Below are positions 1 through 64,000 of a stretch of 64,000 bases of DNA, piece by piece. Within the stretch, counting starts at the first letter, position 1. Every line of letters starts with the position of its first letter. This DNA comes from Candidatus Electrothrix communis. GTDB taxonomy: Bacteria > Desulfobacterota > Desulfobulbia > Desulfobulbales > Desulfobulbaceae. A program made the position numbers and the translations under genes. The notes beneath the pieces were generated by a model. It did no database searches. It was not told where the DNA came from and saw only the letters and a list, made by a program, of their open reading frames with translations. Location of the stretch: assembly GCA_030644725.1 (NCBI GenBank), contig CP130629.1, positions 3,735,501 to 3,799,500 on the forward strand, read 5' to 3'.

Positions 1-345
1 CACGGCTCCTGCCTTTTTCCCGAGGTCGCGAATGAAGTTCAGGGTGCGGTGGAGGTGGGGGCAGGTTTCCACATGCACGGTAATCCAGTCAGCCCCGGCA
101 TCGGCGAAATCTTTGATATAGCTGTCTGGATCAGTAATCATCAGATGAACATCCAGGGGCAGATCTGTGACCCGCCGTGCCGCTTCCACCACCAGAGGGC
201 CGATAGTGATATTGGGAACAAAATGCCCGTCCATCACATCAATGTGAATGACCTCGGCTCCGGCCTCTTCAACCGCCCGGATTTCATCGCCGAGTTTAGA
301 GAAATCCGCAGAGAGTATGGAGGGGGCTATCATTAAATTTTTCAT
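1..345 (-). CDS. rpe: ribulose-phosphate 3-epimerase, C-terminus cut by window edge
   Basis: The minus strand reads [19 protein letters not shown] from an ATG at 345 and stays open to base 1 (115 codons). The N-terminal SILSADF signature and the metal-site stretch [12 protein letters not shown] are diagnostic of pentose-5-phosphate 3-epimerase, which interconverts D-ribulose 5-phosphate and D-xylulose 5-phosphate in the cytosol. Further family blocks VHLMI and HVETC follow. The gene lies 114 bp downstream of trpF on the same strand and may be read through from the trp genes. The second half of the TIM barrel lies outside the window. Confidence 0.95.
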
Positions 346-459
346 GGTTTCAAGGCGTTGTTTGATGAGTTTTTGTTGCAAAATTTCGAAATTCTGCCCT
401 CGTTTCCTGGACCAGGCGGTTTAACTCTCTCAGGAGAGTGAACGGGGGACGGGGGAAAA

Positions 460-1113
460 TCAGCCCTGTTCGCAGGCCCGTACCCGTCGGATAAATTCTC
501 GGATCAGTTCATGCCCCTTTTGTCTCGGAGCAGTTTCCACCCCTGAATTGACATCCACGGCATAGGGATTGACGGCGTCAAGGGCTTCTTGCACATTCTC
601 CGCATCAAGGCCACCAGCCAAGATGAAATCCCGTTGCAGTTTCAATCCCTGAATCAGGGACCAGTCAAAGCATTGTCCGGTACCGCCCTGCACCCCTTTC
701 TGATAGGTATCTAAGAGAAAGCCTTTGACATGCTCGTTATAGGGCGTGATATCGTCTGCCTGTACGTCCCCGCCCACCCGCAGGGCCTTGATTACTTGGC
801 AAGGGGCAACGAAACGGGCCAGGCGTTCGCAGTATTTCGGGGATTCTTTGCCGTGCAGCTGGGCATAACCGAGGCTGCAGAAACGGATAATCTCCTCAAC
901 TTCTTCCCGGTCCCGGTCAACAAACACCCCGACAGTATCAACAAAGGGGGGGAGCTGCTCAATAATGATCCTGGCAACCTTCGGGTCAACAGCACGGGGG
1001 CTCTTGTCGTAAAAAATAAATCCCAAGGCATCCACCCCGGCATCCACCGCAGCAAGAGCATCTTCAAGATTGGTGGTACCGCACATCTTGATACGAATTC
1101 GATCCGCTTTCAT
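460..1113 (-). CDS. trpF: phosphoribosylanthranilate isomerase
   Basis: TIM-barrel enzyme of tryptophan synthesis that isomerises N-(5-phosphoribosyl)anthranilate to CdRP. Visible hallmarks are the N-terminal KMCGTTNLEDA (family K-x-CG-x-T), GFIFYDKSPR, QLHGKES, LDTYQKGVQGGTG with the catalytic-region Asp, LAGGL and DVNSGVE. I start it at the ATG at 1113, 10 bp after the trpC stop, giving about 217 residues, close to the family norm. An in-frame ATG at 1164 would overlap trpC by 41 bp and add 17 residues; it has a GGGGAAAG further upstream, so the longer form is not excluded. It lies in the order trpD-trpC-trpF. Confidence 0.95.
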   Translation of the reverse strand: MKADRIRIKMCGTTNLEDALAAVDAGVDALGFIFYDKSPRAVDPKVARIIIEQLPPFVDTVGVFVDRDREEVEEIIRFCSLGYAQLHGKESPKYCERLARFVAPCQVIKALRVGGDVQADDITPYNEHVKGFLLDTYQKGVQGGTGQCFDWSLIQGLKLQRDFILAGGLDAENVQEALDAVNPYAVDVNSGVETAPRQKGHELIREFIRRVRACEQG

Positions 1114-1123
1114 GGTGTTTTGA

Positions 1124-1894
1124 TTAGGTAGAGAGAAAATGACGGAGCGTTTTTCCTTGCTCATTGCTGCGCATCAGGCTTTCCCCGATAAGGGCGGCTG
1201 TGATACCGGCTTCCTGTAAACGAAGCATTTCGCTGCGGCTTGATATGCCTGATTCGCTGACAATGGGGATATCGGTGGGAATCTCACGCTGGAGTCGAAA
1301 AGTGGTTTCCAGATCCACGTTGAAGTCGTTCAGGTTGCGGTTGTTGATGCCGATCAGCCTGCTCTCTGCCGCTAAGGTTTTTTCCAGCTCTGCCTCGTTA
1401 TGCACTTCGACCAGGACATCCATGCCTGCTTCCTCGGCCTGTAAACGAAACTCCCTGAGTTGCGCGGTCTCCAAAATAGCGGCAATCAGCAGGATCGCAT
1501 CGGACCCGAAGGCAGCAGCCTCTTCGATCTGGAGGGGATCAATAATGAACTCCTTGCGCAATACAGGTAGATCCACCGTATTTCTGACCAAGGGGATATA
1601 GTCGATGGAGCCTTGGAAAAAGTCCCGGTCCGTGAGCACGGACATGGCATGAGCCCCGCCTTGCTTATAATTGCGAGCTATTTTTTGGGGATCAAAATTG
1701 GGCTCAATCACGCCCTTGGAAGGTGAGGCCTTCTTGGCCTCGGCAATGATCGCCACACCTGGTGCATCAAGTAGGGCCTGCATGAAGCCGCGCGGCGGAT
1801 CAAGAGGCGCTTCGCTCTCCAGGGGACGGATCCCTTGCTGTTTCAGGGCCGCAACTTCTTCTTTTTTTCGTGCTACAATGGTATCAAGAATCAT
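1124..1894 (-). CDS. trpC: indole-3-glycerol phosphate synthase
   Basis: Converts CdRP to indole-3-glycerol phosphate, the step after TrpF. The protein carries IIAEAKKASPSKGVI (signature with catalytic Lys), VLTDRDFFQGS, LRKEFIIDPLQI, VEVHNEAEL, IGINNRNL and VSESGI: the complete TIM-barrel phosphate-binding set. The open frame runs up to 2014, but family proteins begin close to the ILDTIVARKKEEV helix, so I use the ATG at 1894 (256 residues). An ATG at 1927 (267 residues) is a good alternative, as it is preceded by an AAGAAAAAAG stretch. Separated from trpD by about 0.6 kb of non-coding DNA, so trpD may not be strictly co-transcribed. Confidence 0.94.
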   Translation of the reverse strand: MILDTIVARKKEEVAALKQQGIRPLESEAPLDPPRGFMQALLDAPGVAIIAEAKKASPSKGVIEPNFDPQKIARNYKQGGAHAMSVLTDRDFFQGSIDYIPLVRNTVDLPVLRKEFIIDPLQIEEAAAFGSDAILLIAAILETAQLREFRLQAEEAGMDVLVEVHNEAELEKTLAAESRLIGINNRNLNDFNVDLETTFRLQREIPTDIPIVSESGISSRSEMLRLQEAGITAALIGESLMRSNEQGKTLRHFLST

Positions 1895-2014
1895 ACTGTT
1901 ATCGTGAGGATTATATTCAATGATCATCGCTTTTTTCTTTATCGCAGAACCGACAACGGCATCTTGCGGGAAAATGGCGCGGTTGATCAGGATTTCACCT
2001 TCAGGAGTGTACAA

Positions 2015-2501
2015 AGCCGAGGGTAATTATGCAATAGCGGAATGAGGGATGGGGGTGGTCAGCCGCTTGGATTTTCCTGTGACGATCTCCTGTATCTCCG
2101 CAATTTCATCGCTCGATACACTGCATCTGTATTGAGCGATGCTTTTTCTCTCTGTCGAACGACGTAAAATTCAACGCCTTACCTTGCTCTGTCCTGAAAA
2201 GATACTTGACAAAACAACCGCATGGTTTTAAGCAGGAATACGTTCCTTTTTGTTTTTTTGATAATGCGGTTGTTATTAAAGGCATTATGTTGTGAGAGGG
2301 GAAAAAGGCCGGGATAGAAGAAGGGTTCAAAGGGCTCAAAAAAGAAAAAGGGTTCAAAAAGGAAGAAGGGCTCAAAAGGCAAGAAATGAAGTAAGTACTT
2401 ATTCCTTACGCGCAGCAGAAAGATGGTCTGTCCCGCCAACAAGCAGCGGGACAGACTGGTTCTTTTGTAGGTACGACGCTGTATACTCTGCCGCAACCGG
2501 A
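2015..2501. other. trpD-trpC intergenic gap
   Basis: About 490 bp with no convincing gene. Reading frames on both strands are low complexity because they cross the purine-rich repeat at 2323-2376. No T-box, leader peptide with Trp codons, or clear terminator was recognised here. Confidence 0.5.
2323..2376. repeat. GGGYTCAAA minisatellite
   Basis: Four copies of the 9-mer GGG(T/C)TCAAA start at 2323, 2332, 2350 and 2368, spaced 9, 18 and 18 bases apart and separated by A/G-only spacers. The whole tract is almost purely purine on the plus strand and pyrimidine on the trp mRNA strand. Its function is unknown. Confidence 0.75.
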
Positions 2502-3539
2502 TCAGGAGGCAGGCTGCCCGCAGAAGGCGATGAGTTTGTCCAGCCTTTCTAAAGCCGCACCCGAGGCAATAATCTCTCTTGCCTGCTCAACCCCGGCTAG
2601 GAGATCAGCGGCTTTACCCGCAGCCATTAACGCTGCTCCGGCATTGAGCAGGACCATATCCAGCCGTGCTCCGGGGATATTATTCAAGACCTCACGAACC
2701 AAGGCTGCTGATTCCTCGGCAGTGGCTCCGCCCCGGATATCATCAATGGTTGCCCGGCTCAGCCCCACGTCTTCCGGTTCCACCGTATAGCTCTCCACCT
2801 TGCCGTCATGGGCATCGGCCACATACGAGGTGCCGGTGACCGTCATTTCATCCATATTGCCCTCGCCCCAGACCACCAGGGTGCGCTTCATGCCTAATCG
2901 ACTCAGCACCTCAGCAATGGGCACGGTCAATTCTTTGGCAAAAACACCGGTGAGCTGGACATTAGCTCCGGCTGGGTTGGTCATAGGGCCGAGGATATTG
3001 AAAATGGTGCGGATGCCCAGTTCACGCCTGGGGCCGATGGCGTGTTTCATGGCCCCGTGCAGCATGGGGGCGAACAAGAAGCCGATCCCGACGGTGCGTA
3101 CGCATTCCGCCACCCGATCCGCCGAGAGGGAAAGATCCACTCCCAAGGCCTCCAGCACATCGGCACTACCGCAGGAAGAAGATACGGCCCGATTACCATG
3201 CTTGGCCACTGGGATTCCGGCCCCGGCCACAACAAAGGCCGTGGTGGTGGAGACATTAAAGGTGCCGGAACCATCGCCGCCTGTGCCGACGATATCCATG
3301 AGCAGGTCCCCAGAGGCGGTGTCCACTCCGGTATCGACAAAAGTGGCCTTTTCCCGCATAACTCGAACCGCACCGGCAATCTCGTCGATGGTTTCTCCCT
3401 TCATGCGTAGGGCGGTGATAAAGGAACCGATTTGGGCATCGGTGGCCTTGCCGCTCATTATTTCCTGCATGGTTGCGGTCATCTGCTCTTCGTCAAGATT
3501 CTGCCCTGTTACCGCCAGGGAGATTGCTTCTTGTATCAT
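2502..3539 (-). CDS. trpD: anthranilate phosphoribosyltransferase
   Basis: Transfers the phosphoribosyl group of PRPP to anthranilate. Motifs in order: GTGGDGSGTFN (PRPP-binding), KHGNRAVSSSCGSADVLEALG, and the GPRRELGIRTIFNILGPMTNP helix region, all typical of a stand-alone TrpD of about 345 residues. The ATG at 3539 is preferred over the one at 3560 because an AAGGAA Shine-Dalgarno lies 8 bases before it. A GC hairpin around 3600-3619 lies between this start and the next gene. The anthranilate synthase genes and trpBA are not in the window, so the pathway is split. Confidence 0.95.
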   Translation of the reverse strand: MIQEAISLAVTGQNLDEEQMTATMQEIMSGKATDAQIGSFITALRMKGETIDEIAGAVRVMREKATFVDTGVDTASGDLLMDIVGTGGDGSGTFNVSTTTAFVVAGAGIPVAKHGNRAVSSSCGSADVLEALGVDLSLSADRVAECVRTVGIGFLFAPMLHGAMKHAIGPRRELGIRTIFNILGPMTNPAGANVQLTGVFAKELTVPIAEVLSRLGMKRTLVVWGEGNMDEMTVTGTSYVADAHDGKVESYTVEPEDVGLSRATIDDIRGGATAEESAALVREVLNNIPGARLDMVLLNAGAALMAAGKAADLLAGVEQAREIIASGAALERLDKLIAFCGQPAS

Positions 3540-3792
3540 GGCTGAATTTCCTTGTTTCATAGAGATATTGAAAAATGAGCGCGTCGCAGTATTTTTTGCC
3601 CGCCGTTGAAACGGCGGCCGATCATAGTCCGGTGAGTTATCGCCGGGAAAAGAAAATATCTTGCGTCGAACTCAGGTTAAACATAAACACCATAACGGTA
3701 TGAAATAATCCTGCAATGTACCGTAGTTGTCTTGGGTTTGCAGTAAAAAGAGATATGGGAAGGGTCTTTTTTTGGGGGAGGAGCAAGCTTTT

Positions 3793-3996
3793 TTATGTGA
3801 GATTTTGCGAGTAAGCCCCACAGCCCTCTTCCGAAAGGGCAAACAGCAGGGTGCAATTGTTACCGCCTGGGTCATGTTGGTCGTAAAGGGTACACTTCAG
3901 GTTTTCACAGATTTTTAATTCATCCTGATCGCCTGCTTCAGGAGATTCCTCTGGAGGAGAAATGGTCTTTTCTGTGGAATTTTTATAGTGGTGCAT
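3793..3996 (-). CDS. small Cys-rich protein
   Basis: 67 residues with an acidic, Pro-rich N-terminal half and a C-terminal CENLKC ... CTLLF ... GCGAY cluster of four cysteines, which suggests a small metal-binding or disulfide-stabilised fold. No signal peptide is visible. An AGGA lies 11 bases before the ATG. I do not recognise a characterised family. It stands alone between trpD and a divergent dockerin-like gene. Composition and the Cys pattern argue for a real gene, but homologs would be needed to prove it. Confidence 0.5.
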   Translation of the reverse strand: MHHYKNSTEKTISPPEESPEAGDQDELKICENLKCTLYDQHDPGGNNCTLLFALSEEGCGAYSQNLT

Positions 3997-4327
3997 AAAT
4001 TTTCATGTCCTCATGGCTGGTATTCTTTAACTCATTATTAAATCTTTTATCTTATCTTGTTGTTGCCTACCGGGCAACGGAAAAATACTGTATTTTGATC
4101 AGCCCTCTTTCCGGCGCGCCTCTCTTGCAATCCTTTTTTTCCTCGATAATAATGAACTGGTTATGATAGAGTTTTTGAAGAACGGTGGTCTGGTGATTCT
4201 TTATAATTTCGGCGTAAACGCCCCCGGTTTTGTCGGTTTGAAAAAAAACGTCGTCGGCCCTTCTCTCTTGTGATAAACGAAAGATAAAGGAAAAGCGCAA
4301 TTCAATACCGTAAAATGGAGCTTCATT

Positions 4328-4753
4328 ATGAAGAAAAGGAAAAAAGGTATTTTGTTGATTTTGAGTATGTTGATGGTGTTCATGTCCATGTCTTCTGCGG
4401 GTGCTACCTGTAAAAAAGGAGATGCGAATATGGATGGTGATATTGACCATGCAGATTTGTATGAAATAAAAGAGCTTTTACGCTTGAACGATGGTTGTGG
4501 ACTGGTTCCAGAATGTGCGGATTATGACGGAGACGGCTCGATCACTGTTTTTGATGTGCGCAGCGTCCTTATTGCCATTAATAAAGAATGTGTACCCGGA
4601 GATGCCAATACCAGTGGGCATTTGACTGTGGCGGATATTTGCAAAGTAGAAAAAATGATTGCTGAAAAAGAGTATTCAAAATGCGCGGATTGTACTGAGG
4701 ACGGGCTGCTAAACGAGGAAGATGTCAGTTGCCTGCACAGTAAGGTCCATTGA
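4328..4753 (+). CDS. secreted dockerin-like Ca-binding protein
   Basis: 141 residues beginning with a classic signal peptide (MKKRKKG, then a hydrophobic LILSMLMVFMSMSS core and cleavage near AGA-TC). The mature part holds four EF-hand-type calcium loops: GDANMDGDID, DYDGDGSIT, GDANTSGHLT and DCTEDGLLN, paired as two duplicated dockerin type I-like units with eight cysteines between them. Dockerins normally dock proteins to cohesins; here the gene is single, with no cohesin or glycoside hydrolase nearby, so the role is unknown. The third loop (DANTSGH) lacks one usual acidic ligand. Confidence 0.8.
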   Translation: MKKRKKGILLILSMLMVFMSMSSAGATCKKGDANMDGDIDHADLYEIKELLRLNDGCGLVPECADYDGDGSITVFDVRSVLIAINKECVPGDANTSGHLTVADICKVEKMIAEKEYSKCADCTEDGLLNEEDVSCLHSKVH

Positions 4754-4993
4754 TCACTGCGGTCAGCTGTTTTGCAGATGAACCTCTTCTTTTCACCCTT
4801 CGCTTTCCCTTGCTTTTTTGTTGATGACTGAATATTGTTCTCTTAATTATTAGAGAATATCGGAGAAAAAAGCCCCTTTTTTGTATAGAAGAGGGGGGCT
4901 TTTTGAGAGGAGGTTGAGTATCGGTTGTATTCTGCCGCAGCCGTGCTTGCTTCCTCTTTTGTCATTAAAAAATATTTCGGCAGAGCGGAAACC

Positions 4994-7900
4994 ATGCTGT
5001 CAATCTGCAAACAGCTGTCCGGCAAGGAAGGGCGGCAGGGGAAGAAAATAGCAATCTGCGGGTTGCACGGCGGCAGCGCGGCCTTATTCGCAGCCCGGCT
5101 TCAGGAAATACAGCAGCAGACCCTCTGTTGCCTTGTCCCTTCCGATGATCTGCTTGATTCTTTGGCTGGGGATATTCGCCTCTTTACCGATATCCCGGTC
5201 CTTACCTATCCAGCCTTTGAGATAGCTCCGTATACTCAGCTCGCCCCAGATCCAGCCACCGTGGCGGCCCGTCTTGCCACTCTTTATTTCCTCCAGGAAG
5301 GCAGTGGCCCCTGTATTGTCCTGACCTCGGTCGAGGCTGTTCTGCGGCGGATTTTACCGCAACAGGCCTTGAGCCAAAGCTGTGAACTGGTCATGGCCGG
5401 TGAAGACACGGACCGGGATGCCCTGATCTCCTCCCTCATTGATGCCGGGTACCAGTCCTGTGAGCTGGTGCGTCAGCCCGGTGACCTGGCTGTGCGTGGT
5501 GGTATTGTTGATCTCTTTCCGCCTGCTTTCGGGTTTTCTGGCGGGCCTGCCGGTCAAGGGCCTCTGCGCCTTGATTTTTTTGGCGATACAGTGGAGTCCA
5601 TCCGGGTTTTTGATCCGTTGACCCAGCGCTCTGAGGAGGAATTAGAGGAGGTTGTGCTCCTGCCCGCCTCGGATATCCTCTTTCCTGCCTCGTCTGCTGT
5701 GGAAAAGTGGCGGCAGGATCTGTACCTTGCTGTTGAAGATTTTGCCCCAGACCATGCTGATTCTGACGAGTTCCGGCAAATCATGCAGCAGTTGCGAGAC
5801 CGGATTCGTTTTCCAGGGATTGAATTTCTTCTCCCGCTTATTTACCGGGAGCCTGGCCCGCAGACCCTGTTTGATTATCTCCCCGCTGACTGCCCTTGTA
5901 TTTTGTATGATCCGGTGACTATCCGGCGCAAAATGATCTTGGTGCGGGAAAGGATAGCGGCGAATTATGAGGATGCCGCAAGCGAAGGAGGTCACGGGCT
6001 GGCCCTGCCGCCGAAAACGCTCTTTGTGGAGCAGGAGGAATTGGAACGAAGCCTCGGAGAGCGACCCTGGGTTGATCTCTGTCTTTATCCTGATCCGGAC
6101 GCTGCCCAAACGCCGATTCTCCAACAGGTAGGTGATCATTCCCTGCTCCGGCAGGAGATAGAGCTGCAACGGAAAAAACGAGGGGTACTGGCCCCGCTTG
6201 CTGACCGTCTCCTGAAATGGCAGAAGGCTGAGGATACGGTTATTTTTGCCTGTCGCTCCGGCAGACAGGTAGAGCATCTGGAAGAAATGTTGGCAGGATA
6301 CGGCATCCAATGTGGTCGGGGGGCAACCCCGCTTGATCTGCAAAAGCAGTATCCGGGGCAGGTGCTCCTTGTTGAGCATCCCCTGTCCCAGGGATTTGAT
6401 TTGCCGGAAGAGCAGCTGCATATCCTTTCGGCAGCGGAACTCTTCGGGGAAAAACGCCTCCAGCCGGGCCGCAGAAAGAAGGGGAGCAGGCCCCAAGGTG
6501 AGCCTGTTGCCTTGGAGGAGATCTCTGTCGGGGATGTTGTTGTCCACCGGGATCACGGCCTGGCCAGCTTCCAGGGACTGGTCAATATGGATTTTGCCGG
6601 GCAGCGCGGTGATTTCATGCTGCTTGAGTTTCTGGGTAATGATAAGCTCTATATTCCGGTACATCAGCTGCACTGGGTCAGTCGGTATCAGGGCCTGACG
6701 GATCAGCAGCCTAAGCTCGATCGGCTAGGCTCCCAACGCTGGCAGACAGCCAAGAAAAAGGTCACCGAGGCAGTCTGGCAGGTTGCCCAGGAGTTACTGG
6801 CTATCTATGCCCGCCGTGAGATCCGCAAGGGTCATTGTTTTCAGCCGCCGGGCATCCTTTTTAAGGAGCTGGCAGAGTCCTTTCCTTATGATGAGACCGA
6901 AGGGCAGGCCAAGGCCATTGACGAGGTGCTCAAGGATCTCTGTTCAGATAAACCTATGGATCGGCTGGTCTGTGGCGATGTGGGCTACGGCAAGACCGAG
7001 GTCGCGGTCAGGGCTGCTTATAAGGCCATTGAAGACGGTTTTCAGGTGGCGGTCTTGGTGCCTACCACGGTTTTGGCGGAACAACATGCAGCTACCTTTC
7101 GGGAGCGTTTTTCCGGTTTTGATGTGGAAGTTGCCTGCACCAACCGTTTTCGCAGCACCAAGGAACAGAAGGATATTGTTCGGGAGCTGAAAGAGGGGCA
7201 TGTCAATCTGGTGGTAGGGACCCATCGTCTGCTCTCTAAAAGTATTGTTTTTCAGAAGCTGGGCCTGCTGATCGTGGATGAGGAGCACCGGTTCGGGGTT
7301 TCCCATAAGGAAAAGATCAAAAAGCTGCGGGCTGATGTGGATGTGCTTACTCTGACAGCCACCCCGATCCCCCGCACCTTGCAGATGTCTCTTTTGGGGA
7401 TTCGCGATCTGTCCGTGATTTCCAGTCCGCCCCGGCAGAGGCGTGCGGTCAAAACCTTTCTCGCCCGCCATGATGATCTGGTGATCCGGGAGTCAGTGCA
7501 GCAGGAGCTGGAACGGGGAGGTCAGGTTTTCTTTGTGCATAATCGAGTGAAATCCATCCATCGGATTGCGGAACAGATCGAACAGCTGGTTCCCCATGCC
7601 CGCATTGCGGTGGCCCACGGCCAGATGCCAGGCAAGCATCTGGAAGATATCATGGTCAGCTTTATCAATCATGAGGTGGATATTCTGGTCAGCACCACGA
7701 TCATTGAATCAGGCTTAGATATTCCCAACGCCAATACCATTATTATCAACCGGGCCGATCGAATCGGGCTTGCGGACATGTACCAGTTGCGGGGCAGGGT
7801 AGGACGTTCTTCCCGCCAATCCTATGCCTATCTGCTGGTACCGTCCACCGAGCAAATGACGGCAGATGCCGGACAGCGGCTGCGGGCCCTGATGGATTGT

Positions 7901-8638
7901 TCCGAGCTGGGCGGCGGTTTTAAACTGGCCATGAATGATCTTCAGATTCGGGGTGGCGGCAATTTGCTCGGTGTCTCCCAATCCGGCCATATTGCCGCTG
8001 TGGGGTATGATCTCTATCTTGAACTGCTCCAGTCCACGGTGGCGGATCTGAAAAAACAGGCGGAACAGGGAGGCGATCTGTCCGAACCTGAAGTGGAACC
8101 CGATGTCAAGTTGCGGGTGTCCGCCTTTCTGCCGGATGATTATGTTCGGGATACTGTCTTGCGCTATCGCCTGTATCGTCGCCTTTCTGTGGCCGGTAAT
8201 GAAGATCCAGAGCTGTTGGCCGACCTGCGGGATGAGGTCATTGACCGCTTCGGTGCCTTGCCCCGTGAGGCAGAGACCCTGTTTGCCCTGGTTGGTCTTA
8301 AATATCCGCTTCGTAAACTGGGTATCACCAAGCTTGAACAGGGACCGGCCAATTTGGTGTTCAGCTTCAGCGAGCATTCTCCGATTGCTCCGGAAACCCT
8401 GCTCGCCTTTATTGAGCATTCTCGTCCGAAAAAATCGAAAACTCCGAAAAAAAAGAAGGAGCCCCGTCCGATCAGGGGGCTGCGTGTACCGGCAAGACTC
8501 CCGACGCCGACACCTGAGCCGGTACGTCTGACTCCAGATCAGCGGCTTATTATCGCCCTTGATGAAAATGCAGAGCAAGGAGACCTGTTTCGGCGGATAG
8601 ACAGGGTTCTCGGTTTTTTCGGTACGCAAGAGGGCTGA
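4994..8638 (+). CDS. mfd: transcription-repair coupling factor Mfd
   Basis: Large SF2 translocase that removes stalled RNA polymerase and recruits UvrA. Seen: a UvrB-like N-terminus, the RNA-polymerase-interaction domain near residue 510 (SVGDVVVHRDHG, KLYIPV), RecG-like helicase core with Walker A GDVGYGKTEVA near 660 and DEEH near 761, TATPIPRTL, the QLRGRVGRS motif VI, and the C-terminal TRCF domain. The ATG at 4994 gives 1214 residues; a TTG at 4925 with an upstream GGAGG would add 23. The C-terminal domain contains a Lys/Pro-rich insertion near residues 1140-1180 that makes it longer than the usual ~1150 residues. Confidence 0.97.
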   Translation: MLSICKQLSGKEGRQGKKIAICGLHGGSAALFAARLQEIQQQTLCCLVPSDDLLDSLAGDIRLFTDIPVLTYPAFEIAPYTQLAPDPATVAARLATLYFLQEGSGPCIVLTSVEAVLRRILPQQALSQSCELVMAGEDTDRDALISSLIDAGYQSCELVRQPGDLAVRGGIVDLFPPAFGFSGGPAGQGPLRLDFFGDTVESIRVFDPLTQRSEEELEEVVLLPASDILFPASSAVEKWRQDLYLAVEDFAPDHADSDEFRQIMQQLRDRIRFPGIEFLLPLIYREPGPQTLFDYLPADCPCILYDPVTIRRKMILVRERIAANYEDAASEGGHGLALPPKTLFVEQEELERSLGERPWVDLCLYPDPDAAQTPILQQVGDHSLLRQEIELQRKKRGVLAPLADRLLKWQKAEDTVIFACRSGRQVEHLEEMLAGYGIQCGRGATPLDLQKQYPGQVLLVEHPLSQGFDLPEEQLHILSAAELFGEKRLQPGRRKKGSRPQGEPVALEEISVGDVVVHRDHGLASFQGLVNMDFAGQRGDFMLLEFLGNDKLYIPVHQLHWVSRYQGLTDQQPKLDRLGSQRWQTAKKKVTEAVWQVAQELLAIYARREIRKGHCFQPPGILFKELAESFPYDETEGQAKAIDEVLKDLCSDKPMDRLVCGDVGYGKTEVAVRAAYKAIEDGFQVAVLVPTTVLAEQHAATFRERFSGFDVEVACTNRFRSTKEQKDIVRELKEGHVNLVVGTHRLLSKSIVFQKLGLLIVDEEHRFGVSHKEKIKKLRADVDVLTLTATPIPRTLQMSLLGIRDLSVISSPPRQRRAVKTFLARHDDLVIRESVQQELERGGQVFFVHNRVKSIHRIAEQIEQLVPHARIAVAHGQMPGKHLEDIMVSFINHEVDILVSTTIIESGLDIPNANTIIINRADRIGLADMYQLRGRVGRSSRQSYAYLLVPSTEQMTADAGQRLRALMDCSELGGGFKLAMNDLQIRGGGNLLGVSQSGHIAAVGYDLYLELLQSTVADLKKQAEQGGDLSEPEVEPDVKLRVSAFLPDDYVRDTVLRYRLYRRLSVAGNEDPELLADLRDEVIDRFGALPREAETLFALVGLKYPLRKLGITKLEQGPANLVFSFSEHSPIAPETLLAFIEHSRPKKSKTPKKKKEPRPIRGLRVPARLPTPTPEPVRLTPDQRLIIALDENAEQGDLFRRIDRVLGFFGTQEG

Positions 8639-8756
8639 CAGAAGCAAAAATCCGGTTTGACAGCATATCTCTTTTGTATTAGATCATATATTATATGTGG
8701 AGAGATCTTGAAGGAACTGGTCTTTTCGGTTGGATAAAACAAGGTGGATAGAGAGT

Positions 8757-9470
8757 ATGCAGGATATAAAAGAACACGTTGAGAACGCGGAACAGATATG
8801 CGGCTATAAAATCCGCCCCGATTTTTCCTGGGATGATGTTGAGACGGTCATGCTGGACATGGACGGCACCCTGCTGGATAAGCATTTTGATGATTATTTC
8901 TGGGAGGTGTATTTGCCGGAACATTATAGCCTGCTCCATAATATCTCTGTGGAAGAGGCGGGTAAAGAGTTGCGAGCTCGTTATCAAGCAGTTGAGAATT
9001 CGTTGCAATGGGCTGATCTTGAGTACTGGTCGCATACCCTTGAACTTGATCTGCCGGAGTTGAAGCTGCGGATCAACCATCTCATAGGTGTTCATCCCTA
9101 TGTTGTAGAGTTTCTCGAGTTTTGCCTGAAAAAGCGGAAAAAACTCTATCTTGTTACCAATGCCCACTCCAAGGCCTTGTCCATTAAGCTGGAAAAAACC
9201 TCTATTGGGGCTTGGTTTGATCGGGTGGTGTGTGCCGAAGAAGTTGGTTTTGCCAAGGAAGAGCCTGAGTTTTGGCCTCGGTTGCAGGAATTATTGGGCT
9301 TTACTCCTGAGAAAACCCTGCTTGTCGATGATACGGAAAAGGTTTTGCGGGTAGCGGATGGGTCCGGTCTGGGATATTTGATCCATATCGCTTGTTCAAG
9401 CAGCCGTCGTCCGGCCTGTTATTCGACAAGGTATCCGTCCATTGACTATTTTAAAGAGCTGATTCGGTAA
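8757..9470 (+). CDS. HAD-family hydrolase, nucleotidase-like
   Basis: Haloacid-dehalogenase phosphatase with motif I DMDGTLLD (nucleophile and acid Asp), motif II in LVTNAHS, motif III Lys in GFAKEEPEFW and motif IV LLVDDTE. Architecture and the helical cap resemble the GMP/IMP nucleotidase group (YrfG-like), which dephosphorylates purine mononucleotides, but the substrate cannot be read from sequence. The ATG at 8757 is chosen because AAGGTGG lies 9 bases upstream; an in-frame TTG at 8730 is possible. It follows mfd by about 120 bp on the same strand. Confidence 0.85.
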   Translation: MQDIKEHVENAEQICGYKIRPDFSWDDVETVMLDMDGTLLDKHFDDYFWEVYLPEHYSLLHNISVEEAGKELRARYQAVENSLQWADLEYWSHTLELDLPELKLRINHLIGVHPYVVEFLEFCLKKRKKLYLVTNAHSKALSIKLEKTSIGAWFDRVVCAEEVGFAKEEPEFWPRLQELLGFTPEKTLLVDDTEKVLRVADGSGLGYLIHIACSSSRRPACYSTRYPSIDYFKELIR

Positions 9471-9615
9471 GCATGATATTATTCATCCTGGAGCGGAGGA
9501 TGTAGGTCATTTTGTTCATTTCCAAAATAATTTAATCTGGTCGCGCCATAACTCGGTGCAGAGAAAAGAGCGAACAACGATCAATAAATCGTAGGGCAAG
9601 CAAAAGTGATAGGCT

Positions 9616-10002
9616 ATGGTGGACGACAGTAGGTTTCGCAAGCAGGATAGAGTTAAGCTTAGAGGGTATATAGCTGATATTACAGATGGAATCTACGAGT
9701 ACGACGCCATTGTTGAAGATGTCTCTTTTGAAGGTCTGTGTTTGACTGATATGTCGAATAAATTCGCTGTGGAGAAAAAGATTTACACTGCCGTGATTGT
9801 CGGAGGTCCTGATGCGGATTCGTATAAGCTTCAGGTGCAGCCTCGTTGGGTGCGAAGACACGGTGATTTTATAGAAGTGGGCTTTACCGTCATCCGTTCG
9901 CCGACAAAATGGAAAAGATTTATCCGTGAGCTCATTCCGAAGAAAGGGACCGTAGGTATGGAAGAGGAATGGGAGCACTGTTCCAATCTCAGTGTATGGT
10001 AG
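9616..10002 (+). CDS. PilZ-domain protein (c-di-GMP receptor)
   Basis: 128 residues. The N-terminal RFRKQDR supplies the RxxxR switch and VEDVSFEGLCL supplies the (D/N)xSxxG motif, the two halves of the c-di-GMP site in PilZ domains; the rest fits a single six-stranded barrel (PRWVRRHGDFIEVGF). It probably acts as a cytoplasmic c-di-GMP-responsive adaptor, target unknown. Its stop overlaps the pgl start (ATGGTAG at 9996-10002), so the two are probably translationally coupled although the functions look unrelated. Confidence 0.85.
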   Translation: MVDDSRFRKQDRVKLRGYIADITDGIYEYDAIVEDVSFEGLCLTDMSNKFAVEKKIYTAVIVGGPDADSYKLQVQPRWVRRHGDFIEVGFTVIRSPTKWKRFIRELIPKKGTVGMEEEWEHCSNLSVW

Positions 10003-10688
10003 AAATTATCTTTCAAGATACTGGAATACTCGTTTCCCCGTTAGCGGATCGGATCGGTCAATCTCTGCTGAAAAGCATTGTTGCTCATGGGCGGGCCAGT
10101 CTGGTCGTTTCTGGAGGCTCCACTCCCAAGGCCCTGTTCAAGCAGCTTTCTGCTGTAGATATTCCCTGGCAGGATGTGGTTATTAGCTTGGTTGATGAAC
10201 GCTGGGTTGATCCTGCTGATCCGGCCTCAAATGAGCAGTTGGTCCGCCAATATCTCTTGCAGGATCGGGCAGCAGCAGCCACCTTTATCGGCCTCAAAAA
10301 TTCTTCTCCCACAGCAGCCCAAGGCGAGGCCCAGTGTGAGCAGGAACTGCGCAAGATCCCTCGGCCCTTTACCGTGCTGATTCTCGGTATGGGTAATGAC
10401 GGCCATACGGCCTCTCTCTTTCCCGGCTCAACCCAGCTTGCAGTAGCCAGCGATATGAACTCTGGCAAAAATTGCATGGCTGTCACTCCCGCTGATGCCC
10501 CCCATGAGCGCATGACCTTGACGCTCCCCGCTATTTTAGGCTCCCAGGAGATTATTCTTCATATCGCAGGGCAGGAAAAAAAAGTCGTGTTGGCAAAAGC
10601 CCAAGAGGCTGGCCCGGCAGAGGAGATGCCGGTGCGCTTTGTCCTCCGTCAGCAGGAAATTCCGGTTACGGTGTATTGGGGAGCCTGA
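9996..10688 (+). CDS. pgl: 6-phosphogluconolactonase
   Basis: DevB-type lactonase of the oxidative pentose phosphate pathway. Motifs: VVSGGSTPKALF (sugar-phosphate binding, as in glucosamine-6-phosphate isomerases), SLVDERWVDP, SNEQLVRQYLL, LGMGNDGHTASLFPG and TPADAPHERMTLT. The ATG at 9996 (230 residues) aligns with family starts; the open frame begins 27 bases earlier. It overlaps the PilZ gene by seven bases. No glucose-6-phosphate dehydrogenase gene is seen beside it. Confidence 0.93.
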   Translation: MVEIIFQDTGILVSPLADRIGQSLLKSIVAHGRASLVVSGGSTPKALFKQLSAVDIPWQDVVISLVDERWVDPADPASNEQLVRQYLLQDRAAAATFIGLKNSSPTAAQGEAQCEQELRKIPRPFTVLILGMGNDGHTASLFPGSTQLAVASDMNSGKNCMAVTPADAPHERMTLTLPAILGSQEIILHIAGQEKKVVLAKAQEAGPAEEMPVRFVLRQQEIPVTVYWGA

Positions 10689-10797
10689 TGCTCTCTGATG
10701 TATTTTTGACTGCGCAGGGGATGTAAAGGATGGCGTTTAGGTTTAAGGTGTTGATGATTCGTTATTATCTTGAGTTGGAGCGGTTTGAGGCAGGCTG

Positions 10798-11277
10798 ATG
10801 GGTGGAGAAGAGCAGGGGGAGCGAGATTTCTATTTCATGGGCAAGGCCATTGAGCTTGCTGTTGGTGCAGCGGCCATAGATGAAGTTCCTGTCGGGGCAG
10901 TCTTGGTCGATAGAGATTACACTATTGTGGCCGGGGCAGGCAATAACTGCATCCAGGCTCATGATCCTACCGGGCACGCGGAGATCCACACCCTGCGGGC
11001 AGCAGCAGAAAAGCTGAAGAACTATCGCCTGCCTGCAACCACCATGTATGTTGCCTTGGAGCCCTGTCCTATGTGCGCAGCAGCTATGATTCAAGCCAGG
11101 GTGGAGCGTGTCGTTTTCGGGGCCACAGACCCTAAGGGCGGGGGGCTGCAATCTCTGTATAGTATCGGCAATGACGGAAAATTGAATCATAGTTTTGTCG
11201 TTGTTGGTGGTGTCAGGGCTGAGGAATGCGCTGCTCTCCTGAAGGATTTTTTCAGGCGGCGAAGAAAAAAAAGATGA
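10798..11277 (+). CDS. tadA: tRNA adenosine(34) deaminase
   Basis: Makes inosine at the wobble position of tRNA-Arg(ACG). The zinc-dependent cytidine/deoxycytidylate deaminase fold is clear: PVGAVLV, the HAE catalytic motif (GHAEIHTLRAA) and PCPMCAAAMI (PCxxC) with the following R/GATDPKGG segment typical of TadA. 159 residues, a normal length. A GAGG lies about 10 bases upstream of the ATG. It directly precedes tRNA-Ser, the 4.5S RNA and dnaX. Confidence 0.94.
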   Translation: MGGEEQGERDFYFMGKAIELAVGAAAIDEVPVGAVLVDRDYTIVAGAGNNCIQAHDPTGHAEIHTLRAAAEKLKNYRLPATTMYVALEPCPMCAAAMIQARVERVVFGATDPKGGGLQSLYSIGNDGKLNHSFVVVGGVRAEECAALLKDFFRRRRKKR

Positions 11278-11399
11278 AGGGTGTGTTTTTTTCCTTGTTA
11301 AAAAGACGCAGGCGGTTTATAAAAATGTGCCCGAAGCAGTATTAGTAACGGTTGGAGTACGAAACTTCTTTTTCCCGACCGGTTGCTTTTCATGGAGCA

Positions 11400-11485
11400 G
11401 GAGAGGTGACCGAGTGGCTTAAGGTGCACGCCTGGAACGCGTGTGTACGCAAGTACCGTGAGTTCGAATCTCACCCTCTCCGCCA
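11400..11485 (+). tRNA. tRNA-Ser (anticodon GGA)
   Basis: An 86-nt class II tRNA. The acceptor stem GGAGAGG pairs with CCTCTCC; the anticodon stem CACGC/GCGTG encloses loop CTGGAAC (anticodon GGA); a long variable arm GTAC-GCAA-GTAC is typical of serine; the T arm is GTGAG-TTCGAAT-CTCAC. The discriminator is G and the CCA end is encoded (11483-11485). Confidence 0.97.
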
Positions 11486-11517
11486 GTTACACTACATATT
11501 TGACCTACGTTTTGATA

Positions 11518-11610
11518 GCCGGGTCCTGCACAACAAAGAATCGTGAACTCCGTCAGGTCCGGGAGGAAGCAGCGGCAGCGAGTCCCTTTGTGTGTTGCAG
11601 GGTGCCCGGC
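11518..11610 (+). ncRNA. ffs: 4.5S signal recognition particle RNA
   Basis: Contains the highly conserved SRP domain IV loop sequence GTCAGGTCCGGGAGGAAGCA followed by GCGGCAG. The outer helix is made by GCCGGG...CCTGCA at the 5' end with TGCAGG...CCCGGC at the 3' end, enclosing a hairpin of about 93 nt, the small bacterial type. A run of eight or more T (11611 on) immediately follows the GC-rich stem and should terminate transcription. The RNA binds Ffh in co-translational membrane targeting. It sits 32 nt after tRNA-Ser. Confidence 0.95.
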
Positions 11611-11823
11611 TTTTTTTTTATCTTTTTTACCCCTCCATTGTTTTTTCTCTCCATCCCTTTGCACGTTTGTGCAGGGTCTTTCCCCCTATTCATCAGTCCT
11701 GGATTTCAAACAATAAGAGCTTCAACAGGCGAGACAAATTTCTTCAGAGATGGTACGTTATTCTCTAAGTGATTGAGCGACGGGCGGAGTGTATGAATAA
11801 ATTATTCCGTATGAGGTGAACGA

Positions 11824-12090
11824 ATGGAAGTCGTTGTGCAAGTTCCAGACCAGTATCTTTTGGACATATCGGCAGGCGAATTGGCCTCGAAATTGAAGCT
11901 TTCTGCGGCCCTGCTGATGTTCCGGGCCGGGAAATTTTCAGCAGGCGCGGCCTGTGAGTTTGCCGGAGTTGACCGGTACACTTTTCTTGAGGCGTGTCGG
12001 CAGCACCGTATTGATGTTGTTGATTATGATCCAGATGAACTGGAGGCAGATTTTGCCGGACTTATCCAGGGAGATGTTCCGTCATGCTGA
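11824..12090 (+). CDS. UPF0175-family antitoxin
   Basis: 88 residues with the UPF0175 pattern: a beta-strand start (VVVQVPDQYL), then a winged helix segment LKLSAALLMFRAGKFSAGAACEFAGVDRYTFLEACRQHRI. Members are usually encoded just before a PIN-like DUF3368 toxin, as here (7-bp overlap). GAGGTGAACG precedes the ATG. Likely the DNA-binding antitoxin and autorepressor. It opens the block of accessory genes inserted between ffs and dnaX. Confidence 0.85.
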   Translation: MEVVVQVPDQYLLDISAGELASKLKLSAALLMFRAGKFSAGAACEFAGVDRYTFLEACRQHRIDVVDYDPDELEADFAGLIQGDVPSC

Positions 12091-12566
12091 TAATCGCGGA
12101 TAGCTCTGCACTCGTGGCCTTGGCGTTATGCGATGGGCTTGAGCTGCTTAACCGTCTGTTTGAACAAGTTCGGGTGCCACAGGCCGTGTATGATGAAGTC
12201 ATCGTTGAGGGAAAACCTGCTGCACAGATGCTGCAAAACTATTTGAAAGGCAGAGTGGTGCCTGTTCCTTTGGAAAATGTGGTTATTACTGGAGCCGGAC
12301 TGGGGCGGGGTGAAATTGAGGCGATGGCTCTGTACAAGTCAATGCGGGCGGATTACCTGCTGATTGATGATAATCGGGCGCGAAAGGTTGCCCGGCTGAA
12401 TCATGTCCGAATCACCGGCAGTCAGGGGGTGCTGCTGCTGGCAAAGCATAATGGGCTGATTTCGCATGTGCGGCCATATTTTGAGCAGCTTCGGGCCACT
12501 GATATCTGGATCAGTGATCGTTTGATTGATCGGACGCTTGCACTGGCCGGAGAAACAGATAATTGA
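12084..12566 (+). CDS. DUF3368 PIN-like toxin
   Basis: 160 residues. PIN-fold acidic residues are visible: ADSSALVALAL (first Asp), VYDEVIVEG (Glu), GRGEIEAMAL (Glu) and YLLIDDNRARKVA (two Asp), followed by the ITGSQGVLLLAKHNGLI segment typical of DUF3368. Such proteins are predicted Mg-dependent RNases. It overlaps the UPF0175 gene, the standard toxin-antitoxin arrangement. Confidence 0.87.
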   Translation: MLIIADSSALVALALCDGLELLNRLFEQVRVPQAVYDEVIVEGKPAAQMLQNYLKGRVVPVPLENVVITGAGLGRGEIEAMALYKSMRADYLLIDDNRARKVARLNHVRITGSQGVLLLAKHNGLISHVRPYFEQLRATDIWISDRLIDRTLALAGETDN

Positions 12567-12699
12567 TGATTCGATTCTTGAAAAAAGACGTCGTTTCCGC
12601 AAAGAACATGCTACCGTTCCAGAGGGATATACGGATATAACCCTCTGTCTGCCATGCCGACAAGGGGGTTGCTGGACAGCGACAATTTAACAGAAGATA

Positions 12700-13995
12700 A
12701 TGACAAAAGTTAAGGTGCGATCAACAGTCTTTTATTCATGGCAGAGCGATTCTGACAACAAGGTCAATCGTAACTTCATTCAAGATGCGCTCAAGAAAGC
12801 CATTAAGCAACTGAAGCGTAATGAAGATGTCCTCTCGGCCATGCGTGATGACAGCAGTATAGAGCTGGATAAAGATACACAAGGCGTCCCCGGCAGTCCT
12901 CCTATCGTTGATACTATTCTCAAAAAAATATCTCAAGCGGCGGTATTCGTACCTGACCTCACTTTTGTGGGGCAATCTTCTTCTGGTCGCCACTTGCCTA
13001 ATCCGAATGTTTTGATTGAGTATGGATGGGCCTTGAAGGCCCTTGGGCATGGTCGCATTGTTCCGGTCATGAATACTGTTGCCGGTGAACCTACAGCGGA
13101 AACCATGCCGTTTGATATGCAGCACCTGCGTCATCCGATCACGTATTGTCTTTCCGAAACGGATGACTTGGAGCAACGGAAGACAGTCAAAGCTGAACTT
13201 GTCAAGAAGTTGGAATATTCGCTTGCTGCTGTCTTCAAGCATATGCCAGCAGAGGATGCAGAAGAAAACGTCTTTGCTGGTCAACTAACAACATTTAGCC
13301 CATCAGCTTTCTGGGCACAAAATGAAACATTCCCTTATGGAGCTCAACATCTTATAATTCCAGATGTTCCAAGAATGTTCCTTCGTCTCATTCCTAAGCA
13401 GCCGTTAACTACGATTGAAACAAGCAAAGCTGTGCTGGATTTAATCACGTCTGCCAACTTGAAGCCGATGGGTAGCGACAGTATTGGAGGATCTCTTTAT
13501 TATGAACGGAATAGTTACGGCGCATTTTTAAGAGACGAATATGAAGGTTCAATAAGACATTGCTCACAGGTATTCAAAACTGGGGAGATCTGGGGTCTTG
13601 ATTGCTGGGTACTGGACAAAAAAATTGCACTGAGGCATCTTCGTATCCCTATTCCAAATTCAGTTTCAGGCGTTTTTCCCCATAGCTCTTTTGAGGATAT
13701 CTTGGAAAACACACTCAAAAACTATTTGCAATTTGCTCACGAAGTCCTCCACTTACCTCTTCCTCTGAAAATCATTGTTGGTGCCACCGATGTAATGGGA
13801 TTTCAGATGGCTGATAACTTTGGTTTTAATAGTCAACTCAACGGAAACGTTGTTGAAGAGCATCTTTTCAAAGAAATAATAATTGAAAATTATGACATTT
13901 CTCCTCGATCAATCCTAATGCCATTTTTTGAGTATGTATGGGAAGAATGCGGGCTAAATCGTCCAGAGAAAGAGTCTTTGGGGTCATGGGGATAG
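12700..13995 (+). CDS. TIR-like domain protein, putative defence effector
   Basis: 431 residues. The first ~180 look like a TIR-like nucleotide-binding fold: FYSWQSDSDNKVNR at strand A, VPDLTF at a later strand and PNPNVLIEYGWALKALG, where the Glu of NVLIExGxA occupies the position of the catalytic Glu in TIR NADases. The C-terminal ~240 residues show no motif I recognise and could be a sensor or regulator. It lies between a toxin-antitoxin pair and a DNA methyltransferase in an inserted block, which fits an immune role, but NADase or other activity is inferred, not shown. Confidence 0.6.
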   Translation: MTKVKVRSTVFYSWQSDSDNKVNRNFIQDALKKAIKQLKRNEDVLSAMRDDSSIELDKDTQGVPGSPPIVDTILKKISQAAVFVPDLTFVGQSSSGRHLPNPNVLIEYGWALKALGHGRIVPVMNTVAGEPTAETMPFDMQHLRHPITYCLSETDDLEQRKTVKAELVKKLEYSLAAVFKHMPAEDAEENVFAGQLTTFSPSAFWAQNETFPYGAQHLIIPDVPRMFLRLIPKQPLTTIETSKAVLDLITSANLKPMGSDSIGGSLYYERNSYGAFLRDEYEGSIRHCSQVFKTGEIWGLDCWVLDKKIALRHLRIPIPNSVSGVFPHSSFEDILENTLKNYLQFAHEVLHLPLPLKIIVGATDVMGFQMADNFGFNSQLNGNVVEEHLFKEIIIENYDISPRSILMPFFEYVWEECGLNRPEKESLGSWG

Positions 13996-14055
13996 CCCCT
14001 CGGACAAAATGCAGTCGAATTTATCGAATAATCATAAAAAATGGCATGCCGGTAA

Positions 14056-14075
14056 GGGCGGTTCGCGAACCGCCC
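14056..14075. repeat. 20-bp perfect GC-rich palindrome
   Basis: GGGCGGTTCG followed by its exact reverse complement, in the gap between the TIR-like gene and the dnaX leader copy. It could fold as a hairpin terminator without a T run, act as an operator, or be a dispersed palindromic repeat. No second copy was seen in this window. Confidence 0.7.
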
Positions 14076-14105
14076 CTACTCTGCCGCAATAAACACTGAA
14101 TCGTC

Positions 14106-14204
14106 GTGTCCTACCTCGTCCTAGCCAGAAAATCCCGACCCCAGACCTTTGCTCTGGTTGTCGGCCAGAAAGCCGTTGTTCGTACCCTGCAAAACGGATT
14201 ATGA
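14106..14204 (+). pseudogene. duplicated dnaX 5' fragment (32 codons)
   Basis: From a GTG at 14106 this stretch matches the true dnaX start at 16312 over 97 bp without a gap and with 7 substitutions (3 amino-acid changes). Homology begins at the start codon, one base before at most, and stops after codon 32, where the reading frame meets TGA. That TGA overlaps the ATG of the methyltransferase (ATGA at 14201-14204), so if translated it would act as a 32-residue leader coupled to the methyltransferase. It is either the remnant of the original dnaX 5' end or the product of an insertion-linked duplication. Confidence 0.88.
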
Positions 14205-15409
14205 GTTCTGATCGCATGAAGAGTGCGCTGCTGTTACGTGAAGACGAACGTTCCTATAGAACGCGCTGTTCAGGTACCCTGCTCAAAGAAACCCCGCAGC
14301 GTTACCGCCTGATTGATTTATTCGCCGGAGCCGGCGGAATGTCTTTAGGATTTTCCGAGTCCTTTGGGCAGCCCTTTCAGTCTGTATGGGCCAATGACTT
14401 CAATACGTTCTGTGTTGATACATATAATGAGAACTTCGGTCCGCACTGTGTTGTCGGTGATCTTGCGGAAATATTGAAAGACGATCAGATCAGTATTCCT
14501 CGTGCCGACGTGGTGATAGGAGGCCCTCCTTGCCAGGGATTCAGCTTGCTCAATAAGAAACGCGCTGACGATCCTCGTAAAAAACTCTGGCGTCCTTTTC
14601 TTCAAGTTGTTGAGCAATGCGGGGCCTCAGTTTTTGTTATGGAAAATGTCCCACAGTTGCTTGGTACATCCGAGCATGAGGAACTTATCGGGATAGCAAA
14701 ATCCCTCGGCTTTAAAGTCCATCATGAGAAATTGACGGCTGCCGACTACGGCGTTCCGCAGACCCGTACTAGGGCTTTTATCATCGGCTGTAATTTTACA
14801 GATCCCTCAATCTTGTTTCCTCCCCGAAAAACTCATTTTAACCCGAACGGAAAGAGCAAACAGCTGTTGCTGCCGTTTGAGAAGCAGGAGTTTTTATCTT
14901 CTTCGCAACAGTGGAAAACGGTACGAGATGCTATTAAGGATCTCCCGCCCCCTGAAGGGACGGAAATCAGAGAAACAGCACCTCCGCTTGACCTGCACTT
15001 CGGAAGGAATCCTACAGAACTCAGCCGGAAAAGATATAGGGCTATTCCTGAAGAAGGAATGAATCGTTTTGACTTGCAACGTGTTGCGCCTGAATTAACT
15101 CCCAAGTGCTGGGTCAGAAAAAAATCCGGCGGAACAGACTTGTTTGGTCGGCTTTGGTGGGACCGGCCTTCAGTGACGATACGGACAGAATTTTTCAAAC
15201 CGGAAAAAGGTCGCTATCTGCACCCGGAACAGCATCGTCCGATCACCCATAGAGAAGCCGCACGGTTTCAAAGTTTTCCGGACAACTTTCGTTTTACCGG
15301 GTCAAAAATTGAAATTGCTAAACAGATCGGTAACGCTGTCCCCCCTCTGCTTGCGGCAAGGGTGGCTGATATTGTCAGAGTGTTGCTGGATAGCAGAGTT
15401 GATATATGA
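14201..15409 (+). CDS. DNA (cytosine-5) methyltransferase
   Basis: 402 residues with the ordered C5-methyltransferase motifs: I DLFAGAGGMSLGF near residue 40, IV GGPPCQGFS with catalytic Cys near 110, VI ENVPQLL, VIII QTRTRAFIIG, a target-recognition region, and IX/X with REAARFQSFPDNF and QIGNAVPPLLA. It methylates a cytosine in an unknown DNA motif. No restriction endonuclease gene is recognisable next to it, so it is an orphan or partners with the following HEPN-like protein. The start at 14201 overlaps the stop of the dnaX leader copy; an ATG at 14216 is an alternative. It lies within the segment bounded by the dnaX repeats. Confidence 0.93.
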   Translation: MSSDRMKSALLLREDERSYRTRCSGTLLKETPQRYRLIDLFAGAGGMSLGFSESFGQPFQSVWANDFNTFCVDTYNENFGPHCVVGDLAEILKDDQISIPRADVVIGGPPCQGFSLLNKKRADDPRKKLWRPFLQVVEQCGASVFVMENVPQLLGTSEHEELIGIAKSLGFKVHHEKLTAADYGVPQTRTRAFIIGCNFTDPSILFPPRKTHFNPNGKSKQLLLPFEKQEFLSSSQQWKTVRDAIKDLPPPEGTEIRETAPPLDLHFGRNPTELSRKRYRAIPEEGMNRFDLQRVAPELTPKCWVRKKSGGTDLFGRLWWDRPSVTIRTEFFKPEKGRYLHPEQHRPITHREAARFQSFPDNFRFTGSKIEIAKQIGNAVPPLLAARVADIVRVLLDSRVDI

Positions 15410-15491
15410 AATCGGAAATAATAAGAAAACAGTTGCTGATAGGTTTTGAAGATGAGCTTAGTCTGTTATAATGCCTCAAGGGGTATCTTTC

Positions 15492-16217
15492 ATGAATAAC
15501 TCAGAAGATTTCAAAACGGTATGGTGGGGAATCTTAGTTATAGTGATCGGTTTTTACCTAGGGGGACGATATCCTGAACTAATTGAAGGAAATCCTTCCT
15601 ATTTTGATTCTATTGTATTTATTGTTTGGACAGGTATTTGTCTTGCGCCCATATTTCAAGAAATGGATTTATTTGGCGTAAAACTTAAGCAACAAATTGA
15701 TGATTTGAAAAAGGATGTTAATCATCAACTCTCGGTTTTAAAGGCTGAAATTAGGTCATCTATTGAAGTATCAAATGCCAACAGCAACCAAATATACTTC
15801 CAACCCGGTATTGTTCCGCCACAAGATTCAGAAATCCCAGATTTAGCAGAACAAATAAAAAAAACTCTTGATCACATGGGGATCACTTCTACGGAGGAAG
15901 TAACTGGAGACTACGGAGTTGATCCTATTCATGTTGAGATGTTCAAGGTCAGGCTGGCTTTCGAAAATTTGCTGCGAGAATACTCGAATATCGATAAAAA
16001 ATACAGACGTAAGTATTCAGTAGGTAGACTGCTAAATGAGCTGAGAAACTACGAAGGTATATCAAAACAAGTTCTTCACGGTGCTATGGAAGTGATTTCT
16101 GTCTGTAACTATGCAGTGCATGGAGAGCCCGTATCAAAGACTCAAATAGCCTTCGTTAGAGAGTCAGCACCCGGCTTGTTGAAAGCCTTAAAGAAAGAGT
16201 TGCAAGGTATCTTGTGA
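15492..16217 (+). CDS. membrane-anchored HEPN/DUF4145-like protein
   Basis: About 241 residues from the ATG at 15492 (AAGGGG 9 bases upstream). Two hydrophobic helices near residues 11-25 and 40-58 place the rest in the cytoplasm. A coiled coil (KQQIDDLKKDVNHQLSVLKAEI) follows, then a C-terminal helical domain with GRLLNELRNY and CNYAVHGEP that resembles the RN-x-A-x-H pattern of HEPN/DUF4145 domains. No characterised relative is recognised. It is the second gene inside the dnaX-flanked insertion and may work with the methyltransferase. Confidence 0.55.
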   Translation: MNNSEDFKTVWWGILVIVIGFYLGGRYPELIEGNPSYFDSIVFIVWTGICLAPIFQEMDLFGVKLKQQIDDLKKDVNHQLSVLKAEIRSSIEVSNANSNQIYFQPGIVPPQDSEIPDLAEQIKKTLDHMGITSTEEVTGDYGVDPIHVEMFKVRLAFENLLREYSNIDKKYRRKYSVGRLLNELRNYEGISKQVLHGAMEVISVCNYAVHGEPVSKTQIAFVRESAPGLLKALKKELQGIL

Positions 16218-16311
16218 CGCTTTGCACGATTTGTCATGACGATACCCATCGTAAAAAATAGCGCGTAAAAACGACTGACACCTCGAAAATTAATTATAAA
16301 AAGAAGCTGCC

Positions 16312-16408
16312 GTGTCCTACCTCGTCCTAGCCAGAAAATCCCGACCCCAGACTTTTGCCCAGGTCGTCGGCCAGAAACCCATTGTCCGTACCCTGCAAAA
16401 CGGATTAT
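16312..16408 (+). repeat. direct repeat, right copy (dnaX codons 1-32)
   Basis: The functional dnaX start region, paired with the 93% identical copy at 14106-14202. The two copies bound about 2.1 kb holding the methyltransferase and the membrane HEPN-like gene. Upstream of the GTG the two loci share no similarity beyond one base. Confidence 0.9.
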
Positions 16409-18255
16409 TGCAGAATCGGGTACCCCACGCCCTGATTTTTAGCGGAGTGCGCGGTACCGGTAAAACCACCCTTGCCCGGATCATGGCCAAGGCCATAAAC
16501 TGCGAACAGGGGCCGCCACCCGAACCCTGCAACAAATGTCGCTCCTGCAAAGAGATTATGGCAGGCAGTTCGGTTGACCTGCACGAGGTGGACGGTGCCT
16601 CGAACCGAGGAATTCAGGAAATCCGCGAGCTGAAAGAAAACATCCGTTTCATGCCCACCAGCTCGAAGTTCAAGATCATCATCATTGATGAAGTCCACAT
16701 GCTCACCACCGAGGCCTTCAATGCCTTGCTCAAGACCCTTGAGGAGCCGCCCGAGCATGTCTATTTCATGTTTGCCACCACCGAGCTACACAAGGTGCCG
16801 GTGACCATCCTTTCACGATGCCAGCGTTATGAGCTGAAACGGGTTGCCCATGCCGAGCTGGCCGCTCATTTTGCTTCTCTTGCCCAACAGGAGGGCATCA
16901 ATATTGACGAGGCCGCTCTGAATATGGTGGTGCGAGAGGCAGGAGGTTCGGTGCGTGATGGGCTCAGCCTGCTGGATCAAGTCTTTTCTTACTGCGGGGA
17001 GAACGTTACCGGCCAAGAGGTGGCTGATGTGCTGGGGCTGGTCAGTCATGAGGTGATTGCCGATCTTGCCCGCGCCCTCCTTGCCAAGGATCTGAGTGCC
17101 GCCCTGAACAACCTGGACAAGGTGTACAGTTACGGCATGGACATCAAACGCTTTATTAATGAGCTGCTGGCTTGGTTTCGCAGCCTTGTGGTGTGCAGTA
17201 TCAGTAAGGATCCAGCTGTTCTGCTTGATCTGCCTGCTGATGAGCTAGCTCTTTTGCAGGAGGTTGCTGCGGCTTATTCTTCCCAGACCCTGTTCATGAT
17301 GTTCAATCTCCTGCTTGAGGGCCTTGAAAAGGCCGCTTTTTCAGCCCGCCCCCGTTTTGCGGTGGAAATGACCTTTATCCGGGCCGTGCAGGTGGATGAT
17401 GTGGTGCCAGTCACGGACCTGCTCACACGATTAGATGATGTGCTGGCTGGCGTAGCTTTGCCGCAACAGCAGGTAGCTCAGCAAGCCCGGCAGTCGATAC
17501 CGTCACAGCAATCGTCACAGCAACCTCCCCAGGTAAATACCCAAACAAACAACCATGAAAATCAGCAGGTTCCACAGCCGGACCAGCACAGGGGACCGAC
17601 AGGGTCGTCCCTTCCACCATCTACTCGACAACCATCACAGCCCGGCCCTCCTGCCGAGGCTGAAAAAAAAAAAGCTCCTGAACCGGTAGCGCCTCCTCCT
17701 CCTCCTCAGGCTTCGCCCTCTGATGAACAGGGGGTAGCATCGGTTAACGCGCCGGAAGCAAATGCGCCCGGAGTATCAGAACAGAATCCACCGCCACCGG
17801 AAGATACCTATGCCCCGCTTGCATCAGGTGTACATAAAAAAGATGTGCGCAAGCATTGGCCTGACTTTGTTAGCTATGTTCAGGAGCGGATCAAATGGAT
17901 GGGGGCAGCCCTGAACAGTTCGTCTTCAGCCCGTTTAGAAAATGGTGTCCTGACGGTGAACTATGATGAATCCGTGGACTGCAAGCTGCTTGAGAGCAAG
18001 GCAAACCTTGTTCGGCTCACCGAGTTTGCTATGGATTTCTTCCAGGAGGAGCTGAAGGTAACCTTCCAGGTACCAAACTCTTCAGCCTGTTCCACAGATT
18101 CAGATAGTGCAGGAGCTGTGCGACAGGAACGCCAAAAATTGGCTCATGATTCTTTGGTATTGGCTGCTGTGGATATCTTTAACGGCCAGGTTGGAGATAT
18201 TCGGGTGGGACCACGTTTCCGTGGACCGTTGCATGAGGAAAAAGTTGACGAATAA
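16312..18255 (+). CDS. dnaX: DNA polymerase III subunit gamma/tau
   Basis: Clamp-loader ATPase of the replisome. GTG start (SYLVLARKSRPQTFAQVVGQ is the usual N-terminus). Walker A GVRGTGKTTLAR near residue 45, four zinc-binding Cys between 64 and 79 (CEQG...CNKCRSC), Walker B DEVHML near 126 and SRC sensor LSRCQRYEL near 167. Residues ~380-505 are a Gln/Pro-rich linker, followed by a tau-type C-terminal domain. No convincing slippery site was noticed. Its 5' end has been duplicated by, or supplied with, an insertion (see repeats). dnaX-ybaB-recR is the usual operon. Confidence 0.95.
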   Translation: MSYLVLARKSRPQTFAQVVGQKPIVRTLQNGLLQNRVPHALIFSGVRGTGKTTLARIMAKAINCEQGPPPEPCNKCRSCKEIMAGSSVDLHEVDGASNRGIQEIRELKENIRFMPTSSKFKIIIIDEVHMLTTEAFNALLKTLEEPPEHVYFMFATTELHKVPVTILSRCQRYELKRVAHAELAAHFASLAQQEGINIDEAALNMVVREAGGSVRDGLSLLDQVFSYCGENVTGQEVADVLGLVSHEVIADLARALLAKDLSAALNNLDKVYSYGMDIKRFINELLAWFRSLVVCSISKDPAVLLDLPADELALLQEVAAAYSSQTLFMMFNLLLEGLEKAAFSARPRFAVEMTFIRAVQVDDVVPVTDLLTRLDDVLAGVALPQQQVAQQARQSIPSQQSSQQPPQVNTQTNNHENQQVPQPDQHRGPTGSSLPPSTRQPSQPGPPAEAEKKKAPEPVAPPPPPQASPSDEQGVASVNAPEANAPGVSEQNPPPPEDTYAPLASGVHKKDVRKHWPDFVSYVQERIKWMGAALNSSSSARLENGVLTVNYDESVDCKLLESKANLVRLTEFAMDFFQEELKVTFQVPNSSACSTDSDSAGAVRQERQKLAHDSLVLAAVDIFNGQVGDIRVGPRFRGPLHEEKVDE

Positions 18256-18334
18256 TCCAAAAAAATGGTTATACTTTCCAGGAAAGGAGGCAGGGTGCTT
18301 CCTGGTTTATTTGGAAATACTAGAGGGGATGATA

Positions 18335-18643
18335 ATGAATATTTCAGATATGATGCAGCAGGCAAAGGAATTCCAGAAGAAAATGGGTGATATGCAGGAG
18401 GAGTTGGCAACCAAAAATGTTACTGGCTCTGCTGGCGGGGGCATGGTGAATGCGACCATGAATGGCCGCGGCGAGTTGGTTGAACTTGCCATTGAGCCGG
18501 GTATCGTGAAAGCTGATGAAGTTGATATGCTTCAGGATCTGATTGTGGCAGCGGTCAATGACGGAGCCCGTAAGGCGGCTGAGCTGGGCAAGGGTGAGAT
18601 GTCCAAGCTGACCGGAGGACTGAATATTCCGGGCCTATCATAA
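18335..18643 (+). CDS. YbaB/EbfC nucleoid-associated protein
   Basis: 102 residues, MNISDMMQQAKEFQKKMGDMQEEL with the family signature GGGMVNATMNGRGELVELAIEP and a C-terminal GLNIPG-type tail. It forms a small DNA-binding dimer. The ATG at 18335 has GAGGGG six bases upstream; two codons upstream another ATG (18329) is too close to that site. It lies between dnaX and recR as usual, with 6 bp to recR. Confidence 0.93.
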   Translation: MNISDMMQQAKEFQKKMGDMQEELATKNVTGSAGGGMVNATMNGRGELVELAIEPGIVKADEVDMLQDLIVAAVNDGARKAAELGKGEMSKLTGGLNIPGLS

Positions 18644-18649
18644 ACGATC

Positions 18650-19255
18650 ATGCAGGTTATTCCTCCGGCACTTGAACGGCTGATTAGCGACCTGACTCGG
18701 CTGCCCGGTATCGGTCAGAAGACCGCCTCCCGTCTTGCCCTCTACCTTTTGCGGCGTCCTGCTGCCGAGGCCTTGAATCTCGCAGCCAGTTTGGCTGAGC
18801 TCCACCCATCTATCCAGTTATGCAGCAGTTGCTTTGCCTTTTCTGAGAATGATCCCTGCCGGATCTGTGAAGACTCTCGCCGCAATAATCGCTTGGTTTG
18901 CGTGGTGGAAGAGCCCGGTGATCTGATGGCCATTGAAAAGACCGGTGCCTTTAGTGGAGTTTATCATATCCTGCATGGGGTCTTGGCCCCTATGGAGGGA
19001 ATCGGGCCGGATGAGCTCAAGATTCGTGAACTCTTCCAGCGGGTGAGTACCCAGGAGATAGAGGAGATCCTGGTGGCCACCAGCTCCACTGTGCCGGGCG
19101 AGGCCACGGCCTCCTATCTGAGTGATCATCTGGCAGGCATGCCCGTCAAGGTGACCCGCCTCGCCTGCGGAATACCTATGGGCATGGATATCAAATATGC
19201 GGATGAGCATACTTTGTCACGGGCTGTAGAATCCAGGCAGATTATAAAACCATAG
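18650..19255 (+). CDS. recR: recombination mediator RecR
   Basis: 201 residues. Helix-hairpin-helix LTRLPGIGQKTASRLALYLL near the N-terminus, a C4 zinc finger CSSCFAFSENDPCRIC near residue 60, then a Toprim domain (CVVEEPGDLMAIE, HGVLAPMEGIGPDEL) and the C-terminal TRLACGIPMGMDI Walker-B-like segment. With RecFO it loads RecA at gaps. It is the last gene of the dnaX operon. Confidence 0.96.
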   Translation: MQVIPPALERLISDLTRLPGIGQKTASRLALYLLRRPAAEALNLAASLAELHPSIQLCSSCFAFSENDPCRICEDSRRNNRLVCVVEEPGDLMAIEKTGAFSGVYHILHGVLAPMEGIGPDELKIRELFQRVSTQEIEEILVATSSTVPGEATASYLSDHLAGMPVKVTRLACGIPMGMDIKYADEHTLSRAVESRQIIKP

Positions 19256-19511
19256 GCTCGAACTGTGGGTATGATCGGATCTTCCTGATGCATAGATGGT
19301 CATTTCACGAGAGTGTTTCCTTGGTGGTCAATCGAATTGGTATTGTATGCTTATTGGTGATGAGTATTAATTACGCATGGTATTCCTTGTTACTTCCCCG
19401 ATTATAGAGGTAATTAAATAATGCGCTGGCCTTATCCTCTGTATCTTTTTTACACACAGATGTTTTGACGAGTGCCAATATGTAACCACTTGTATTTTCG
19501 TTGAAAATACT

Positions 19512-19621
19512 TTGACAGGTGGTTTAATGTGGTGTCAAATATAAGTGAAGGCAATTAGCAGGATCGGTTGGTCGAGTTTCACAGCAGGGCTTCCGGTTTC
19601 CGTTAATTGCCTTCATTTTTT
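19512..19621 (+). ncRNA. candidate small RNA with promoter and terminal stem
   Basis: TTGACA (19512-19517), 17 bases, then TCAAAT (19535-19540) makes a fair sigma-70 promoter; the predicted start near 19546 coincides with the 5' arm of a 12-bp perfect stem, TGAAGGCAATTA (19546-19557) with TAATTGCCTTCA (19604-19615), extendable by about four more pairs including G-U. A T-run follows at 19616-19621. The outcome would be a ~75-nt RNA closed by its own terminator-like stem with a GGATCGGTTGGTCG internal loop. Expression is not shown. Confidence 0.4.
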
Positions 19622-19691
19622 GTAATGACAACTTCTCAGGCTACATCTCTTGCTTGTTTCTTCCAAATTTTTTGAACTGTTCTCCAAGCAG

Positions 19692-19728
19692 TATGATGAT
19701 TAATTAATTCATCATTATCTTTTTTTTC
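19692..19728 (+). terminator. terminator-like AT-rich hairpin
   Basis: ATGATGA and TCATCAT pair across TTAATTAAT, followed by TATC and a run of eight T. It could end transcription of the recR operon or of the upstream candidate small RNA. Confidence 0.35.
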
Positions 19729-19792
19729 AAATACTTAATCAGTGGTCATCCAAGCAGAATGTTGAGGTGCTGGGAGATTTGCTTGTATTGAC

Positions 19793-19862
19793 AAATTCCT
19801 TTCTCACAGAAGGGAATTTCTATTAACGGGTCGGTTGGTGCGTGATTTTTAATTCGTTAATA
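19793..19862 (+). repeat. two adjacent hairpins, second sharing a loop motif with 19546-19615
   Basis: First hairpin: AAATTCCTTTCT (19793-19804) pairs with AGAAGGGAATTT around a CAC loop, 12 bp with one G-U. Second: CTATTAACG (19820-19828) pairs with CGTTAATAG (19854-19862). The loop of the second starts with GGTCGGTTGGT, matching the ATCGGTTGGT in the loop of the 19546-19615 hairpin, and both have CGTTAAT in the 3' arm, so they look like diverged copies of one structured element. The rest of 19256-20088 has no gene. Confidence 0.55.
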
Positions 19863-20088
19863 GTTGGTCCAATACCACGTGGTGGTAAAATTCTCCATTG
19901 ACCGTCAATAAAGATTGTGGTACTTCATTCTTTAGCTTCAGAAGAACATCATGAAGCTGATCCAGGCCTTGAGATGAAGAGAGATGAAGACATGCTCATT
20001 ACCTGTTTCCGACGACAGTCATACAGTCATAATTAGACCGGTCGTATCGGTCGGTTAACGAACAGAAGTCCCAAAGGAGAGATGAACG

Positions 20089-21318
20089 ATGAAAAAGCTG
20101 GTTATTCTTGGAGCGGGCTGTGCAGGCACAATGGTTGCAAACAACTTACGCAAGAGACTGGATCGTGATGAGTGGTCGATCACGATTATTGATAAAGACG
20201 ACAAACATCTTTATCAGCCCGGCCTGATTTTTATCCCCTTCGGCATGTACAAGCCCGAAGAGATCGTCCGTACCCGCAGCGAGTTTATCGGCAAGGGGAT
20301 CAACTTTGTTGTGGATGAGATTGTTGGCGTTGACACGGAGACACAGGTCGTGGAGACCACAGCGGGTAAATACGAATACGACAAAATCATCGTTTGTACC
20401 GGTGTGAGTTTGGCCCCGGAAGAAATTCCTGGCATGATGGACGGTTGGCAGACTAAGGTTTTTGATTTTTACACCCTGGAAGGGGCTATAAACCTGGAAA
20501 AGAAGCTGCGCACCTTCAAAAACGGAAAACTGGTACTGAACATCGCGGAATTCCCTTATAAATGCCCAGTGGCTCCGCTTGAATTTGTCTATCTCGCGGA
20601 CTGGTTTCTTACCGAGCGAGGGGTGCGCGATGATATCGAGATCGAGTTTGTCACCCCCATGACCGGTGCCTTTACCAAGCCCAAGGCCTCTGCCTACTTT
20701 ACCAAGATGATGAAGGACAAGAATATCAAGGTTACCGCAGATTTCATCCTTGCCGAAGTTGACTGCACCAATAATAAGCTGGTCTCTGCATCCGGTGATG
20801 AAATTGAGTGGGATTTGCTGGTTTCCATTCCACCCAATGTGGGAGCACGCTATCTGGTCAATTCCGAAGTCGCTATGGATGAAGTGGGCTACGTCAAAAC
20901 GAATAACCATACCTTGCAGGCAGATAACCATAAAAACATGTATGTCCTCGGGGACAATACAACCATTCCCACCTCAAAGGCTGGTTCGGTAGCCCATTTC
21001 TCTGCGGAAATCATGGTGGAAAATTTCATGCGCGAGATCAACGACGAGCCTGTTCGACCAGACTATGATGGTCATTCGAACTGTTTCATCGAGACCGGCT
21101 ATGGTAAGGCCTCGCTCATTGACTTCAACTATGAATACGAGCCGCTGCCCGGTAAATTTCCCCTGCCTGGCCTCGGACCCTTTTCTCTCCTCGGCGACAC
21201 GAAGGCCAATCATTGGGGCAAGATGATGTTCAAATGGGTGTACTGGAACAAACTGTTGACCGGTGAGGAATTGCCGCTTGAGGCCCAGATGTCTCTTGCG
21301 GGTAAGGTTCAGGAATAA
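20089..21318 (+). CDS. sqr: sulfide:quinone oxidoreductase family protein
   Basis: FAD-dependent membrane-peripheral flavoprotein. N-terminal dinucleotide-binding LVILGAGCAGTMVANNL, a redox Cys in FPYKCPVAPLEF (near residue 160) and another in SNCFIETGYGKASLIDFNY near the C-terminus, the pair expected in SQR; a second FAD segment is MYVLGDNTTIP. It would oxidise sulfide and pass electrons to quinone at the inner membrane. AAGGAGAG precedes the ATG. The protein has only moderate resemblance to the best-studied types, so a related persulfide/sulfide oxidoreductase is possible. DUF1641 follows after 11 bp, a usual partner. Confidence 0.85.
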   Translation: MKKLVILGAGCAGTMVANNLRKRLDRDEWSITIIDKDDKHLYQPGLIFIPFGMYKPEEIVRTRSEFIGKGINFVVDEIVGVDTETQVVETTAGKYEYDKIIVCTGVSLAPEEIPGMMDGWQTKVFDFYTLEGAINLEKKLRTFKNGKLVLNIAEFPYKCPVAPLEFVYLADWFLTERGVRDDIEIEFVTPMTGAFTKPKASAYFTKMMKDKNIKVTADFILAEVDCTNNKLVSASGDEIEWDLLVSIPPNVGARYLVNSEVAMDEVGYVKTNNHTLQADNHKNMYVLGDNTTIPTSKAGSVAHFSAEIMVENFMREINDEPVRPDYDGHSNCFIETGYGKASLIDFNYEYEPLPGKFPLPGLGPFSLLGDTKANHWGKMMFKWVYWNKLLTGEELPLEAQMSLAGKVQE

Positions 21319-21329
21319 GGGAGAGTATC

Positions 21330-22073
21330 ATGACCAATGAAGAAAAAATTCTCGCCCGTCTTGATGAACTCACCGAGGAAGTGCGAGAGGCCAAACGAGC
21401 TGTCAGGCCCTATGTGGAGCTGAAGCAGGAATTGGAGCCCCTGATCCATTCTATGGTTCATGAAACGACGGCCCGCCTGAGCGGCTTGGATAAAAATGTA
21501 GACCTGGAAGAGGTCGGGGACATGGTCGGTCAGTCCCTGGCATCCAGCGGCAACATTACTGAGGCGCTCAAAACCCTGAACAGTATTATGGAATTTAAAA
21601 GGGATTTTGAGCCGCACGGCAAAGATATGTTTCATGAGCTGGCGCTTCACCTGCAAACCTCTTTTCAGGGCTTTGAGGGAGAAAATATGCAGGAACTGCT
21701 CAGGCAGTTCATCGTCAATATGGGGAATATTGCCGAGATGATGAAAACGCTCAGCTCGATGATGGATATGAAGCGCGATGTTGAACTTCTGAGCGGCCCA
21801 ATTATTAATGATGTGGTTGAACGTCTGGAAGGCTTTAAGCAACGCGGTCTGTTTGATGACTTCCAACGGATGCTTGATATCGGCGAGCAGGTCAGTGTCA
21901 AAATGAAGTCTGTTGATCTTGCCAAGGTAAAACCAATTACCGGTATTTTCGGTATGATGTCCGCTCTGAAACGTCCAGAAGTGCAGGAGGGGCTGGGGGT
22001 GCTGATTGAGTTATCAACGGTTGCCTCGGCTCTGAAGCATATGCCAAAAGAACCTGACCAGGATTGCGTTTAG
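21330..22073 (+). CDS. DUF1641 protein, SQR partner
   Basis: 247 residues, all helical, rich in Met/Leu/Glu, with a segment near residues 195-230 (VKPITGIFGMMSALKRPEVQEGLGVL) that is the DUF1641 core. It lacks signal peptide and clear transmembrane helices. Members are commonly encoded next to sulfide:quinone reductases or formate-dehydrogenase-like genes and may act as accessory or membrane-association factors; the precise role is unknown. AGGGAGAG lies just before the ATG. Internally it contains repeated helical units (NITEALKTLNSIMEFKRD, NIAEMMKTLSSMMDMKRD). Confidence 0.85.
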   Translation: MTNEEKILARLDELTEEVREAKRAVRPYVELKQELEPLIHSMVHETTARLSGLDKNVDLEEVGDMVGQSLASSGNITEALKTLNSIMEFKRDFEPHGKDMFHELALHLQTSFQGFEGENMQELLRQFIVNMGNIAEMMKTLSSMMDMKRDVELLSGPIINDVVERLEGFKQRGLFDDFQRMLDIGEQVSVKMKSVDLAKVKPITGIFGMMSALKRPEVQEGLGVLIELSTVASALKHMPKEPDQDCV

Positions 22074-22101
22074 TAAGCAGCCTGATTTATTTCGTTGTAG
22101 A

Positions 22102-22136
22102 AATCCACCCCCTCGGGGGGGTGGATTATTTATTTT
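22102..22136 (+). terminator. rho-independent terminator after sqr operon
   Basis: AATCCACCCCC pairs perfectly with GGGGGTGGATT around TCGG, followed by ATTTATTTTTT. It ends the sqr-DUF1641 unit and lies between convergent genes. Confidence 0.9.
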
Positions 22137-22197
22137 TTCGGTTTTCGCCGTACGGGACAAGGGCTTCCTGGCCCGAATCCTGGCGAGAACAGACTGC

Positions 22198-24027
22198 TTA
22201 AAGATGTTTCGGTGCAAAGGCCATTGCCCAGGTTCCCGGCCCCATATGGACCCCGGAGGACAGCGACAAGGGAGTCAGCAGGATTTTTGCCTTTGGCAGC
22301 AATTCTCGCACCTGCTGCTGCGCAGTTTCCCGTAGCCATTCCTCATTATCTGAGTATTGGAGCAGGATCAGCGGATCGCTGATTTTCACTGCCTGTTCTT
22401 GTAACTTTCTGAGCGCAAAGTCTAGCTGCCCCTTCCTGCTTCGGGTAACGCCCATTTTTTCCACGGTATTATTGATCGGGCTAACAACGGGTTTGACCCC
22501 GAACAGATCCCCAAAAAAACCGCCTGCCTTGGAGACTCGGCCCCCGGCGACTAAATATTTCAGCTCATCAATAAAGACATATTCCCGGCATTCCTCCATG
22601 ACGGTCCGTGCATAGGCAAGTACCTCGTCTGGTTGATGAGTTTTTTGCGCATACTGAGCCGTGAGTAGGGCGATGAGGGCAAGGCGGCCAGAGGCGGTGC
22701 CAGTGTCCAGTATTGTGAGCTGGTTGTCTGGATCATGCTCTTTTTGCCAGGCCCTTGCCGCAGCAACATTGCCGGTAAAGGCCGAACCGACACAGAGGTA
22801 AAGGCAGGGACCGAAACGTTGGATAAGGGTCTCGTAATGCTGGTGTCGCTCGAAGGAGGAGGCCTGGGCCGTGCTGACTCTACCGCCCTTGCGCTGCCTA
22901 GAATAGATTTCTGCCGGATCGCAGAGGCTTTCCGGGCGGACATCATCGCCAGCGACTATATAACTGTCCAGTAGGCTAATGCCGTGCTGGGAAGCGGTCT
23001 CTTTAGTTATTGAACCTGCCGCATCGGTTAGGATATGCAGGGTCGATTGTACAGCAGGTTCAGCATCAGACACCGACTTCTCCGTCTCCTCGTTTAATAT
23101 CCTGGAGGTCTGCACGATTTTCTCGGCATCCCAGTGAACCAGGGTGCCAAAGGCCGCCAGTTTTTGCCGAAGCTGTTCCGGTTCATCGGTGTGGATATGT
23201 ATCTTGAGCAGATTTTCATCCTCAAGCACGACCACGCTTTCCCCTAGGGCATTGATGGCATTGATAGCATGAGCAGTGGTTATCGTATCACCGGGATTGC
23301 CGGAGCCCATCTCTTGCCCATCCCTGCGAAGAAGAGCATCCACACAACAGCTGCTTGCTGTGATCGTGCCGCCGGTCGAGTCGACCGAACCCGAATTAGG
23401 AGACCCTTGCGAGAAAAAAGAGCTGCGTATATCCAGTTGACCGGCAAAAACAGTCAGGATGGAGTCAGGCTTGCCATCCTGCTGAGTTAATGCCCTGAAG
23501 AAGCCGTCAAAATAGATGTACATACCCAAGGCACCGGAATCCACGACCCCGGCTTCTTTCAGATCTGGTAGGTGCTCCGGGGTGGAGCGGACCGCGTTTT
23601 GCAACGCTGGCAGGAGCAGGGGGTAGAGTTCAGAAAGATCGGCGGGGTCAGTATAGGTGGCGAGGCTTGTTGCCAGACTGTCAAAGACGGATAGCATGGT
23701 CCCCTTGCAGGGCGCAGCTACTGCCTGCCAGGCCTTTTCCCTGCCGCTGGCTGCTCGTTCTGCGAGATCGGTAATCTGTTCAGCCAGACAGAATTCCCGA
23801 AAAAAAGCAGCGGCTATATTGCCGGAGTTGCCTATGGCGCAACGGGTCAGGAGGCCAGGGAGTTCCCTGTAATTTTGTTCCGCAGCACGAAAGGGGGCCA
23901 GACTGATCCGTAAATTGGTGCCGGTGTCGCTATCTGCCACAGGAAAGACATTGATCTGGTCCAGGAGATCAGACCAAGCAGCAAGAGAGGCATAGCCTGC
24001 GGTAAAGCTGGTGCGAAGTTCACTCAT
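22198..24027 (-). CDS. FakA-FakB-like fusion (DhaL/Dak2 + DegV)
   Basis: 609 residues. Residues 1-190 are a DhaL/Dak2 kinase domain (INVFPVADSDTGTNL, GNSGNIAAAFF, EAGVVDSGALGMY). Residues ~225-310 match the FakA distal domain (CVDALL..., LLKIHIHTDEP). Residues ~320-609 are a DegV fatty-acid-binding domain (ILTDAAGSI, GGRVSTAQAS, KYLVAGGRVSKAGG, LSSGVHMGPG). In Firmicutes fatty-acid kinase is split into FakA (kinase) and FakB (acyl carrier); here both halves are one chain, so it plausibly makes acyl-phosphate from a bound fatty acid. It overlaps the acyl ligase gene by 8 bp. Confidence 0.85.
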   Translation of the reverse strand: MSELRTSFTAGYASLAAWSDLLDQINVFPVADSDTGTNLRISLAPFRAAEQNYRELPGLLTRCAIGNSGNIAAAFFREFCLAEQITDLAERAASGREKAWQAVAAPCKGTMLSVFDSLATSLATYTDPADLSELYPLLLPALQNAVRSTPEHLPDLKEAGVVDSGALGMYIYFDGFFRALTQQDGKPDSILTVFAGQLDIRSSFFSQGSPNSGSVDSTGGTITASSCCVDALLRRDGQEMGSGNPGDTITTAHAINAINALGESVVVLEDENLLKIHIHTDEPEQLRQKLAAFGTLVHWDAEKIVQTSRILNEETEKSVSDAEPAVQSTLHILTDAAGSITKETASQHGISLLDSYIVAGDDVRPESLCDPAEIYSRQRKGGRVSTAQASSFERHQHYETLIQRFGPCLYLCVGSAFTGNVAAARAWQKEHDPDNQLTILDTGTASGRLALIALLTAQYAQKTHQPDEVLAYARTVMEECREYVFIDELKYLVAGGRVSKAGGFFGDLFGVKPVVSPINNTVEKMGVTRSRKGQLDFALRKLQEQAVKISDPLILLQYSDNEEWLRETAQQQVRELLPKAKILLTPLSLSSGVHMGPGTWAMAFAPKHL

Positions 24028-25411
24028 TGTTGAGCAGGCGGGTGATGGCGGATCGGTCGTACTTCCCGTTTTGTTTTACCGGGAGAGCAGGCACGGTTTT
24101 GATCAGGCGGGGCAGGGCATAGGGCTCCAAGGAGGCCTCAAGGCTTTTTTTGACCTGTTCTTTATCAACAGTCTCTCCTTGAATAAGGGCGGCGATTCGC
24201 TGCCCACGTCCACCGGATTCGGGCTGGGCCGTGACAAGGCAGTCTATCACCCCGGGTTCTTTCTTGATAAGGGCGGCGATTTCCTCCAGGTCTACGCGCT
24301 TACCGCCCACTTTGACCACAGCATCACTTCGTCCCTTGAGGAGAAAACCCTCAGGGAAGCCTTCAGTGCTGGTTGCTTCGGCTCGGTCATTGGCCAGAAA
24401 GAACCCCTGGTCGTCAACCGGCAGGTCCGGCGAGATATAGGGCGAACGCACGGCCAGTCGATCGTGGACAATTTTCCAGTCAATGGGCGAGAATGGGGTG
24501 AAGAGCTCTTCACCTTGGGACCGGTTCCGGGTGGCAATACCCCCGGTCTCGGTGGACCCGTAGACCTCAATCACCCCGGAGGGATTATGAAGACAAAAGG
24601 CCGCATTATCTGCGGCCTCCAGCATACCAGCTGAGGAAAAGGCCAGCCGCAGGTTCAGTCCTTTTTCTCGCAGCACTCGATAATGGGCTGGCACACTGGC
24701 CAGTACTGTTACCTTCTGGGCAGCTGCGGTTGCAAGGATTTCGTTGGGAAAGGAGGGCGTTTCATTGAGCACGGTTGCCGAGGAGACCAGGGGGAGCACC
24801 ACGGAGAACAAGAGCCCGTAAATATGCCAGGGCGGAACAGTGGCCATGATGCAGTCCTGTTCTGAAACCGCATATTGCTCAGTATGAAAAAGGGATTCGC
24901 CAAAGATATTTTCACCGGTCTTTGACCAGACCTTGGGCGCACCAGTGGAACCGCCAGTAAAAATTTTCAGCAGCTCTGCGCCAGGATTAACAACAGCATG
25001 CCCAGAAATAAGTGGTCTTGCCTCCTTTCCCTCTCCCTGCGGGGATGCTTGCGGTCGCAGTACCTCTACCCCGGCAGGGAGTTCTCTGGCCGTATCAGCT
25101 AGGGCAAAGTTGAAATCGGTCACCTCCTGCATCCGGGCCAAACTCGCAGCAGAAAGGGCATAGGGCAGGAGTAAGGAAGGGCCTCCGGCCAGGGAGGCCA
25201 GCAAAGCCGCCGCTATCACCGCTTTATCATGAGTAGCTAGGCAGATGGGCTTGTTCTGCGTGTCGGTCTGGGCAAACATGTCCAGCAGGTCAGCCGCTAG
25301 GGCATAGACTTGGGCAAAACTGGTCCCGCAGCGGGTGAATTCCCTGTCCGGATACTTGGGGCCTGCAAGTAGCTCTCCGATGATTTGCTCAGTACTGCGG
25401 TGTTGCTTCAT
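24020..25411 (-). CDS. ANL-superfamily acyl-CoA/ACP ligase
   Basis: 463 residues, short for the family. The P-loop FTGGSTGAPKVWSKT, aromatic VPPWHIYGLLF, adenylate motif EVYGSTETGGIATR, hinge KGRSDAVVKVGGKRVDLEEI and the catalytic Lys in PVKQNGKYDRSAI are all present. The N-terminal subdomain is reduced. It activates a carboxylic acid to acyl-adenylate and then a thioester; the substrate is unknown, but fusion-protein and radical SAM neighbours suggest a long-chain or polyketide-like acyl group. It overlaps the radical SAM gene in an ATGA. Confidence 0.85.
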   Translation of the reverse strand: MKQHRSTEQIIGELLAGPKYPDREFTRCGTSFAQVYALAADLLDMFAQTDTQNKPICLATHDKAVIAAALLASLAGGPSLLLPYALSAASLARMQEVTDFNFALADTARELPAGVEVLRPQASPQGEGKEARPLISGHAVVNPGAELLKIFTGGSTGAPKVWSKTGENIFGESLFHTEQYAVSEQDCIMATVPPWHIYGLLFSVVLPLVSSATVLNETPSFPNEILATAAAQKVTVLASVPAHYRVLREKGLNLRLAFSSAGMLEAADNAAFCLHNPSGVIEVYGSTETGGIATRNRSQGEELFTPFSPIDWKIVHDRLAVRSPYISPDLPVDDQGFFLANDRAEATSTEGFPEGFLLKGRSDAVVKVGGKRVDLEEIAALIKKEPGVIDCLVTAQPESGGRGQRIAALIQGETVDKEQVKKSLEASLEPYALPRLIKTVPALPVKQNGKYDRSAITRLLNNE

Positions 25412-26679
25412 GGAGCATCCTGCAAGGCTTTGCCAAAGGATTGGCCGCTCAGGCTTCGATCTCTGGGCACAAAGGTATTGCCCGCCATTTCCCGTTTAAC
25501 AATCTCTTTGAACAGTCTAGCCATCTTGATGGACTGGCTTTCCTCCTGATAAAAGGTGTTCCAGGCGTAATCAAGAAGTTCCTGGAGTCTTTCTGGGGCC
25601 ATATGCTTGGGCTGATACACCACTTTGTCAGCAGAATACTCATTCCAGTCATGGGAGAGGATGCGGTTCTGCTTTTGTAAATCAGTATAGGCCTTGGTGT
25701 GAGGGAAGGGAGTCAGTACGGTAAACTCGGCAAGATCCAGCTCGATCTCCAGGAGGAAATCAATGAGTCGTTTGATGAAATCCTCTGTGTGATTATCCAG
25801 GCCCAACAGAATAGTTCCTTCCACGCCTATTCCGTGGTCATGATAGCGTTTGATCCGCTCTTTGATATAATCCGAGGTGTCAAAGACCGCCTGATAGACG
25901 TACCAAGCCCCGGCCTGAGCTGCCAGATCTAACACCTCCGGTTTATCTTCAATGGGATGACAACACCAGCTTTTTTTCAGAGGGATCATCTCCCGGAACA
26001 GGTCCATTTCCCAGGCCGTATCCTGGGCTAGGGAATTATCCACGAGAAAGAGGCGATTATTGTCAATTCCGCTAAGTTCTTCCACCACCTTGTCCACAGG
26101 TCGGGGTCGGAACTCTCTGCCCCCCAAGTAGGAGACAGCGCAGGGGTAGCAGTTGAAGCGGCACCCCCGTGAGGCATGGACCAGATCAACCATCTGCACG
26201 CCCTTATGATTATAGAGCTTGCGGTTGAGAATGTCCCGCCGGGCCGGGCCGACCAAGGCGATGTCCGGTCGGTCGTTTATAAAATCATAGCAGGGCTGGA
26301 GGGAATTTTTCTTGAAATCGGAAAAAACCTGCTCCATCCGGCCTTCAGCCTCGCCGAGAAAGACAGCGTCTGCATGCTCCATGGTTTCTTCGGCATGGAG
26401 CATGGTGGAAATGCCGCCGAAGATGACCTTGACCCCTTGTTTGCGATAGCGGTCTGCTATTTCCCAGCCCCGTTTCACCTGTACGGTGAGCATCATGGAG
26501 ATACCGACAAAATCCACGGGATCGTCAAAGTCGATTTCTTCCAGATTTTCATCAACAAAATCAATGTCAACATATTCGGGTAAGGCGGCGGCAAAGACCA
26601 CAGGACCGTGCGGGGGCAGGTGGAACTCGGTCTGCCTGCCGAGCTTAGGCCATTTGGGATAAATCAGTTTGAATTTCAT
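25408..26679 (-). CDS. B12-binding radical SAM enzyme
   Basis: 423 residues. The N-terminal half is a cobalamin-binding Rossmann-like domain (VDFVGISMML, VIFGGISTMLHAEE, DAVFLGEAE). The radical SAM centre is HASRGCRFNCYPCAVS near residue 171 (Cx3Cx2C, with an extra aromatic instead of the usual two), followed by LFLVDNSLAQD and GTILLGLDNHTEDFI. Such enzymes methylate or rearrange unactivated carbons, often in lipids or natural products. Stop overlaps the acyl ligase start; 18 bp separate it from the PEP carboxykinase gene. Substrate unknown. Confidence 0.88.
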   Translation of the reverse strand: MKFKLIYPKWPKLGRQTEFHLPPHGPVVFAAALPEYVDIDFVDENLEEIDFDDPVDFVGISMMLTVQVKRGWEIADRYRKQGVKVIFGGISTMLHAEETMEHADAVFLGEAEGRMEQVFSDFKKNSLQPCYDFINDRPDIALVGPARRDILNRKLYNHKGVQMVDLVHASRGCRFNCYPCAVSYLGGREFRPRPVDKVVEELSGIDNNRLFLVDNSLAQDTAWEMDLFREMIPLKKSWCCHPIEDKPEVLDLAAQAGAWYVYQAVFDTSDYIKERIKRYHDHGIGVEGTILLGLDNHTEDFIKRLIDFLLEIELDLAEFTVLTPFPHTKAYTDLQKQNRILSHDWNEYSADKVVYQPKHMAPERLQELLDYAWNTFYQEESQSIKMARLFKEIVKREMAGNTFVPRDRSLSGQSFGKALQDAP

Positions 26680-26697
26680 GGTAAAATATAGAGGTTA

Positions 26698-28689
26698 TCA
26701 AAGCATATGTGCAGCTGCGTATTCAATCACCTGACCCGGAGTGACCACAGGCCCGATAATAGATTCTAGGGCGCGGAGGTCTCGTCTCCAGGTATCAAGG
26801 GTGTGGAAAAATTCTTCCGGCATTTCCTGTTCTTTGGCGAACTCCTCATGGGACGTGTCTATCCGATGGATAAGTTTTTCAATGTAGAGGGAGAACTGGT
26901 GGTTATAGAGCTCCTGACTGTATTCCTTGTCGATCAGCTCGCTGAAGAGTCGTTGCAGGTCACGGTATTTTGGTATGAGCCCGATGGGGGTCCAAATGGT
27001 TTCCGCCTTGCCCTGATGCATCAGGGCCATGATTCGCATCCAGACCTCGGTGTCCTTCTTTTCTCCCAGGAGTCCGTCCTCCTCTCCGGGGGCGAGTTCA
27101 CGACGGGCATTTTTATGCAGCCAGTAATTGACCTGAAAACCGCTGGGGAGGCAGTCTTCATGAATAGCAGGGTTTTCGCCGAAGGCCTTATAATGGGCAA
27201 TGTATTGCCCCAGAGGGCCGGGAAAAAATGCCTCGTTGGCAAAGGGCGAGCGTTTTTCACTGCCATCGGCACCGAGCTCGGTCGCCGTGGTGGCGGAGCG
27301 GATAATTGCTCCATGCACAACCGTGTTCATCCAGTCATGGGCCATGATAATGGTGGGCATGGTGGTGTAATCTCGACCTCCGAAAACTAGGGCACTCAGC
27401 TTGACCCCTTCAGCGTTTTCCGTAGCCGGGTCATAATTGGCTAAGGTATCCAGGGGAATGGTGAATCGGGCGTTTTTATGGGACATGGGACGACCGGACT
27501 CTTTTGTCCATTCACCTGCAAAATTACGCCCTGTTTCCGGCAGATCATAATCGCAGCCTTCCCAATACGGTTTTTGTTCATGAACCAGCAAGTTGGAAAA
27601 AATGACTTCCTCGCCTTCCCGTTCCAGCACATCCATTGTTTCCGGGTCATCTGTCCGGTTCATGCCTTCGATAATCCCGAACATGCCTTTTTCTGGATTT
27701 ACTGCTCGGACCTCACCACTCTCCTTATCGATAAAGATCTTGGCAAGATCGTCACCGATCAGGGCATCACCCGTCATTGCGGTTCCGGTCTTGCCGCAGC
27801 CGCTGGGATATGCACCGGCAAAATAGACAGTATCGCCGTCAACATCAAAACCGGTGATGAACATGTGTTCATCCAGCCGACTGCCAAAATGGTAGCGCAG
27901 GTTGTTCATGTTGGCGAAACGGTGATTGATTTTTTTAGGGGCAATGGAATTGCCCGCGTACTGGTTGTTGACGCTATAGGAATGGAAACGCTCCACATCC
28001 ATGTAGATGCGCCGATGCTCAAGGTGGGCGGAAACATGGTCGGCTGTTAAGTCGCCAGCAGTATGGTAGTTGATAAAGAGATAGCCTTTTTCTTCGACAT
28101 CGCGGGAAAAATTTTTCGGGTCAATCATTCGATAAAGCAGATACTCACTGTGGATGACATAGTATGAATCCGTGATCTGGAGCGTCGGGTCTGCAACTTT
28201 ACTGCCGATGGGGCCTCGGGAGATGAATGAAACAATCATCTCCTTATTAACCATGAGATCATCCATGATCATGCGAACCTCAACCAATCCGGCCCGATGG
28301 TCGAGCTTTTGCTGGAGAGAGCTGATGGGCGTATCAGGGTACGCGAGGTATTTTGTATTGGCTGTGTCGCGTCCCTGGTCCTTGGGCCCATCAAAATGGT
28401 AGGTGTGATCCGAGGTTGCCAGCGGGAACTCTTCATTATGGTTGAGGGCCTGCCGCCTGATATAGGCCATATCCTCTTCAGAACCGGTATTCAGGAACAG
28501 GGAGGCGGGGTTCATTCTGGTGGCGCCGTTGAAGATCGGTTCGATGACAGCCGGGCTGCACTGCATCAGTTTAGAAGAGTCAGCCTTGTCCATCAACCCT
28601 TCAAGGAAGGTTTTCATTGTTTCTAGTCTGAAAACGCTTGTCGAGCTGTCTTGGGCATGGCGGGTGTTCTGTCGGTCAGCAGTATTCAT
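26698..28689 (-). CDS. phosphoenolpyruvate carboxykinase (GTP-type), divergent
   Basis: 663 residues, slightly longer than typical. Kinase-1a P-loop is AYPSGCGKTGTAM (usual FPSACGKTN), the oxaloacetate/phosphate region is SRGPIGSKVADPTLQITDSYYVI, the guanine/PEP segment VFGGRDYTTMP and the late motif FPGPLGQYIAHYKAFGEN. These fix the family as GTP-dependent PEPCK, interconverting oxaloacetate and PEP. It heads the four-gene minus-strand operon; the link between central carbon metabolism and the downstream lipid-type enzymes is not obvious. Changes in the P-loop could affect nucleotide choice. Confidence 0.85.
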   Translation of the reverse strand: MNTADRQNTRHAQDSSTSVFRLETMKTFLEGLMDKADSSKLMQCSPAVIEPIFNGATRMNPASLFLNTGSEEDMAYIRRQALNHNEEFPLATSDHTYHFDGPKDQGRDTANTKYLAYPDTPISSLQQKLDHRAGLVEVRMIMDDLMVNKEMIVSFISRGPIGSKVADPTLQITDSYYVIHSEYLLYRMIDPKNFSRDVEEKGYLFINYHTAGDLTADHVSAHLEHRRIYMDVERFHSYSVNNQYAGNSIAPKKINHRFANMNNLRYHFGSRLDEHMFITGFDVDGDTVYFAGAYPSGCGKTGTAMTGDALIGDDLAKIFIDKESGEVRAVNPEKGMFGIIEGMNRTDDPETMDVLEREGEEVIFSNLLVHEQKPYWEGCDYDLPETGRNFAGEWTKESGRPMSHKNARFTIPLDTLANYDPATENAEGVKLSALVFGGRDYTTMPTIIMAHDWMNTVVHGAIIRSATTATELGADGSEKRSPFANEAFFPGPLGQYIAHYKAFGENPAIHEDCLPSGFQVNYWLHKNARRELAPGEEDGLLGEKKDTEVWMRIMALMHQGKAETIWTPIGLIPKYRDLQRLFSELIDKEYSQELYNHQFSLYIEKLIHRIDTSHEEFAKEQEMPEEFFHTLDTWRRDLRALESIIGPVVTPGQVIEYAAAHML

Positions 28690-29198
28690 GGTTGGGTTCT
28701 CGTGGGAGTTATAGAAGATGCATTATCTTGCTTTTTGTACTTTCGCTCTTCGCTCTATATCCATAGCATATTTCGGCAGAATCTGAAAGTAGCTTGAATA
28801 GAGTGGGAGATAGAGCCTGGTCACAGGGACGATTGATGCGTCTGGTCCACAAAAATATCCTTTTGAATCGAGAGGGAAGTTGGCACGTTATATATTTTTT
28901 TATTTAAAAATGCAGGTCTATTAACAGGTAATAGTTTTTTTACCGGTGTGTGAAAAATATACAGTAAGTTTAACTTCTTTAAATTGTGATGTTAAATATA
29001 GTTGTGGTTTTTTGATAGAGAAAATTTTCTGTGTAATTAATATTCATAACCAATAAGCAGTCAGTTCTTTTTAGACCTCTATCTGTACGAAATACAGATA
29101 TAAAATATTTTTCTTTTTCAGGAATGATTTATGCTTTATTTGTTTATAGATTGATATTTTTGAACCTGAAAGAAAGCTCACCTATATGAGGAGTAACG
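28690..29198. other. AT-rich intergenic stretch
   Basis: About 500 bp upstream of the PEP carboxykinase gene and before the duplicated block. No coding frame is convincing, and only poly-A/T tracts are seen. Promoters for the minus-strand operon should lie here but none stands out. Confidence 0.4.
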
Positions 29199-29312
29199 AC
29201 CGCACTGGTTGTTGCTGTTGCTTTTTTCTTTTCGATATATCAGCATTATGTGTTTTTTGAAGACGGAAAAGGGTTGAACTTTTTCTTAACTGTTAAATTA
29301 TATACGATATAG
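29199..29312 (+). pseudogene. remnant of the small membrane protein gene
   Basis: Reads TALVVAVAFFFSIYQHYVFF and onward to TAG at 29310, matching the C-terminus of the intact 103-residue membrane protein at 30214-30525. The N-terminal two thirds are missing or decayed. It is the left end of a duplicated block whose right copy is at about 30463-30930. Confidence 0.7.
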
Positions 29313-29319
29313 GTTTGTT

Positions 29320-29499
29320 ATGAATACTGAAAAAACACAATGCGATCGTATCAATGAATTGAGAAATAAAATTTACTATGCTGAAATAGCACGAGATACT
29401 TACGAAGGAAGACACCCAATTCTTTACGAAACAAATTCGCTGTATGTTGATGTGTTAAAGCAGGAGTTGAGTGGTTTGGAATACGCGGAAGGAGCATGA
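29320..29499 (+). CDS. small hypothetical protein, copy 1
   Basis: 59 residues beginning MNTEKTQCDRINELRNKIYYAE and ending LKQELSGLEYAEGA. It is about 85% identical to the protein at 30586-30765. Charged, helical and coiled-coil-like with no membrane segment. Conservation of the reading frame between the two copies, with most differences silent or conservative, supports a real gene. Function unknown; in the intact copy it follows a small membrane protein. Confidence 0.65.
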   Translation: MNTEKTQCDRINELRNKIYYAEIARDTYEGRHPILYETNSLYVDVLKQELSGLEYAEGA

Positions 29500-29633
29500 G
29501 ATACCTCCGGCCCTTAAAGACCCATCTGCCTCTATTGCCATTTTGAGTTATTTGATGAGTATCTGATGAATAGCCTTTTTGTATTATTGCTGAAAATATA
29601 TTAACGGGCGAGCAAATGCGTACAGGAATCTGC

Positions 29634-29672
29634 CACCGGGCGGCGTGTTGAGCACGTTGACCCGGTTTTTTT
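29634..29672 (+). terminator. terminator of copy 1 block
   Basis: ACCGGG pairs with CCCGGT with an inner GCGTG/CACG(T) helix, followed by seven or more T. The same structure ends copy 2 at 30894-30930, with matching flanking sequence GCGAGCAAATGCGT upstream. Confidence 0.8.
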
Positions 29673-29805
29673 GTTTTCAGCCTGGATATTCGGGTGATTT
29701 ACCCGGATAAAATGAGGTGTTTGCCTCATTGAGAGGCAACTTTAAATACATTATAGTGATACGAATTTGGAAAAGTACCATAGGGTAATGTGCTTAAGGA
29801 TAAAC

Positions 29806-30087
29806 ATGAAGACTGATAACTTGTTAAATTGCTGGCAATTCAAAAAATGTGGAAGAGAACCCGGCGGAAGGAATGTTGAACAATCTGGAGTTTGCTCGGT
29901 TGCTGTTGAAATAGGAGCAGATGGCATACATAACGGAAAAAATGGTGGTCGCTGTTGCTGGGTTATAACCAATTCTGTTTGCGAGAGCAGTACACATGGT
30001 TTTTGTTTGAACAAGATAAGGGGATGCAGAGAGTGCGATTTTTATATTTTTGTCGAAAAATCAGAAAGGTTGCTTTTTGCGGCATAG
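29806..30087 (+). CDS. two-CW domain protein
   Basis: 93 residues. Conserved pairs CW at NCWQFKKCGREPGG and CCWVITNSVC, plus GVCSVAVE and CRECDFY, match the small two-CW domain found in Desulfobacterota and other anaerobes; cysteines probably bind a metal or iron-sulfur centre. The start at 29806 is set by AAGGA 5 bases upstream. It lies inside the duplicated block region, between the two copies of the small gene. The function of the family is not known to me. Confidence 0.8.
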   Translation: MKTDNLLNCWQFKKCGREPGGRNVEQSGVCSVAVEIGADGIHNGKNGGRCCWVITNSVCESSTHGFCLNKIRGCRECDFYIFVEKSERLLFAA

Positions 30088-30213
30088 GCGTCTTTGGCCG
30101 GGCATGTAAACAGCGTATGCCCTGAGCTTCGCCCTCCTCCTCTTGTTGTGCAATGGCTCTTTGGCTTTCAGTAGCTATTTTTAGGGGATCATCTTTGGAT
30201 ATCTTTATTTAAT

Positions 30214-30525
30214 ATGAAAAAAACCATGAGTAACTCATTGAGCATTTTGTTGACAAACGGTTTAGCTGCGCTGGCAAGTTTTGTTGTTTCATTGATGATC
30301 ATGAGTGTCAGTTATTATTATTCACTTGGCTTGTTCTCCTTTATTATTGCTCCGTTAATAGGCGGGGTTATGGCTGCATATATGGTGCTTTTTTTTTTAA
30401 AAGAGGGGGATTTTTTGTCTTTGGCTCAGGCATCTTGGCATACCCTCTTATTAGGGGCCACGACTGCGTTGGTTGTTGCTGTTGTTTTTGTTTGTGCAAT
30501 GTCACAGCATTATTTATTTTTTTGA
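30214..30525 (+). CDS. small membrane protein
   Basis: 103 residues, mostly hydrophobic, with three likely transmembrane helices (ILLTNGLAALASFVVSLMIM, LFSFIIAPLIGGVMAAYMVL, LLLGATTALVVAVVFVCAM). No catalytic motif. Sixty bases later lies the 59-residue gene, and the C-terminus of this gene is duplicated at 29199-29312. Function unknown. Confidence 0.65.
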   Translation: MKKTMSNSLSILLTNGLAALASFVVSLMIMSVSYYYSLGLFSFIIAPLIGGVMAAYMVLFFLKEGDFLSLAQASWHTLLLGATTALVVAVVFVCAMSQHYLFF

Positions 30526-30585
30526 GGATAGAAAAAGGCGTTGAACTTTTTCTTGATTATCAAGTTACTGCGGTATAGGTTTGTT

Positions 30586-30765
30586 ATGGATAGTGAAAAG
30601 ACAAAATATGATCGGATCAATGAGTTGAAAAATAAAATTTACTATGCTGAAACAGCACGAGAGACGTATAAGGGAAGGTACGCTATTCTGTACGAAACAA
30701 ATTCGCTGTATGTTGACATGTTAAAGCAGGAGTTGAGTGGCTTGGAGTACACAGAAGGAGCATGA
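30586..30765 (+). CDS. small hypothetical protein, copy 2
   Basis: 59 residues (MDSEKTKYDRINELKNKIYYAE ... LKQELSGLEYTEGA), paralogous to 29320-29499 at near-constant length. Both copies follow the same AGGTTTGTT leader and precede the same terminator type. Function unknown. Confidence 0.65.
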   Translation: MDSEKTKYDRINELKNKIYYAETARETYKGRYAILYETNSLYVDMLKQELSGLEYTEGA

Positions 30766-30893
30766 TATACCTCTTTTCAAAAGACTCATCTGTCTCTATT
30801 GTCCTTTCGAGTTGTTTTCATGCCATTGTTATCTTGACAGTGTTCGTGCTGAAGATATATTAACGAGCGAGCAAATGCGTTCAGGAACCTGCC

Positions 30894-30930
30894 ACCGGGC
30901 GCGTGCTCTGCACGTGGCCCGGTTTTTTAT
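30894..30930 (+). terminator. terminator of copy 2 block
   Basis: ACCGGGC (30894-30900) pairs with GCCCGGT (30917-30923), extended by GCGTGC/GCACGT and followed by TTTTTATTT. Confidence 0.88.
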
Positions 30931-30957
30931 TTGTCTGGACTCTGGTACTCCCCCCAC

Positions 30958-31341
30958 TCATAAAATACTCTCTCTGAGAGCTGGACTCTTTGCCGGAAAA
31001 TAGATAGATCTGTTTTTTAGAAGAGCTTCGTGCAGAACGGGACAGAGTCCGTGCAGGTTTTCATTTGCTTTCGAGCGGGACATGTTGAATTGAGTCCCTA
31101 ATACGTCGAACGTAGGATATACTTTTAAATCATAGAGAACAAACAGAAGCTTGTCTCGCATCAAAGGCAATGCTCCTTTTCTGCCGCCTCCAGGACGACG
31201 TTTCCGGGTTCCTGCGGAAAGTCCCCGCTGTCGCAGCGTTTCAACGATCAGGGTGAATGTCTCAAGCAGGATGTCGAATTGTTCCTGCGTTAATCCTGTC
31301 AAGGCACGCAGGTGACGGTCGACGCGTGTTTTTATAGTCAT
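30958..31341 (-). pseudogene. truncated IS5-type transposase
   Basis: 127 residues: VDRHLRALTGLTQEQFDILLETF, RKRRPGGGRKGALPLMRDKLLFVLYDLKVYPTFDVLGTQFNMSRSKANENLH is the N-terminal HTH region common to DDE_Tnp_4-type (IS5/ISL2-like) transposases. The DDE catalytic half is missing, and only the terminator of the small-gene block lies downstream. Either a dead fragment or ORF A of a two-frame element whose second part has been deleted. Confidence 0.7.
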
Positions 31342-31429
31342 CAGGTGTCTCCGGTTGAATTGATCGGGATATTACCTGGTTTTTAAAAAGGAACAAGTCT
31401 ACTCAACAAACCAAAAAAGGAGGATTGTT

Positions 31430-31924
31430 ATGCATATCGAAATCCAACAACCGCAACCATTTGACTTGGTGGATAAGGAGATATTGATTGCCGGTAACGC
31501 GGCGGGCTTTGAAGGGCACCTGAGCATTTACGTCAGTGAGGGGCATGATGAATATACTGCTGCTGCAAAGGTCGGACCAATGGGAACGCGTCAGTTTCAA
31601 GCCAGCATCACTATTCCTGACACCCACAGCTTCAAGCTCAGTCGCCTGTTTGTGGGGGTGGCGGACGACAGCGGTGGTGAAGACGGAGTGGAGCCGCCGT
31701 CCGTCATCGTGCCGGTGCTGTTCGGGCCGATGATCCTGCCGGGCTATACTGGGTATTGGGAGCATAAGGTTGTTTCGGGAGAAACCTTATCGGCCATTGC
31801 ACGTCATTATTTTGAGGGCGATGCGTCCAAGTGGCGGGCTATCCAGGAAGCCAATCAGCATGTTGTCCCGGATGGGGATAAGATCTTCCCTGGACAGGTG
31901 CTGCGCATACCTCGTAATTTCTGA
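31430..31924 (+). CDS. Gmad2 + LysM domain protein
   Basis: 164 residues. Residues 1-100 resemble the immunoglobulin-like Gmad2 fold (EIQQPQPFDLVDKEILIAGNAAGFEGHL). Residues 110-163 are a LysM domain (HKVVSGETLSAIARHYFEGDASKWRAIQEANQ...IFPGQVLRIP), which binds N-acetylglucosamine polymers such as peptidoglycan. No signal peptide is visible, so export is unclear. AAAGGAGG lies 6-7 bases before the ATG. Confidence 0.85.
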   Translation: MHIEIQQPQPFDLVDKEILIAGNAAGFEGHLSIYVSEGHDEYTAAAKVGPMGTRQFQASITIPDTHSFKLSRLFVGVADDSGGEDGVEPPSVIVPVLFGPMILPGYTGYWEHKVVSGETLSAIARHYFEGDASKWRAIQEANQHVVPDGDKIFPGQVLRIPRNF

Positions 31925-32528
31925 TTGCTCTTTATGCTGGCTGACAGCCTGCGGTTGCAGCAAGATAACGTCAGCCAGCAGCGCAACAGGTTATGGAAGC
32001 GACGACAGTGAAGAACATTTCATTATTCTGAGCCTATTGTATCAGCTAATCAAGGCCTTGCATTTTTAAGCTTGGCAGAGGCAATTTCCCGTAACATATT
32101 GAACATGGCTCCGGGTTTTGCCGTACTGAATCCTGCAAGGATTTCTGAACCGCCGCCAAAAGGACGGGAGATTTTCCCCCGAGTCATCCCGAACATACAG
32201 GGTTTAAAAGCCTTTTTCCCCCTGACGATTATCCCGCCCCGTAACAGCGCTCTTGACACACGATTAAACGACACAGGCACCGGAAAGATCTTTTCTCTCA
32301 TGTGTTCATACATGGCGATGAGATTTCATATCGGCGGTGAAGTTTTTCTGAAGCTGTTGATTCACAGAGCAGCAAGATGAAAAATCCTCTGGCACAGTCC
32401 GATCCATATAAAACTGCTGCAATTTCTTATTTACTTTTTGTATTAATCATGGTTCGTTACCATGAGTTGGCAAGTCACGTCATCTCCCTCCTCCCAAAAA
32501 AGAACTTTTCCACAGAAACAATATCAAT
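31925..32528. other. intergenic stretch, no gene called
   Basis: About 600 bp. Two overlapping frames on opposite strands (32050-32313 minus, 32072-32380 plus) are open, but neither has a ribosome site or recognisable motif. I leave both uncalled. Confidence 0.4.
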
Positions 32529-33065
32529 ATGAATTTTAAAGAATTAAGTATCAAAAAGGCAACATCCGAACATCTCACGGACATCTTCAACCTTGCTCGA
32601 TCACTGAGCCTTCAACGAATGCCCTCTGATCAGTCTGAACGACTTGGGTTTCTGGTGTCAGAATTTACAAAAGAAGATTACTTATCCTATATTGAGAAAG
32701 CGGATCATTTTTATGTGTTGTACCAGGGGTATGGTCTCTGCGGTTTTTTATACGCCTATTCCAGTGACCTGATTGCCAGCGACGAATGGATGAATCAGCT
32801 TATCAAGTCTACGCATCCCGCCCCCTTTGTTTTAATAAAGCAGATATGTATTCAACCTGACTTAATGGGAAAAAGGTTGGCGACGCATCTTTATCAGCAT
32901 CTTTTTCAACAAACGACTGACTGTCCGTTGTTCACGGTGATTGTTACTGAGCCGCATAATCAGCGTTCTGTGGAATTTCACAGGGGGCATGGTTTTAAGG
33001 AAGTGTTCCGGCGTACTCCGCCGGATGGGCTTCCTCGGGAGGTTTGGAAAAGAGAGCCTCAATAG
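32529..33065 (+). CDS. GNAT-family N-acetyltransferase
   Basis: 178 residues with the GNAT order: N-terminal KKATSEHLTDIFNLAR, strand 4 LIKQICIQPDLMGKRLATHLYQHL (acetyl-CoA loop: Q-x-x-G-x-R/K, here LMGKRL), then TEPHNQRSVEFHRGHGFKEV, the typical C-terminal N-x-x-S/A...GF. It acetylates an unknown small molecule or protein amine. Single gene, no operon partner. Confidence 0.82.
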   Translation: MNFKELSIKKATSEHLTDIFNLARSLSLQRMPSDQSERLGFLVSEFTKEDYLSYIEKADHFYVLYQGYGLCGFLYAYSSDLIASDEWMNQLIKSTHPAPFVLIKQICIQPDLMGKRLATHLYQHLFQQTTDCPLFTVIVTEPHNQRSVEFHRGHGFKEVFRRTPPDGLPREVWKREPQ

Positions 33066-33161
33066 GAGGACTGTCAGAACAAGCTACTTACTATTCTTTC
33101 GTTATAGTTGTGCCGTTGAAATAAAATAAACTCATCACCTCAATGCAAGGAGAGTGTTACA

Positions 33162-36100
33162 ATGGAGAAAAAAATATTTTTATCACGTTGCACGAAAGAG
33201 TTTAAGAAAGAAAGCAGGGATCTTTACGATTTCTTTAAAATATATCCTGGCATTGGGGTCATTGAGCAGGAGACTTACGTCCAGATTCACGATCACAAAC
33301 ACACGTTAGAATCACTTTATGAATTAATCGATGAACATGATATTTTCATTCAACTCATCGGTAACAAAGCTGGTTCACCAGTAATTAATGATAGCAAAGA
33401 TAGCAAGGACACTCTAACACCATTTTTAAAAAGTTGTGGACGTTATTTCGACGCGAAAGGAGCAGAAATAACAGACTTGGATCGTGATGATATTTGTAGA
33501 CTTCTTATTGAAAATGCTAGACCATTTTCTAAAATATCGTACACACAATGGGAGATTTATATTGCTCTTCATCTTGAAAAACCGATCCTATGTTATGATC
33601 TTCGAGATAATAATCAGGCACAAAAATCTCATGTTGACTTACTAACTAAGGCTGGAATCGAAGTTTACAAAATAGATAAAGATAGACGTAAAGATACGTT
33701 GCATTTATGCGGAAAGATAATAAATGCCCTTAGTCAGCAACATTCAGAGTCTCCTGAAAACGGAAAGCTAAAAATCAAGCGTAACGATCCATACTTGCCC
33801 GCATGTCTTGATATTAGAGGGTCTATAGATTTTGTAGGCCGTATAAACGACCTGAAAGACCTTGATAACTGTCTGAAACAGGATGATAAAAAGAAAAAAA
33901 GAATTATTCAGGTTATTGCCGACGGAGGAACCGGAAAAACAAAATTGATAGCACGCTGGATTCATTCAAGAAGAATGGCTGCGTTGCCAGGAAAAACATC
34001 TCAAGATATCAAACTTTCTAAAAAGGAACTAAAATTCTTTCAAGAAGGCTCTGTTCTTGCTTACTCACTTTACAAACAGGGAACAAATCGGCTGACATCA
34101 GGCGATTCGAATGATTCAGGAAAAGCTGTTGTCGGCTCCACCATATGGCAGGAAGCAGGTAATAAATGGCTAAAAAGTGATCCTGATTTCAAAAAAATAT
34201 TTAAAACAAGTGAAAAGAAATCTTCTGGGTGGAAGGCTAAAAAATTAGCTGAGACATTAAGAGAAAAAAGCATACTCCTGATCCTTGATGGCCTTGAGGC
34301 CGCACTAAGCCCTGCAAAAATCAAAGGAAAGCCTGAGTGGGTTGCACAAGATGACTTCCTTAATTACTTTCTTGAATTTATTTCAGGATATGAAAACAGT
34401 AAATGTATCGTCATTATTACAACCCGAGTAAAAATTACGATTACGCCTTCTAAGTACACTGACCGTATGGTTAATAGAGATCGTATGGTTATAAAAAATA
34501 TTGCTCCCCTTGCATTTAAACCAGAAGAGGACGAAAAAAATAATGATAGAGATAGAAACGAAACGATTGATTCTGAAGATGAAGCTGCATCTGTCTTGTA
34601 TTACTATAGCGAGCGTCACGAAAACCCTGCTATGGAACTTTTTTCTAAAAGCTCTTCCGTAGAGGAGAAAGAAGAGATCAAAATTATTAGGGATGAACTG
34701 TTACTATCTCGTGAAGTTACCATCCCAGATGACATACAGGAAAATCTACATACAATCGCAACAAAATTAAGAGGGCATGCCCTTTCACTTAAGCTGGCAG
34801 GCCAACTTGTTGCTTTTGAGATTGATAACTGGGATTGCATTGCTCATAACCTTAATTTGATACGCTATCAATCACCTTCTCCTCAAGGTGGAAATGAATT
34901 TTTCAAAACAGTTGAGAGAGTAAAATATCTGCTCGACTCTCATATTTTAGCATTTCAAGAACACGACCGACCTAAACTAAAGGCATTGCTTGCTGTTGGT
35001 GTCTTTGATCGTGAAGCAAATTTCAGAGAAATCGAACATGCCGCCAACCAACTTAACAAGTTGAATAATTGTCTTCTTGGGCCAACCACACCTGATCAGC
35101 TGACAAATGCACTGAATGAATTAACGAACAATGGCTTTCTGAACTCTGATGATGATGAAGATCAAAGTGCTTCTGAAATGAAGGTATGGGACTGCCACCC
35201 TCTGATTAGATCACGCCTATGTACTTATATTTTTGATGAAGACAAAGATCCGCAAAAGGCTCGTAGATGTCATCACGAAGTGGCAATTTTCTTCCTTAAA
35301 CAACTCGATTTTACTCGAAATAAAGATATCCTAATATCATTGGATAAGCTAAATAAAGCAGAGCAAGAAGATAGAGATGGAAGAAAAAGTGATTGGCAAT
35401 GTCATCATAAGAAGAATGCGGAGAATGCGTTTAATGACATGATATCATTACAAAGAGCTGTCTATCATTTTATCCTTGCAGGGGAACTGCGTACTGCTTG
35501 GCATCTTTACTGGGAGTGGATGTCAGTTGGTAAGGAATACCTGTTTTCACGTTTTTTTGGGGAGTTTGAAGAAGACTTATCAACTCTCAGCTACTTTTTT
35601 GAAACACCTTGGTCTGCTATCAAAGAGGCGGAAGATGAAGACCAGAAGATATCACCAGCTGATATTGCCTCACTTTTTGATGCAGCAGGCTTTAGATTAC
35701 GCTCACTCAACAGAATCACTGAAGCTCATCAAGCGTCAGGTGGAGCTTTTCTCTATTGGCACAAGGTGGGCTGGAATTCCCATGAAGAAATTTCAACCGA
35801 CGAGAAAAAAGTGCTTCGAGAAAGCTCTTACGCTGTAGGTAATCGTGCCGAATATTCTATGGTACAGGCTTCTCTCTCAGATGCTCTTATGTATGCCAAT
35901 CTTGCTGTTCGTTTGGCTGACGAAAGTGAAGACTCTGCGGCTCGGTTTATCCACCGTGTCGAACTTGCGGAAATACTCTGGCATAGAGGGAACTTGAACC
36001 AAGCCGTAAATCAGCTGAGATGTATTAATGACAAAAAATGTCCTCACTATATTCAATTCAAAAAAAAGCGGGGTGATAATCGACAAAAGGCTGAACTCTA

Positions 36101-36662
36101 CTGCCTTTATCGGTATCGCTACGGCAAAATACTTGCTAGTCGGGGAGAAATAAAAGAAGCTCAATTAATGGCAAAGGAATTAGAAAAAGATATAAAAGAG
36201 ACAAAATGGCTTTTAAATAACGGGCTATGGTATCTATTAAACGGATATATCAATTTAGCAAAAGCAAAGCCTGAATGGATTATCTCGCCACAATTCACCT
36301 TTCCCCCTGAAATAGATGACCCCCTTGACATACTACAAAAAGGAAAAGATCAATTCGACAAGGCGCGAAAAGAATTTGAAAGTAATCGTGCGGGCCACCA
36401 TGTATTAAAAGCTAGGATAGGCCAAGCTCTTTGCAATTATGAACTTATTGGTTCAAGAGGTATCAATAACACGAAGGGAAAATTGTCAAATATTACTCGA
36501 ACGGCAGGAGAACGACACCTTTTTCGAATTGATGCAGAAGTAGCGAAAGCAAAACTTCTTAATTCTGAACAACAAGTAGCTATAGCAAAAAGTTTATGCA
36601 TTAAAGCAGGTTACCTGAGACACCTGCCGCTTCTTGATTCGCTTTCCCCAAAAAAAGAATAG
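33162..36662 (+). CDS. STAND ATPase: DUF4062/TIR-like, NTPase, TPR-like
   Basis: 1166 residues. N-terminal ~200 residues: KKIFLSRCTKEFKKESRDLYDFF and SYTQWEIYIALHLEKPILCY, resembling DUF4062, a TIR-related effector module. Then a STAND NTPase: Walker A VIADGGTGKTKLIARW near 251, Walker B ILLILDGLEAAL near 371, sensor VIITTRVKI near 417, a winged-helix/ALSLKLAGQL region, and ~500 residues of helical repeats (TPR-like). This layout fits an NLR/Avs-type sensor that oligomerises on ligand binding. AAGGAG precedes the ATG. Low-GC relative to flanking housekeeping genes suggests transfer. Partner is probably the following DUF4231 gene. Confidence 0.75.
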   Translation: MEKKIFLSRCTKEFKKESRDLYDFFKIYPGIGVIEQETYVQIHDHKHTLESLYELIDEHDIFIQLIGNKAGSPVINDSKDSKDTLTPFLKSCGRYFDAKGAEITDLDRDDICRLLIENARPFSKISYTQWEIYIALHLEKPILCYDLRDNNQAQKSHVDLLTKAGIEVYKIDKDRRKDTLHLCGKIINALSQQHSESPENGKLKIKRNDPYLPACLDIRGSIDFVGRINDLKDLDNCLKQDDKKKKRIIQVIADGGTGKTKLIARWIHSRRMAALPGKTSQDIKLSKKELKFFQEGSVLAYSLYKQGTNRLTSGDSNDSGKAVVGSTIWQEAGNKWLKSDPDFKKIFKTSEKKSSGWKAKKLAETLREKSILLILDGLEAALSPAKIKGKPEWVAQDDFLNYFLEFISGYENSKCIVIITTRVKITITPSKYTDRMVNRDRMVIKNIAPLAFKPEEDEKNNDRDRNETIDSEDEAASVLYYYSERHENPAMELFSKSSSVEEKEEIKIIRDELLLSREVTIPDDIQENLHTIATKLRGHALSLKLAGQLVAFEIDNWDCIAHNLNLIRYQSPSPQGGNEFFKTVERVKYLLDSHILAFQEHDRPKLKALLAVGVFDREANFREIEHAANQLNKLNNCLLGPTTPDQLTNALNELTNNGFLNSDDDEDQSASEMKVWDCHPLIRSRLCTYIFDEDKDPQKARRCHHEVAIFFLKQLDFTRNKDILISLDKLNKAEQEDRDGRKSDWQCHHKKNAENAFNDMISLQRAVYHFILAGELRTAWHLYWEWMSVGKEYLFSRFFGEFEEDLSTLSYFFETPWSAIKEAEDEDQKISPADIASLFDAAGFRLRSLNRITEAHQASGGAFLYWHKVGWNSHEEISTDEKKVLRESSYAVGNRAEYSMVQASLSDALMYANLAVRLADESEDSAARFIHRVELAEILWHRGNLNQAVNQLRCINDKKCPHYIQFKKKRGDNRQKAELYCLYRYRYGKILASRGEIKEAQLMAKELEKDIKETKWLLNNGLWYLLNGYINLAKAKPEWIISPQFTFPPEIDDPLDILQKGKDQFDKARKEFESNRAGHHVLKARIGQALCNYELIGSRGINNTKGKLSNITRTAGERHLFRIDAEVAKAKLLNSEQQVAIAKSLCIKAGYLRHLPLLDSLSPKKE

Positions 36663-36688
36663 AAGCCATCTTGGCAGACAAAAAATGG

Positions 36689-36727
36689 TGAACTGGAGTA
36701 CCCCACAAAACGTACTACTCCGGTTCA
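36689..36727 (+). terminator. hairpin after the STAND gene
   Basis: TGAACTGGAGTA (36689-36700) pairs with TACTCCGGTTCA (36716-36727), one G-U, followed by TTTATTTC. A plausible, if T-poor, terminator. Confidence 0.55.
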
Positions 36728-36752
36728 TTTATTTCTGAGTCTACCCCTCTCT

Positions 36753-36956
36753 CGCGGCATACGCATGATTTTTGCTATAAATTCAGCAAAATATTGCTTC
36801 CGAGCTACCGTCTCAGCGGACGGAGGCTTATTTGTGTAATAAAAAGCATGAAAATTGTTAAAAAAGTGCCGTAGCGCTGAGTCTCCAAATTTGAGCTCCA
36901 AAACGCTCTAATTGTAACTATTTGATTTTTTATGTACAAGTCATGCGTATGCCGTG
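36753..36956. mobile_element. 204-bp MITE with 10-bp target duplication
   Basis: Terminal inverted repeats CGCGGCATACGCATGA at the left and its complement (CACGGCATACGCATGA) at the right, 15 of 16 identical. Flanked on both sides by ACCCCTCTCT (36743-36752 and 36957-36966), a 10-bp target-site duplication. The interior is AT-rich with no gene. Non-autonomous. A 10-bp duplication fits IS4-type elements. It splits the STAND and DUF4231 genes. Confidence 0.82.
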
Positions 36957-37016
36957 ACCCCTCTCTAGCTCTGAACTTGTATGAACACATCCCGCAACTT
37001 AACAAAAAGTTAAAAA

Positions 37017-37922
37017 ATGAAACAAAATAAATTCCCTCCGCTGTACGTAATAGCTGACCTCAAATCAATAAAGCAACAACAGTGGCATTTTCGTTCGCTA
37101 CGAGTACAACTCATCTTTCTTTTTATAGCCTCCTTAACAACGGTAATAAACTTTCCGTATTCCGATAAAACATCTTCACTTTTTTATATACTTTTCATTA
37201 TTATATCAATGTGTTTTATGTGCTATAGTTCTTTATTGAAACCTGAAAAAATATGGTATGAAAGCAGAGCACTAGCTGAATCTGCCAACACGCTAACATG
37301 GCGCTTTATCATGGGGGCAAAACCTTTTGATTTTCACCAGACAAAAGAGAACGTTGAATCGAATTTCATAAATGAGCTTAAAGAACTATGGAAGCTTAAT
37401 AAAATGAATGATAAGAAAATCGATAAAACACTTAGAGAAGATTCACAGATCACCGAATGGATGCAAAATATTCGCCGCTCAGATTTTGAAATAAAAAAGG
37501 ATCATTATTTACAATTAAGAATTGAAGATCAACTCAACTGGTATGAAAAGAAAAAGGAATTTAATAAAAAACGAGCAAGATCATTCTCTATAGGGAGTTT
37601 TGTTGCTTACGTTGCTGCCATCATAATAGCTTGCCTTCAGATCACAGGTACAGCTCTTCCACAGTGGTCTTCCGAGCCCATTTTAATGCTAGCCGCTGGA
37701 TTAGTAGGCTGGACCCAAGCCAAAAGATATTCTGAATTAGCATCATCCTACGCTTTAACTTCCAGGGAAATATCTGATATTAAAGACGACATTGACAAGA
37801 TAACCAAAGAACAGTTCAGTAATTTTGTCAACAACTCAGAAAGAGCATTTTCTCGTGAACATACCCAATGGACTGCTCGCCGACTTGATTATTCATCAGG
37901 GGAAGAAAGTGATACCCCATGA
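37017..37922 (+). CDS. DUF4231 (SLATT-like) membrane protein
   Basis: 301 residues. Four transmembrane helices in two pairs (LIFLFIASLTTVINF, FYILFIIISMCFMCYSS; and SFVAYVAAIIIACLQ, EPILMLAAGLVGWTQA), joined by a soluble helical linker with IWYESRALAESANTLTWRFIMGA and RIEDQLNWYEKK, typical of DUF4231. SLATT/DUF4231 proteins are predicted pore-forming effectors coupled to nucleotide-sensing or NTPase modules. It follows the STAND gene on the same strand; removing the MITE leaves only ~140 bp between them. Confidence 0.75.
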   Translation: MKQNKFPPLYVIADLKSIKQQQWHFRSLRVQLIFLFIASLTTVINFPYSDKTSSLFYILFIIISMCFMCYSSLLKPEKIWYESRALAESANTLTWRFIMGAKPFDFHQTKENVESNFINELKELWKLNKMNDKKIDKTLREDSQITEWMQNIRRSDFEIKKDHYLQLRIEDQLNWYEKKKEFNKKRARSFSIGSFVAYVAAIIIACLQITGTALPQWSSEPILMLAAGLVGWTQAKRYSELASSYALTSREISDIKDDIDKITKEQFSNFVNNSERAFSREHTQWTARRLDYSSGEESDTP

Positions 37923-38197
37923 TCGTAATAGTCGAAATCACCTTGTCGTCCTCGGTAAACAAAAAAGATAAAGAACAGCTTCGTAGGTCCGCTTGAGTAA
38001 AACGAAAACAAACTTTCACCCATTCAAATATCATAAAATTGTCTGATGTCGTTCCACTCAATCAGGCCCTCGGAATACATCAGTCTGATCAGGCTGCCGT
38101 CTGATTCGGCCTGTCCGGCCTGATAGATAACAGTTTCGCTGATCCGGCGGTGCGCTGCCGGGTCAATCTATTTCACTCTTATTCAAAGGAAAACCAC

Positions 38198-38557
38198 ATG
38201 GCTAAAATCGCAATTCTCTACTGTAAAAAAATCAAAGATTACTCCTGCATTGCCTGCTCGAACTGTTTCAAGGGCATAGCTGAGAACAATGGCGAGTTCG
38301 CTCGCTACAAAGACGAAGATATTGAACTGGTGGCAATGACGGACTGCGGCGGCTGTCCTGGCCTGACCGTCCCGAGGGTCAAACTACTTAAAGGGAACAC
38401 CAGCAATATCGGTCGGCCGATGGAAGTAGTGCATCTCGGTACCTGCATGAAAGCTGCCATGGAAACAGCAGATTGTCCCATTGCCTACGACGACCTGAAG
38501 ATCAACGTGGAAAAGAAGTTCGGCGTGAAGGTTGTCCTGGGCACCCATGATTATTAA
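38198..38557 (+). CDS. CGGC-domain metal-binding protein
   Basis: 119 residues from an ATG with AAGGAAAA 7 bases upstream. Holds YSCIACSNCFKGI, DCGGCPGLTVPRV (the CGGC signature) and HLGTCMKAAMETADCPI. Cysteines and histidine predict a metal or sulfur-binding site; common in anaerobes, function unproven. A terminator follows at 38595-38622. Confidence 0.88.
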   Translation: MAKIAILYCKKIKDYSCIACSNCFKGIAENNGEFARYKDEDIELVAMTDCGGCPGLTVPRVKLLKGNTSNIGRPMEVVHLGTCMKAAMETADCPIAYDDLKINVEKKFGVKVVLGTHDY

Positions 38558-38594
38558 GAAATTGACAGTGCAGCATAAAGAAGGTCGTTAGAGA

Positions 38595-38622
38595 AAAAGG
38601 GGCTTGCTGCTTTGCCCCTTTT
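38595..38622 (+). terminator. terminator after CGGC gene
   Basis: AAAAGGGGC pairs with GCCCCTTTT around TTGCTGCTTT. The rest of 38623-38876 shows nothing notable. Confidence 0.75.
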
Positions 38623-38876
38623 CGATATGTCATGCCGCTAAGAATCAGAACAGTAGGCATTCTTATCGTCAAACCTCCTAATTTATCGTAAAAAAAACGA
38701 CCTGGCTCGCAACAACAAAAATCCCTTCCAACTCGCTCTTCTGTTCCAAGGCTCCGTTTCTGCGTTTATCGCTTGCCACATTCCCATTAATGCCTATAAT
38801 GTAGCAAATTGCGTTTTCATCACATCAAAGTATAGGTATCAGATTTAACCTCTTGTAATATAATAAGGAATACACA

Positions 38877-39512
38877 ATGTCAGAAGAACAAACCCAAGTC
38901 TCCCTAGACACCGTTATCGGTGAGCTGGAGAAAATATGCGTCGAAAATCCGGGAAATATCATTGCTCATCATAAACTCGGCCTGATCTATCGTCAGGCTG
39001 ACCGCATTGATGATGCTGTCCGTGAGCTGGAAAAAGCCATTGAGCTGGATGATCATTCGGTGGAAAGTTACATCAACCTCGGTGCTATTTATTTTGATAA
39101 AGGTGATGTCCCGAAAGCCCTGGAGTTGAATGAAAAAGCCCTGAAGATTACCCCGAAGATGGCGGAGGCCCATGTCAATATCGGCCTGATCCGCCAACAC
39201 GAAGGTAATGCTGAGGCAGCTTTGGAATGTTATGAAAAGGCTATCCAGATTGACCCCCATCTTCTCACCCCCTGGCTCAATATGACCTCTGTCTGCACCA
39301 TGCTGGAGCAGGACGAGAAGGCTGTGGAGTCTGCCCGTCAGGCCGTCACCCTGGAGCCGGATAACGGTATGGCCCGAAACAATCTGGCTGTGGCCCTGTA
39401 CTTCTCCAGTGCCTACGAGGAAGCCAAGCGGAACATGGACAAGGCCAAGGAACTGGGCTACGCAGTTGATCCGCGTTTTATTCAAGGACTGGAAGAAAAA
39501 TTGGCGGCATAA
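38877..39512 (+). CDS. TPR-repeat protein
   Basis: 211 residues made of five TPR units (for example AHHKLGLIYRQADRIDDAVRELEKAIELD, SYINLGAIYFDKGDVPKALELNEKALKI, AHVNIGLIRQHEGNAEAALECYEKAIQID), all at the 34-residue spacing. A protein-interaction scaffold without signal peptide. Its TAA overlaps the ATG of the next gene by one base, implying coupling with the HEAT-like protein. Confidence 0.85.
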   Translation: MSEEQTQVSLDTVIGELEKICVENPGNIIAHHKLGLIYRQADRIDDAVRELEKAIELDDHSVESYINLGAIYFDKGDVPKALELNEKALKITPKMAEAHVNIGLIRQHEGNAEAALECYEKAIQIDPHLLTPWLNMTSVCTMLEQDEKAVESARQAVTLEPDNGMARNNLAVALYFSSAYEEAKRNMDKAKELGYAVDPRFIQGLEEKLAA

Positions 39513-40651
39513 TGGCAGGAAAAAAACAATTAAATACGAAGCCGTGGTGCCCGTTCTGCGGCATGGATGTGGGGCGTCCTGTGGAGGCCCCGCAACGCAA
39601 AATGACCGAGTTCCCGGTGGGCCGATGCGAATGCGGTGCTGTCTATGCCTGTGATGCCACTGGCCATAATATCGGTTCTGCTATGGTAGAATGCCTGGTC
39701 TATGCCTGCGGTGAAGAATGGGATCTGGCCTGGGAATTGATCCCGGAAGACGACTACCTCACCGGTCGGGTGGAAGACTATGATGATGTCACCCACCAGA
39801 TCTGTCCCAAGAGAAATTTGGACGGACGCGGGGTGCGCGGGGTGCTCTATTTTGTCCGCCTTCATAAGGACGTGGCAGAGATAGCCGATCGTTTTGCCAA
39901 AAAGAAGGAACATGAGGCCCAGACGGCCCTGGCAGAAAGCGAAAAAGGCCCTGCTGGCTACGTGATTCCTGAGGTAGAACCGGCTCGTGATCCCAAACGG
40001 CAAAAGAAGCGGTCCTCCAAAATGATCGTCAAGAAGCTGGTTGAGGCCCATGATATTGAGGGATTATTGGACCTGTGTTTTGACGATAAGCGAACCTTGC
40101 GCTTTATGCAGCGACTGCTCTATGAGCCAGAGCCTAATAAGCGCTACAAAACAGCCTGGCTGATCGGGCAGGTTTCAGCCCGACTCTCCACCCGCGAACC
40201 GGCTCCGGTGGCAGACATGCTACACCGTCTCTTTGAGTCCTGCTCGGATTCCGCCTCCATGCCTTGGGGAATGGTCGAGGCCATCGGCGCGATCATTTCC
40301 GCCCGCCCGGACATCTACGGGGCCTTTACTCGTCATCTGCTTAATTTCATAAATGATGAAGGAACGCAGGAGGCCGCCCTCTCGGGCCTGAGCGAGGTTG
40401 CAGCAACCCGCCCGGATCTGATCCGCAGCACACCGTTTTACTCCACCTTTCATTTTCTGGAGCACGAAAATCCTGTGGTACGTGGACTGATGGCCCGCCT
40501 GTTAGGCCGCATCAAGGCCAAGGAAGCCCTCTTCCAGATCATGAGCTTGCAAAAGGATGAGACGGAAATCACGCTTTATGAACAGGGTGATCCGGTCAAA
40601 ACGACTGTGGCGGCCTTGGTAAAAGAGGCTGTGGCGGGCATACAGGGGTAG
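39512..40651 (+). CDS. HEAT-repeat protein with N-terminal zinc site
   Basis: 379 residues. N-terminal CPFCGMDVG and CECGAVYACD look like a zinc ribbon. The middle (RFMQRLLYEPEPNKRYKTAWLIGQVS) and C-terminal part consist of HEAT-like helical repeats (PWGMVEAIGAIISARPD, AALSGLSEVAATRPDL, VRGLMARLLGRI). It resembles the DVU0298-type family of Desulfobacterota; I cannot confirm the assignment. Likely a scaffold with the TPR protein. Confidence 0.7.
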   Translation: MAGKKQLNTKPWCPFCGMDVGRPVEAPQRKMTEFPVGRCECGAVYACDATGHNIGSAMVECLVYACGEEWDLAWELIPEDDYLTGRVEDYDDVTHQICPKRNLDGRGVRGVLYFVRLHKDVAEIADRFAKKKEHEAQTALAESEKGPAGYVIPEVEPARDPKRQKKRSSKMIVKKLVEAHDIEGLLDLCFDDKRTLRFMQRLLYEPEPNKRYKTAWLIGQVSARLSTREPAPVADMLHRLFESCSDSASMPWGMVEAIGAIISARPDIYGAFTRHLLNFINDEGTQEAALSGLSEVAATRPDLIRSTPFYSTFHFLEHENPVVRGLMARLLGRIKAKEALFQIMSLQKDETEITLYEQGDPVKTTVAALVKEAVAGIQG

Positions 40652-40914
40652 GTTGCTTGAAGCCTCGAAACCGCGCCAGAACAGAAAGCGATCAATGTTC
40701 TGGCTGCGGTGGAATATCTTCAGCAAATCAATCCCGAAATGGAAAAAAGTATTAAAATAACATTAGATACAACCCTTAACACGTTAACAAATTGTAGAGA
40801 GTGGAGTGTCCTTGGTCATTTGAACAGGCCTTGATAAAGAATTTCAGCCCGAATAACCGTATATCCACGAAACTCCTCTGTACACCCATCTTTCTTCAAA
40901 ACCAAAAGATCATC

Positions 40915-41760
40915 ATGCGAGTTAAACAATCGGTTACTGTTTATTCCCCCTGCTCATTGCTACGAACCACCACCTATCTTCTCCTTATAATCGCCTGCCT
41001 CTCCTTAACCGGCTGTGCGACCACAGAAGGTATGTTCAGCTCCTGGTCTGTTTTCGGCTCAGGCGAAGAAAAGGAAGAGAAATTTGACTCCGCAGAAAAG
41101 CTGATTATGCAGGGTATGGAGGCCTACAAGATAGGCAGGTATAATACCGCGATGAAACATTTTCAGGAGATCAAGGATCGTTACCCCTTCAGTCCTGAAG
41201 CTCTGCTGGCTGAATTAAAACTGGCCGATTGCGAGTATTATAACGATAATTACGAAGAGGCCAAAGAGCTGTACAAAGAGTTTGAGGAACGACATCCCGC
41301 CAACGAGGCTATCCCCTATGTCATGTTCCAAATCAGCATGTGCGATTATTCCCGAACCGATCGCATTGATAGGGATTCGACAGGAGCTCAGGATGCTATC
41401 AAATCCTTTTCTCGTTTATTACGTACCTATCCGGACTCGCCCTATACCAGAGAGGCCAAGGCGAGAATTCGTGCGGCCCGAGAATTTATTGTCAATCATG
41501 AGTACTATGTTGCTGTCTTCTATGTCCGCACGAAAAAATATGATCAGGCCAAACATCGTCTGAAATATATTCTCACCATGTATCCTGACGCATCAATTAT
41601 CCCAAAGGCAAAAGCCCTGCAGGAAAGGCTGGCAGCCGGGGATCCGCCCAAATGGGGACTAGACAAATGGCTCCCGAAATTAACCATGCCGGACTGGAAC
41701 TTGGCTGATATCGGCATCGGAACTCAGGATGACGAAATAGAAAATCAGATCGAACAGTAA
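40915..41760 (+). CDS. bamD: outer-membrane assembly lipoprotein BamD
   Basis: About 281 residues. Lipoprotein signal with lipobox LSLTGC, then TPR-like helices (EKLIMQGMEAYKIGRYNTAMKHFQEIKDRYPFSPEALLAELKLADCEYYNDNYEEAKELYKEFEERHP). The ComL/YfiO fold: one of the conserved BAM-complex subunits folding outer-membrane proteins at the periplasmic face. The frame opens at 40801, but the ATG at 40915 lies closest to the signal peptide. pilB follows 17 bp later. Confidence 0.9.
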   Translation: MRVKQSVTVYSPCSLLRTTTYLLLIIACLSLTGCATTEGMFSSWSVFGSGEEKEEKFDSAEKLIMQGMEAYKIGRYNTAMKHFQEIKDRYPFSPEALLAELKLADCEYYNDNYEEAKELYKEFEERHPANEAIPYVMFQISMCDYSRTDRIDRDSTGAQDAIKSFSRLLRTYPDSPYTREAKARIRAAREFIVNHEYYVAVFYVRTKKYDQAKHRLKYILTMYPDASIIPKAKALQERLAAGDPPKWGLDKWLPKLTMPDWNLADIGIGTQDDEIENQIEQ

Positions 41761-41777
41761 AGGAATAATTACTTATT

Positions 41778-43592
41778 ATGGGATTGCTGAACAGCGAGAA
41801 ACTCCTTGATCTGCTTATCTCGCAGCGCTTATTAACTGCGAAACAGAAACAGTTTGTGCTTCGTCACAAGGAACGGCAAAGCCAACAGCTCCTCAAGCTC
41901 CAGGGCGGCCCCAAGCAAGCGGGAAGGGGGTATCCTGATATGGTGGATATCCTCGCATCCCTGAAACTTGAGATACCGGTGCATCAACCGGGTCATCAGG
42001 CATCAATCCTCACAGAAGAACAGATTATGCGGGCGGTAAGCCGCAAATTGCGTATCCCTTTCAAAAAGCTTGATCCCCTTGAATTGGATATCGAAATTGT
42101 CACCAAGACCATCCCCCGCTCCTTTGCTATTAATCATCTGATTCTTCCCTTTGAGATCCGTAACGGCGTGTTACAGGTCGTGACCTACGACCCGGATAAT
42201 AAGGCCCCTCTACAGGATATTGAACAGGTCAATCAGACCGAGCTGAAACCCTATCTCAGTACCCGCTCGGATATCCGCAAGATCCTCTCTGAATTCTTCG
42301 GTTTTCAACGCTCTATTACTGCCGCAGAAAGCCAATTTTCATCGACAGGTAGCAGCTCAACAGTGGACATCGGCAACCTGGAGCAGTATGTCAAACTCTC
42401 CAGCGCCCAGGAGCTTAGTTCTACGGATCAGCATATCAAGGCAGCGGTCAACCACCTGTTCAACTACGCTCTGGAGCAGCGAGCCAGTGACATCCATGTG
42501 GAGCCCAAGCGTGAGAGTTGTTTGATTCGCTACCGAATCGACGGTATTTTGCACACGATTTACAAGCTTCCAAAGGCAGTGCATTCAGCCATTACCTCCC
42601 GCATCAAGGCCTTGGCCCGTTTGGATATCGCAGAAAAACGCAGACCCCAGGACGGCAGGATCAAGATAGGGCAACGGGACGGCAAGGAAGCGGAGTTACG
42701 TGTCTCCACCATTCCGGTCTCCTTTGGGGAAAAAACCGTTATGCGTATCCTGGATACCAATGTCATTTTTCAGGATCTGGATGAATTGGGTTTTTCCAAA
42801 CGGGATAAAGCGGTATTTAATTCTTTTATCACTGCGCCGCACGGGATTGTGCTGGTGACCGGGCCAACCGGAAGCGGTAAATCCACCACCCTGTATTCCA
42901 CCCTGAAGAAGATTGCCTCGCCGGAGATCAATATCGTCACCGTGGAAGACCCGGTGGAGATGGTGCATGAGGATTTTAATCAGATCTCGGTGCAGGCCCA
43001 GATTGACGTGACCTTTTCCACTATCCTGCGCAATATCCTGCGCCAGGACCCGGATGTGATCATGATCGGTGAGATTAGAGATTTTGATACGGCCACCCAT
43101 GCGGTTCAGGCGGCCCTGACCGGTCACCTGGTCTTTTCCACCCTGCATACCAATGATGCGGTCTCCACCATTGTCCGCTTGCAGGACCTCGGACTGGAGC
43201 CCTTTCTGATCGGCTCCACCATGCTCGGGGCCTTGGCCCAGCGCCTTGTTCGTAAGATTTGTCCCCACTGTATTGAGTCCTATCAGGTCGATATTGAGGA
43301 ATTGCAGAAAATGGGTTTTCCGGTTTCCGGCCAGGGCCAGATAGAGCTGAAGCGGGGAAAAGGATGCAAGGAATGCCGCAAGACCGGCTATTCCGGCAGG
43401 ATGGGCGTTTTTGAAGTTTTTCCTTTGTCGGATAAGATCAAAAAAATGGTGGCGGATAAAGCCACCGATGCCGAGCTGCGTCAGGTTGCTATTCGGGAGG
43501 GTATGACCACCCTGAACGAAGATGCTTGGCAGAAGGTGCGTACGGGACTGACCACTGTGGAGGAGGCGTTACGGATTAGTGGAGATATGTAA
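41778..43592 (+). CDS. pilB: type IV pilus/type II secretion ATPase
   Basis: 604 residues. N-terminal MshEN-type domain; hexameric ATPase core with Walker A GPTGSGKSTTLYS near residue 363, Asp box VEDPVEM, Walker B VIMIGEIRDFDTATHAVQAALTGHLVFSTLHTNDA, and a zinc site CPHCIESY...CKECRKTGYSGR. It powers pilus extension or type II secretion; both GspE and PilB assignments are possible from sequence alone. It stands beside bamD without other pil/gsp genes. Confidence 0.9.
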   Translation: MGLLNSEKLLDLLISQRLLTAKQKQFVLRHKERQSQQLLKLQGGPKQAGRGYPDMVDILASLKLEIPVHQPGHQASILTEEQIMRAVSRKLRIPFKKLDPLELDIEIVTKTIPRSFAINHLILPFEIRNGVLQVVTYDPDNKAPLQDIEQVNQTELKPYLSTRSDIRKILSEFFGFQRSITAAESQFSSTGSSSTVDIGNLEQYVKLSSAQELSSTDQHIKAAVNHLFNYALEQRASDIHVEPKRESCLIRYRIDGILHTIYKLPKAVHSAITSRIKALARLDIAEKRRPQDGRIKIGQRDGKEAELRVSTIPVSFGEKTVMRILDTNVIFQDLDELGFSKRDKAVFNSFITAPHGIVLVTGPTGSGKSTTLYSTLKKIASPEINIVTVEDPVEMVHEDFNQISVQAQIDVTFSTILRNILRQDPDVIMIGEIRDFDTATHAVQAALTGHLVFSTLHTNDAVSTIVRLQDLGLEPFLIGSTMLGALAQRLVRKICPHCIESYQVDIEELQKMGFPVSGQGQIELKRGKGCKECRKTGYSGRMGVFEVFPLSDKIKKMVADKATDAELRQVAIREGMTTLNEDAWQKVRTGLTTVEEALRISGDM

Positions 43593-43715
43593 CACCGCTT
43601 TTCAGCGGCGCAGTTTTTTGCGTCCGCTGAAAATGTTTCGTTATGTGGCGGTGTTCATAAAACCTGCATTCGTATAAAATAATGGCAACTCAGGAATCAT
43701 CCCTGATGAATCAGA

Positions 43716-44816
43716 TTAAGGCTGCTCAAGCAAAGGGTAGTCTGTATACCCCATGGGCCCAGTGGTATAAAACGTCTCCTCGTCCCATGCTGCTGTTTCA
43801 GGCCCTGCCTCAAATCTCTCAACAAGATCAGGATTTGAGATGAAAAGTTTTCCATAGGCCACAAGATCAGCCAGACCATCATCAATAACTTTATTACCCG
43901 TTTCCCTGTTAAAGGCTGTATTGATCATAAGTGTTCCTTTGTACATTGGCCTGTAATGCATGGCTATGTTGGGTTCTGCTCCGGGTACATCGGTCACATC
44001 TGTAAATGGTTCTGAAAGATGCAGGTAAGCCAGGTCGTAATCATTGAGTCTCTTGACTATATAGTCAAAAGTGGGGATACTTTCCTCATCAAGGGTCATG
44101 CCGAAGAGATTGTGAAGTGAAGGGTTGAGTCTCACTCCAATGCGGTTTTCAGGCATATATTTCTTCACCTCGTCTATTACCTCAAAGAGGATTTTCGCCC
44201 TATTTTCTCTTGAATCGCCGTATTCATCCGTTCTCTCATTGGATGTTCTGCTGAAAAACTGATGAAGCAGATAGCCATTGGATGAGTGGATCTCCACACC
44301 GTCAAATCCTGCGGCCATGGCATTTTTTGCTGCTCGACCGTAATCATTGATAGTCTCTTTTATCTCATCAACCGTCATGGCCTTGGGCGTCACAGTATCT
44401 TTGAATCCCTGAGGAGTATAGGATTGGGAATTCGGATTTATTGCAGATGCCGACAGCGGCAGCTCTCCATCATGAAAATCCGGATGGGACATGCGACCCA
44501 CATGCCAGAGCTGGATAAATATTTTTCCGCCCTTCGCATGGACAGCAGCGGTTACTTTCTTCCATCCTTCCACTTGCTCATCTGAATGGATACCCGGCGT
44601 GTTGATGTATCCAACTGCCCGTTTCGATATCTGAGAACCCTCGGATATAATCAGGCCTGCCGAGGCTCTCTGGGCATAATACTCAGCTATAAGATCAGTC
44701 GCTACATTGCCGGGGTTATCTGCCCGGCTGCGGGTCATGGGAGCCATGACTACACGATTCTTAAGCTTCATATCTCCCATACTATAGTCGTTTAAGAGTG
44801 CCTGCTTGGTTTCCAT
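43716..44816 (-). CDS. Old Yellow Enzyme (alkene reductase)
   Basis: 366 residues: MGDMKLKNRVVMAPMTRSRA, FIQLWHVGRMSHP, GFDGVEIHSSNGYLLHQFFS, NERTDEYGDSRENRA, RIGVRLNP, AYLHLSEPF. FMN-dependent N-ethylmaleimide/nitro-ester reductase family using NAD(P)H. The HSSN (usually HxAN/HGAN) tweak keeps the first catalytic His. Single minus-strand gene, probably a recent acquisition. Confidence 0.92.
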   Translation of the reverse strand: METKQALLNDYSMGDMKLKNRVVMAPMTRSRADNPGNVATDLIAEYYAQRASAGLIISEGSQISKRAVGYINTPGIHSDEQVEGWKKVTAAVHAKGGKIFIQLWHVGRMSHPDFHDGELPLSASAINPNSQSYTPQGFKDTVTPKAMTVDEIKETINDYGRAAKNAMAAGFDGVEIHSSNGYLLHQFFSRTSNERTDEYGDSRENRAKILFEVIDEVKKYMPENRIGVRLNPSLHNLFGMTLDEESIPTFDYIVKRLNDYDLAYLHLSEPFTDVTDVPGAEPNIAMHYRPMYKGTLMINTAFNRETGNKVIDDGLADLVAYGKLFISNPDLVERFEAGPETAAWDEETFYTTGPMGYTDYPLLEQP

Positions 44817-45069
44817 TTACTTTTCCTCTATTTTAAAATTCATTTAAAATATAGAAATCCTTTCTTTATCGGTTCCTTAAAAAGTCTAGATTTCTTGCCA
44901 AGGTATTAACTTCCTAAAAATACACTACTGAGGATCAAGTCTTCTATTTTCACCAATTCCATGTTTTCATACATAACGCCCTCGTTAAGGGGCAATAATA
45001 AAAAAGCAACAGCGTTCGACTTCCCCCGTTGGAGAACGGCTGAGTTGGTTGTGCTGGTCTTGGGAACAA

Positions 45070-45477
45070 ATGCAATTATCATTAACAAAAAAAATATCAG
45101 TCCCTGACTGCTCATCTGACAGTATCCACCCCATCCTACGTCAGACCTTTTCACTCACCAGTAAGCGACTGCCGACGATCGCTCTGATCAAGAGCCACAT
45201 CTATACTGACCGTCAATGGATCGAAGCCGGGGACTTCGACCGAAAAAAACAACTGCTCACCATGATGGTCAGGGAGTCCTACGTCGGGCAATCCTTTGTG
45301 CTTCTCACCGATGAATTCATAAGATCCCTTCAGCTGCTTTGCAACGATTTCACAAGCATTGTTGAAATCGGGGCCGGCATCGGCTGGCTTGGACACTGGC
45401 TCTGCAAATACGGGATCAGGGTGCAAGCCTCCATCGATAACAAAACCTGGCCTGATTTTCCACCGGACCTTTGTTAG
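45070..45477 (+). pseudogene. 3'-truncated SAM-methyltransferase
   Basis: About 136 residues. The last 40 hold methyltransferase motif I, IVEIGAGIGWLGHWL, after which the protein stops at PDFPPDLC, before the catalytic half. The stop is inside GTTAGCG (45473-45479), an attC core-like heptamer. Either a gene truncated by recombination or a short cassette protein; the fold cannot be complete. Confidence 0.5.
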
Positions 45478-45521
45478 CGAGCCACACTCCACCTCATTGC
45501 CGAAGAGTACTGTTACCATCA

Positions 45522-46838
45522 TTATTTGGGCAATTCCTGCTCAACGAGAGTGAACAATTCCTCAATTTTTTCTTTTGGAATTGAGGAGTCAAACACTCCT
45601 GCATTGAGTGTCAGCATCCCTTTAAAACCAGAGAGCGCACAAATAAAATTAGGAGGTACCACTCCGGGGCATAGCATTTCAGCAGACACAACATGGAGTG
45701 ATGGGCAATGGTGTGTTTGGATATCAATTACCCCCAAATTAGTAAAACCAAGTGAAATATTGTCGAGCCATTGTCCCATTTTAGTGAATACACGTCCTCC
45801 CCGGTTAAACAGAAAAAATGGATATAATCGGGTGCTCAGCCAGTATATTAAAAAGAATCCTAACCCAATATCATGCTGTTTATAGTCATCCATTTTTTCT
45901 GTAATAATGCTCAGTGTATCACAATCTTGATGACAGTGCCCTACTGGAATGGTTATGGCATAGGCACCGGACATTTGACACAATCCCTCCGTCTTTCCGC
46001 CACGCAAGTATCGACGAAGGTCAACCGTGCCAACCAACCGTAACCATCCTGTGTTCTTGACACCAAGTTGTTTCACCATGGCCCTTAAGAGGGCGCATGC
46101 AAAGAGATCGTTGATGGTCACGCCGTGTTGTCGGGCATATTCCTTGATTGTGACCACCCGTTCCGCTGAAAAACGCTTCAACACATAACATAACTTGCCG
46201 TCTTGATTCCGATTCGCTGGATAGGTAATACACTGAGCAGGAAACGAGAGCATCAAGACCTCCTTCATGCCACGCACAGCAATTCTCAGTAAATCTAAAT
46301 ACGCAAAGCGGCCATAGACTTGATGAAGACTCCTGGAACCGGTATTCGTGACAGGAGTATAGGCTGGATGCTCACCTAACTTGCCATAGATATCGAATAA
46401 GAGATTCACCAGTGATTTTAAGCCTCCAGCATCACATGTCAGATGTTGGATCTTCAGAATCAACTGATCGTTGTGTTGGCTACACAGCAGTAACGATTTG
46501 ATTTGAGGACCGTGTGTGAGATTAATCACGTTTCTAAAAAACTGATCGGATTCATCGTGTTTGGAGGATTCATTAACGTCAACGATTTCCAAGAGCGTTG
46601 CCGAATCTAATTCGTCTTCCGGCAGCCGTTTCCAGGAGGGTTTCAGCCAATGCTTGACGAACCGGCAGCCTAATAACGGCTCGGCGTCCAATAATAACCG
46701 TAATGCTGTCCGTAACCGTTCCTGATCCAGCTTTCCATCAAAATCAAGAATGAGATGAATCTCGTTGATCCAGATATCTGAACAGGCATAGTTGTGCCGA
46801 TCAGAAAATTGAGACGGGAATTCTTGCAACGTAGTCAT
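45522..46838 (-). CDS. condensation-domain-like acyltransferase
   Basis: 438 residues. The second half has DLRRYLRGG, NLGVIDIQTH and FICALSGFKGMLTLNAG typical of the condensation/CAT fold. The first half has LKIQHLTCDAGGLKSL, which corresponds to HHxxxDG with the first His replaced by Gln (QHLTCDAGG). Such stand-alone proteins are alcohol O-acetyltransferases, papA-like acyltransferases or inactive relatives. No NRPS/PKS neighbour. Substrate unknown. Confidence 0.7.
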   Translation of the reverse strand: MTTLQEFPSQFSDRHNYACSDIWINEIHLILDFDGKLDQERLRTALRLLLDAEPLLGCRFVKHWLKPSWKRLPEDELDSATLLEIVDVNESSKHDESDQFFRNVINLTHGPQIKSLLLCSQHNDQLILKIQHLTCDAGGLKSLVNLLFDIYGKLGEHPAYTPVTNTGSRSLHQVYGRFAYLDLLRIAVRGMKEVLMLSFPAQCITYPANRNQDGKLCYVLKRFSAERVVTIKEYARQHGVTINDLFACALLRAMVKQLGVKNTGWLRLVGTVDLRRYLRGGKTEGLCQMSGAYAITIPVGHCHQDCDTLSIITEKMDDYKQHDIGLGFFLIYWLSTRLYPFFLFNRGGRVFTKMGQWLDNISLGFTNLGVIDIQTHHCPSLHVVSAEMLCPGVVPPNFICALSGFKGMLTLNAGVFDSSIPKEKIEELFTLVEQELPK

Positions 46839-47007
46839 TGAGTTTCTCTTTCTCCTGCATAAAACGTTAACGTATCGTTCTCATTTGGAAAGTTTTTCAC
46901 AGATTATTCTTCAATGATACAGGCATTACGACAGATCATTTCAAATTATCGCATGCTTTTTGCATGTTCTTCAACAAAATATCACAATACTGTCTCAATG
47001 GAAAGGC

Positions 47008-47148
47008 CGCTAACGCCCCGCTTGAGGTGGCGAAACCCGCCCGTGCGCGGAAGCCACCAACCTGACACCGCCATAACCCCTTGACAGCGGGCAACAAAGG
47101 CAGCATTGCCACGCGGGTTTCGCTCACTCTCCAAGCGGATTGTTAGCG
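47008..47148 (-). repeat. attC-like integron site
   Basis: 141-bp imperfect palindrome: CGCTAAC...CCGCTTG...GCGAAACCCGC mirrored by GCGGGTTTCGC...CAAGCGG...GTTAGCG. R-type heptamers at both ends, then L-type heptamers after 3 unpaired bases, a long variable middle. This is the layout of an integron attC recombination site. The R heptamer GTTAGCG deviates from GTTRRRY in its last two bases, and the spacer is short, so the assignment is provisional. It lies just 3' of the gene at 47201-47788. Confidence 0.55.
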
Positions 47149-47200
47149 ATTCAGCCTCTATCACGGCAAAATCAGGCTTTTATATGTTTCTATTTTGACG

Positions 47201-47788
47201 CTAATATTTTTCTTGTCGCTTATCAGGATCACAATTATATTTTTCTGAAAATTCATTCCGTTGAATCGTACCCCAAAATGTTTCATTCTTCTCAAAAGTA
47301 ACTTTAATAATGTCCAGGCTGATACCCTTAAGATATGTTCTCACAAGACAAGGAATTGTTAGCCAAACTAAAAATAACAGAGCATTAAGTAATGGATGAT
47401 AAGGTTCAAGGAAATACAAAATAAGAAAAAGAAAAAGGCTATGGCCCAATAAGTTATAAACCCAATGTATAATAACTTTAGGTAGTGTTGTTTTTGTATA
47501 GTAAATGCAATCCTCATCAGGGCCAACGACCAAGGTATAGTTTACGGTCAATCTTTCAGTCCAATAATGGTATAACAATGCTAAAATCACAGGTGCTATC
47601 TCGATTGCCAGGTGCCATGAAGGGTTATAATTAACAAAACCCCAATCCGACAATGACAGTCCAGTCGTAACACTAAGTACCATGGGAACAAAATATAAAG
47701 GATCAATGATGTCTAAAGAAAACATCTCTTTATAGGGAGGTTTATAGTTCTGAATTATCTTCATATTGGCCGTTTTAATTTGGCTCAT
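47201..47788 (-). CDS. hypothetical membrane protein, cassette-like
   Basis: 195 residues from the ATG at 47788 (the open frame reaches 48031). Four hydrophobic helices (PLYFVPMVLSVTTGLSL, AIEIAPVILALLYHY, SLFLFLILYFL, LLFLVWLTIPCLV) and a basic, charged C-terminus. No homolog recognised. Placed between two attC-like palindromes in the same orientation, as a gene cassette would be. Confidence 0.55.
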   Translation of the reverse strand: MSQIKTANMKIIQNYKPPYKEMFSLDIIDPLYFVPMVLSVTTGLSLSDWGFVNYNPSWHLAIEIAPVILALLYHYWTERLTVNYTLVVGPDEDCIYYTKTTLPKVIIHWVYNLLGHSLFLFLILYFLEPYHPLLNALLFLVWLTIPCLVRTYLKGISLDIIKVTFEKNETFWGTIQRNEFSEKYNCDPDKRQEKY

Positions 47789-48143
47789 CGACGGTTGCTT
47801 TGCACATGGCTTGATTTTCCTTATTTGAGCTATGATTTGCAAAGCAAGTGACGATGAGCCTTTAATTTTAAGAGCAGGATCCCTGCTTGCTGAAACACCG
47901 TGTAATAATCCAAAATATCCAGAGGATATTTTGAATGAGCATATCACACCATGCAAAGAAATAAAGCACGTAGCCTGGATGAAGCATGGCGGAATCCGGG
48001 ATTGCTTACCACAACCGCTACTGCCATTCACACAGTCATCTTCATTTTGGTAATTTATCCCGAGCTACTTGCTAAAAATATTATCGTTCTCATTATTTCG
48101 CCTAACACTGAGCATATGCGGACTTACTCCATGATAATGTCCG

Positions 48144-48287
48144 CGCTAACGGCCGCTGTTGAGCCGCAGAGACTCGCAGGCACAGAAGAGAAAGTGCTGT
48201 TTTTTTTTCCGTGCCGAGAATCGCAGTCGGTTCCAACGTGTTGGATAGGTGGAGCGCGTAGCGCGTAACCTATTCAACTCGTTGGAT
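48144..48287. repeat. attC-like palindromic region
   Basis: CGCTAAC (48144-48150) and GTTGGAT (48240-48246, matches GTTRRRY) bound pairing segments GTTGAGCCG and CGGTTCCAAC. Overlapping its right end, CCAACGTGTTGGATAGGT pairs with ACCTATTCAACTCGTTGG around GGAGCGCGTAGCGCGTA, ending in another GTTGGAT at 48281-48287. Either one attC with an extra hairpin or two overlapping sites; a dispersed palindromic repeat is also possible. Confidence 0.4.
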
Positions 48288-48450
48288 GAAATCGACAGCG
48301 GTCCATCCTGTCAGTATTAATAAGTGGAAATTTATCCTGCTATTGACCGTAATAGGTACCGCAAAAATCCACTTATTCAGATATCGACACGGTAAAAATG
48401 GAAACCTTTTCCACTTATCAATTTTCACCTGCATCTTTCCTCTTATTATG

Positions 48451-48704
48451 GTAACTTCTCAATAAGTGGTGGTAAGTTTTATTTTTACCGAACTTTTAGC
48501 TAGTTGCGACACTGTTAAAGTGTCAAAAAAAACACTATGCCAGAAAACGCCCAAACAACACAACTTAATGAAATTGCTTTATCTTTGTATTTTGACTACT
48601 TCCGAAATAGCATTTTTGGAGCTTAAAATGCCGTTATTGCTGTGTCGCTAATCCATTGATTGTACGTTTAAATGTTGAGTTGCCACCACTTATTGAGAAG
48701 TTAC
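48451..48704. mobile_element. 254-bp IS66-type MITE
   Basis: 25-bp terminal inverted repeats starting GTAACTTCTCAATAAGTGGT, 24 of 25 matching, flanked by 8-bp direct repeats TTATTATG (48443-48450 and 48705-48712). GTAA ends plus an 8-bp duplication are the hallmarks of IS66-family elements; the ends resemble those of the full IS66 at 49228 (GTAACTACTCAGCC). Interior has no usable gene. Non-autonomous. Confidence 0.88.
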
Positions 48705-49219
48705 TTATTATGAGAATAAACAGCCAACGCGGGCCTTGCCCGCAACCCAATTACCGTATGAAGTAGAGCCGTTCCTGATGTAAAATGAAAGTAGCCAATA
48801 ACTTTCAGGATATAAGGAGGAACGACTCATGAAATCATTAATAGACAGGTTCTCCAGTTCAGTCAAGGGCGTACTCTCAGGATTTGATCGTATCGTTTTC
48901 AAAGGATGGATTCTTCCCCTGATGTCCGCCTCCCAAGTCATGAGCTTTTTGGGCTCTAAAGGCGTACTCAACAAAGACTACAAAAACTGGATGGTTGCCC
49001 GAACAAAAGATGTAGTCGACACTGCTGATCAATATGCTCGTGATAACTCCGGGCAATCCATTATCCATATTCCGACATGGCGTATTCGAAAAGAAGAACT
49101 TGCCCATGAACGCCAACAGCAGGAACAGATTGAAAGTGGTCTGATCGGCGTGTGGTCCTGTATGGAAAGTGCCTCATCTTATCGGGCTGTGTATTGCAAC
49201 CAGGCGGGTTTTCCACAAA

Positions 49220-49227
49220 TCAGAAAT
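49220..49227 (+). repeat. IS66 target duplication, left
   Basis: TCAGAAAT, identical to 50822-50829. Confidence 0.95.
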
Positions 49228-49291
49228 GTAACTACTCAGCCAGTCGCCAAGCCTCTTGACAGAAGCAACGGGTTAAGATTATTTTGCTGTT

Positions 49292-50763
49292 ATGAATTTT
49301 AGTATCCCCGAAGAGAAAGAAGTCCGTACGGCCTTTGCGGAAGGTGAAGAGGCAATTATTGCCCTGTTCGGCAGTATAACCGCGCAGGTTAAAGAACTCG
49401 CCGCTCAGTTGGAAAAACAGGCCGGAGTATTGAAGGATTTACAGGCCCGGCTGTCGAAAAACAGCCGCAACAGCGGTAAACCGCCTTCAAGCGACGGATA
49501 CGGTAAACAGAACAAGACGGAAAGCCTGAGAAAGTCTGGTCAAAAGTCGAACGGCGGGCAGCCGGGTCATGAAGGGCGGACTCTTAAGCGGTCGGAAAAC
49601 CCAGATCATACGGAAACGTATAAACCCGACACATGTGACAACTGCCAGACATCGCTTGAGGACGTCGCCGCCGTCGGAGAGGAAGAACGACAGGTTTATG
49701 ATATTCCGGCGATACGAATCGAAGTCACCTCGCATCGTGCGGAAATCATAATTTGTCCCGAATGCGGCATGGAAAATACGGGAAAATTCCCGGAAAGTGT
49801 GGGACGGGGCGTTCGATACGGCAGAGGCGTGAAGACATGGGCCACGTATTTCGGGAATCAGCATCATATTCCGCTTGAACGCACTGCACAGATTTTTGAA
49901 GATCTGATCGGGCACGGAATTTCGGAGGGTTCGCTGCTGAAGGCATCTGAAGAACTTTCCGAGTGCGTCCGGCCCTCGACCGAGGCGACAGCGGAGCTTC
50001 TGCGTAATGCCGAGGTTCTGAAAGTGGACGAAACCGGACTGCGGGTCAAAGGAAAACTCCATTGGCTGCATGTAGCTTCGTCGGACCTCCTCACTCATTA
50101 TAACGTGCATGAAAAGCGGGGAAAAGAAGCGATGGATGCAGCCGGAATCCTCAGTGAATTCGAAGGAAGGATGCTGCATGATCACTGGAAATCGTACTTC
50201 GGATATAAAAATTGCCGTCATGGGCTGTGCAACGCGCACCATCTTCGCGAGTTTAAATTCATAGGCAAACAGTATGAACAGGCATGGGCTGGAGACATGG
50301 CCGACTTACTGCTTGAGATAAAAGAGGAGGTCGAAAAACTGAAGCCGGACCGGGATCGTTTCGGGCCGGAACAGATCGAAGGTTTTGAACGGCGATACGA
50401 TGAAATCATTTGTCGGGGCTTCGCGGACAATCCCTTCACGCCTCCAAAAGAAAAAAGAAGGGACGACTGAAAAGACCGCCGCCGCTCAATCTGCTGATAC
50501 GGCTCCGGGATTACAAGTCGGAGACTCTCGCCTTTATGTACGATTTTCGGGTTCCGTTCGACAATAATGCGGCGGAAAGGGATGTGCGTATGATGAAGGT
50601 CAAACAGAAGGTTTCGGGTTGTTTCCGAACTGTTGAAGGTGCGGAACGGTTCGCTTCTATCCGGGGATATATCTCCACGGCTCGTAAAAATTCAAAAAAC
50701 ATTTTCGAGGCGATCAAAGACGCCTTCAACGGCGATCCTTTTATTCCCGATGTCGCAGTATAA
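49292..50763 (+). pseudogene. IS66 transposase, frameshifted
   Basis: First part 49292-50470 (392 residues): N-terminal leucine zipper, then QARLSKNSRNSGKPPSSDG, zinc-finger CDNC...CPEC, DETGLR (first Asp) and LHDHWKSYFGY (second Asp). Second part ends at 50763 and holds the third acidic residue with [23 protein letters not shown]. Frames differ by -1 at an A-run (AAAAGAAAAAAG, 50446-50457). The slip motif is not in the canonical phase, so a mutation is more likely than programmed frameshifting. Confidence 0.82.
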
Positions 50764-50803
50764 AAAAAGGCCGCTTTCATAACTTTTGAAAGCGGCCTTT
50801 TTC
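50764..50803 (+). terminator. terminator inside IS66 right end
   Basis: AAAGGCCGCTTTCA pairs with TGAAAGCGGCCTTT around TAACTTT, followed by TTCG. It would stop transposase transcription before the right inverted repeat. Confidence 0.85.
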
Positions 50804-50821
50804 GTTAGGCTGAGTAGTTAC

Positions 50822-50829
50822 TCAGAAAT
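50822..50829 (+). repeat. IS66 target duplication, right
   Basis: TCAGAAAT, identical to 49220-49227. Confidence 0.95.
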
Positions 50830-52150
50830 TATCAAACCCAATGTAAGCATCTGTATTTCTACTTTGATGACTGTGAATTCGGTTTTATGAACATACGGCT
50901 GCAGACTTGGTTTCCCTACCATATTCAAATGTGCCTCAACGGTCGTGAATGGCTGCGCCGGGGACTTGAAAAAGAAGGTGTGGGATTTCATGTTCACGGA
51001 AACAAGTTTCTGCACATTGCTGATTATCAAAAAGCGCAACAACTGCTTGACGAACAGCTGAACACCCGTTTTACGGATATGCTTGACGGCTTTACGCAAC
51101 GAATTTTTCCAGGAATGGAAGATATCCTAGGGCCGCATCTCTCTTATTATTGGACCTTATGGCAGAGCGAGTGGGCCACGGATCTTATTTTCGACAACCC
51201 CGATTCCTTGAAAGCTCCTATGGATGCTCTTTTGCGACACGCACATATAATCGGAACGAGTACCCGTGTCTTGCGTTACCTTGATCGACCTTTGACCAAA
51301 GCCGGTCGTCCTGATGGCCGTTCTCATGATACCGTCATGACACGCCTCACGGATTTCAATGACGGTATACGTATTCGTCATTGGGTTGATAAAAATTCTG
51401 TCAAATTGTACAACGAACAGAATAATATGCGAGTAGAAACAACCATCAATGATCCTGGAAAATTTAAAGTATTTCGCCATAAGCAGGGTCAGGATGAAAA
51501 CGAACCGAAACAGCGAATGCCCATGCGCAAAGGCGTAATGGATATACCGTTGCGGGCATCGGTTTCTCAGGACGTCAATAACCGCTTTATGGATGATCTT
51601 GCGACGTTGGAGGAAAAACTCCGATCCGTAATTTCATGGAGGAGTTGACTGCTCATATAACGAAAAACGGTCGTCGATTTCGCGGCCTTGATCCGGTCGG
51701 TAAGGACCAAGAACTGCTTCTTGCGCTCTCCGATCCCGCATACATGATTTCCGGTCTAACGAACAAAATGCTTCGGGAGCGGTTGTCGGACACTCCTTTC
51801 GGCTCCGGCCGCACGGACAAACAGTTATCAGCCAAAATAAGCCGTCACCTGCGGCTGTTGAGAAGTCACGGGATTATCCGAAAACTTCCCCGACAGAATC
51901 GATACCAGGTGACCGTCAAGGGGATGCGGTTGAGTAACGCTCTGAATGCGTTGCTGGCGGCATCCATTGAAAATCTTATAAAAATTGCCGCTTGATTTTC
52001 TTGTTTTTTGTGACAGAAGTTGAGGAGTAAGGCACTAACACGAAAAACAAAAAGAGTAAACAAAATTACCCCCAAGCCCAAGTCTGAAACTGATGGAGCA
52101 AGTTCATGAAGTTCTTCGCTACGGCTCCTCGGAAGAATCTCACAGATTGC

Positions 52151-52191
52151 AAAAAAAAACGGCCTCTCAACCAAGGTGGTTGAGATGCCGT
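52151..52191 (-). terminator. terminator of the symporter operon
   Basis: On the minus strand ACGGCATCTCAACCA pairs with TGGTTGAGAGGCCGT (one mismatch), followed by a run of eight T. Confidence 0.92.
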
Positions 52192-52226
52192 CAGCACGCG
52201 TTAACGAGACTGAATGAATCAGTTTA

Positions 52227-53981
52227 TTATCGCTGAGCAACTCCAGGAACTCGAATATCTTCAACCAAATGCTGAATATGCTCTGGAGGTTCCGGGGTAA
52301 TGCGCGATACCAGGTAGGCGATAGTAAAGTTCACCAGGGCACCAACTGCGCCAAAGGCTTCCGGAGAAATACCAAGGAACCAGTTCTCTGGAGTATTGGC
52401 AGCCATCGCTGTGTCTGCCATAAAGAACCAGCCTTTGAACCAGAAAATATAAACCAGCGTAATACCGAGACCGGACAGCATACCGCAGACCGCACCGATA
52501 TTATTGACTCGTTTAACAAAGACTCCCATCATCAGGGCCGGGAAGATAGAGGATGCAGCCAAGCCAAAAGCCAGAGCAACAACCTGGGCGGCGAATCCCG
52601 GAGGATTAAGACCGAAGTAACCAGCAACAGCAATGGCGCCAGCCATAGCGATACGACCAGCCATCAGCTCCTTCTTATCGCTCATGTTTTTTGCAATAAT
52701 GCCTTTGAGCAGATCATGAGAAATGGAAGAGGATATGGCCAGCAGCAGTCCGGCAGCTGTGGACAGCGCCGCAGCAATACCACCGGCTGCAACTAAGGCG
52801 ATGACCCAGTTGGGCAGCTTAGCGATCTCAGGATTGGCCAGAACCATAATGTCCCGATCCACCTTGACCATCTCGTTTTCAAGACCTTTATAATGAGGGC
52901 CTACATACTGAATCCTGCCGTCACCGTTTTTATCTTCATGCTTTAGCAGGCCGGTTTTTTCCCAGTTTTTAAACCAGGTTGGACGTTCCTCGTATTTGAG
53001 CCATTCTCCCGCTTCTTGTTGGCCAGCCTGAGCAGTCGTGGTCGGACGAATGGTTTCCATCAGGTTCAGCCGAGCCATAGCACCTACACCAGGGGCAGTG
53101 GTGTACAGAATAGCAATGAAGACTAAGGACCAGCCTACGGAAGAGCGGGCATCCTTTACCTTGGGCACGGTGAAAAAGCGGGTGATAACATGGGGCAGAC
53201 CTGCTGTACCGATCATTAAGGTCAGCGTATACAAGAAGATATTCAGGGTGCTGCCGTTCTGGGTGGTATACTGGGTGAAACCAAGGTCAACCAAGGTTTT
53301 GTCCAGCTTCTCCAGCAGGAACATCCCGGATCCATCATTCAGCTCTGCTCCCAAGCCAAGCTGGGGCAGGGGATTATCGGTGAGCTGAAGGGAGATAAAA
53401 ACCGCAGGTACGGTATAGGCAAAGATCAAAACGCAGTACTGAGCGATCTGAGTGTAGGTAACGCCCTTCATCCCGCCAAGCACAGCGTAGATAAAAACAA
53501 TAACCATGCCGACACCGAGGCCGACTTCATAGGGGAGTTCAAGAAAGCGGGAAAAGGCTACGCCAACACCCTTCATCTGGCCGATAACATAGGTCAGCGA
53601 GGCCACAATCAGGCAGATAACCGCGACGACTCGAGCAGTATTGGAATAGTACCGGTCACCGATAAATTCGGGGACGGTAAATTTACCGTACTTTCGGAGA
53701 TAGGGTGCCAGGAGCATGGCCAGCAGGCAATAACCGCCGGTCCAGCCCATCAAAAAAACCGATGCATCATACCCTTTAAAGGCGATCAACCCGGCCATGG
53801 AGATAAAGGAAGCCGCAGACATCCAATCTGCGCCAGTGGCCATTCCGTTAAGCACCGGATGCACACCTTTACCGGCAACATAAAACTCACCGGTTGTACC
53901 GGCCCGTGCCCGAAAGGCAATAAACATGTAGAGGGCAAAGGTTGCACCCACGACCAAGTAGGTCATTAATTTCAAGTCCAT
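52227..53981 (-). CDS. sodium:solute symporter (acetate permease-like)
   Basis: 584 residues, about 13 transmembrane segments. SSS family marks: GATFALYMFIAFRARA, GMATGADWMSAASFISMAGLIAFKGYDASVFLMGWTGGY (Na/substrate site), GGMKGVTYTQIAQY, GTAGLPHVITRFFTV and AGGIAAALSTAAGLLLAISSSI. A hydrophilic insertion with EDKNGDGRI lies near residues 320-375. Co-occurs with DUF4212 immediately upstream, the standard VC_2705/ActP-type pair, and probably imports acetate or another short carboxylate with Na+. Confidence 0.92.
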   Translation of the reverse strand: MDLKLMTYLVVGATFALYMFIAFRARAGTTGEFYVAGKGVHPVLNGMATGADWMSAASFISMAGLIAFKGYDASVFLMGWTGGYCLLAMLLAPYLRKYGKFTVPEFIGDRYYSNTARVVAVICLIVASLTYVIGQMKGVGVAFSRFLELPYEVGLGVGMVIVFIYAVLGGMKGVTYTQIAQYCVLIFAYTVPAVFISLQLTDNPLPQLGLGAELNDGSGMFLLEKLDKTLVDLGFTQYTTQNGSTLNIFLYTLTLMIGTAGLPHVITRFFTVPKVKDARSSVGWSLVFIAILYTTAPGVGAMARLNLMETIRPTTTAQAGQQEAGEWLKYEERPTWFKNWEKTGLLKHEDKNGDGRIQYVGPHYKGLENEMVKVDRDIMVLANPEIAKLPNWVIALVAAGGIAAALSTAAGLLLAISSSISHDLLKGIIAKNMSDKKELMAGRIAMAGAIAVAGYFGLNPPGFAAQVVALAFGLAASSIFPALMMGVFVKRVNNIGAVCGMLSGLGITLVYIFWFKGWFFMADTAMAANTPENWFLGISPEAFGAVGALVNFTIAYLVSRITPEPPEHIQHLVEDIRVPGVAQR

Positions 53982-53992
53982 CGATTCTCTCC

Positions 53993-54250
53993 TTAGTCTT
54001 CCTGAACGCCAAATTTAATATCCAGTCGATTCATACGCCAGGCATAAAAAAAGACGAGTATGACAAAGCTGTAAATAGACCCTTGTTGAGCAAACCAAAA
54101 ACCGAGCGGATATCCGCCCAAGATATGAATGCTGTTCAATGCCGGGGCAAAGAGTATTCCGCAACCGTAGGACACGATAAACCAGACCGCCAGACATCCC
54201 ATGACGAGACGAATGTTCGCTTTCCAGTATTCCTGCGAATCACTGCTCAT
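53993..54250 (-). CDS. DUF4212 symporter subunit
   Basis: 85 residues, two transmembrane helices (LVMGCLAVWFIVSYGCGILF; SIYSFVILVFFYAWRM), with GGYPLGFWFAQQGSI. The small partner of the SSS protein that follows 11 bp later. AGGAGG lies about 5 bases before the ATG. Confidence 0.93.
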   Translation of the reverse strand: MSSDSQEYWKANIRLVMGCLAVWFIVSYGCGILFAPALNSIHILGGYPLGFWFAQQGSIYSFVILVFFYAWRMNRLDIKFGVQED

Positions 54251-54538
54251 ATAACCTCCTTGTGTTAATATTTAACAGACAACCATCTTGCCTGCCCTTG
54301 GGACTCAATTCCCTTTTACTTATATATCTTCCTTATAAGCAACTCTACTTAGGCCTTACAATAAAGAGCACAACGTGGGAGTAACTTTCATAAGGGAAAT
54401 TAATAGGGTTAGATCATAATCGCTTCGTTCTCAAAGGCAACTCTTTACAATAACGTAAATTATCAAAAAAACCAAATAACCATTTTATACTTTTCTCTGA
54501 TAATACTGTCAAGGTGGAAGAATATTAAACAGAGCGGC

Positions 54539-55252
54539 TCAGCTGCGAATTCTTCCGGCTTGATATAACTCTTTCAAGGAGTTAATGCCGCCATCTCGAA
54601 ATTTTTTCAGAAGGTATAAAAAAAGATAGGCTGTTTGCAAAGCATCTTCTAACGCGTCATGGGGCTTAAAAACAGGGAGGTTGAATTCTTTGGTGAGTGC
54701 ATCAAGGGTATACGATGAGGCGTGGTCATGATGTCCGTAGTGATCGGTCCTGCCACTGTCCTTGAACCTGCGGGCGAGCCGCAGAGTGTCAATCCCAGGA
54801 TTGGACAGGGTTCCGCCCAAAATTTGACGGGACATTTTATTGAGAAAATGCATATCTAACCCGATAAAATGACCGACTATCAGACTGCTCTCGCAAAATT
54901 CAATAAACTCCGGCAACACGTCCTGAGCACTGTCCGCCTTTTTTAATTCCTCCGGCGTAATCCGATGAATAAGAGTTGCCTCATTGGGATTGATATTTGT
55001 TGGGCGGATATAACGATGAAAGGTCTGGTCAAGCTGAATCTGTAAATTAACAACACGAACAGCACCGATGGAGATGATCTCATCTTTGCGTTTATTCAGA
55101 CCGGTGAGTTCGGTGTCGCAGACCACAAAGGTGTAGTCATTCAGGGGGTTCCCCTGCTTAAAATCAGCAAACTGCTCTCTATTTCTGAGCAGGACAGGGT
55201 GCGGAGGAGGCAGAGAAAGTAGCCTCCTGAGGGGTTTGAGCAAGGAAAACAT
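54539..55252 (-). CDS. DnaQ-like 3'-5' exonuclease
   Basis: 237 residues. DEDDh exonuclease motifs: FVVCDTELTGLNKRKDEI (ExoI, D/E with T in place of usual F-E), LIVGHFIGLDMHFLN (ExoII), SYTLDALTKEF...HDALEDALQTAYLFLYLL (ExoIII, H-x4-D). A stand-alone nuclease, commonly paired with the cNMP/CBS/DUF294 gene as here (7 bp apart); the role in solute uptake control is unknown. Confidence 0.9.
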   Translation of the reverse strand: MFSLLKPLRRLLSLPPPHPVLLRNREQFADFKQGNPLNDYTFVVCDTELTGLNKRKDEIISIGAVRVVNLQIQLDQTFHRYIRPTNINPNEATLIHRITPEELKKADSAQDVLPEFIEFCESSLIVGHFIGLDMHFLNKMSRQILGGTLSNPGIDTLRLARRFKDSGRTDHYGHHDHASSYTLDALTKEFNLPVFKPHDALEDALQTAYLFLYLLKKFRDGGINSLKELYQAGRIRS

Positions 55253-55259
55253 AAGTCAA

Positions 55260-57185
55260 TCAGGGAGAAGGGAATCTTGTCTTGAGAACATTATGCAATC
55301 GGTCAATGACCTGAAAAGCATCCCGGAGCATTCGTTTTTCTAGCTCTGACAGCTCATCCGGGGTAATATGGTTGTCCGGTTCTGCCTCTGCTTCCAACTG
55401 GTGCAGCTGATGAATGATTCGGAGCTGCATCTGCATTTCATAGGCATCAACAGCTTTGATCCATAAGGTCTCATTGAGAATATTTTCTTTGGCAAGGACA
55501 TGCAGACGGGCCAAGGTGTTGGTTTCCCTGACACCATGTTTAAGGGCGAGTACCCTGGCAAAATTAACAAAGGGTGTTATCCCCTGGCGCTTGATGTCCA
55601 ATTTGTTTTTATGTTCACCGTTTTTTTCCACGATGAAATTTTTGAAAAAGGACAGCGGTGTCCTGGCAGCCAGGCATTGGTTGGCAAGGTGGAGCAGGTA
55701 GAGTTCCTGTCTCTCCGTGAGTGTGCTCAGGTGCTGACGCAGTTCATCAGCAAGGGCTGCTTTGCCGAAGCCAGCCCGGAAGTCGAAGAATATGGTGGCA
55801 TGCAGGATCTCCTGAGGATCAGGAGAGCCTACCCAGGCTTCAAAATATCTCTTCCAGATCGAGAGCGGCTGACACCATTTCGGGTTGACCGCCATGATCT
55901 CTCCCGGACACAGGGGGTAGCCGCATTCGACAAGGTGATCAATGGCCTTACGGGCAAAACGAGCGAAATACTCTTCAGCAGCCTTCCGCTGTTGCTCATC
56001 CTTTGGGTCCGCATAAATAATGGCGTTGTCCTGATCGGTTTTAAAAGTCTGCTCCCGTCGGCCCTCGGACCCCATAAGGAGCCAGCAATAGGCCAAAGGG
56101 GGAGGCCCTAATTCTTCTTCCAACAGGTAGAGGAGTTTGTCCAGTATGTGATCGTTAAGAATTGAGATCATCCGAGAAATATTGCCAGGCTTGGCTCCTT
56201 CTTTGATCAGGTTGCGAACCATTCCCGGTATTTTTTTGGAGAGAGGATAAAGCCCTGAAATTTCTTTTTGCTTACCTACCTCCTTGAACAGGGAATAGGG
56301 AGAACTCCCCTGGATCAGGGTAATATCATGTGAGGTAACGAGCCCTATGATTTTTCCGCGTCGTTCAACGGCAAGATGATGCCTGGAGCCGGACATCATT
56401 TCGAGCAAGGCATCAAAACAAGTTGCCTGTGACAGCACCGTGGCCACCGGCGAGGACATAATGCGACGGACCGGCTCGTTATAATCAAGCCCTGGAGCAA
56501 GAACCTTATTGCTCATATCCCGATGAGTGATAATCCCGATTATTTTTTCCTCGTCACCGGGTTGGTGAACGAGCAGGGAAGCTATACGAAAACCGGCCAT
56601 TTTTTTTGCCGCCTGCTGGATGGTACTGTCGGCGGAGATTGTGCGTGGGGGTTGCTTGACGATATCTCCGACCTCCATGGTAAACAGGTGGAGATTTTCA
56701 TCGTTGCGCCGGGTCATTTTATGCTGGCGCAATTCAGCATAGGCGGTGGCGACAAATTTTTCAGAAAAACTTTTCAGATAATATTGGGAAAAACCGGGTT
56801 GGGTGTTAATCAGGTCAAGAAAGACTGCTTTAGGCAGGAGAAAGCAGAAGGTGTCCTCAACGGTTTCCACATCAAGGCTGGCTTTGGTGCCGCGAATGAG
56901 ACCAAGAGCACCTATATACGCCCCTTCGCCGCGATAATCCTTCAGGGTGATCTCCCCTTCGTCGTCCACGATAAACGATTTCATCCCGCCCTGCTGAATA
57001 AGATAGAGGTAATTGACCTCCGTCTCACCGGCATGGAGCAACCGAGTTCCTTTCGGAAAAAAATCCACCTTTACATGCCGGGCCACACGATGAAGGGTCT
57101 CATGATCAAGCTCGTTAAACGGCATGATTTTGGAGAGAAATTCAACCACGACTTCAGGGGCCAAGGAGTGTGCATCTGCTGCCAT
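55260..57185 (-). CDS. cNMP-binding/CBS/DUF294 nucleotidyltransferase-like
   Basis: 641 residues. N-terminal cyclic-nucleotide-binding domain (FPKGTRLLHAGETEVNYLYLIQQG, GAYIGALGLI), two CBS motifs near residues 170-290, then DUF294 with WLLMGSEGRREQTFKTDQDNAIIY, a nucleotidyltransferase-like active site (GSEGR...DQDNA), and a C-terminal substrate-binding helical domain. Widely linked to acetate permease operons and thought to regulate them. Also resembles protein-PII uridylyltransferase relatives. Confidence 0.9.
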   Translation of the reverse strand: MAADAHSLAPEVVVEFLSKIMPFNELDHETLHRVARHVKVDFFPKGTRLLHAGETEVNYLYLIQQGGMKSFIVDDEGEITLKDYRGEGAYIGALGLIRGTKASLDVETVEDTFCFLLPKAVFLDLINTQPGFSQYYLKSFSEKFVATAYAELRQHKMTRRNDENLHLFTMEVGDIVKQPPRTISADSTIQQAAKKMAGFRIASLLVHQPGDEEKIIGIITHRDMSNKVLAPGLDYNEPVRRIMSSPVATVLSQATCFDALLEMMSGSRHHLAVERRGKIIGLVTSHDITLIQGSSPYSLFKEVGKQKEISGLYPLSKKIPGMVRNLIKEGAKPGNISRMISILNDHILDKLLYLLEEELGPPPLAYCWLLMGSEGRREQTFKTDQDNAIIYADPKDEQQRKAAEEYFARFARKAIDHLVECGYPLCPGEIMAVNPKWCQPLSIWKRYFEAWVGSPDPQEILHATIFFDFRAGFGKAALADELRQHLSTLTERQELYLLHLANQCLAARTPLSFFKNFIVEKNGEHKNKLDIKRQGITPFVNFARVLALKHGVRETNTLARLHVLAKENILNETLWIKAVDAYEMQMQLRIIHQLHQLEAEAEPDNHITPDELSELEKRMLRDAFQVIDRLHNVLKTRFPSP

Positions 57186-57268
57186 CGCTTTATCTTTTTT
57201 ATGTGTTGGTTATAGGCATGAAAAAACTAGGGTCACGCGCTATGCATGCATTCGGTAGCGTTATAGAC

Positions 57269-57523
57269 TTATGGAGAAATAATTCTCATTGCAACCCATG
57301 GAATGACTACGAAGAAGAATGTCAGCAACTTATAGAGTCCGAGAGATGTATAGATAAACTGGTTGACGAAGGCCTCTGGTACACTGAATAGTTTGCTGTG
57401 TATTTTCAGTATTAGTGGCCTGAAAGATATGACCGCGATAAACGTCAAGGTCATGATACTCAAATTGATGAGCATGCACCAAAAGAGAATATTTTCAAGT
57501 GTATCTAGATTTACATTTAACAT
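57269..57523 (-). CDS. DUF6868-like small membrane protein
   Basis: 84 residues from the ATG at 57523. LENILFWCMLINLSIMTLTF and FVNQFIYTSLGLYKLLTFFFVVIPWVAMRII are two membrane helices around a short HSKLFSVPEA loop, matching the DUF6868 pattern, a family I recall but cannot verify. No Shine-Dalgarno; a TTG at 57556 is an alternative. Located upstream of the symporter-regulator cluster on the same strand. Confidence 0.6.
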   Translation of the reverse strand: MLNVNLDTLENILFWCMLINLSIMTLTFIAVISFRPLILKIHSKLFSVPEAFVNQFIYTSLGLYKLLTFFFVVIPWVAMRIISP

Positions 57524-57556
57524 AGGAATAAAAAATGAATAAGTTCCAGGTTTCAA

Positions 57557-58058
57557 AAAACTGGCACGGCCTTATAATTGCCATTTTTGCAGGAACTGAT
57601 CAAAAAACAATAGTCGAGCAAATCGGGAAGTTATTTTTTTTCCATTCCATAGCATCGGGAGCATTCCCAGATTCTTAATCGCAGAATAAGTGCCTGTAAA
57701 ATCATTAGCCGCATCTACCAAAAACAGCCGAGGGCTTGTGGGTAACCCTGTTTTTATAAATCAATATCTATCTAGTATTTTGATATTTACAACCAATTTT
57801 CAGCGCTGTACCAAAATTAAAAAATAGGGAATGCTTCCCATAGCATCTCTTATGCGACATAACATGCTTTTCACTGAGTGCGGCTGTTTGCGTTCCGCTA
57901 AAAAAGGCTTGTTGGACGAAGCCGCTACGCGGCAGACAAACCCCGTACATCCACCTCTGCGGTGAATATCTTGTAGCAGCCTATATCTTTTGCAATAATA
58001 GTATAACGGCAATGCAAGTGCACTGCCATTATCCTATTATTACACAGAGGAGGTTACA
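57557..58058. other. intergenic stretch with two palindromes
   Basis: No gene. Contains an attC-like hairpin near 57864-57917 (GCTTTT...GCGG mirrored by CCGC...AAAAGGC, ending with GTTGGAC, a GTTRRRY match) and a near-perfect hairpin at 57992-58042 (GCAATAATAG...CTATTATTAC with TATAACGGCA/TGCCATTATC inside) just before the recombinase gene, which may be the end of the IS91-type element. Confidence 0.45.
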
Positions 58059-58966
58059 ATGAACTGCACGATGCCAAGCGATCCACACTTCAATCTGCTT
58101 TATCAAAAACATATCAAACATCTGAAACTTAACGGCTTACAACCAAAGACCATTGATGCCTATTCACGGTCGATCAGGCGAATCGGCAATTATTTCGAGT
58201 GTCAAATCGACAATCTCACATCCGACCAGCTCCTTGATTACTTTAACGAACTTTTGGATTGTCGCTCATGGAGCGCAGTCAAGCTCGACCTGTATGGGCT
58301 GAAGTTCTTTTATTCCAGGGTGCTGAACAGAACCTGGGAGGATATCCCCTGATCAAACCGCCCAAGGTTTCAAGGATTCCAGATATTCTCACGGTCGAGC
58401 AGCTCCATCAACTGGTTGCCGCCACCGGCAAACTGAGCTACAAGGTCTTTTTTCACAGCCTACTCACTGGGGCTGCGCCTCGGCGAGGGCATTGCCCTGA
58501 AAACAAGCGACATTGACGCCAGCAATATGCGGGTCCACATTCGCGACGCCAAAGGCAACAAGGACAGGCTGGTTCCTTTGCCTGAAAAAACCCTTCAGAT
58601 TCTAAGAAATTTCTGGTCCGTTCACCAGCACCCCAAATTCCTCTTTCCAAACAGGAAACGGGGACTGAAAAACGTCCACTTGGTTGAAACGCCTTTAAAT
58701 CGAGGAGGTATTCAAGCTGCCATGAAGGCTGTGGTTGGACAGCTCAACATAAAAAAATCTCATGCCATTCCCTGCGCCACAGTTATGCCACCCATATGTT
58801 GGAAGCCGGGGTTGACCTTGTTGAACTCCAACAGATACTCGGTCATGTCAGCATCCTGACCACATCCCGATATACCCATCTTACCGCTGTCACCAACAGC
58901 AACGCCCGTCAGGCCGTCAACTCCCTGACCGATACCTTTGATATCACTTGGGAGGGCGTCAAATGA
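58059..58966 (+). pseudogene. tyrosine recombinase, three frameshifts
   Basis: SAM-like core-binding N-terminus (HIKHLKLNGLQPKTIDAYSRSIRRI), first frame ends at WEDIP (58352) and continues as LIKPPKVSRIPDIL in another frame. Catalytic residues are found in further frames: GLRLGEGIAL (first Arg), [15 protein letters not shown] (His, Arg), LGHVSILTT (Gly-His) and SRYTHL (Tyr). Shifts occur near 58350, 58450 and 58760. Its last codons run into ATGA at 58963-58966, the start of the transposase. Confidence 0.82.
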
Positions 58967-60050
58967 TTTTGCTCTCCACGATTATTAATCGATTCAAGGA
59001 ACAGTTTTTAGCGCAATATCAGGCTTTCGTTCTGCCCAGCCACAAAAAAGCGCTGTGGGCCATGGCCAAGTGCAGGACGGAACACAGCCTGCAGATGCTT
59101 GCGCGGTGTGCGAACCATGAATGCGGAACAGAAATCTATATTCCTCATTCCTGCGGCCATAGAAACTGTCCGCACTGTCAGAACCATGAAAGCAGCAACT
59201 GGATCGAAAAGCAACTGAACAAGCGGCTGCCGGCTCCCTATTTTCTGGTTACCTTTACCCTGCCTGCTCAACTCAGGGATCTTGCCTGGAGAAATCAGAA
59301 AATCGTTTATTCACAGATGTTCGCTTCGGTCAAAGAGACTCTGAAAACCTTTACTGCAAATGACAAAAAACTCGGCGGAGAAGCGGGATTTACCGCTATC
59401 CTCCATACCCATGCAAGAAATCTTGATCATCACCCCCACATCCATGTGGTCATGCCCGGAGCAAGCATCAACAAAAAACAGGGTTGTGGCATAAAAAGGG
59501 GGCTGAATACCTCTTTAACCACAAGGCCTTGGCAAAGGTTTTTCGGGCAAAGATGCTTACGGCCATAGTTGAGCAAGGCCTGAAACTGCCAAAGGATTGC
59601 CCGGAAAAGTGGGTTGTCGACTGCAAGAGCGTCGGCAACGGAGACAAGGCGATCATCTATCTCGGCAAATATCTCTACCGGGGCGTAATTCAGGAAAAGG
59701 ATATCCTGAAGTGCGAAAACGGCATGGTTACCTTCAGGTATCTTCACGCCAAAACCGGCAAATACAGGTCCAGGGAGGTGACCGGAGAAGAATTCCTCTC
59801 TCTGCTCATGCTGCACGTCTTGCCCAAAGGGTTTCGCAGGGCACGCTGTTACGGTTTTCTGCATCCGTGCAGCAAAAAGCTCATCCGATTTCTCCAACTG
59901 GTGCTTAGGGTCAACCCGTTTACATTATTCAGTGCTGAGCAACCCAAAAAAGCTGCTATCATCTGCCCGAACTGCGGGGCGGAAATGAAAATCATTCGGA
60001 CTAGGGTGAGGAAGCCGCCTCCTCTCCGGCCAGCTGTTTGCATCGCATAA
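58963..60050 (+). pseudogene. IS91-type transposase, one frameshift
   Basis: Zinc-finger CANHECG...HSCGHRNCPHCQNHESSNW near the N-terminus, an HUH centre in HHPHIHVVMPG, and the tyrosine pair in IIYLGKYLYRG in a second frame. Frame lost near 59480 after INKKQG. C-terminal CPNCGAE is a second Cys pair. A typical IS91 Y2 rolling-circle transposase, now inactive. Confidence 0.85.
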
Positions 60051-60291
60051 AAATGGAGGTGTGCATGGTTATGTAACCCTGAAGCGACATCGCCAGCTTT
60101 CGAAAAAACCGGTTCAACCGGCGCTGGATACCTGTACTTAAAAAATACTATTTTTCACCGACTACAGCTTTATGCATAGGGAAAATCAATTTCAAAGATC
60201 AAATTCTCGGTTCCAAAACAGCCTTCCGGTCCATCTGTCTGACTAGGCAGCCTTCAGCCAAAAAAGATGTTTTCTATATAATGCCGGGCTT

Positions 60292-60354
60292 GTCCAACAA
60301 ACGGTTCAGATTGTGGCTCGCTGCGCTCGCACAATCTAACCTTATTCGTTAGCA
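60292..60354 (-). repeat. attC-like integron site (best candidate)
   Basis: 63-bp hairpin: GTCCAAC (60292-60298, exact RYYYAAC) and GTTAGCA (60348-60354) as R boxes; inside them GGTTCAGATTGTG pairs with CACAATCT-AACC with one extra base on one arm, a hallmark of attC L boxes; loop GCTCGCTGCGCTCG. On the minus strand its core site is GTTGGAC. It lies downstream of the Shedu-like gene in the orientation expected for a cassette. Confidence 0.65.
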
Positions 60355-60603
60355 AAAATATTTTATATCCGACATTCCGCACCGTGGAGCGAAATTCAGT
60401 ATTTAATTTTTCTTTAAAAATAAAATACTTGCCAAACAAAAACATTGGTTACGGAAAAGCAACAACTTAGGTTCCCCTGGAAAATTGCATTATTTTCAGA
60501 ATGTTGAGAGGTGCGATTTTTTCAAAAATAGACAACTTTCGATTTTTACACTTTTTATTTTATTAATAATCAAATAGTTAGAGGGAGCTGAATGTCGGTT
60601 ATA

Positions 60604-61161
60604 TCATTTGTTTTGAAAATTATATTCTTGCTTAGCTATTCGTAACAGTGAGTCATAAGTACGTATTTCAATTTTTGGCCCTAAATATCTATTCCAAGCA
60701 GCTTTTGCTTTTTGAAGTCTACTATCATTTTCAACTTCACCTTCTTTCCCAATAAGAATTAAACCTTTTGGTTCCCTGAAATCATTTAGCTTAAGTCCAT
60801 CTCTAAGGTAGGACTGGTGTTCAGCACAATAATCTATATACTCAAGTGTCTGACAAACCGCAGCATTCAAAACAGAAGTTAAATACAGTTTCTTATTGCC
60901 ATCGACCTTAAACAATTTGTGTTCTACGCCCTTGAGTTCTAATACAAACCAGGAGAAACCATCAGAACTATTGCCACCTAGTATATAGTCAGGAATGTGC
61001 CCTTTATCACTTTTTCCTACTGACGGTTTGATTTGCTGCTGAGGAATAACCCATGCACCATGGTTACCTGATTTTAAAAATTTTAAACAATTTACAAGTA
61101 CCGCAGGGTTGCTCTTTAGTATCTTAATTATTATTTTCGTGTTTTTTATGGCAAGACTTTT
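60604..61161 (-). pseudogene. Shedu-like (DUF4263) nuclease, C-terminal part
   Basis: In-frame translation from about 61161 gives KSNPAVLVNCLKFLKSGN, AWVIPQQQIKPS, KGHIPDYILGG, FVLELKG and then the known C-terminal segment with FKVDGNKKLYLTSVLN, GLILIGKEGE and ending LRIAKQEYNFQNK. This is a PD-(D/E)xK-type SduA core (D in IPDYIL, E-x-K in LELKG). It has no start codon because the 5' part (62714-62923) is cut off by the inserted mobile-like gene. Confidence 0.75.
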
Positions 61162-62673
61162 CTACAAAGCCCGTGCAGCAAGGCTCGGGATAATTACCAT
61201 TTCTTTAAGTTTCAGCCCCATGGTTATAACTTGCTGTCCAAACTTTGAAAGATAATATTTGTATGTGTGAGCAATTTTTTTTATCAGCCCATGCACATGA
61301 AGCCGTTTAAAAAGGCGAGATATTTGGCCTGAGTTTTTGCCATCCCAATACTGACGGATATTTTTATTTTGGAATCCGCTGATGGTGAATTCGCCTCTGG
61401 CTATAATCTCAAACAATTTTTGGTCATCATCTGAGAAAAAGCTGAACCCTTTATAGGGACGATCATTATTCACTATCCTTTTTGTGAGTTTATTTAAATT
61501 TTTCACGCCGACTTTCCTGTCGTCTATGGCTGATATAAACTGTAGGTATCGTTGGTTAGCGGCACACATTAAATCTCGTAATGGGGATAAGCTGTAAATC
61601 CCTTTCTTCATAGGAGCCAATTTTTGAGATTCTGTACCATCTCGATGTTCTACCTTGCGGTAGTGTTTAAAAAAGGAAACATCATTAACCGTAGTTTCAA
61701 TACGGAGGACTAAACCATGCTTGTCATACATTTTAACAGAAACAGGACCCATTGAATGTTTTACTCTGGTACCTTCAATTCTGGTGTTGAAATTGTTGCC
61801 CATTTGCCCCTGATAATTACCGTGTAACTTTTTTCCGAAAAATGTCGCTATATTGTCCGGTTTTACCGTATGAATTGCCGTCCTTATCAGATTATCGTAT
61901 ATATGTTTTAAATCCTGCTGTCTTTTGAAAACTATATCGGTGGCATATTCGGCCTGCATAATGCTCCAGTGATAATGCTGCTCAAGTTTTTTTATAACAG
62001 GACAAAATTTATCCGCGAATATGTTCAGCTTCTCATGAATAACATCTACAGTCAGTTGATTATTTATTTCTTGCGCATATTCAAACGATTCTAAATTGAT
62101 AAACATATTATCAACTTGAGAATGTTTAACTGAGTGCTTTTCAAGTGCTGATGCAAGATAATTGTGACCATTAAAATATATTTGTAACCGAAAAGGACAC
62201 CAAGTCGGCACCCTGACATAACAAAGGCCAAGGTCTTCATCAATCAGGTAAAAATAATAGTGCAGACATTTACCCTGAGTAAACTTCAGAAAAGTTTTAT
62301 GTGTTTTTTTGTCATGCCACGGCCTGTAAGAGGCACATGGTTCCATGGCTGAAAAAATATGTACAACCCCTGGATGACGGCCTCGTTCAGTTATAATATC
62401 ACGTACTCGTTGTTCTTTCCGAAAGTTATTTTTTCGAATGAAATCAATGCTCAATTTGTTTTTATTGGCAATATATTCTGCATTGGATCTAATCTCATTA
62501 CGAAGCGGCTCTGTAAATTTGGTGTAATCAATAATTCTTATATTATTTGCGTAGAGGTAACTTGTCATTCCCTCTGCATAACAAAATCCAGGCAATGTGC
62601 CATTGATAACAACTCGATCAAAGCATGAATAAACACCGGAAATTTGCTGGTTATATCGTTCTACAAGGGACAT
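61162..62673 (-). CDS. uncharacterised ~500-aa mobile-like protein, copy B, intact
   Basis: 503 residues beginning MSLVERYNQQISGVYSCFDRVV. Full-length homolog of the disrupted gene at 48829-51995. Conserved: GVxSxFDRxV, EPCASYR, GKCLHYYFYLIDEDLG, QAEYATDIVF, GPVSVKMYDKHGLVLRIETTVND, APMKKGIY, and a C-terminal winged-helix (GQISRLFKRLHVHGLIKKIA). The YDK-x-G-x-x-LRIE stretch is reminiscent of replication-initiator proteins, which is only a hint. It sits within a Shedu gene. No function is known to me; transposase-like or replication-type behaviour is inferred from its position. TTGGAGG lies before the ATG. Confidence 0.8.
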   Translation of the reverse strand: MSLVERYNQQISGVYSCFDRVVINGTLPGFCYAEGMTSYLYANNIRIIDYTKFTEPLRNEIRSNAEYIANKNKLSIDFIRKNNFRKEQRVRDIITERGRHPGVVHIFSAMEPCASYRPWHDKKTHKTFLKFTQGKCLHYYFYLIDEDLGLCYVRVPTWCPFRLQIYFNGHNYLASALEKHSVKHSQVDNMFINLESFEYAQEINNQLTVDVIHEKLNIFADKFCPVIKKLEQHYHWSIMQAEYATDIVFKRQQDLKHIYDNLIRTAIHTVKPDNIATFFGKKLHGNYQGQMGNNFNTRIEGTRVKHSMGPVSVKMYDKHGLVLRIETTVNDVSFFKHYRKVEHRDGTESQKLAPMKKGIYSLSPLRDLMCAANQRYLQFISAIDDRKVGVKNLNKLTKRIVNNDRPYKGFSFFSDDDQKLFEIIARGEFTISGFQNKNIRQYWDGKNSGQISRLFKRLHVHGLIKKIAHTYKYYLSKFGQQVITMGLKLKEMVIIPSLAARAL

Positions 62674-62713
62674 GATTAAACCTCCAAGTGAATTTTACTT
62701 TCTCGGATAAAAT

Positions 62714-62923
62714 TTAATCATGAGCTAATGTTTTGCCACCTTTTTGGTTCCGGCTTGTCCGGGTTAGGAAAGTGTCAATTCTCCTCTCATTGACATTTGA
62801 TAGAACTAAATTTTCGAACTCGTCTAATTGCTCTTTTGAAATATCCATGTAATGACAGAAAAGTTCTTCTGAGGGCCAATCCTTGGGATATTCCCATTCA
62901 GCGGTAGTAAATATATCATTCAT
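62714..62923 (-). pseudogene. Shedu-like nuclease, N-terminal part
   Basis: 69 residues: FCHYMDISKEQLDEFENLVLSNVNERRIDTFLTRT then unrelated SRNQKGGKTLAHD. The NERRIDTFL segment is the expected lead-in to the NPAVLV block found at the other side of the inserted gene. Together the two parts rebuild one DUF4263 protein of about 250 residues. Confidence 0.6.
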
Positions 62924-62935
62924 GTGATTTTATAT

Positions 62936-63025
62936 TGCTAACGTCACGATAACCTGCCGCATAATGCGGACGATTAAAGCTGAATTTTCATCGATTTTTA
63001 TGCGGATATATGAACTTGGTTAAAC
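62936..63025. repeat. weak attC-like site
   Basis: TGCTAAC (62936-62942) and GTTAAAC (63019-63025, exact GTTRRRY) flank CCGCATAA/TTATGCGG arms. L-box pairing is poor, so it is only suggestive, but it lies between the Shedu-like gene and the next gene, as a cassette boundary would. Confidence 0.3.
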
Positions 63026-63035
63026 CGCCGATTTT

Positions 63036-63695
63036 TCATATATCTAAGACTGTCAGGTAGAGGCCCTCATTATCCTCAAATTGTAAGCCAAACTTTTTCA
63101 TAAATTGCTTGAAAATTGCCACACAATCAACAAGGTCAAAATTATTTTGTTCAAATTTATTTTTGAATAACTCTCCTGTCTCAAATGCAAATTGATCTAT
63201 GAAATAGGTCTCTGGCATACTTTCTAATATTTTTTCATATTCACCAAAGTGATGGGTGTAAGATAGAAGATATACGAAAGATTTGGTGATTGTGTCAAAT
63301 GTCAACGTAGTTGACTCCATAAATCTCTGAGCATTAGCATGATTTCTAAAACGAGCTATCTCATTCTTAACGTGATCATAATGATTTTCTGAATGAGTTA
63401 AAGTAGTTAAAAAACCAGTAACAGCTTCTAAAGTTATTTCGTTGTATTTCTTTGTTCTTTCTCCGCAAACACTGTCTGTGATTTCATAAGATTTCCTATT
63501 AGAGAAATACTCATCATACAAGATATGAATCATGTTTAAGACGTAATTATCGGCTGTTGAACCAGAATTAATTTTTGGGAAAATATTGTGTGTAAGAGAA
63601 TGACAAAATTCATGAGAAGTTATTTGGTGTTGATAATGTTTATCATCACAATTTAAATACAGGCTCTTTGAGACAATGGTTCGGTAAATTTTGCT
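63036..63695 (-). pseudogene. HExxH protein cut by an IS4-type element
   Basis: The frame ending at 63036 stays open upstream of its first ATG (63533) and encodes HQITSHEFCHSLTHNIFPKI with a zinc-peptidase-like HExxH motif (HEFCH), then FLTTLTHSENHYDHVKNEIARF. The 5' end is lost at the IS4-type sequence near 63670-63700, so no genuine start remains. Family unknown. Confidence 0.55.
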
Positions 63696-63700
63696 TCAGA

Positions 63701-64000
63701 TTATGCAAGTGCAGCCGCTGTATTCAACAGTTCTTCATAATCGAAGTTGAATTTATCTGAAACCAGCTCAATATCCAGTTTGGATAAAATCCGGTCAAGA
63801 AATAATTTTGCGGAATAATAGTCTGTTATATCCCTCATCGAAAAAGGTGCTCCTTGATTTTCGGCATCGCCATAAAAGTCGGCTTTAGCGATTGAAACGG
63901 CGGTCAGCGAAGAGTTGAAGTGAAAATACAGCTTGTTTTCACTTCGTGCCTGACAATGTGTGAGGCCGGTATATTGTTTCGCATCCCGAAAGAGAAACTC
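63701..64000 (-). CDS. IS4-type transposase C-terminus, cut by window edge
   Basis: Last 99 codons of a minus-strand gene: EFLFRDAKQYTGLTHCQARSENKLYFHF is the conserved C-terminal acidic (Y-x-R/K...E type) region of IS4-group DDE transposases, ending LLNTAAALA. The catalytic bulk lies beyond base 64000. It truncates the HExxH gene. Confidence 0.8.
   Translation of the reverse strand, partial: EFLFRDAKQYTGLTHCQARSENKLYFHFNSSLTAVSIAKADFYGDAENQGAPFSMRDITDYYSAKLFLDRILSKLDIELVSDKFNFDYEELLNTAAALA

Follow-up and report, generated by a model that had tools for sequence, protein, structure and literature searches.

The window analysed here is a stretch of 64,000 nucleotides from Candidatus Electrothrix communis (contig CP130629.1, positions 3,735,501 to 3,799,500). 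Four genes lie on its minus strand between positions 22198 and 28689, and they encode, in the direction of reading, a GTP-type PEP carboxykinase (PEPCK; 26698..28689), a B12-binding radical SAM protein of 423 aa (25408..26679), an AMP-forming acyl ligase of 463 aa (24020..25411) and a one-chain fatty-acid-kinase-like fusion protein of 609 aa (22198..24027). All four open reading frames of the preliminary description were found, as were the overlaps of 4–8 bp that it reported among the downstream three genes: the radical SAM and ligase genes share 4 bp (25408-25411), and the ligase and fusion genes 8 bp (24020-24027). The gap between the PEPCK and radical SAM genes is 18 bp. A stem-loop located where the fusion gene and a DUF1641 gene converge (22102..22127, listed on the + strand; 11-pair stem and T-rich tail) may be a terminator shared by the two; the pattern scan that revealed it found 14 such structures, against 8.7 in shuffled sequences. 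Sigma-70 and terminator scans of the window added little, and a PADLOC scan of the neighbouring genes gave no relevant match.

The PEPCK was recognized by its PF00821 and PF17297 domains (PEPCK_GTP, 291.2 bits; PEPCK_N, 137.7 bits); it scored below the equivalog cut-off of NCBIfam NF003253 (452.3 vs 504) and was the sole match of its kind in the genome at E <= 0.001. It adjoins the other three genes and lies outside the conserved unit. We read the neighbourhoods of 54 relatives by tblastn, and a PEPCK gene was absent from all 54 stretches; it was thus rejected as a member of the pathway, and of the functional unit proposed earlier only the radical SAM, ligase and fusion genes were retained.

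The ligase contains AMP-binding (PF00501) and AMP-binding_C (PF13193) domains, both above the Pfam cut-off, and is weakly similar to ApeH of E. coli (27.7% over 336 aa, E 1e-19, BLAST). As a counterpoint to what follows, the ligase of this operon could carry out the activation of an acid alone. The radical SAM protein passes the Pfam cut-off for the B12-binding domain (PF02310; 35.9 vs 32.1), falls below that for the Radical_SAM domain (24.1 vs 29.5) and carries the motif CRFNCYPC, of the form CxxxCxxC. It is 85% identical to the protein of a locus of Desulforhopalus sp. IMCC35007 (L059), and did not pass TIGR04072, a model for lipid B12 radical SAM proteins (43.9 vs 360), which was passed by another radical SAM protein of the same genome (L111:9445-10806; 382.6 vs 360).

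The preliminary description had claimed that a single protein carries both the kinase and the fatty-acid-binding halves of fatty-acid kinase, and domains, residues and predicted fold agreed on this point. Three Pfam domains, all above their cut-offs, were identified in the fusion: Dak2 (residues 29-176), FakA-like_M (248-303) and DegV (330-607). The corresponding regions are a FakA_N/DhaL-like ATP domain (residues 1-187; 23467..24027, minus strand, delimited by structural match), a FakA middle domain (23053..23466, minus) and a predicted DegV/FakB-like acid-binding domain (residues 326-609; 22201..23052, minus; TIGR00762, 143.3 bits vs a cut-off of 99.7). An AlphaFold2 model of the protein had a mean pLDDT of 84.8 and a pTM of 0.86. 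In this predicted structure, the N-terminal half matched S. aureus FakA_N 7rm7 (Z 23.8, rmsd 2.3, 185 aligned residues), and the DegV half matched DegV/FakB chains with Z 25-32, the lipid-binding 1pzx_B being matched with Z 32.4, rmsd 2.3 and 282 aligned residues; its target-normalised TM-score to both 1pzx and 2dt8 was 0.87. The FakA_C docking domain is absent, the YloV model covering only residues 5-352, followed by DegV at 331-604. The fusion scored below the NCBIfam equivalog cut-offs of both FakA (106.3 vs 975) and FakB1 (45.4 vs 350), and a search of the genome with it at E <= 0.001 gave no further match of FakA or FakB type. Its gene forms a single uninterrupted frame in the window, as it does in the majority of relatives; in a few draft genomes (L052, L067, L073) the frame is broken or incomplete. 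Judged by its sequence, the fusion is an intact DAK2–FakA-middle–DegV chain, in which a FakB-like domain takes the place of the FakB-docking domain of FakA.

According to PMC9136124, Asn32, Asp38, Asp40, Thr41, Asn82 and Asp185 of S. aureus FakA have Mg/ATP roles, Cys240/His282/His284 form a catalytic triad, and kinase activity resides in FakA_N and FakA_L together, with FakA_C binding FakB. By counting on an alignment, the first six residues were paired with N26, D32, D34, T35, N67 and D163 of the fusion. Loss of the metal-binding Asp residues of the DhaL domain had been named beforehand as an observation that would refute the proposal; the Asp pair, together with N26 and T35, was kept in 37/37 near relatives covering these positions (two more lacked coverage), N67 in 36/37 (replaced by M in L040) and D163 in 38/38. 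C228, H277 and H279 of the middle domain, the counterparts of the FakA triad, were invariant in 19/19 aligned proteins; among the near relatives covering them, C228 and H277 were present in 38/38 and H279 in 37/38 (R in L048). The residues of the DegV half include H594, R497 and the clade-specific R394. R497, kept in all 38 near relatives that cover it (the L070 protein ends before this position), is the putative counterpart of FakB1 Arg173, the arginine above the carboxylate, as suggested by a GGR motif common to 1pzx rather than by a FakB1 alignment. R394 was present in 39/39 near relatives and in 0/12 far ones.

The near relatives comprised 39 distinct loci, after three of the original 42 (L058, L060 and L072) had been dropped as duplicates of L032, L042 and L039. 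At least three types of aryl-polyene (APE)/ladderane-like marker genes were found around the fusion gene in 38 of the 39 stretches examined; the markers were picked from the relatives themselves, and this figure therefore measures conservation and not independent enrichment. KS/CLF, ACP, KR, dehydratase, ApeH ligase, ApeJ, ApeD, LolA and MMPL genes are clustered together in relatives. Lack of conservation of the operon had also been named in advance as a refuting observation; apart from PEPCK, the arrangement proved to be conserved. The radical SAM, ligase and fusion genes were consecutive in 10/39 loci, the gene immediately 5′ of the fusion encoded an ApeH-like ligase in 15/39 and a thioesterase in 17/39, and the gene immediately 3′ encoded a GT2 protein in 19/39; GT2 together with an LpxL-type acyltransferase forms the counterpart of E. 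coli ApeJ.

The fusion was found in 22 of the 297 genomes of the phylum. The radical SAM gene was present in 21 of these 22 and in 15 of the 275 genomes without the fusion (Fisher p 1e-21, relatedness ignored), and a full-length dual KS in 14/22 and 1/275, respectively (Fisher p 1e-17, relatedness ignored). None of the 15 fusion-negative genomes carrying the radical SAM gene had a match to the fusion at 1e-20. We examined 11 of these 15 radical SAM loci and recognized a cluster in nine; of the other two, L119 could not be read as a cluster (overlapping-frame ORF choice), and L129 is only 5 kb long. An AMP-binding protein of another type lay within the cluster at 3/11 of these loci, and one locus had an ORF weakly matching a ligase, at a distance of approx. 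7 kb from its radical SAM gene. In the radical SAM tree, 20 fusion-associated proteins formed one starred group (99/97), together with one protein from a second locus in a fusion genome, and the 11 fusion-negative proteins formed a separate, non-starred group (94/87). The proteins of L038 and L040 (49% and 46% identity) fell outside both groups, and the co-occurrence hits in genomes G085 and G077 may therefore be paralogues. Recognisable clusters with a sister radical SAM protein and no fusion indicate that the fusion is not essential to this type of pathway.

In the genome to which the window belongs, the pathway genes are spread over five loci (the window, L111, L112, L113 and L136), with no single contiguous cluster. 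Their best counterparts in the clusters of relatives are 62% (dual KS), 83% (KS), 75% (B12 rSAM), 77% (SPASM rSAM), 68% (GT2), 71% (LpxL-type) and 59% (LolA) identical. No ApeM-, ApeP- or ApeN-type genes were seen in the examined stretches, which make up a small part of this genome, and the PlsX and PlsY families gave one match each. A lipid activation or modification pathway in a Gram-negative background had been proposed earlier; the activation of a lipid acid and the Gram-negative setting are both supported. The wider APE/ladderane-like pathway, encoded for the rest at other places in the chromosome, was missed, since other genomes were needed to see it.

These observations indicate that the triad of radical SAM, acyl ligase and fusion genes very probably belongs to an APE/ladderane-like type II FAS-PKS lipid pathway, and the probable products of the gene set as a whole are membrane lipids of the aryl-polyene or ladderane-like kind. 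The explanation that we favour, with reasonable though far from full confidence, is that the triad is a detached piece of this pathway and that the fusion acts on one of the pathway acids as a single-chain carboxylic-acid kinase. The DegV half would hold a free acid, most likely the polyenoic product freed from its carrier, and the FakA half would phosphorylate the carboxylate by means of ATP-Mg and the Cys-His-His triad; with the binding protein covalently linked to the kinase, the docking domain of FakA would no longer be needed. The formation of an acyl phosphate by the fusion is likely, given the retained residues and the predicted fold. This acyl phosphate could return to ACP via PlsX or, alternatively, serve as acyl donor for the GT2/LpxL-type pair (a split ApeJ) and a PlsC-type enzyme (ApeD) that build the membrane lipid. 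We place the fusion at the release/attachment end of the pathway rather than at its start, although with somewhat less than even confidence. More speculative still is the full proposal that an aryl-polyenoyl (or ladderane-precursor) phosphate, made by a single-chain kinase in which a substrate-carrying protein has replaced the docking domain of FakA, is the acyl donor for an outer-membrane polyene lipid.

The fusion might instead work alongside the ligase in the opening stage of the pathway, phosphorylating an aryl or short starter acid before elongation, e.g. cinnamate produced by an aromatic amino acid lyase. The gene order lyase (PF00221)–thioesterase–fusion found in nine loci (L036, L038, L039, L044, L045, L046, L048, L063 and L068) points in this direction, as does the presence of an AMP-ligase or a lyase in 29 of the 39 stretches examined around the fusion, compared with no lyase match at the 11 fusion-negative loci examined. 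However, the other 10 fusion loci had neither gene (though several were covered by short stretches), the DegV half resembles proteins that bind long-chain fatty acids, and an ApeH enzyme loads the starter unaided, as stated in PMC8253772. We consider this role unlikely.

A function off the main route is slightly less probable again: the fusion would recapture free acids leaked from the pathway or the membrane and return them via PlsX. In Enterococcus faecalis, Fak is described as recycling acids that have been released (PMC12594616), PlsX and PlsY are present, and the fusion is missing from related clusters, all of which would fit such salvage or proofreading; yet its tight coupling, on the upstream side to the ligase or thioesterase and on the downstream side to GT2, and its retention across the radical SAM clade, suggest a dedicated role. 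The residues and fold of a fatty-acid kinase would also suit a general kinase for exogenous fatty acids that serves ordinary phospholipid synthesis and lies in this operon by chance. This is very improbable for a protein so restricted in its distribution and, in all but one of its genomes, accompanied by the radical SAM gene of the cluster, and whose distant relatives occur in other contexts and lack the clade-specific R394.

The favoured explanation, a kinase acting on a pathway acid, places this enzyme after the ligase or thioesterase and before the GT2/acyltransferase pair, and thereby defines a concrete, assayable step, the acyl phosphate of the pathway acid. The release of aryl-polyene acids and their fixing to membrane lipid, and the working of the ladderane-like clusters in relatives among the sulfate reducers, are open questions according to PMC8253772 and PMC2649909. 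Fatty-acid-kinase chemistry, an alternative to acyl thioesters described for Firmicutes (PMC12594616), would be extended to a presumably Gram-negative lineage related to sulfate reducers, in which PlsX and PlsY also occur. The fusion thus points to an acid-activation step in APE/ladderane-like pathways for which we found no description in the open-access literature. If this is correct, their biosynthesis would include an acyl-phosphate step catalysed by an intramolecular fatty-acid kinase, and the fusion would offer a one-protein system for the joint active site of FakA and FakB.

A search limited to the open-access literature, and hence weak evidence of absence, revealed no published description of a DAK2-DegV fusion, or of a fatty-acid kinase or DegV protein in an aryl-polyene pathway. 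In comparison with the APE cluster of E. coli CFT073 (apeA-apeR), 11 of the 18 Ape proteins (ApeO, E, P, Q, L, H, J, F, R, D and I) had a BLAST counterpart in L059, and counterparts of ApeK and ApeM occurred in other fusion clusters (L046 and L039); the ApeH, ApeL and ApeM matches were weak (21-30%). The E. coli cluster has no annotated kinase or DegV protein, and the scheme in the available text of PMC8253772 mentions no kinase, whereas the fusion clusters carry the kinase-like fusion. They also differ from the E. coli cluster in having several B12 radical SAM enzymes and in encoding by two genes what is in ApeJ a single GT2-acyltransferase protein. Ladderane-like FASII clusters are described for Kuenenia and Desulfotalea psychrophila (Rattray 2009, PMC2649909, in its accessible text), and the fusion clusters have in common with them numerous KS paralogues, SAM radical enzymes, phytoene-desaturase-like oxidases, a ligase and a GT; this text, figures aside, does not mention a DegV protein or a kinase. 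The radical SAM protein at L111 that passes TIGR04072 is a further point of likeness, from which the radical SAM protein of the window itself departs.

The 12 distant relatives (23-28% identity; Woeseiaceae, Gemmatimonadota, Neomarinimicrobiota, Spirochaetaceae) include ten DAK2-DegV proteins of 585-614 aa and 23-26% identity, in which both halves aligned and the Mg/ATP residues are kept; the other two (L085, L086), with no alignment over the FakB residues, are probably ordinary FakA proteins. Unlike the fusion of the window, the distant proteins have no APE-type neighbours, apart from FabG- or AMP-ligase-like matches in three. The two-component FakA and FakB of Staphylococcus and Streptococcus resemble the fusion in their DhaL-type ATP, Cys-His-His middle and FakB/DegV domains with matching residues. 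The fusion differs from them in being one polypeptide far below the FakA/FakB1 equivalog scores, in which the FakA_C docking domain is absent, and in lying within a gene cluster of APE type, in bacteria that are presumably Gram-negative.

The four genes that the preliminary description had joined into an operon (22198–28689, minus strand) were confirmed by inspection of the sequence, together with the claimed overlaps (4 bp between the radical SAM and ligase genes, 8 bp between the ligase and fusion genes); a gap of 18 bp separates the PEP carboxykinase (PEPCK) gene from the radical SAM gene. Pfam analysis also bore out that both halves of a fatty acid kinase reside in one protein of 609 aa (Dak2, FakA-like_M and DegV; 22198–24027). 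The ligase belongs to the AMP-binding family, the PEPCK is of the GTP type, and the radical SAM protein has a B12-binding match, a sub-threshold Radical_SAM match and a CxxxCxxC motif. The fusion and PEPCK each gave a single match in the 4.85-Mb single-contig genome. Convergent with the operon are a type III sulfide quinone reductase gene (20089–21318, plus strand), an open frame without in-frame stop despite passing the selenoprotein-subtype model NF049943 (631 vs 525), and the DUF1641 gene that follows it (21330–22073, plus strand). Elsewhere, a low-GC stretch (33162–37922, plus strand; about 0.38–0.40) encodes a SLATT_3/SLATT_1 double 2TM effector protein and a protein of 1166 aa that has no Pfam match; the two may form a defence or signalling pair, and PADLOC matched neither. 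A protein with a Condensation/PapA-like acyltransferase domain is encoded at 45522–46838 (minus strand).

Among 297 genomes from the same phylum, 22, the window's own included, carry the fusion (E ≤ 1e-20), and a contig scan revealed 33 fusion loci, many titled Desulfobulbaceae or Desulfobacteraceae and one (L059) from the isolate Desulforhopalus sp. IMCC35007. Judging by these relatives, the phylum is probably Desulfobacterota/Thermodesulfobacteriota. The 54 loci with neighbourhoods comprise 42 fusions of at least 35% identity (39 distinct; near relatives) and 12 of 23–28% (distant relatives). Clustering of adjacent ORFs and Pfam scans placed beside the fusion genes for ketosynthases (KS; one double, 720 aa), ACPs, ApeP- and ApeI-type dehydratases (DH), FabG, LolA and a 4HBT thioesterase. 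Also encoded there are GT2, LpxL-type and PlsC-type acyltransferases, either an AMP ligase or an aromatic amino acid lyase, several radical SAM proteins of the B12 type, and an MMPL exporter that is fused with a methyltransferase. Two orders recur: DH-FabG-LolA-(neighbour group F16)-radical SAM-ligase-fusion-GT2-LpxL type-...-ACP-KS-PlsC type, and radical SAM-lyase-thioesterase-fusion-GT2-MMPL-LpxL type. The directly upstream neighbour (same strand, within 400 bp; n = 39) is a thioesterase in 17 cases, a ligase in 15, LpxL type in two, a lyase or radical SAM protein in one each, and absent in three; directly downstream (n = 39) there are GT2 (19), PlsC type (3), LpxL type (2), others (3) or none (12). 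At least three marker types occur in 38 of 39 near-relative stretches, the exception (L061) being a contig of 6.4 kb. Among the 12 distant relatives, the only markers are FabG- and ligase-like matches in L077 and L079 and a ligase-like match in L086. Loci L075–L084 (titled Woeseiaceae, Gemmatimonadota, Neomarinimicrobiota and Spirochaetaceae) encode distant DAK2-DegV proteins of 585–614 aa in other gene contexts; in the actinobacterial records L085 and L086 a FakA-like gene adjoins a RecG-sized gene (727–728 aa), the DegV-like gene of L085 being separate.

Across the same 297 genomes, the radical SAM protein of the window (E ≤ 1e-80) occurs in 21 of the 22 fusion genomes (the exception, G009, is 85% complete) vs 15 of 275 others, and the full-length double KS (at least 45% identity over the whole length) in 14 of 22 vs one of 275 (G049, 82% complete); Fisher p values, which ignore the relatedness of the genomes, are 1e-21 and 1e-17, respectively. 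Among the 15 genomes with the radical SAM protein but no fusion, 11 were examined at this locus. Nine contain a cluster comprising genes for KS, thioesterase, dehydratase, acyltransferase, exporter or GT2, in which neither fusion nor lyase was found; in three of these there is an AMP-binding protein, but of another type. The fusion is thus a variable module in a broader class of pathways, bound to one radical SAM clade.

In the window's genome, the pathway genes outside the triad (radical SAM 85%, ligase 61%, fusion 55%; all percentages refer to the best-matching counterpart among the relatives' stretches) are dispersed over L111 (ACP, double KS 62%, a radical SAM protein passing TIGR04072, CrtD-like oxidase), L112 (ACP, KS 83%, PlsC type 59%, B12 radical SAM 75%, SPASM radical SAM 77%; further, two radical SAM 81% and 87%, two KS 78% and 67%, thioesterase 63%), L113 (GT2 68%, LpxL type 71%) and L136 (FabG 76%, LolA 60%, F16 46%). 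Three of these pieces (triad, L113 and L136) share a strand and fall within about 75 kb, in an order differing from that of the relatives. Mobile elements may have been involved in this scattering, because a DUF6399 gene (L136 12666–14093, minus strand) is located directly upstream of FabG and the window carries transposase-type genes (HTH_Tnp_4, IS66; 30958–31341, minus strand, and 49292–50470, plus strand). Another locus of this genome (L116, 2847746–2852664) contains three B12 radical SAM genes on one strand within about 5 kb, with 31–36% identity to the L059 radical SAM protein.

An AlphaFold2 model of the fusion, built on an alignment of 19 fusion proteins (mean pLDDT 84.8, pTM 0.86), matches Staphylococcus aureus FakA_N (7rm7) over the N-terminal 187 residues (Z 23.8, rmsd 2.3, 185 aligned) and DegV/FakB lipid-binding proteins over residues 325–609 (1pzx_B: Z 32.4, rmsd 2.3, 282 aligned), many of the latter being titled as fatty-acid-bound. 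Passages of PMC9136124 name the Mg-ADP residues of S. aureus FakA (Asn32, Asp38, Asp40, Thr41, Asn82, Asp185), its catalytic triad (Cys240/His282/His284) and FakB1 Arg173. Their counterparts, counted on the alignment, are N26, D32, D34, T35, N67 and D163, and C228, H277 and H279, while R497 likely corresponds to Arg173; each is kept in 36–38 of the 37–38 covering sequences among the 39 distinct near relatives. The same source reports that FakA_C binds FakB and that FakA_N plus FakA_L are active without it, with a weaker Km for FakB. The fusion lacks FakA_C and the FakB-like domain follows directly in its place, so with this covalent linkage docking would be unnecessary. The binding half has a clade-specific arginine: R394, within a segment reading ASxFERHQHYE in the window protein and in the majority of near relatives, occurs in 39/39 near vs 0/12 distant relatives and may reflect a different substrate. 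In three draft genomes (L052, L067, L073) the fusion frame is interrupted or split, which may represent decay, natural splitting or assembly errors.

The grouping proposed as a lipid activation unit is kept in relatives for the radical SAM, ligase and fusion genes, but not for PEPCK (0/54 neighbourhoods). The fusion is placed between genes binding or freeing carboxylic acids (ligase, thioesterase) and genes attaching them (GT2, LpxL type). PlsX and PlsY, known users of acyl phosphate, have one match each in the window's genome. Most likely, the fusion would phosphorylate the pathway's free acid, and the acyl phosphate would either be reloaded onto ACP by PlsX or enter lipid assembly. Less probable readings, with which the sequence alone also agrees, are that it activates a starter, that it serves salvage, or that it is a general fatty acid kinase.

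No description of the single-chain kinase form or of its fixed place in such clusters was found in searches of open-access literature; both the chemistry of the kinase and this type of cluster are already known. In Kuenenia and Desulfotalea psychrophila, according to passages in PMC2649909, ladderane-like clusters contain phytoene-desaturase-like oxidases and radical SAM enzymes. Such oxidases are present here too, and one radical SAM protein of the window's genome passes the ladderane-cluster model TIGR04072 (382.6 vs 360). In BLAST comparison with the 18 ape genes of the aryl polyene (APE) cluster of Escherichia coli CFT073, in which some matches were weak, L059 has counterparts of ApeO, E, P, Q, L, H, J, F, R, D and I, and the relatives' loci L046 and L039 of ApeK and ApeM. 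Based on these resemblances we named the pathway APE/ladderane-like, which leaves the product unspecified. It differs from the E. coli system in that ApeJ, one 558-aa protein there, is matched here by separate GT2 and LpxL-type genes.
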